Below are positions 1 to 23,073 of a stretch of 23,073 bases of DNA, piece after piece. Every line of letters begins with the position of its first letter. Positions within the stretch are counted from its first letter, which is position 1. The translations under genes were made by a program, and so were the position numbers. The notes under the pieces are model-generated. The model made no database searches, was not told where the DNA came from, and saw only the letters and a program-made list of their open reading frames with translations. Origin of the DNA: a virus. The stretch covers positions 1-23,073 of IMG/VR virus record IMGVR_UViG_3300030430_002271; one strand, 5' to 3'.

Positions 1-15
1 GGTGGATTTGCTCGT

Positions 16-249
16 ATGCCACTAAAAAAACTTATGCAAGAGTTGGCAGAACGCAAGGTCATATTTAACCAACAAAAAGCTAAATATAATCGTGCAAGAG
101 ATGTGTACAACAGTGCTGTAAGAGATGGTTATGCACCAGATATAGATGATAGTGTCAAAATCATGAATAACACAGAAAATTACGGTAAGGTTTTAAAAAA
201 AGAAATGGACGAGTTGCAAAAGCTTATAGATAACTATGGCAACACTTGA
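16..249 (+). CDS. Small charged helical phage protein, possibly 5'-truncated
   Basis: I do not recognise a function. The 77-residue product is hydrophilic and rich in Lys, Glu and Asn. Its predicted helical stretches, around residues 1-30 and 50-75, could form a short coiled coil. The frame is open back to base 1 (codons for GGFAR precede the ATG) and no Shine-Dalgarno precedes the ATG, so the real start may lie upstream of the window. It ends inside the next gene, overlapping it by 14 nt, which suggests translational coupling within the virion-gene operon. It is probably a small virion or assembly protein by position only. Confidence 0.6.
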   Translation: MPLKKLMQELAERKVIFNQQKAKYNRARDVYNSAVRDGYAPDIDDSVKIMNNTENYGKVLKKEMDELQKLIDNYGNT

Positions 250-3200
250 TAACGTAAATCTCTTTGCACCTAAAGACCCTAAAACAGGCAAAACTTATCA
301 ATTGTTTGATACTGAGGCTATAAAACAAAAACAAGAGCAATCAAAGCAAAACTATGAGCTTATTAGACAACAAATATCTGATGGCAATATAGAGCAGGCA
401 TACGAAGGTTTTAGTCAATTACCTTTTATAGAGCAGATGGCAGTTTATATGACTCCCGGACTAGGTAATGTGGTTGATGCTTATGAGGCACAATACTTTG
501 GTAAGTTAGCAACCAAAGAAGCAGCCGAGCAAGGCATGAAGACTCCACAAGAAATAGAGCTTGAATCACTGACAACTGGTTTACCACCATCGCCTTTTCG
601 TGCTTCACCACAGCAGTCTATTTTTACAGGACTTAGTGGATTAGCGGGAGTAAGTTCTTTAGTTGGTATTGGTGAATTACCAAGCTTAGTTAAAGGTGCT
701 ATTTTATTTGGTGGTCGTAAACTTGGCGCAATACCATCTGCTACGGATATGGGCGCGCCAACTATACAGGCTGCTGACACTACAGGTGGCGGTGGTATTG
801 GTGGTTTGCCTGAACCTAAACCACAACCAGCTTTAGATGATGCTGGTTATAAATCTAGTGTCCTAGAAGAAGCTAAAACAGTAGAGATAGACTCTGGTCA
901 GGCTTTGTTAGATTATCTAACCAGTCCTAAAAGACAAAATCCATCAAACAACAAAGGTGGCACGGCTTTGAAAAAAAGCGAAATAGATGAAATAGATTTT
1001 GATAAATTCAAAGCAGAGAATCCGGGTGATTTTACTAAAGAACAGCTTTTACAATACATAGATGACAATAGAGTACAACTTTATCGTGTGCGAAGGTCAG
1101 AAAATCCTGACATAAGAACAGACGATGCTTTTGTACCTTCAGAGGATGTAGACTTTTATCTAGACGAACCTTTAACAGAACAAATTTTTGGTGAAAGCGT
1201 ATCACGTAATTATGATGACATGTTTAATTTTACTGAAGAACAAAAAGTTTTCTTCATTAGAAACTTTGGACCTGAAGGCATAATTACAAAAGAAACATAT
1301 CAAAAGTATTTGGACAGAGCCACAACTGTAGAGAGCAGTCAAAATTTAAGAAAAGTTTTTGAAAACAACCTAGCTGCTGATTCTAATAACCCCTTCTACG
1401 AAGTAGGCGAAGGACAATTAACATTTACTAGGCCTGACGGCACAATTGTTGAAGCCTTATCTGCTACAAATGACATAGACCAAATAGAGGCAGCCTTAAA
1501 TCAAGGCTTTACTATACAACCTAAAGTTTTAGACAAAAACTTGGATATAGACGATTTAATTGACCGCGCATCTATGAATAAAGCAGAATTTGAAAGAACA
1601 GAGGGTTTAATAGATGAAGCTTATAGATATGTGGGAGATGATGATATTTTTGAAATTATAGGTAATAGCGATGATGGATATAGTGTTAGAGTAAACGGTG
1701 AATTTGATGATGTAAATTTTAGCGATAATATGTCTTTTGACGAGGCTGAGCTACAAGTTGGACAATATATAGATAGAGAGTATGGAAGCGGTTTAGGTGA
1801 TATTGATAACCCTACTGAACCCGCTGACTTAATTAACCTTGTGCCTGAGGGAGTTATCAAAGAAAATCAATCGTTGCCTACTAAGTATAGCGACTATGAT
1901 GGATTTAGATTGCCCATGGGCGGCGCAACTGATTATGAAGAGTACACCATCCACATTAAAAACCCTAAAACTATCACTAGATATAAATTAGGTACTAGAG
2001 ATGAGCCAAAGCACTTTGGTGGCGGCGATGAGTTATTTCACCTTAGAACTACACTTAGAACGGATGAAAACGGCAAAAAAGTATTGTTTGTTGAGGAAAT
2101 ACAATCAGATTTACACTCTACGGCGCGTAGTACACAAAGCGATGCAAATTATGAGGTGCCAGAGAAAGAAAAACCTAAGATTAGAGCAAAAGTAAAAGAA
2201 ATAGATTCAGATTTTGAAATTATATATAGCGATAGAGACCTAGAAAGGATTACCCTAGGTGACATAGGAGACCCATTTTATAACGACATGCAGGTTGGAA
2301 ATGTCGGGTATAACGCAGCTACTATAAATAACATGGCAGAGGTTTCAAGAGGCAACCAGCCAATAGAATATTTAGGTGAAGATTACCAAACAGCATTAAA
2401 AAATATTGAAAAAAAATACGGCAAAGAAAAATTTATTGCATTAGCTGATGCAGTAAAACCTTATGTAAATAAAGGCAGACTTCCTGACTTTCCATACAAA
2501 AAAGATTGGGTGGATATGGCAGTTAAAGAAGCTATGAAGATTGGTGTAGAAAAAGGTGCTGACCGAGTAGCTTTTGTAAATGCACCTACTCAGATAGCTA
2601 GAAACAATAAGACCCTAAACTATGTGCAGGATAAAGTAATTACCAAAGTGCCAACAAGAGAAGAGTTGGTTGACACACCTGAATTTAAACAAAAGTATCA
2701 AAGCTATCTCAAAACACGTTATGACGATTATATAAACAATCAGCACGATACCAACTTGCCCATACCAACCCAAGAAGAATATTACGCAAGTCTGCCTGCG
2801 GCTCAAAAAAAACTTAAAGACTCAAAAACCAATATTAAAAAGTTAGAGCAACAGATGCAACAAAAACTTGTGGACGACCTTAATAAATTTAAACAGCAAT
2901 ATCCTGACTCACCCCACGTTAAAGATGATTACGCATACCCCCCGCCCGGATATGAATTAGAGGCACGTCAAATTGAAAGGGCATATAGAGATTTAGCAGA
3001 CGCAGAGATACAAATTCTATCAAAAAGAATGAATGATGCTTTTGATATTACATCAGACCCAAGAAATGTAGATATTACAAATCCTGCTTTGGCTAGAATG
3101 TTAGATGCTGATTTAAACTTTCGTGAAGTGCCAACAGAAATAAATGAAAAGCTTATAGAAATAAAAAGTTTGCAGCAAGAAGTAGACAGATTAGCAGAAT

Positions 3201-3928
3201 TTGCAGATATAGATGAAAAATTCTTACAAGGCGCGGCTGTAGAAGCATTGGCAAAAGACTTAAGAATCGATGAAGTCAAATATACACTAGAAGATGTTGG
3301 TTACGCGCTGGAAGGCGATGAAATCTTAAATCCACAAAGAATACAAATGACAGGCGATGATTACGATACGCAAAGGATTAATTTGCGTAGACTTACCAAC
3401 GAAGACGAATTGCTCGCTGAAATACCAGAAAATTTAAGAGAGCAGGTCAAAAAAGATTTAGCTGCTGGTAAAAAAGAAATTACCTTTAACATTGATGACC
3501 TAGAGGGCAGTGGTAAAAAGTTTTTAGAAATATATAAAAACGAAATACCAAGAGGCATAAACAAGGTTTTAAAAGACCTTAAAGTTAAAGATGTTAAACC
3601 TAATATAAGTAGAGTTTTATATTCCGATGACTACAACGCCCCTATAGTGCAAAGTATGACATCACGTAACGTCTACGATGAATTTATGAGTGCTGATGTA
3701 GATGAACGCACAGGTGTAGTTGCACCAACTAAAAACTCACGAAATGACGATGTTTTTGTTGGAGAAAATATTACTGTTGCGGCACACAGCTCTATCGGCA
3801 TTGATTTAACTGATGAAATGAAAAGAAAAATCATACAAGAGGGTTTGTCTTCTATGTACATGGGTGGTAAAGTAACAAAAAGCAAATTTATGGATAAACC
3901 CATAGAAGGCAACAGAAGAGAAATGTAA
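236..3928 (+). CDS. Large (1230 aa) phage protein with EIQSD-type domain, putative virion-associated protein
   Basis: This is the largest protein in the window. Residues 1-110 are hydrophilic. A Gly/Ala-rich weakly hydrophobic stretch follows near residues 125-175. Around residues 570-630 is a conserved block with GGGDELFHLRTT and then VEEIQSDLHS (about 616-625). Around 750-785 is PYKKDWVDMAVKEAM followed by GADRVAFVNA. I know this pair of motifs (EIQSD, then P[FY]K..W...A.K.A......G...VA[FW]) from very large proteins of marine phages related to polyvalent-protein domains. The biochemical role is not established. Residues about 850-890 look coiled-coil. The C-terminus (MYMGGKVTKSKFMDKP) matches my memory of related phage proteins. 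It shares TAATG with the next gene. An internal virion protein or an ejected effector are both possible. Confidence 0.6.
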   Translation: MATLDNVNLFAPKDPKTGKTYQLFDTEAIKQKQEQSKQNYELIRQQISDGNIEQAYEGFSQLPFIEQMAVYMTPGLGNVVDAYEAQYFGKLATKEAAEQGMKTPQEIELESLTTGLPPSPFRASPQQSIFTGLSGLAGVSSLVGIGELPSLVKGAILFGGRKLGAIPSATDMGAPTIQAADTTGGGGIGGLPEPKPQPALDDAGYKSSVLEEAKTVEIDSGQALLDYLTSPKRQNPSNNKGGTALKKSEIDEIDFDKFKAENPGDFTKEQLLQYIDDNRVQLYRVRRSENPDIRTDDAFVPSEDVDFYLDEPLTEQIFGESVSRNYDDMFNFTEEQKVFFIRNFGPEGIITKETYQKYLDRATTVESSQNLRKVFENNLAADSNNPFYEVGEGQLTFTRPDGTIVEALSATNDIDQIEAALNQGFTIQPKVLDKNLDIDDLIDRASMNKAEFERTEGLIDEAYRYVGDDDIFEIIGNSDDGYSVRVNGEFDDVNFSDNMSFDEAELQVGQYIDREYGSGLGDIDNPTEPADLINLVPEGVIKENQSLPTKYSDYDGFRLPMGGATDYEEYTIHIKNPKTITRYKLGTRDEPKHFGGGDELFHLRTTLRTDENGKKVLFVEEIQSDLHSTARSTQSDANYEVPEKEKPKIRAKVKEIDSDFEIIYSDRDLERITLGDIGDPFYNDMQVGNVGYNAATINNMAEVSRGNQPIEYLGEDYQTALKNIEKKYGKEKFIALADAVKPYVNKGRLPDFPYKKDWVDMAVKEAMKIGVEKGADRVAFVNAPTQIARNNKTLNYVQDKVITKVPTREELVDTPEFKQKYQSYLKTRYDDYINNQHDTNLPIPTQEEYYASLPAAQKKLKDSKTNIKKLEQQMQQKLVDDLNKFKQQYPDSPHVKDDYAYPPPGYELEARQIERAYRDLADAEIQILSKRMNDAFDITSDPRNVDITNPALARMLDADLNFREVPTEINEKLIEIKSLQQEVDRLAEFADIDEKFLQGAAVEALAKDLRIDEVKYTLEDVGYALEGDEILNPQRIQMTGDDYDTQRINLRRLTNEDELLAEIPENLREQVKKDLAAGKKEITFNIDDLEGSGKKFLEIYKNEIPRGINKVLKDLKVKDVKPNISRVLYSDDYNAPIVQSMTSRNVYDEFMSADVDERTGVVAPTKNSRNDDVFVGENITVAAHSSIGIDLTDEMKRKIIQEGLSSMYMGGKVTKSKFMDKPIEGNRREM

Positions 3929-5088
3929 TGGCAGTAGATTATTTAAAAGATTACTTAGGCATTGACCCAGCCGACTATTCAGCCATGGAAAGAACTATCG
4001 CAGGCGTATCGCCTGTAGGTCAATCTATTATTCCGACCATGGGCGCAACTCCAACAGTGCAACCTAGAATGATTGATGACACTCCCATAGCTTTCACTCC
4101 AAGACCCATGCAAGACTTTGGCGCGCAGATATCTGGTTTAGAAGAGCAGATTAATAATCTTATGGAACAAATGGGTGTCTTAGAAGCAGAAAAAAATGAT
4201 GCACTGCAACAACAAGATGTGATGCGAGCAGAATTAGCACAAGCTCAACAAGATGCGCTTACAGAACAAGCAAGTGAATTTGAAGGTGTTAAATCTAGTT
4301 TAGAGCAACAAATCGCCGATTTAACGGCACAAATAGGTAGTATGCAAGAGCCAACTATCATGAAAGATGCTCCTGTACCACCTAGAGATGAACAAATATT
4401 TGTACCACCTAAAGATTTTGTAGACCCAAGAGCCAGTAGACCACGAGGTGAACCAATAGGCGGCATGGTAGCTGGAGGTGGCGGTATCGATTATGGTGGT
4501 GGCGAAGGACCACCTTTATTACCAGACCTTAGAACAAACATGAACATAGAAACACGTGACACAGAGTTTGGTCCAGTCACTATTTCTTCACCAGCTTTTC
4601 CAGTAAAAGTTCGTCAAATACCACCAGAAGATTTTGGCTTTGGACCCGGTATAAGACCTTCAGAAATTACTGCAGGTGGACAATTTGTTGGTTCAGCAGG
4701 TGTAACACCAAAACCCGTACGTGGTGGAGGAACTTATAAAGAATTTGAAGGACCCGATGGAAGTGTTCTAAGTGTAGGAGTGCAAGGACCTCCACTAGAA
4801 TTTATTAAAAAAAGAGACCCAATATTACCACCCATGACTCCACCCATGACACCAAGGCCAATGCCTATGCCTATGCCAAGACCAATGCCTATGCCTATGC
4901 CTATGCCTGAACCTGTCATACCGAGTATGCCAATGCCACAACCTATAATTCCAATAGAACCACAACCTATGCCCATGGCTGGTAGACAAATGAACATGAT
5001 GTTTGACAACATGCCTCCCACTATGATGCGAGCAGGTGGTGGAGGCATTTCCAAAGCTATAGTAGATTTAAAAAATAGACTTAGATAA
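3928..5088 (+). CDS. Coiled-coil and Pro/Met-repeat structural protein, putative
   Basis: No family is recognised. The 386-residue product has three visible parts. The N-terminal part is non-repetitive, about 65 residues. A long Gln/Glu/Leu-rich coiled coil follows at about residues 65-135 (heptads such as ISGLEEQINNLMEQMGVLE). The rest is Gly- and Pro-rich and includes a low-complexity PMPM tract at about residues 305-350. The tract is encoded by in-frame hexamer repeats of ATGCCT. The C-terminus (GGGISKAIVDLKNRLR) returns to an ordinary amphipathic helix. It starts in a TAATG overlap with the large gene upstream and ends in another with the next gene, so it belongs to the same virion operon. 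Elongated coiled-coil plus extended Pro-rich architecture suits a fibre or connector, but this is inference. Confidence 0.5.
   Translation: MAVDYLKDYLGIDPADYSAMERTIAGVSPVGQSIIPTMGATPTVQPRMIDDTPIAFTPRPMQDFGAQISGLEEQINNLMEQMGVLEAEKNDALQQQDVMRAELAQAQQDALTEQASEFEGVKSSLEQQIADLTAQIGSMQEPTIMKDAPVPPRDEQIFVPPKDFVDPRASRPRGEPIGGMVAGGGGIDYGGGEGPPLLPDLRTNMNIETRDTEFGPVTISSPAFPVKVRQIPPEDFGFGPGIRPSEITAGGQFVGSAGVTPKPVRGGGTYKEFEGPDGSVLSVGVQGPPLEFIKKRDPILPPMTPPMTPRPMPMPMPRPMPMPMPMPEPVIPSMPMPQPIIPIEPQPMPMAGRQMNMMFDNMPPTMMRAGGGGISKAIVDLKNRLR
4855..4911 (+). repeat. ATGCCT hexamer microsatellite inside CDS
   Basis: Tandem and near-tandem copies of ATGCCT/ATGCCA encode alternating Met-Pro. Two perfect copies, two degenerate units and then four perfect copies are visible. 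Because the unit is six bases, copy-number change would lengthen or shorten the PMPM tract without shifting the frame. Confidence 0.85.
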
Positions 5089-5792
5089 TGGCCGAGATTC
5101 TCAACGGTTGGGGGAGAGCAGGCTGGGGTGAATTAGCTTATGGTCAAGGCAATGTACCTGTTAATATTTCTGCACCGGGAGCTGGCACATCTGCATTAGG
5201 CACAGTCACGGTCGATGCCGAAGCAAACACAAGTGTTACTGGACAAGCGGCAACTTCTGCTCTTGGTTCAACATCTGTTATAGCAAAAGCTAACGTCATT
5301 CCGTCAAGTCAAGCAGGCACAACTGCATTAGGTACACTTAGCGTTGTAGCCAAAGCAAATGTTGTTCCAACAGGACAATCTGCAACATCAGCTATCGGTG
5401 GTGTTGGTGTAAATGGTCAAGCTGTCGCCAATGCAACAGGAGTAACTGCGAGTCTTGGTGCTGTAAGTGTAGATGTAGATGGTGAAGCGAATGTATCAGT
5501 TACAGGACAAAGTGCAACCTCTGCCGTTGGCAGTGTAACCATTCATCACAACGAACAATTTAGTATTACAGGTGTAGCTGCAACATCTAGTGTTGGTAGT
5601 GTCACAACACAAGCAGGTGCTAAAGTAACACCTGATTCTCTACTAATTACTGGTATTTTAGGCACACCACAAGTGTACGGCTTGATAGACGACTCTCAAA
5701 CACCTAACTATAGTGGAATTGACAGTTCACAAACAGCAAATTATAGTACAATAACAGACACACAAACCCCTGATTGGGAAGAGGTAGCATAG
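5088..5792 (+). CDS. Repeat-rich tail-tip/virion protein with N-terminal WG motif
   Basis: The 234-residue product begins with a Gly-Trp motif (NGWGRAGWGELAYG) that I recall from marine phage tail or appendage proteins. A diverged repeat follows, of the form TGQ.ATSA.G.V.V.A.A.V, with at least five copies between about residues 30 and 180. It predicts beta-strand-rich repeats, probably stacked. The C-terminus carries three shorter copies of an 11-residue unit (DSQTPNYSGI, DSSQTANYST, DTQTPDWEEV). The start codon overlaps the preceding stop (TAATG). The stop is only 3 nt before the tail-fibre gene, so the two are likely co-translated. A structural role at the tail tip or fibre attachment point is inferred from composition and position; no enzymatic motif is visible. 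Confidence 0.6.
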   Translation: MAEILNGWGRAGWGELAYGQGNVPVNISAPGAGTSALGTVTVDAEANTSVTGQAATSALGSTSVIAKANVIPSSQAGTTALGTLSVVAKANVVPTGQSATSAIGGVGVNGQAVANATGVTASLGAVSVDVDGEANVSVTGQSATSAVGSVTIHHNEQFSITGVAATSSVGSVTTQAGAKVTPDSLLITGILGTPQVYGLIDDSQTPNYSGIDSSQTANYSTITDTQTPDWEEVA

Positions 5793-5795
5793 ATT

Positions 5796-8700
5796 ATGGC
5801 AACTTATGTAAACGATTTAAGGTTAAAAGAAATAGCGACTGGTGATGAAGCTGGAACATGGGGTACTAGCACCAACACTAATTTAGAATTAATAGCTGAA
5901 GCATTTAGTTTTGGCACAGAGGCAATTACTACAAACGCCGACACTCATACAACAACTATTGCGGATGGTTCTACCGACCCCGGAAGAAGTATTTATTTAA
6001 AATACACAGGTACACTCGATTCAGCTTGTACTATTACTATCGGTCCAAACACTGTATCTAAACTTTGGTTTATAGAAAACGGTACAAGTGGTTCACAAAA
6101 TATAATTATTTCGCAAGGCAGCGGTGCTAATGTAACTGTACCAGCAGGAGAAGTAAAAGCTATTTATTCTGATGGTGCTGGTTCTGGTGCAGCTATGGTA
6201 GATGCTTTTGCTAATTTAAAAGTATCAGATGCAGCACAAACAAATATTACAAGTCTAGGAACTCTTACAGGATTAACTGTTAATGGAGATGTAACATTTA
6301 CAGGTAGCAGTAATAATATTGTTTTTGACCAATCAGATGATTGTTTAGAATTTGCAGACAATGCCAAAGCTAAGTTTGGTGCTAGTGACGATTTACAAAT
6401 TTATCATGATGGCTCAAATTCAAGAATACAAGAAGGTGGAACAGGTAGTCTTTTAGTAAGAGGTACTAATTTACAACTACAAGATTCAGACGGTTTTGAT
6501 TACATAACTTGCACTGATGGTGGTGACGGTGGAACTGTTGTTTTGAAACATATAGGCTCAGCAGTTTTAACTACGAAAAGCGGTGGTATAACTGTTACAG
6601 GTGAAGTAGCAGCGACTTCACTAGATATTTCAGGCGATATAGATGTAGATGGAACCACTAATTTAGATGTAGTAGATATAGATGGAGCTATAACTTTCAG
6701 TAGCACTCTAAATGGCATAAGTATTTTAGCTGATACAACAAACTTTACTGACAGTATTTTAATTAGTCAAAACGCAAGTACAGGTACTTTGTCAAGTGCT
6801 GCTCATAATACAGGTTTAGGTGATGATGTTTTTGCTGCATTAACTTCTGGTGTTGAAAATACAGCAGTGGGTGCAAATTCTTTATCAGCTAACACTACTG
6901 GTGCAGAAAACACAGCTTTAGGGCAAAATGCTTTACTAAGTAATACTACAGGCTCATTCAATGTATCTGTTGGCAAAAGTTCTTTAGCTAGTAACACTAC
7001 TGCTTCAAATAATACAGGAGTTGGTAAAAGTGCTTTAGGTGCTAATACAACAGGTGCTAATAACACTGCACTTGGTTCATTAGCTTTAGATGCAAATACT
7101 ACTGGAAGTGATAGTGTAGCTGTTGGCTATGCAGCATTATCAGCAGCAACTACAGGTGGTCAAAATAGTGCTTTAGGTTATTTAGCTTTAGAAGATGTAA
7201 CAACTGCTACAGGAAATACTGGTATAGGATATCAATCTGGAAAAGGAATAACTACAGGAACTAATAACACTTTTGTTGGTAATAATTCAGGTGTAGCCGT
7301 AACCACTGGCACAGATAATGTTGGGGTAGGACATGCAACTTTATTTACAAACGCAGCTTCAAATAACACTGCAATTGGTTCTTTAGCTTTACTCTCAAAT
7401 ACTACAGGTGCTTCAAATGTCGCTGTTGGTAAAGCTTCGTTAGATGCTAATACGACTGGTGGTTCAAACACAGCAGTTGGTGCAGAATCTTTAACAGCTA
7501 ATACTACTGGTTCAAATTTAACCGCTGTAGGTTTAGGTGCATTAGAAGCTAACACAACAGCAGACTACAATACAGCTGTTGGTAGTGGTGCTTTAGCACT
7601 TAACACCACAGGTAGTACAAACACTGCTATTGGTGCATTAGCTTTAGATGCCAATACTACAGGTTCTTCAAACACTGCTGTTGGAGTACAGGCATTAAGT
7701 GCTAATACAACAGCTTCATCAAATACAGCAGTTGGAAAAGGTGCTGGTGAAAATATTACTACAGGTAATCTAAACGTTATTGTTGGTGCTATTGCCATGG
7801 ATGCAGCAACTACAGCTAGTGAAAATGTTGCTGTTGGTTATGGTGCATTGACTACCTGTACCACAGGTGGTGCAAATACTGCTATAGGTTATGTGGCTAT
7901 GCAAAATTTAACCACGGGTACTGAAAACACTGCTGTTGGTAATCAAGCTATGGTGCAAATTACAACTGGAACTCAAAATGTTGCTGTAGGAAGAGAGTCA
8001 TTAACTGCTAATACAACTGGGACAAATAATGTTGCTGTTGGTAGAAAAGCGTTGGCAGCTAATACAACAGCAAATGTAAATACAGCGGTTGGTAATGATG
8101 CTCTTGAAGCAAATACCACAGGTCAAGATAATGTAGCTGTTGGTGGTGGTGCGTTAGCTAGTAATACTACAGCGCAAAACAATACAGCAGTAGGAAGAAG
8201 TGCTGCATTATCTGTCACTACAGGTGCTAATCATACTGCATTAGGTCAAGCCGCCTTGTCAAGTATGACAACTAATAATTCTTGCACAGCAGTTGGTTAT
8301 GCAGCAGGTCAAAACGCAACTGGACCATTTAATGTGTTTGTAGGTTCTATAGCAGGACACGATAATACAACAGGTCAAAGAAATACTTATTTAGGTTATG
8401 ACTCGGGTCAGAATAATACTAATGGAGATTTTAATGTTGCAGTAGGTTTTGAAGCCACACATAATGACGGTGATAGTCGTTGTATAACGTTAGGTACAGA
8501 GCTAACTGGTGCCGCTAACACATTTAGTTTTGGTAAATCTGGTAATGTTGTAAGTAATGTATTCACTTCTAACGCATCATTTAGTAGAAGTTCAGACTTA
8601 CATAAAAAAACTAATATAGAATCTACCGACATAGGTTTAAGTTTTATTAATGAGCTAAAACCAGTTACTTTTAATTGGAAAGATAGTTCAGAGTTTCCAG

Positions 8701-8945
8701 AGGGATATGTAGATAAAGACAAAGCAGAAATGGACACAGAAACTAAACTATACGGAATGATTGCACAAGATGTTAAAGCAGCATTAGATAAAGTTGGACA
8801 TGAAAATTTTGGTGGTTGGTCACAAGAAGAAGATGGCTCACAAAGACTTTCACAAGAAATGTTTATTTATCCACTAATTAATGCAGTAAAAGAACTTTCT
8901 GCACAAGTAGAAGAATTAAAAACAAAATTAAACCAAGGAGAATAA
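5796..8945 (+). CDS. Tail fibre/appendage protein with C-terminal Peptidase S74 chaperone domain
   Basis: This 1049-residue protein reads as a trimeric tail fibre. The N-terminal 150 residues (YVNDLRLKEIATGDEAGTWG) resemble the attachment region of marine phage fibres. Residues 190-260 contain the common DDLQIYHDGSNSRI block. Residues about 354-890 are some 31 copies of a 17-residue unit, consensus NTAVG..AL.ANTTG.., resembling head repeats of trimeric adhesins. The C-terminus from residue 933 (SDLHKK, then KPVTFNW, LYGMIAQDV) is a Peptidase S74 intramolecular chaperone. In that family the Ser of the SD motif supports self-cleavage after the fibre has trimerised. The last about 25 residues are a coiled coil. 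It probably binds the host receptor. A good Shine-Dalgarno for the next gene sits in its last codons. Confidence 0.9.
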   Translation: MATYVNDLRLKEIATGDEAGTWGTSTNTNLELIAEAFSFGTEAITTNADTHTTTIADGSTDPGRSIYLKYTGTLDSACTITIGPNTVSKLWFIENGTSGSQNIIISQGSGANVTVPAGEVKAIYSDGAGSGAAMVDAFANLKVSDAAQTNITSLGTLTGLTVNGDVTFTGSSNNIVFDQSDDCLEFADNAKAKFGASDDLQIYHDGSNSRIQEGGTGSLLVRGTNLQLQDSDGFDYITCTDGGDGGTVVLKHIGSAVLTTKSGGITVTGEVAATSLDISGDIDVDGTTNLDVVDIDGAITFSSTLNGISILADTTNFTDSILISQNASTGTLSSAAHNTGLGDDVFAALTSGVENTAVGANSLSANTTGAENTALGQNALLSNTTGSFNVSVGKSSLASNTTASNNTGVGKSALGANTTGANNTALGSLALDANTTGSDSVAVGYAALSAATTGGQNSALGYLALEDVTTATGNTGIGYQSGKGITTGTNNTFVGNNSGVAVTTGTDNVGVGHATLFTNAASNNTAIGSLALLSNTTGASNVAVGKASLDANTTGGSNTAVGAESLTANTTGSNLTAVGLGALEANTTADYNTAVGSGALALNTTGSTNTAIGALALDANTTGSSNTAVGVQALSANTTASSNTAVGKGAGENITTGNLNVIVGAIAMDAATTASENVAVGYGALTTCTTGGANTAIGYVAMQNLTTGTENTAVGNQAMVQITTGTQNVAVGRESLTANTTGTNNVAVGRKALAANTTANVNTAVGNDALEANTTGQDNVAVGGGALASNTTAQNNTAVGRSAALSVTTGANHTALGQAALSSMTTNNSCTAVGYAAGQNATGPFNVFVGSIAGHDNTTGQRNTYLGYDSGQNNTNGDFNVAVGFEATHNDGDSRCITLGTELTGAANTFSFGKSGNVVSNVFTSNASFSRSSDLHKKTNIESTDIGLSFINELKPVTFNWKDSSEFPEGYVDKDKAEMDTETKLYGMIAQDVKAALDKVGHENFGGWSQEEDGSQRLSQEMFIYPLINAVKELSAQVEELKTKLNQGE
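6855..8465 (+). repeat. 51-bp (17-codon) tandem repeat array in tail fibre gene
   Basis: About 31 consecutive diverged units of 51 bp encode NTAVG..AL.ANTTG... Copies keep Gly, Leu and the Asn-Thr-Thr-Gly turn but differ in many synonymous and surface positions. Two units are irregular: around 7200-7330 the ATG/ITTG copies are altered, and around 8290-8450 the units degrade towards the S74 domain. Slippage or recombination here would change fibre length in 17-residue steps. Confidence 0.9.
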
Positions 8946-8946
8946 A

Positions 8947-9291
8947 ATGGCAGTAACAAAAACAATAACCAAATGTATACCTTATGAAAACTCATCTAAT
9001 AAAGTAGATAAATGGGATATACAAATGAAGTATGAAAATGATAGTGAAGGCGATAGCACTTACTATACATCTACTTTTAATATCACAGTCAATCAAACAG
9101 ATACAGACGCAAGTGGTAATACAACTACCAATTTTACTTTAAAAGCTAAAAGTAGTTGGACTAACGCTAATTTAGTGGCTATCTGTCCTGTGTCAAAATG
9201 GGACACGATATTTGCAAGTCAAGTAGATAGCGTTATAACTAACCCACCTACAGTTAGTACACCAGATAACGACTTTAACGTACCTAGCTAA
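8947..9291 (+). CDS. Small conserved phage protein, unknown function
   Basis: The 114-residue product is polar and Thr/Asn/Ser-rich with alternating hydrophobic residues, suggesting a small beta-rich domain (TFNITVNQTD, TNFTLKAKSSW). It has no signal peptide and no catalytic motif that I recognise. I recall similar short proteins next to marine phage tail-fibre genes, without known function. The start is well supported: AAGGAG at 8935-8940 lies 6 nt before the ATG, inside the end of the fibre gene, with 1 nt between stop and start. A role in fibre assembly or as a small virion protein is inferred from position only. Confidence 0.6.
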   Translation: MAVTKTITKCIPYENSSNKVDKWDIQMKYENDSEGDSTYYTSTFNITVNQTDTDASGNTTTNFTLKAKSSWTNANLVAICPVSKWDTIFASQVDSVITNPPTVSTPDNDFNVPS

Positions 9292-9293
9292 TA

Positions 9294-10001
9294 ATGAGTG
9301 AACATCCTTTTCAAATACATGGTCTTCCTGCAGTATATGTGTTAGAAACACAAATGCCACAGGCAATGATTAATGATGTTAATGAATACATGGATGAATA
9401 TAGAGAAAGTAAACATAAAAAATCATTAGCAAAAACGTTAGTGGGACAAATACACAAAGGGGAACAATTACTGCTAGACCACAATGATAAAAGATTGCTT
9501 GAATATAATCGTTTTATCTGTAACCTTGGTGCTGAATATATTAATCATTTTGCTAGGGCAGGTAATAATATTCAGTCTGACAAACGAGTAGAGATAGATG
9601 AAACATGGTCAGTGCATAGTTACGATGGTGACTATAATCCTATTCACGACCACGGCACTAAAACTTTGATGGGAATATCTACTACAGCTTGGACTAAAGT
9701 GCCTGTACAAATAGGTGCAAAAGCTACAGCAAACACGCCCACCTATTCACTATATAATGAAAGCGGTCACTCAGACGGCTGCATAGCTTTTCAATACGGA
9801 CAAGTATCAGTAATAGATTCTGATAGATTAAAACCAGCACAATCATTTGTTATGACCCCAGAGGTAGGTAAGCTTTTAGTTTTTCCTTCGTGGTTACAAC
9901 ACATGGTCTATCCCTTCAAAGGTGAAGGCGAAAGACGAACTATTGCATCTAACTTAAATTGTTGGGATGTAGAACAAATATCTGAGGAGATAAAACAATG
10001 A
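9294..10001 (+). CDS. 2-oxoglutarate/Fe(II)-dependent dioxygenase, putative
   Basis: The product (235 aa) fits the 2OG-Fe(II) oxygenase superfamily with a double-stranded beta-helix core. Visible iron ligands are His118 and Asp/His119-120 in NPIHDHG, and His203 in SWLQHMVYPF. Arg214/Arg215 in GEGERRTIASN sit where the 2-oxoglutarate carboxylate is bound. The segment GKLLVFPSWLQH before the distal His is typical of the phage-associated 2OG-FeII_Oxy_5-like group. Such enzymes hydroxylate protein or nucleic-acid targets; the substrate here cannot be read from sequence. It sits just after fibre genes, so modification of a virion or host protein is possible. The ATG follows the previous TAA by 2 nt without a clear Shine-Dalgarno, and its stop overlaps the next ATG (ATGA). 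Confidence 0.75.
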   Translation: MSEHPFQIHGLPAVYVLETQMPQAMINDVNEYMDEYRESKHKKSLAKTLVGQIHKGEQLLLDHNDKRLLEYNRFICNLGAEYINHFARAGNNIQSDKRVEIDETWSVHSYDGDYNPIHDHGTKTLMGISTTAWTKVPVQIGAKATANTPTYSLYNESGHSDGCIAFQYGQVSVIDSDRLKPAQSFVMTPEVGKLLVFPSWLQHMVYPFKGEGERRTIASNLNCWDVEQISEEIKQ

Positions 10002-10219
10002 CAAAAAAAACGGAAGAAGAAAGTGTTGAGGTTGAACTTACGCCACAACAAATAAATATGCAGGCTCACATACAAAGCCTTACATCTAAAATAAATAAAC
10101 ATCAGTTTGAAATAGATGAGCTTATGCCAAGCTTAAATACTTATCAAAAAGCTTTCACTGAAAGCTTAAAACAAAAATCTGATACAATTAACGAGGAGAA
10201 TAAAAATGACAATAATTAA
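9998..10219 (+). CDS. Small coiled-coil protein, unknown function
   Basis: The 73-residue, highly charged protein is predicted to be almost entirely helical. It has heptad-like spacing from about residue 16 to 62 (INMQAHIQSLTSKINKHQFE). There is no membrane segment or signal peptide. It overlaps the oxygenase gene by ATGA, and its own tail carries the GAGGAG ribosome site of the next small gene. No function recognised. Confidence 0.6.
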   Translation: MTKKTEEESVEVELTPQQINMQAHIQSLTSKINKHQFEIDELMPSLNTYQKAFTESLKQKSDTINEENKNDNN

Positions 10220-10373
10220 TATATTTACTTGGATATGCACCATAATAGCCATAGCATCTTTTATAGCTGCTGTAACACCAACACCGCAAGGTGATAAATG
10301 GTTGGCTCAGCTATATAAAATTATAGATTGGTGTGCATTAAACATTTTAAAAGCAAAAGATAAAGGAGAATAA
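10206..10373 (+). CDS. 55-aa small membrane protein, possible holin-like
   Basis: Reading the gap after the coiled-coil gene gives an ATG with GAGGAG at 10193-10198, 7 nt upstream, and a 55-codon frame. The product starts MTIINIFTWICTIIAIASFI, a single hydrophobic helix at about residues 4-22. It is followed by TPTPQGDKWLAQLYKIIDW and a Lys-rich tail. I recall near-identical small proteins in many marine phages (short N-terminal helix, then TPTP..D....LYKIID). Their role is unknown; a holin-like or envelope function is only a guess from the membrane segment. It overlaps the previous gene by 14 nt in another frame, and 1 nt separates its stop from the next ATG. Confidence 0.7.
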   Translation: MTIINIFTWICTIIAIASFIAAVTPTPQGDKWLAQLYKIIDWCALNILKAKDKGE

Positions 10374-10374
10374 T

Positions 10375-10647
10375 ATGAAAAATTTAGTAATTATTTTAAG
10401 CACAGTAATCATCACATCATGTGCAACAGTAGGTGCGGTAATTGATGGTGGTAAAGACTTATCAACAAGTATTATTGACTCTACTGTTAAAACAGCAGGA
10501 AACATCACGACATCTGCTTTAGAAGATGTTAGTGGAGTTATAGAAACTGTTACTGAATCAACAGAAGATGTTGTCGAAAATGTTGTTGATGAAGTTGACC
10601 AACAAACAAATGAACTTGAATCATCTGATGAGGAAGACATAAAATGA
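10375..10647 (+). CDS. Small lipoprotein
   Basis: This 90-residue protein has a classic lipoprotein signal: MKN, a hydrophobic stretch, then the lipobox ITSC with Cys16, followed by Ala at +2, which favours outer-membrane sorting in Gram-negative hosts. The mature part is small, Val/Asp/Glu/Thr-rich and acidic at the C-terminus, with helical heptad character (VIETVTESTEDVVENVVDE). AAGGAG lies upstream of the ATG within the previous gene. Candidates are an outer-membrane spanin-like lipoprotein or an entericidin-like protein. There is no recognised inner-membrane partner, so neither is established. Its stop overlaps the next ATG (ATGA). Confidence 0.7.
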   Translation: MKNLVIILSTVIITSCATVGAVIDGGKDLSTSIIDSTVKTAGNITTSALEDVSGVIETVTESTEDVVENVVDEVDQQTNELESSDEEDIK

Positions 10648-10805
10648 GTTTTTTCAAAAGATTATGGGGCAATCTTACTGGCACAGAAGAAATAAAAGTA
10701 AGAGCAAGAACTAAAAAAGGTAAATTTATTGCTGACGATAAATCCACACCTAACATAAATGAAGCTTGGACTACTAAAAGAGTAAAAAAATCGGCTAAAA
10801 AATAA
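10644..10805 (+). CDS. 53-aa basic protein, unknown function
   Basis: A frame of 53 codons fits exactly between the lipoprotein gene (ATGA overlap) and the nuclease gene (TAATG overlap), which supports it being real. The product begins MSFFKRLWGNLTGTEEIKVR. It is Lys/Arg-rich, with a short amphipathic N-terminal helix and a disordered basic tail ending VKKSAKK. It is small, basic and next to a nuclease, which is compatible with nucleic-acid contact, but there is no motif to prove it. Confidence 0.6.
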   Translation: MSFFKRLWGNLTGTEEIKVRARTKKGKFIADDKSTPNINEAWTTKRVKKSAKK

Positions 10806-11185
10806 TGGCCAAGTCACCAGAAGCCTTTGTTTATAACGCTACATTAGAACGTATTGTAGATGGCGATACTTTTGATTGCTGTCTTGATTTAGGATTTGAC
10901 GTTAAATTACATAAGCAAAGGGTAAGGTTGGCACAAATTGATACTCCCGAATCTCGGACAAGAGATTTAGCAGAAAAAAAATTAGGCTTAGCTGCAAAAG
11001 CTAGACTTGCAGAGTTATGTGTAGGAAAAATTAAAGTAAAATCTTTAGGTAAGGGCAAGTATGGTCGTATATTAGGCATCCCTTACACAGAAGATGGTAA
11101 GGATATATGTCAAATACTTATAGATGAAGGACATGCAGTTTTTTATGATGGAGGCAAAAAAACTAAAGTTTGGGGTGATTACTAA
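10805..11185 (+). CDS. Staphylococcal nuclease-like (TNase/SNase-fold) nuclease
   Basis: The 126-residue protein is a complete small SNase domain. It has ERIVDGDTFD (residues 15-24), RVRLAQIDTPESR (39-51) and KYGRILG (85-91). The catalytic trio corresponds to Arg41, Glu49 and Arg88, with Asp21 and Asp46 as likely calcium ligands, at spacing like the family prototype. There is no signal peptide, so it should act in the cytoplasm of the infected host. A plausible job is degradation of host DNA or RNA, or trimming of replication intermediates. It is joined to both neighbours by TAATG overlaps. Confidence 0.85.
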   Translation: MAKSPEAFVYNATLERIVDGDTFDCCLDLGFDVKLHKQRVRLAQIDTPESRTRDLAEKKLGLAAKARLAELCVGKIKVKSLGKGKYGRILGIPYTEDGKDICQILIDEGHAVFYDGGKKTKVWGDY

Positions 11186-11535
11186 TGGAATCAGCCGTAA
11201 CTATAATTCAAGAAGTTGGTTTTCCTATTGCAGCAGCCATTGGATTAGGCTGGTTTATATATAAGCTTGTTATTCGTATTGTGGACGGCATGGAAACAAA
11301 ACTGGATGCCGTAGATGAAAAGGTTGAAGCTCAAATAAACGCTTTAGAAGAACGATTAGGCACTAAACTTGACTCACAACATGGTATTTTAGTAGCATTG
11401 ATAGACAGAGTACGCAGTTTAGATAATGAAATTATTAGGCAAGATACTTTGATAAAAACTATTCTTGGCGTACCACAACTTATAAATAGTAATAAAATTG
11501 CTAAGGCGGATAGAGATGACCAAAGGAAAGACTGA
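11185..11535 (+). CDS. Membrane-anchored coiled-coil protein
   Basis: The 116-residue protein has one hydrophobic helix at about residues 13-33 (FPIAAAIGLGWFIYKLVIRI). A long charged coiled coil follows from about 36 to 90 (VDEKVEAQINALEERLGTKL). The order resembles small holin-accessory proteins (UviB/BhlA type). The positive charges lie on the C-terminal side of the helix, which suggests an N-out/C-in topology. That argues against an i-spanin. It starts by TAATG with the nuclease gene. Its last 20 nt overlap the csgF start, so it is translationally linked to the curli module. Function is uncertain. Confidence 0.6.
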   Translation: MESAVTIIQEVGFPIAAAIGLGWFIYKLVIRIVDGMETKLDAVDEKVEAQINALEERLGTKLDSQHGILVALIDRVRSLDNEIIRQDTLIKTILGVPQLINSNKIAKADRDDQRKD

Positions 11536-12016
11536 TTACGATAGATACGTAGAAGCAAAAATAGCTGGTTGGGCATGTTTAATAGCTTTAATTATGATAG
11601 CTTATGCAGCTGCAACAAGCGTCAATGCAGATACTATAACTCATAAATTTAAGTCACCATCATTTAGTGGTGTTGGCACTTCAAGTCATTATCTTACCAT
11701 TGAAAATCAACAGTACACTCGTAAGCTTACTATTAAAGAAGAAATAAAAGCTTTACAAGATGAGATAAAAAGAGAAAAAGAGAACTCAACTCTTGCGAGA
11801 TTTATGCGCAATCTTGAATCAAGAGTATATGCTGAGTTGAGCAGACAGTTAGTTAATAATTTGTTTGGTGAAACACCGCAAAGCGAAGGTGTCATTACTT
11901 TAGAGGGGAACACAATTGAATATACGAGTGATGGCGTAACATTAACCCTAAAAATAACCGAAGCAGATGGCACAGTCACCGAAATCGTCATACCTATTGG
12001 CACTTTTACTTTCTAG
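11516..12016 (+). CDS. csgF: CsgF-like curli assembly protein
   Basis: From the ATG at 11516 the product is 166 aa; a TTG at 11498 is also possible, but the ATG has AAGGCGGA upstream. Residues 17-38 form an export signal with an unusually long charged n-region and likely cleavage after VNA. The mature start THKFKSPSFSG mirrors the segment of E. coli CsgF that plugs into the CsgG pore (TFQFRNPNFGG). Next comes a helix (residues 95-117, RFMRNLESRVYAELSRQLV) and a C-terminal beta part (NTIEYTSDGVTLTLKITEAD) matching CsgF order. CsgF sits in the outer-membrane CsgG channel and helps anchor curli. It overlaps the preceding gene by 20 nt and csgG by 50 nt. The phage context is the odd feature. Confidence 0.85.
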   Translation: MTKGKTDYDRYVEAKIAGWACLIALIMIAYAAATSVNADTITHKFKSPSFSGVGTSSHYLTIENQQYTRKLTIKEEIKALQDEIKREKENSTLARFMRNLESRVYAELSRQLVNNLFGETPQSEGVITLEGNTIEYTSDGVTLTLKITEADGTVTEIVIPIGTFTF

Positions 12017-12800
12017 TTGCTCAATAACTAATCAACTAGAAGATACTTATGAACAAAGGTTTTCAAAAGACATAGCAACCATACAAGACCTACAATCTGT
12101 AGAACTTAAAAATGTGCCTATCCCTGAAGTAAGTCCTGTAGTAGCTGTCTATCCACTATCTTTTACAGACCAAACAGGACAAAGAAAAAGCAACAGTGAG
12201 TTTGCTTTGTTCAGCACAGCAATTACTCAACAACCCAATGCTTTGCTTATCAGAGCTTTGAAGCATGCAGGTGATGGCAAGTTTTTTAGAGTGGTTGAAA
12301 GAGTTGGGTTAGATAACCTTACTAAAGAAAGACAGCTTATAAGGTCTGCAAGAGAGCAGTCAGCTAACGAGGAAGAAAAGAAAAAAGCACTTAGACCTTT
12401 GTTGTTCGCAGGTATTTTAATAGAAGGTGCTGTTATATCTTACGAGGCAAACCTAGAAAGCGGTGGTTCTGGTGCGCGATATCTTGGCGTAGGCAAATCA
12501 GTTATTTATAGAGAGGATAATATAACCATAAGTATGCGCATGGTTTCTGTTGCAACAGGTGAGGTTTTGTTAGAAGTTTTAAGTCAAAAAACTATTTTTA
12601 GTTATGGTAAATCAGAAGATGTGTTTCGCTTTGTAGAAGCCGATAGCGAGTTAGTAGAAATAGAACTTGGTAATGCAAGGAACGAATCATCTACGATAGC
12701 CTTAATGAAAGCCATAGAAGGTGCTGTGCTTGAAATAGTTAATACAGGTTACGATAGAGGTTTTTGGATTTTACAAAATAAAAACGAAGGAGTAGAATAA
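11967..12800 (+). CDS. csgG: CsgG-like outer-membrane curli secretion channel lipoprotein
   Basis: The 277-residue length equals E. coli CsgG. A lipoprotein signal ends in LLSSC with Cys18. The body follows CsgG closely: PVVAVYPLSFTDQTGQRK (57-74), RVVERVGLDNLTKERQLIR (108-126), EGAVISYEANLESGGSGARY (153-172), RMVSVATGEV (191-200) and DRGFWILQNK (263-272). CsgG forms a nonameric outer-membrane pore that exports unfolded curli subunits. The pore-constriction Phe is kept (Phe82, equal to Phe56 of mature E. coli CsgG). The neighbouring Asn is Leu81, and there is no Tyr at the matching position. A stop codon at 11955 makes the ATG at 11967 the first possible ATG. The whole signal peptide is encoded inside csgF. 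Confidence 0.92.
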   Translation: MAQSPKSSYLLALLLSSCSITNQLEDTYEQRFSKDIATIQDLQSVELKNVPIPEVSPVVAVYPLSFTDQTGQRKSNSEFALFSTAITQQPNALLIRALKHAGDGKFFRVVERVGLDNLTKERQLIRSAREQSANEEEKKKALRPLLFAGILIEGAVISYEANLESGGSGARYLGVGKSVIYREDNITISMRMVSVATGEVLLEVLSQKTIFSYGKSEDVFRFVEADSELVEIELGNARNESSTIALMKAIEGAVLEIVNTGYDRGFWILQNKNEGVE

Positions 12801-12804
12801 AATT

Positions 12805-13530
12805 ATGAAAAATAAACTAATAAGCATATTAGCTACATGTTCTCTTGTGGCTTTCGCGGCTGATAATGAAATATACGTAGACCAATCTGGCACAGGTGCT
12901 AACATAGACTTAGAACAGCTAGGTATATCTAATATAATTGGTGGTCTAAATAGCACAGCAGGTAATTTAACTGCATTTGATTTAGACGGTAACAGCATGA
13001 CCTTAGACATTAATATGATAGGTGCAACGAACAAGTTTTTAGGAGATATCTTTGCAGATAACTTTACAGGATTCTATGAATTTGATGGTGGTACAAATTC
13101 TTTTACCATACAGGTAGACCCAACTGATACTTACAGTGCAGATGGTTCTAATCAATATGTGGATGTTACAGGTAGTGGTAATACCTTTACATTAAATCAA
13201 GGCACTACTGCCATGGCTTCAAATTTAGACCTAGATTGGATAATTAATGGTTCAAACAATACCATTACATCAAATATAAACATTGATGGTGCGACTCAGT
13301 ATTTAGATATAGACGGCTCTGATAATAGTCTTACTTACACTGGTACGGGTGTTACAGCATCAGCAGGTGGATATTTTTATCTTGACCACACAGGAGGCTC
13401 TAGGACTTTTAATGTACAACAGCTATCAACACAGGACAACGATTGGCTTAAAGTTATTTCGGTTTCTGGCACTGCTGCTTCTACTGTTTGTATTATTCAA
13501 AACGACCAAGGTACAAGCACAAGCTGTTGA
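12805..13530 (+). CDS. Secreted curlin-like protein, putative CsgG substrate
   Basis: The 241-residue product has a Sec signal peptide (MKNKLISILATCSLVAFA, cleavage before ADNE). Curlin-type motifs follow: VDQSGTGAN at about residue 25 and LEQLGISN at about 36, i.e. Q.G..N spacing with alternating hydrophobics. The rest is Asn/Gly/Asp/Thr-rich with degenerate hairpin repeats (GSGNTFTLNQG, GSNNTITSNIN, GSDNSLTYTG), as expected for a beta-solenoid or amyloid. Two Cys lie near the C-terminus. An AAGGAG sits 12 nt upstream of the ATG, a long spacing. Being directly after csgG, it is the natural candidate for export through that pore. Repeats are less regular than in CsgA/CsgB, so I do not name it. 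Its last 119 nt also encode the FecR protein start. Confidence 0.75.
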   Translation: MKNKLISILATCSLVAFAADNEIYVDQSGTGANIDLEQLGISNIIGGLNSTAGNLTAFDLDGNSMTLDINMIGATNKFLGDIFADNFTGFYEFDGGTNSFTIQVDPTDTYSADGSNQYVDVTGSGNTFTLNQGTTAMASNLDLDWIINGSNNTITSNINIDGATQYLDIDGSDNSLTYTGTGVTASAGGYFYLDHTGGSRTFNVQQLSTQDNDWLKVISVSGTAASTVCIIQNDQGTSTSC

Positions 13531-14557
13531 TATAGGTGACATATCTGAGCTAAACGGTACAGCACAAATTGTCCGGGATAAGCCATACGATGCAAATCTA
13601 AAGTTTGCTATTCAAAGCAATGATGAGGCCATAACCAAAGATGGTCGCATGGCTATAAAATTTTTAGATGATTCTGTAGTTAAACTTACAGAATGGTCGG
13701 AACTTGTCATAGACTCATACATATTTGACCCAGACCCTAGTAAATCTAAAATGGCTTTAACATTTGGTTTAGGCACAGCAAGGTTTATCACAGGTAATCT
13801 TAATCGTATAGACAAACAGAATATACAACTAAAAACACCTACAGCAAATATAGCAATACGTGGCACCGACTTTACAGCAACAGTTGATGAACTAGGTAGA
13901 AGTCTTATAATTCTTTTGCCTGATGCACTAGGACTATCTAGTGGTGAGATAGAAGTGGTTACAGCCATGGGTACAGTTATACTTAATAAACCTTATGAAG
14001 CTACTACAGTTAGCGTGTTTGAGTCTGCTCCAACCAAGCCTGTAATTTTAGATTTAACCCTAGACCTAATAGACAACATGTTGATTGTAACCCCACCTAA
14101 ACAAGAGGTTTTAGCTGAAGAAGAAACTACAAGTACACAAACAGATAATTTATTAGATTTTAATGACTTAGATGTAGATTATTTAGCAGAAGATTATTTA
14201 AAAGAGGATAGTTTAGAATTCACAGAACTAGATATAAATTATTTGGACGTAAATTATTTAGAGGACTTATTGCAAGTTGTTGATGCTTTAGCAGTGGATG
14301 AAGATGAAGAACCCCTTGCACCAGCAAGCGTTACTAGAATTGCTGGTACAAATTTTGGGCAAGATGAAGAAACTCAAATCACGACTTTAATTACTGGTGG
14401 CGTATTAAGTATGCGTAGAAAAGTTAATGAAAGTGTTAGATTAGATTTAGATGGAGGCACGGCATACACCGTAATTCTTATACAAGATGGCGTTTCAAAC
14501 ACAATTAAAATAAACGGCGGTAGTGACTCTATAATAAAAATTACACAATCTAATTAA
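13412..14557 (+). CDS. FecR-domain secreted protein with C-terminal curlin-like segment
   Basis: The 381-residue product from ATG 13412 has a strong signal peptide (LALLLLLFVLF, cleavage after VQAQA at residue 38). The FecR domain spans about 42-205, with its signature TPTANIAIRGTDF at 142-154. An acidic linker with a DYL/NYL repeat follows (about 250-290). The final 35 residues (YTVILIQDGVSNTIKINGG) have curlin-like Q.G..N spacing. FecR domains act in the periplasm as signal relays and also occur beside CHASE2 cyclases, as here. An in-frame GTG at 13349 exists but would give a poor signal. An AGGAGG at 13392-13397 lies 14 nt upstream, long but usable. The first 119 nt overlap the curlin-like gene in another frame. 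Confidence 0.8.
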   Translation: MYNSYQHRTTIGLKLFRFLALLLLLFVLFKTTKVQAQAVDIGDISELNGTAQIVRDKPYDANLKFAIQSNDEAITKDGRMAIKFLDDSVVKLTEWSELVIDSYIFDPDPSKSKMALTFGLGTARFITGNLNRIDKQNIQLKTPTANIAIRGTDFTATVDELGRSLIILLPDALGLSSGEIEVVTAMGTVILNKPYEATTVSVFESAPTKPVILDLTLDLIDNMLIVTPPKQEVLAEEETTSTQTDNLLDFNDLDVDYLAEDYLKEDSLEFTELDINYLDVNYLEDLLQVVDALAVDEDEEPLAPASVTRIAGTNFGQDEETQITTLITGGVLSMRRKVNESVRLDLDGGTAYTVILIQDGVSNTIKINGGSDSIIKITQSN

Positions 14558-14570
14558 GTGTAGAAAAGTG

Positions 14571-14598
14571 TTGACATCTGTTATACAATCCTTATAAT
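14571..14598 (+). promoter_or_regulatory. Consensus sigma70-type promoter
   Basis: TTGACA at 14571-14576 and TATAAT at 14593-14598 are both perfect consensus boxes separated by 16 nt, in one of the few intergenic gaps of the window. Transcription would begin near 14605. It would drive the small gene, the cyclase and possibly the lysis genes with host RNA polymerase. I saw no comparable promoter elsewhere in the window. Confidence 0.8.
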
Positions 14599-14604
14599 TA
14601 AATT

Positions 14605-14719
14605 TGGACAGCAACCATTTATACAATCTGATGGTCGAAGGATTGCTATACAAAGTTGTTTGATGTTGGTTGCAGTCCCTCCATTTTACATCAAACAACA
14701 CGGCCACAAAGGAGACACT
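14605..14719 (+). promoter_or_regulatory. Structured leader with hairpins and potential pseudoknot
   Basis: This about 115-nt leader lies between the promoter and the ATG at 14720. It contains (a) a 9-bp stem with one bulged base, 14620-14628 with 14641-14650; (b) a perfect 12-bp inverted repeat, 14655-14666 (GTTGTTTGATGT) with 14688-14699; (c) a 7-bp complement between 14611-14617 (GCAACCA) and 14667-14673 (TGGTTGC), the latter in the loop of (b), so a pseudoknot is possible. The loop also has CCCTCC, which could weakly pair with the AAAGGAG ribosome site at 14708-14714. A cis-regulatory RNA or a small RNA are both possible; no known class recognised. Confidence 0.55.
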
Positions 14720-14986
14720 ATGAAAAAAATACCACAACACCCAGATGCAAAAAAACCACGAAACCTAGTGCGGTTTTACAACGACCCAACATTAGCAAGA
14801 AAGCTATCTCATGGCTATCATCATTTTGAGATTGGCGATATTGGTTGGAAATGGGTTAAAATAAGACCAGCCTATTTAAGCACACATAGAACAAATCATT
14901 GGACTAAAATTAAAAGGTCTAAATGGGATGACATACAACAGCTTAAATCATTTACGGTTTTAGAGGAGAAAGAATCAAAAAGCTAA
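14720..14986 (+). CDS. Small basic protein, unknown function
   Basis: From ATG 14720, with AAAGGAG ending 5 nt upstream, the product is 88 aa; an in-frame ATG at 14660 lies inside the structured leader and is less likely. The protein is basic and rich in Lys, Arg, His and Trp (KKPRNLVRFYNDPTLARKLS, then GDIGWKWVKIRPAYLS). It has no signal peptide, membrane segment or motif I recognise. It is the first gene behind the promoter and overlaps the inferred cyclase start. Its GAGGAG-containing tail supplies the cyclase ribosome site. Cytoplasmic location and a regulatory or nucleic-acid role are guesses from charge and position. Confidence 0.6.
   Translation: MKKIPQHPDAKKPRNLVRFYNDPTLARKLSHGYHHFEIGDIGWKWVKIRPAYLSTHRTNHWTKIKRSKWDDIQQLKSFTVLEEKESKS
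14963..14968 (+). promoter_or_regulatory. Shine-Dalgarno deciding a non-ATG cyclase start
   Basis: GAGGAG is followed after 5 nt by ATC (14974). The frame then reads KKLILLILPILALPL, a typical N-terminal membrane helix. No ATG or GTG exists between the upstream in-frame stop (TAA, 14944) and the helix. The site therefore points to an ATC start. Confidence 0.55.
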
Positions 14987-16725
14987 TACTACTAATACTA
15001 CCCATATTAGCTCTACCTTTGGTGTTTCAATCTACACCAACAGAAATACTTAAACTTAAAACCTTTGATGCCTTTGTAAAAGAACAACCTGAATCAGGTA
15101 ACTTTGTAATATTAAATATTACAGAAGAAGACGTAGCCAACATGGGTGGTTGGCCGTTTCCTAGAAGAACACTTGCACAAATACAAATAGATTTAATTAA
15201 CGAGGGTGCTGCTGGTATAGGATGGGTGGTTGCCTACCCACAAGCTGACCGCATGGGCGGTGATGAAGTTTTTGCACAAACACTTGGATATATACCATCT
15301 GTATTAGCTATGTTTGAAGATGGCAGTGGCAAATATCCCAAACCAACAGGCACAGTTATTATGGGCGATAAAGCACAAGGAATCGTATCGCAAGGTGTGG
15401 TGCAAAATGTCGATATTTTGGCAAATAATACGTTACAAGGTTTAGCGATAGCACCCACAGACGTTGACCAACTTGTGCGTAGAATACCTTTGTTAGTAAG
15501 CACACCTGATAATGAGTGGATTCCTAGTTTTGGCACACAAATATATAAAGCCTTGTTTGATGTCAAAACTTACATTATAAAAACTAATGATAATGGTGTT
15601 GAGGAAATATCAATTAGAGGAATACCACCCGTTAAAACAGATAGCTTAGGTCGTAAGTGGATAAGTTGGGTAGATACACCACAAACCACTTTATCTGAAA
15701 TGAATGTAAGAGGTAAGGTAGTATTTATAGGTGTTACTGCTAAGGGAGTGATGCCGCAAGTAGCGACAAGTGTTGGTTTATTAGAACCACATAAAATACA
15801 AGCTGCTCTTGCAGAATCCATATTAATACAAGATTCGCCTTACATACCTGATTGGTCTTTGGCTGCAGAAATGGGTATTTTTGCACTATCAGTTACAGCT
15901 ACATGGTTTTTAATACATTTGTTAGGCATAACATTAGGCGTATTAGGTTATGTGATTTTTACATTGGCGATAGCTTATGGCGGTTATTGGCTAATACAAG
16001 ATGGATTATTAATAGACGTAACGTGGACAATAATTGCAAGTTTTATTACGGGTGCTATAGCTTTTTATTTAAGGTTTAGACAACAGTTTAAATTACGCTT
16101 ACAAATTAAAAAACAGTTTGAGCATTACTTAGACCCAAGACAAGTAAAAAGATTACAAGACAACCCAAGCTTACTAAAGTTAGGCGGAGAAAGACGTGTT
16201 TGCACCTATCTTTTTACAGATGTACGTGGCTTTACTTCTTTGTCAGAAAAACTAGAACCAGAAGAAGTTACAGATATAATGAACAAAGCTTTGACAGTGC
16301 AAGTTGATTGTGTGCAAAAAAATGGTGGCATGGTAGATAAATTTATAGGCGATGCATGTATGGCCATATTTAATGCGCCACTAGACTTAGACAACCATGA
16401 AGAACTTGCTGTAAAAACTGCAATAGAAATGCAAAAAGCTATAAAGAAACTCAATAAGGAACTGCCACATAAAATAGCTATTGGCGTGGGCGTTAATACA
16501 GGTGAAGCTGTGATAGCCAACGTAGGTAGCGACACTCGGTTCGACTATTCAGCGATTGGCGATGCTGTAAACACAGCAGCCAGACTAGAATCTGCAACAA
16601 AAGAAGTTGGCGTAGATATACTTATTGGAGAAAATACTGCACAAAGTGTTAATTATAAGTTAAAATCATTGAAGCCAATAAAGGTCAAGGGCAAAACGAA
16701 AGCTCTTAAAATTTTTACTGTATAA
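14974..16725 (+). CDS. CHASE2-domain class III adenylate/guanylate cyclase
   Basis: Taking ATC 14974 as start, the protein is 583 aa; the alternative TTG 15019 (568 aa) would delete the N-terminal helix. Order: membrane helix 2-17; CHASE2 periplasmic sensor about 20-285 (KLKTFDAFV, then ILNITEEDVANMGGWPFPR); three membrane helices about 295-365; linker QFEHYLDPRQVKRL; cyclase domain about 405-583. Catalytic residues are present: metal-binding Asp416 (FTDVRGFT) and Asp460 (FIGDACMAIF), base-specifying Lys456, and transition-state Asn533 and Arg537 (AVNTAARLE). The second specificity position is Ser526 (DYSAIGD), where adenylate cyclases usually have Thr or Asp. It should make cAMP (possibly cGMP) in the host cytoplasm in response to an envelope signal. 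It sits next to the FecR-domain gene, a pairing also known in bacteria. Confidence 0.88.
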   Translation: MKKLILLILPILALPLVFQSTPTEILKLKTFDAFVKEQPESGNFVILNITEEDVANMGGWPFPRRTLAQIQIDLINEGAAGIGWVVAYPQADRMGGDEVFAQTLGYIPSVLAMFEDGSGKYPKPTGTVIMGDKAQGIVSQGVVQNVDILANNTLQGLAIAPTDVDQLVRRIPLLVSTPDNEWIPSFGTQIYKALFDVKTYIIKTNDNGVEEISIRGIPPVKTDSLGRKWISWVDTPQTTLSEMNVRGKVVFIGVTAKGVMPQVATSVGLLEPHKIQAALAESILIQDSPYIPDWSLAAEMGIFALSVTATWFLIHLLGITLGVLGYVIFTLAIAYGGYWLIQDGLLIDVTWTIIASFITGAIAFYLRFRQQFKLRLQIKKQFEHYLDPRQVKRLQDNPSLLKLGGERRVCTYLFTDVRGFTSLSEKLEPEEVTDIMNKALTVQVDCVQKNGGMVDKFIGDACMAIFNAPLDLDNHEELAVKTAIEMQKAIKKLNKELPHKIAIGVGVNTGEAVIANVGSDTRFDYSAIGDAVNTAARLESATKEVGVDILIGENTAQSVNYKLKSLKPIKVKGKTKALKIFTV

Positions 16726-16730
16726 AAATT

Positions 16731-16946
16731 ATGGTTAATAAAAAAATGACAGTCAATGATGTTGCAGAAAGATTAACAAAACTTGAAACAATATCACACG
16801 AACGTTGGAAAACTGCCTTCAACGAGTTTTCTGACATAAAACAAGAAATAACTCTTATCAATTCAACAATTAAAGCAACGACCTTTGGTGTTTTTGGTTT
16901 TCTTGGTGCAATAGGTATAGCAGTATTAACGAGTATATTAATATGA
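16731..16946 (+). CDS. XhlA-like small membrane protein, probable lysis accessory
   Basis: The 71-residue product has an N-terminal amphipathic coiled-coil part (about 5-45, VAERLTKLETISHERWKTAF) and one C-terminal membrane helix (about 50-71, TFGVFGFLGAIGIAVLTSIL). That order and size match haemolysin XhlA-type proteins, which help holins and endolysins cause lysis. The start is ATG 16731; ATG 16746 is an alternative and neither has a clear Shine-Dalgarno. It lies 5 nt after the cyclase and overlaps the holin gene by ATGA, giving a compact lysis cassette. Confidence 0.65.
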   Translation: MVNKKMTVNDVAERLTKLETISHERWKTAFNEFSDIKQEITLINSTIKATTFGVFGFLGAIGIAVLTSILI

Positions 16947-17419
16947 AAGGATTATTTAAAAATATAATAGGAGCAGTTGCTCCCACATTAGGAACTGCCA
17001 TAGGCGGACCTATGGGTGGTATGGCTGCAAACATGATAGCAGACGTTCTTGGTGTGCCTAATGACCAAAAATCAATAGAAACAGCAATACAAAACGCTAC
17101 ACCAGAACAAATGTTAGAACTAAAAAAAGCAGAGCAAGCGTTTGAAGTTCAAATGAAAGAACTTGATGTAGATGTGTTCAAACTAGAAACACAAGATAAA
17201 CAAAACGCTAGAGGTATTTTTAGTAAAGATTGGACAGCGCGTATAATAGGTTTATTTACTATTGGTGGTTTTTTAGGTTACATATTTTTAGTAACCCTAC
17301 AACCACCTGAACAAAACAGCGAAGCACTTATAAATCTAGTGCTTGGTTATCTTGGAGGATTAGCTAGTGCCATTATTTCGTTTTATTTCGGAGCATCTCA
17401 CTCACCAGAAAAAGAATAA
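16943..17419 (+). CDS. Holin of the GTA 3TM family
   Basis: The 158-residue product fits the 3TM holin family first described for gene-transfer-agent release. It has a Gly/Ala-rich N-terminal hydrophobic part (AVAPTLGTAIGGPMGGMAAN, 11-30), a charged helical middle (ELKKAEQAFEVQMKELDVDV), a KDWTARIIG motif at about 95-103, and two C-terminal membrane helices at about 101-118 and 128-150. Holins open the inner membrane so that endolysin reaches the cell wall. It starts in an ATGA overlap with the XhlA-like gene and is followed 4 nt later by the endolysin gene. No separate spanin pair is recognised. Confidence 0.8.
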   Translation: MKGLFKNIIGAVAPTLGTAIGGPMGGMAANMIADVLGVPNDQKSIETAIQNATPEQMLELKKAEQAFEVQMKELDVDVFKLETQDKQNARGIFSKDWTARIIGLFTIGGFLGYIFLVTLQPPEQNSEALINLVLGYLGGLASAIISFYFGASHSPEKE

Positions 17420-17423
17420 AAAA

Positions 17424-17903
17424 ATGAAAACATCCAAAGATGGTATTAATCTTATAAAACACTTTGAGGGATGTCCCATGGAAAACGGAATGGTTGTTTC
17501 TTACAGATGCCCAGCAAACAAGCCAACCATAGGCTTTGGGAGCCTAAAGCTTATAGATGGCAGTCCTGTACAAGACGGTATGACAATTACTAAAAAAGAA
17601 GCAGAGGATTTATTGGCTCACGAACTTAAAGAATACGAAGGTTATATAAATGATATGGTTACAGTTGATTTAAAACAAAATGAGTTTGACGCACTTGTAT
17701 CATGGGTATTTAATCTAGGTCCTACAAACTTAAAAAATTCTACGCTACTAAAAGTTTTAAATAGCACACATGTAGATTGGGCAGATATACCCTATCAAAT
17801 ACAAAGGTGGAATAAGGTCAATGGTGTGCCTAACGAAGGCCTAAAAAAAAGAAGAAAAGCTGAGGCATTATTGTTCCAAGGACAAGAATGGGGTAAAGTC
17901 TAA
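17424..17903 (+). CDS. Endolysin, GH24 lysozyme (muramidase)
   Basis: From ATG 17424 the enzyme is 159 aa, close to the usual size for phage GH24 lysozymes. The GTG at 17367 would add an unneeded 19-residue extension over the holin gene. Catalytic residues are Glu15 (HFEGC), Cys29 (YRCPANKPTIGFG) and Thr35. The Glu-x8+-Cys-x5-Thr arrangement, with Cys where T4 lysozyme has Asp20, is also found in lambdoid phage endolysins. The FNLGPTNLKNSTLLKVLN region and the C-terminal RRKAEALLF complete the fold. No signal peptide is seen, so it depends on the holin for export. It hydrolyses peptidoglycan at the end of infection. Confidence 0.92.
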   Translation: MKTSKDGINLIKHFEGCPMENGMVVSYRCPANKPTIGFGSLKLIDGSPVQDGMTITKKEAEDLLAHELKEYEGYINDMVTVDLKQNEFDALVSWVFNLGPTNLKNSTLLKVLNSTHVDWADIPYQIQRWNKVNGVPNEGLKKRRKAEALLFQGQEWGKV

Positions 17904-17960
17904 CTGACATGCTCATTAGCGGATGTTCACATATCTCCTCTCTCCGATGTAGTATGTCAG
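17904..17960 (+). promoter_or_regulatory. Long imperfect hairpin directly after the endolysin stop
   Basis: The outer stem is 10 bp, 17904-17913 (CTGACATGCT) with 17951-17960 (AGTATGTCAG), including one G-T pair. It continues through a bulge to CAT/ATG (17914-17916 with 17947-17949) and CGGA/TCCG (17920-17923 with 17943-17946). The loop is 19 nt. It begins at the first base after the stop codon. A weak T-run follows only 9 nt later, so it is not a textbook terminator. An RNA processing or packaging element is also possible. Confidence 0.55.
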
Positions 17961-18001
17961 GAGAGTCAATTTTGTCCTTTAAATATACGCGTTGGCTCTC
18001 C
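17960..18001 (+). promoter_or_regulatory. Second hairpin, ending 5 nt before the terminase start codon
   Basis: GGAGAGTCAA (17960-17969) pairs with TTGGCTCTCC (17992-18001) over 10 bp with one wobble. The loop is AT-rich, 22 nt. The GGAGAG could instead pair with CTCTCC at 17940-17945 inside the first hairpin, so the two structures may be mutually exclusive. The terminase ATG has no Shine-Dalgarno, as the 15 nt before it are pyrimidine-rich. Translation of TerL may therefore depend on this structure or on coupling. Confidence 0.5.
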
Positions 18002-18006
18002 ACCTT

Positions 18007-19491
18007 ATGATAGATTTAAACAAAATAAAGTCATTCGATGCTTTGTCTAGGGATGAACAAGTAGAAGCTTTAACCTTAATAGATAAATGGAAAAATCTAA
18101 ACGCTAGGGATAAATGTAAATCTGATTTTTTAGAGTTTGTAAAACATCAATGGGATGGCTTTATTATGGGCAGACATCATAAAGTTTTAGCCAAAAAGCT
18201 TAATCGTATTGCACAAGGCAAATGTAAAAGACTTATGGTTATGTTGCCACCTAGACACACCAAATCAGAATTTGCATCAACATACTTTCCTGCATGGATG
18301 ATGGGGTTAAATCCAAGTTTAAAAATAATACAAGCAACACACACGGCTGAATTAGCTGTTAGATTTGGTAGAAGGGTACGTAACATAATAGACAGTGAGG
18401 AATACCAAACCATATTTCCTGACATAAATTTATCAGGTGATAATAAGTCTGCTGGTAGATGGACTACAGATGATGGTGGAGAAGCTTTCTATTCAGGTGT
18501 AGGTGGTGCTATTACAGGACGTGGTGCTGATTTGTTAATTATAGATGACCCTCATTCAGAACAAGATGCAATGTCGCCGACTGCAATGGATGCAGCTTGG
18601 GAGTGGTACACAAGTGGACCACGCCAAAGATTGCAGCCCGGCGGCACCATCGTTTTGGTCATGACACGTTGGAGTACAAAAGACTTAGCAGGTAGATTAC
18701 TAAAAAGACAGTCTGAAACACATGCAGACCAATGGGAAGTTGTGGAGTTTCCAGCCATCATGCCTGAATCAGAAGAACCGCTATGGAGTGAGTTTTGGAA
18801 AAAAGAAGAACTATTATCGGTAAAAGCATCTTTGCCCATAAGTAAATGGAACGCACAATGGATGCAAAATCCAACCGCAGAGAGTGGTTCTATAGTTAAA
18901 AGAGAATGGTGGCAAACTTGGGAGAATGAAGCGATACCAAGTTGTCAGTGTATTGTGCAAAGCTACGATACAGCTTTTAGCGCAAAAGAAACAGCAGACT
19001 ATTCAGCTATAACCACGTGGGGTATTTTTGACCCTGAGGATGGTAGTGAACACGCAATAATATTATTAGATGCTAGTAGACATAGAGTAGACTTTCCACA
19101 ACTCAAAAACATCGCTTTAGAAGAATATAAGTATTGGGAGCCAGATATAGTCTTAATAGAGGCAAAAGCTAGTGGTACACCTTTAACACAAGAACTTAGA
19201 AAGATAGGCATACCTGTACAAGCCTATTCACCAAGTAGAGGACAAGATAAGGTTGCTAGAATGAACTCTATTGCACCTATGTTTGAAAGTGGTATGGTAT
19301 ATGCTACAGAAGACGCTTTTGCAGAAGAAGTAATAGAAGAGTTAGCTGCTTTTCCTTTTGGAGAAAACGATGACTTTTGTGACTCTACTACCATGGCTTT
19401 AATGCGAATAAGACAAGGCGGTTTAGTGGAGTTAGATAGTGACTATCAAGAAGACATGCAAGTAGATAGAACAGCTTTGTCATATTATTAA
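18007..19491 (+). CDS. terL: Terminase large subunit (packaging ATPase/nuclease)
   Basis: Starting at ATG 18007 (a TTG at 17992 lies in hairpin stem DNA) the protein is 494 aa. ATPase motifs: Walker A MLPPRHTKSE (residues 79-88, Lys86) and Walker B LLIIDDPH with Asp180/Asp181. The C-terminal nuclease has metal ligands Asp321 (SYDTAFS), Glu385 (VLIEAKASG) and Asp459 (DDFCDSTTMA). It drives DNA translocation into the prohead and cuts the concatemer. The usual Gly in the Walker A of this group (PPRHGKS) is Thr here. No small terminase subunit is recognised nearby. It is followed 2 nt later by a small basic-protein gene and then the portal. Confidence 0.93.
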   Translation: MIDLNKIKSFDALSRDEQVEALTLIDKWKNLNARDKCKSDFLEFVKHQWDGFIMGRHHKVLAKKLNRIAQGKCKRLMVMLPPRHTKSEFASTYFPAWMMGLNPSLKIIQATHTAELAVRFGRRVRNIIDSEEYQTIFPDINLSGDNKSAGRWTTDDGGEAFYSGVGGAITGRGADLLIIDDPHSEQDAMSPTAMDAAWEWYTSGPRQRLQPGGTIVLVMTRWSTKDLAGRLLKRQSETHADQWEVVEFPAIMPESEEPLWSEFWKKEELLSVKASLPISKWNAQWMQNPTAESGSIVKREWWQTWENEAIPSCQCIVQSYDTAFSAKETADYSAITTWGIFDPEDGSEHAIILLDASRHRVDFPQLKNIALEEYKYWEPDIVLIEAKASGTPLTQELRKIGIPVQAYSPSRGQDKVARMNSIAPMFESGMVYATEDAFAEEVIEELAAFPFGENDDFCDSTTMALMRIRQGGLVELDSDYQEDMQVDRTALSYY

Positions 19492-19493
19492 TT

Positions 19494-19802
19494 ATGGTAA
19501 GAAAAAAAAGAAAAGACCCAATAAAAGGCACAGGCAAAAAACCAAAGGGTAGTGGTAGACGTTTATATACAGACGAAAACCCTAAAGATACCGTAAGAAT
19601 AAAGTTTGCAACACAAGCCGATGCTAGAGCTACTGTAAAAAAAGTGAAAAATATAAAAAAACCTTTTGCTAGAAAAATACAAATACTAACAGTGGGTGAA
19701 CAAAGAGCTAAAGTTATGGGAAAAAAAGCCATAGCTAATATATTTAAAAAAGGTAAAAATGCTGTAAGGAGATTGCATGGTCGTAAAACTATCAACACTT
19801 AA
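19494..19802 (+). CDS. Basic conserved phage protein with GSGRRLYTDENPKDT motif
   Basis: The 102-residue product is strongly basic (repeated KK/RK). It contains a conserved-looking core: GTGKKPKGSGRRLYTDENPK, then KFATQADARATVKKVK and QILTVGEQRAKVMGKK. I recall this core from several marine phage proteins and believe it matches a DUF family, but I cannot confirm the number. No catalytic residues are known to me. Placed between terminase and portal, it could be a DNA-binding or packaging accessory protein, possibly taking the place of a small terminase. That is a guess. It overlaps the next small gene by 26 nt. Confidence 0.65.
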   Translation: MVRKKRKDPIKGTGKKPKGSGRRLYTDENPKDTVRIKFATQADARATVKKVKNIKKPFARKIQILTVGEQRAKVMGKKAIANIFKKGKNAVRRLHGRKTINT

Positions 19803-19932
19803 AAAAAAGATAAAGGCTGGTAAAAAACTTGGATTTAGTGAAAAAGCATCAGCAAAAGCACGTGGCTTGATTGCAAGAACAGGTGGTAAAAATAAAGGCA
19901 AGAAGGTAAAATCAAAAAAATATAAGAGATAA
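19777..19932 (+). CDS. 51-aa highly basic protein
   Basis: The frame opens at ATG 19777 with AAGGAG at 19766-19771, 5 nt upstream, inside the previous gene. It reads MVVKLSTLKKKIKAGKKLGF and ends KGKKVKSKKYKR. Over a third of its residues are Lys/Arg, with a probable short helix (SEKASAKARGLIARTGG). The portal ATG follows 1 nt after its stop. The near-ideal ribosome site and tight spacing support a real gene. Nucleic-acid binding is likely from charge, with no specific family recognised. Confidence 0.65.
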   Translation: MVVKLSTLKKKIKAGKKLGFSEKASAKARGLIARTGGKNKGKKVKSKKYKR

Positions 19933-19933
19933 T

Positions 19934-22435
19934 ATGGTTACAGAAAGAAAACTAGGCACTGAAGATAACCCTGATATAAAAGACCAAACTAAGTCTGTTA
20001 GTGTGCCTGTCGATGATATAAATATAGAAGCACCACCAAGAAGCTTTGACGATGAAATGTTTGATGCTTTACAAATTAGCATTAGTGAAGATGAAATAGT
20101 TTTTGACGAAGCAACAGAACAAGAACCACCACAAATACCGTTTGATGCAAATTTAGTAGAATTTTTAGATGACGATATATTAGGCAGTATTTCTTCTAAA
20201 TTATTGTACGCCATAGAAAACGACAAAGAATCACGCAAAGAATGGGAAAAAACTTATACAGACGGATTAAAGTATCTTGGTATGCGTTTTGATGAGCAAA
20301 GAAGTCAACCTTTTGAAGGTTCAAGTGGTGTTATTCATCCAATATTGTCAGAGGCGGTAACACAATTTCAGGCACAAGCTTACAAAGAATTGTTACCTGC
20401 GCAAGGTCCTGTAAAAACACAAGTCATAGGTCAAAGGGACTCAAACACTGAAATGCAGGCAGAAAGAGTAGGCGAGTTTATGAACTATTACATTATGAAC
20501 GAGATGCCTGAGTATGACCCTGATTTAGACCAATTATTGTTTTATTTGCCTTTATCAGGCAGTGCATTTAAAAAGGTTTACTATGATGCAACAAAAGGAA
20601 GGCCTGTATCTAAGTTTGTGCCTGCTGAAGACTTGTTAGTACCATATAACGCTACAGACATACTTTCAGCCGAAAGAGTCACACACGTAGTTTCTATGAG
20701 TAACAACGAAGTTAGAAAAATGCAACTATCTGGTTTTTATGCTGATATAGACTTACTTGACCCTGAAAACATAAGTAGAGATGAAATAGAGCAAGAGGTA
20801 GACAAAATACAAGGAATACAACCAGATTACGGAGAAGATGAACAACGAAGATTGTACGAAATACATACTGTTGCGGACATTGAAGGCTTTGAAGACACCA
20901 ATGAGATGGGTGAACAAACTGGGTTAAAACTACCTTATATCATAACTATAGACGAGTCATCACAAAAAGTTTTATCTATACGTAGAAATTATGAGCCGAC
21001 AGATGTACTAAGAAACAAAATAAATTACTTTGTACAATACAAATTTTTACCCGGATTGGGTTTCTATGGCTTAGGATTGTCACACATGATAGGCGGTCTA
21101 TCTAAAGCTTCTACATCTTTGCTTAGACAACTTATAGATGCTGGCACATTAAGTAACCTACCAGCAGGTTTTAAAGCTAGAGGAATTAGAATTAGAGATG
21201 AAGCCTCACCCTTACAACCGGGTGAGTTTAGAGATGTTGATGCACCGGGTGGTGCGTTAAGAGACTCTTTGATGCCGTTACCTTACAAAGAGCCTAGCAA
21301 TGTATTATTTCAATTACTTGGCTTATTAGTTGATTCAGGCAAAAGATTTGCTGCAATAGCAGATATGAATATAGGTGATGCAAATGCTGCTATGCCAGTT
21401 GGGACAACTGTTGCTTTATTAGAAAAAGGCACAAAGGTTATGAGTGCAATACATAAAAGATTGCACTATTCACAAAAAAATGAGTTTCAAATACTTGCTA
21501 GAGTATTTCAAGAGTTTTTGCCGCCTGTATACCCGTATGAAACAGGTAGTGGTGTTAGAGAAGTAAAGATAGAAGACTTTGATAATAGGGTGGATGTCAT
21601 ACCTGTATCTGACCCTAATATTTTTTCTATGAGCCAAAGAGTAATCATGGCACAAGAACTATTAACAATGGTGCAATCTAATCCACAGCTACACGGTCCA
21701 CAAGGCATCTATGAAGCTTACAGAAGAATGTACGCAGCTTTAGGTGTAGACAATATAGACTCGTTACTTATGCCGCCAGCAGATACAACTCCTAAACCTG
21801 TGGATGCAGGTATTGAAAACAGTGGCTTGCTACAAGGTATACCACAACAAGCGTTTCCTGAGCAAAATCATGAGGCACATGTAGAAGCACATAAAAGTTT
21901 ATTTTTGACACAAGCTGTTATTACAAACCCACAATTACAATCCATAATAATTTCACACGTGATGCAACATTTACAATTTATGGCTAATCAAATGGCAGAA
22001 CAACAGTTACCACCTGACGTGCAACAACAAATACAAGCGTCACTAGAACAAGCAACACAGTTAGACCCACAATCACAAATGGCTCTACAACAACAAATAC
22101 AGACTATTATTGAAAGCTTTAGCTCACCAATATTAGCTCAGTTGTCTGCTGAGTTTTTAGCTTCTGTACAACCACCTCAACAAGAAGACCCACTTGTTGC
22201 AATTAGACAACAAGAACTAGGATTGCGAGATAAAGAAATAGAATTGAAAAATCAACAGTTTATGGCTAAAGAAGAGCAAGATGCCATGGAGAGTGCAGCA
22301 GAATTGCAAATACAACGAAACAAAGCAGACCAACAAGCTGCTATAGGCAATGAGAAAAATGACATTGCTAAACAAAGATTGCAACAGCAAGCTGAATTAA
22401 AATTAATAGACCTACAAGCGAGGATGAACAAATGA
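19934..22435 (+). CDS. Portal protein
   Basis: At 833 aa this is a large portal of the kind seen in podovirus-like phages with P22-type portals. It follows the terminase, as portals usually do. Visible portal-like features: SRKEWEKTYTDGLKYLGMRF (about 97-116), FEGSSGVIHPILSEAVTQFQ near 125-145, and SAFKKVYYDATKGRPVSKFV near 213-232. Others are FLPGLGFYGLGLSHMIGGLS near 373-392 and LLEKGTKVMSAIHKRLHYSQ near 495-514. The last about 150 residues are a Gln-rich coiled coil (RDKEIELKNQQFMAKEEQDA). Portals form a dodecameric ring at one capsid vertex through which DNA passes. Its stop overlaps the next gene (ATGA). Confidence 0.85.
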   Translation: MVTERKLGTEDNPDIKDQTKSVSVPVDDINIEAPPRSFDDEMFDALQISISEDEIVFDEATEQEPPQIPFDANLVEFLDDDILGSISSKLLYAIENDKESRKEWEKTYTDGLKYLGMRFDEQRSQPFEGSSGVIHPILSEAVTQFQAQAYKELLPAQGPVKTQVIGQRDSNTEMQAERVGEFMNYYIMNEMPEYDPDLDQLLFYLPLSGSAFKKVYYDATKGRPVSKFVPAEDLLVPYNATDILSAERVTHVVSMSNNEVRKMQLSGFYADIDLLDPENISRDEIEQEVDKIQGIQPDYGEDEQRRLYEIHTVADIEGFEDTNEMGEQTGLKLPYIITIDESSQKVLSIRRNYEPTDVLRNKINYFVQYKFLPGLGFYGLGLSHMIGGLSKASTSLLRQLIDAGTLSNLPAGFKARGIRIRDEASPLQPGEFRDVDAPGGALRDSLMPLPYKEPSNVLFQLLGLLVDSGKRFAAIADMNIGDANAAMPVGTTVALLEKGTKVMSAIHKRLHYSQKNEFQILARVFQEFLPPVYPYETGSGVREVKIEDFDNRVDVIPVSDPNIFSMSQRVIMAQELLTMVQSNPQLHGPQGIYEAYRRMYAALGVDNIDSLLMPPADTTPKPVDAGIENSGLLQGIPQQAFPEQNHEAHVEAHKSLFLTQAVITNPQLQSIIISHVMQHLQFMANQMAEQQLPPDVQQQIQASLEQATQLDPQSQMALQQQIQTIIESFSSPILAQLSAEFLASVQPPQQEDPLVAIRQQELGLRDKEIELKNQQFMAKEEQDAMESAAELQIQRNKADQQAAIGNEKNDIAKQRLQQQAELKLIDLQARMNK

Positions 22436-22629
22436 CAAGCTCAATAAATGAAAAAATTAAACAACAAATAAAAGAGAAAAAATTGCAAGAAAAACAGCAA
22501 GTTTCTAATACAGAAGTTGCAAGTGTAGAGGTTAAGCCAGCTACAAAAACTAAAGCAAAAAAAACTACTGTTAAGAAAAAAACAGTAAAGAAAAAAACAG
22601 TTTCTAAGAAAAAAACTACAAAAAAATAA
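22432..22629 (+). CDS. Lysine-rich, histone H1 tail-like small protein
   Basis: The 65-residue product has a short helix (MTSSINEKIKQQIKEKKLQE) and then a tail of near-tandem KKKTV units, so nearly half the residues are Lys. It looks like a histone H1 C-terminal tail and should bind DNA or RNA by charge. It starts in an ATGA overlap with the portal gene and is followed by another small basic protein with a good ribosome site. Its role could be DNA condensation during packaging or as an internal head protein; neither is proven. Confidence 0.65.
   Translation: MTSSINEKIKQQIKEKKLQEKQQVSNTEVASVEVKPATKTKAKKTTVKKKTVKKKTVSKKKTTKK
22564..22625 (+). repeat. AAGAAAAAAACAGT-type short tandem repeats
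   Basis: About four near-copies of a 15-bp unit (AAGAAAAAAACAGTx) encode the KKKTV units of the Lys-rich protein. The copies at about 22573-22617 are the most regular. The unit is a multiple of 3, so slippage keeps the frame. Confidence 0.7.
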
Positions 22630-22639
22630 GGAGTAGAAA

Positions 22640-22804
22640 ATGAAAGCAAAAACTTCCATAACTATAAAAGGTCAAGGAAGCATTGCCTTATCACAACCTC
22701 AAAAAGTAAAGGTTGATACAGCACACAAACCCGGTTACGGAAAGGGTAAAAGCAGAGGTAAAGGTGCTGCGTTAAGAGGCAATAATTTCAGTGGCGTGTT
22801 CTAA
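22640..22804 (+). CDS. 54-aa small basic protein
   Basis: ATG 22640 has AAGGAG at 22628-22633, 6 nt upstream. The 54-codon frame reads MKAKTSITIKGQGSIALSQP, then a basic Gly-rich stretch (GYGKGKSRGKGAALRG) and the end NNFSGVF. I recall similar short Gly/Lys-rich proteins near phage head genes; the function is unknown. The next gene starts 3 nt after its stop. Confidence 0.65.
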   Translation: MKAKTSITIKGQGSIALSQPQKVKVDTAHKPGYGKGKSRGKGAALRGNNFSGVF

Positions 22805-22807
22805 ACT

Positions 22808-23008
22808 ATGGATATGTATGATTTTATTCATGCAATTCGTAAAGATTTGAATGAGAGAGAGGCACAAATAGTAACCATACTTACGTCAGGTGGCGTTAAA
22901 GACATGGAAAATTATCAGTTTTTGATGGGCGAAATATCATCATTATCCTATATTCATGATAAGATAAAAGAACACTTACAAAGTAAAGGAGATATAGATG
23001 ACAGTTGA
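22808..23008 (+). CDS. Small acidic helical protein, unknown function
   Basis: The 66-residue product is helical and mildly acidic (MYDFIHAIRKDLNEREAQIV, then SSLSYIHDKIKEHLQ). It has no signal peptide or recognised catalytic motif. Its tail overlaps the next gene by 11 nt and carries that gene's AAAGGAG ribosome site. It is probably a head-assembly accessory by position between portal and the presumed scaffold or capsid genes. Confidence 0.6.
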   Translation: MDMYDFIHAIRKDLNEREAQIVTILTSGGVKDMENYQFLMGEISSLSYIHDKIKEHLQSKGDIDDS

Positions 23009-23073
23009 GTCAAAAAAAACCATTGAAGAAAAAACAGAACAAGAAACTATTGATTTGGATAAAGCTTTTGTAG
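22998..23073 (+). CDS. Partial gene running off the window end, probable head-assembly protein
   Basis: ATG 22998 has AAAGGAG at 22985-22991, 6 nt upstream. The 25 visible codons read MTVESKKTIEEKTEQETIDL and continue DKAFV without a stop. The acidic, disordered, Glu/Lys-rich start is typical of phage scaffolds, which commonly follow the portal. Identification needs the missing sequence. Confidence 0.5.
   Translation, partial: MTVESKKTIEEKTEQETIDLDKAFV

Follow-up and report, generated by a model that had tools for sequence, protein, structure and literature searches.

A pseudoknot-capable leader between a sigma70-type promoter and a small-gene cassette in a pelagiphage genome with a curli module

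The DNA analyzed here (the window) is the 23,073-nt stretch covering positions 1 to 23,073 of IMG/VR record IMGVR_UViG_3300030430_002271. The window encodes CsgF, CsgG, a FecR-like protein, a CHASE2 cyclase, and lysozyme. This gene content agrees with the curli (T8SS) module of HTVC023P-type pelagiphages, in which the cyclase often lies after FecR (PMC9599517). The terminase shares 57–61% identity with its counterparts in phage 023Pt_psg01 and in the Pelagibacter phages HTVC027P and HTVC023P. Judged from these similarities, the genome is that of an HTVC023P-type pelagiphage with a curli module, and the terminase relatives point to SAR11 as the host. A term search of the text of PMC9599517 returned no mention of promoters or riboswitches, and a DNA search of the phage collection gave no matches. 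Positions 5796–8945 of the window encode a 1049-aa tail-spike or virion protein (PHROG match) with many degenerate NTAVG/NTTGS-type repeats.

All features described below are on the plus strand. The 162 nt between the FecR stop (14557) and the ATG at 14720 constitute the largest gap in the window according to the ORF table, in agreement with the initial annotation, in which about 160 noncoding bases were regarded as notable. TTGACA (14571–14576), a 16-nt spacer, and TATAAT (14593–14598) form a sigma70-type promoter (14571–14598) in this gap. The promoter had been described as perfect, and it does match the consensus at 12 of 12 positions, being the sole such match in the scanned region (5000–23073). 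Weak promoter-like matches are not above chance (46 observed versus 58.7 expected). Since their frequency is chance-like, support for the promoter comes from the perfect match, the sole long gap, and conservation, as relatives carry GTGTAGAAAAGTGTTGAC[AT]TCTGTT..TATAAT after the FecR stop. A real promoter at this position is well supported.

The promoter is followed by a 114-nt leader (14606–14719), the first gene (14720–14986), the CHASE2-adenylate/guanylate cyclase gene (14974–16725; Pfam CHASE2 and Guanylate_cyc, start assigned by alignment), and later the lysozyme gene. The first gene encodes an 88-aa basic protein (pI 10.1) of a family found in 39 IMG/VR loci. The protein has no Pfam or PHROG match, its predicted fold is uninformative (pLDDT 50.6), and the best match in a profile search against the PDB has an E of only 0.42. 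The family is rich in Trp, Lys, and Arg and also occurs behind other promoters, with different neighbors, in other marine phage contigs (L023–L036; L-numbers denote loci or contigs).

The leader can form a three-stem H-type pseudoknot, in which two stems, S1 and S2, cross each other and a hairpin, P2, is placed in loop 1. S1 is formed by GGAC-A-GCAACCA (14606–14617) and TGGTTGC-A-GTCC (14667–14678), giving 11 bp with one A.A mismatch. A complement between the upstream strand and the hairpin loop had been noted in the initial annotation; the complementarity holds, but its length is not the 7 bp given there. S2 is a perfect 12-bp helix between GTTGTTTGATGT (14655–14666) and ACATCAAACAAC (14688–14699), and P2 (14620–14650) is a 9-bp stem in which 14620–14628 pair with 14641–14650 and C14646 is bulged, both as originally described. 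P2 alone contributes −3.1 kcal/mol. The linker between S1 and S2 is zero, as the 5′ strand of S2 ends at 14666 and the 3′ strand of S1, abutting it, starts at 14667. Loop 3 contains CTCC (14679–14682). The distance from the end of the structure to the ATG at 14720 is approximately 20 nt, and the Shine-Dalgarno sequence AAGGAG (14709–14714) is located there. The P2 loop may also form a kissing contact, between 14629–14637 and 14701–14708 (8 pairs, one G-U, one bulged A), though the contact is weak, with a p of about 0.04 in shuffled sequences.

The crossing stems were scored by the summed stacking of the best crossing stem pair. The score of the leader, −40.2 kcal/mol, was reached by none of 40,000 dinucleotide shuffles (mean −19.4, best −39.3 kcal/mol) and ranks first among 806 scanning windows of this genome on both strands. 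No stronger crossing pair turned up among 395 kb from relatives; apart from the leader, the best score there is −37.7 kcal/mol, at a different locus. This second-strongest candidate in the relatives lies near 2492 (+) of L056 and has stems of 14 and 8 bp. The nested-only fold of the leader misses the pseudoknot and is unremarkable (z = −1.2). The pseudoknot is estimated at about −33 kcal/mol, an approximate sum with a fixed penalty, versus −26.9 kcal/mol for the best nested fold. The capacity of the leader to form a pseudoknot is well supported, and it can almost certainly fold into an unusually stable one.

The position of the Shine-Dalgarno sequence in the two folds should be noted. In the best nested fold, CUCC (14679–14682) pairs with GGAG (14711–14714) to hide the Shine-Dalgarno sequence. 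When S2 is forced in the folding, most of GGAG is freer. Because of this difference, the pseudoknot is predicted to be the open state, though the CUCC:GGAG pairing, at just four base pairs, could have arisen by chance.

We compared the locus among the best 80 FecR relatives in IMG/VR and added further loci via the small protein and promoter/leader patterns. The cyclase starts at the FecR stop with zero gap in 60 of the 80 relatives. The promoter cassette with a short leader is found in 15, the long leader in three, and a degenerate cassette in one; the sequence of the last relative, unclassified by the script, resembles the direct FecR-cyclase arrangement. Most relatives have the cyclase without any leader. 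Judged by this comparison, the window lineage has a promoter and moron cassette inserted between FecR and the cyclase. The FecR-cyclase junction is a hot spot, with varied small genes behind a related promoter (L004, L097, L102, L108, L168, and L171). The promoter is conserved across cassettes and the stretch from the promoter to the first gene is variable. Near 3391 of L118, directly before the cyclase, lies what remains of a degenerated promoter cassette (AAAGTGTAGAAAGGTGTTAC), suggesting cassette loss.

Outside the window, the long leader is present in five contigs, L091 (=L002), L005, L006, L007, and L042/L097 (=L037). The six leader-bearing contigs including the window fall into two haplotype groups, and independent comparison is possible only between these groups because L002/L091 hardly differs from the window (99.99% identity). 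The two flanks of L004 match the window at 97% and 96% identity, yet L004 combines a short leader with an additional gene. In L108/L008, the same small gene is preceded by a short leader, and in L097 the long leader stands in front of another first gene; the long leader is therefore used before two different first genes. Given these differing combinations of leader and gene, the leader has either been gained or been exchanged locally as a segment, and it travels with the promoter. The initial annotation had proposed control of the cyclase and lysis operon. This is partly right, as the first gene is followed by the cyclase and later by the lysozyme, but the leader goes with the promoter and is not tied to these genes.

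Among the six copies of 14606–14719, only one site is variable, 14718, which is beside the start codon and outside the helices. With so little variation, the copies offer no covariation in support of the helices, the check suggested in the initial annotation. Between the window and L005, L006, L007, and L097, there are no changes over 14592–14717. In the same comparison, the FecR DNA differs at up to about 40 positions per 100 nt, and the cyclase and small-gene DNA shows about 1–14 differences per 100 nt where homologous. The unchanged leader amid diverged flanks suggests constraint. Instead, one short segment could have been exchanged recently where recombination is taking place, which would account for the near-invariance and give the same picture as constraint, since there are only six contigs in two haplotype groups. 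The leader might even have no RNA function, being recently acquired DNA spread by recombination with neutral complementarity generated in a template-switch event. The presence of the leader in only six contigs, its dispensability in near-identical relatives, and its location at a hot spot for gene gain and loss are consistent with such an origin. However, the crossing, abutting helices are far beyond shuffled sequences and do not resemble a plain inverted repeat, the insert fits into the interval from the predicted +1 to the Shine-Dalgarno sequence, and only one base differs despite the diverged flanks, making a neutral origin improbable. A DNA element, for example a site for recombination or protein binding that marks the hot spot of cassettes, would be in keeping with inverted repeats at a place where cassettes turn over. 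We give this idea almost no credence, as the repeats are absent from the other cassettes at the FecR-cyclase site and the crossing arms are unable to form a cruciform both at once.

The Rfam search suggested in the initial annotation yielded no credible family for the leader. At the curated threshold, the covariance models gave no match in the whole window, and a permissive search of the leader up to E=10 gave only chance-level matches. Outside the six contigs, pieces of the leader matched viral contigs only in coding sequence or at chance level. ACATCAAACAACACGG also occurs in a few unrelated leaders (L228/L231–233, L252, and L254) over 16–19 nt with no shared structure seen. A gapped pattern had 33 matches in genome contigs, which were judged to be chance by taxonomy as they were spread over unrelated taxa. 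A covariance model of S1 and P2 was run against 46 contigs, MW574966, and 385 alphaproteobacterial genomes; strong scores were obtained only for known copies, though the genome search had no positive control and its empty result is weak. Weak matches of this model in L223 and L243 are coding sequence. An HDV-like ribozyme was rejected on helix order and on the lack of an Rfam match. The collections and genomes searched yielded no diverged homologue of the leader.

Judged from sequence, the leader is a real and highly improbable pseudoknot-capable element of narrow distribution and is most likely a cis-acting 5′-UTR module. We tentatively place this pseudoknotted module between the strong sigma70 promoter and the moron cassette, where it would bury the 5′ end and leave the ribosome site open; in this full form the proposal falls just short of being probable. 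S1 opens with a G at 14606, and the base before it, 14605, is the seventh past the −10 box. Judged by this spacing, the predicted start of transcription is about 14605–14606, and the mRNA would therefore begin with the S1 helix, the first nucleotides from around G14606 being S1 itself. As the RNA emerges, P2 would fold, S1 would close, and S2 would then form adjoining S1, producing a rod 11 + 12 base pairs long in which the 5′ end is buried. Stem-loops at the 5′ terminus are among the known mRNA stabilizers, such structures slowing decay, and the pyrophosphohydrolase RppH needs unpaired 5′ nucleotides (PMC3997798). The buried end would likewise shield the message from 5′-end-dependent decay. 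The pseudoknot would also hold the loop-3 CUCC off the Shine-Dalgarno GGAG to keep the ribosome site open, while with S2 unformed the nested fold with its CUCC:GGAG pairing would lower translation. The leader in this model probably protects or tunes its message, and the term riboregulator used in the initial annotation is plausible. A point against the cis-acting module is that the near-identical L004 (96–97% in the flanks) does with a short leader.

The leader would resemble the 5′-terminal stem-loop stabilizers of ompA and papA (PMC3997798) in that its structure is predicted to extend from the 5′ end of the transcript. It differs from them in being a pseudoknot and not a simple stem-loop, and its stabilizing effect is a prediction of the model. 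The strong promoter and the compact, stable fold from the predicted +1 would also suit a separate small RNA acting in trans on host or phage messages, as the initial annotation had considered. This is very unlikely, as a plus-strand terminator-like site is absent between the promoter and the ORF (14600–14720), the leader runs continuously into the Shine-Dalgarno sequence and a conserved ORF, and the same promoter drives short mRNA leaders in related cassettes.

The hiding of the Shine-Dalgarno sequence in the alternative fold also raises the possibility of a sensor, in which translation would be switched by the binding of a small molecule, or of a protein such as a phage RNA-binding protein or the 88-aa product, to the pseudoknot, as in a riboswitch or in autoregulation of the T4 gene 32 type. 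A three-stem architecture with an extra hairpin is common to the fluoride and preQ1-II riboswitches (PMC11262651), the leader is near-invariant including its loops, and the first gene product is strongly basic. Contrarily, there is no candidate ligand, Rfam gives nothing beyond chance even at E<10, and autoregulation by the 88-aa protein is at odds with the other first gene in L097 and with the occurrence of the family elsewhere without the leader. We consider a sensor rather unlikely. Unlike the preQ1-II and fluoride riboswitches, the pelagiphage leader matches no Rfam family, its Shine-Dalgarno sequence is outside the pseudoknot, and its gene context suggests no ligand. A still more doubtful conjecture is that the leader represents a new class of three-stem pseudoknot regulators in pelagiphage mRNAs that sense an infection signal (a metabolite or protein) and gate whichever accessory gene sits behind the shared promoter.

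By analogy, the closest phage precedent is the T4 gene 32 leader. In T4-type phages, this mRNA leader contains a pseudoknot serving as an autogenous translational operator, and a review in 2010 regarded it as perhaps the sole viral pseudoknot in translational autoregulation (PMC3014915). The gene 32 leaders of T4, T2, and RB69 (PMC3014915) share with the present leader a phage 5′-UTR H-type pseudoknot with coaxially abutting helices upstream of the ribosome site of the first gene, here at the level of sequence prediction. In the gene 32 leader, the pseudoknot is far upstream of the start codon of one gene and is followed by an unstructured A+U-rich stretch, whereas the pelagiphage leader has a third hairpin in loop 1, ends about 20 nt before the ATG, and serves two first genes. 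Positions 14700–14719 read ACGGCCACAAAGGAGACACT and are not A+U-rich unstructured repeats, and the downstream gene does not encode a recognizable single-strand-binding repressor; it belongs to the 88-aa family, which matches nothing in Pfam or PHROG, and another gene takes this place in L097. Because these two defining features fail, we did not assign the leader to the gene 32 type.

The glutamine riboswitch of Melnitz-type marine phages (PMC9004378) is similar in being a structured regulatory RNA of phages that infect streamlined marine bacteria and have curli genes as well. It is associated with a tmRNA gene and belongs to a known class, whereas the pelagiphage leader matches no class. Regulation in SAR11 is thought to lean on RNA elements (PMC7029224), and few structured RNAs are known in pelagiphages. 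A stable pseudoknot leader tied to a promoter and serving different genes would be a portable expression module.

The start codon of the cyclase should also be noted. The cyclase probably starts at ATC 14974, which is preceded by a Shine-Dalgarno sequence, GAGGAG, inside the end of the small gene (window 14963–14985; MKKLIL... in relatives). No obvious slippery heptamer for frameshifting was seen. Every one of L002, L004–L008, L010, L016, L022, L049, L098–L100, and L102 uses ATT or ATC as the cyclase start codon, and ATG is used in L018, L021, L043, L171, and the loci with the cyclase directly after FecR. Conservation of an AUU/AUC start would point to throttled or coupled translation.
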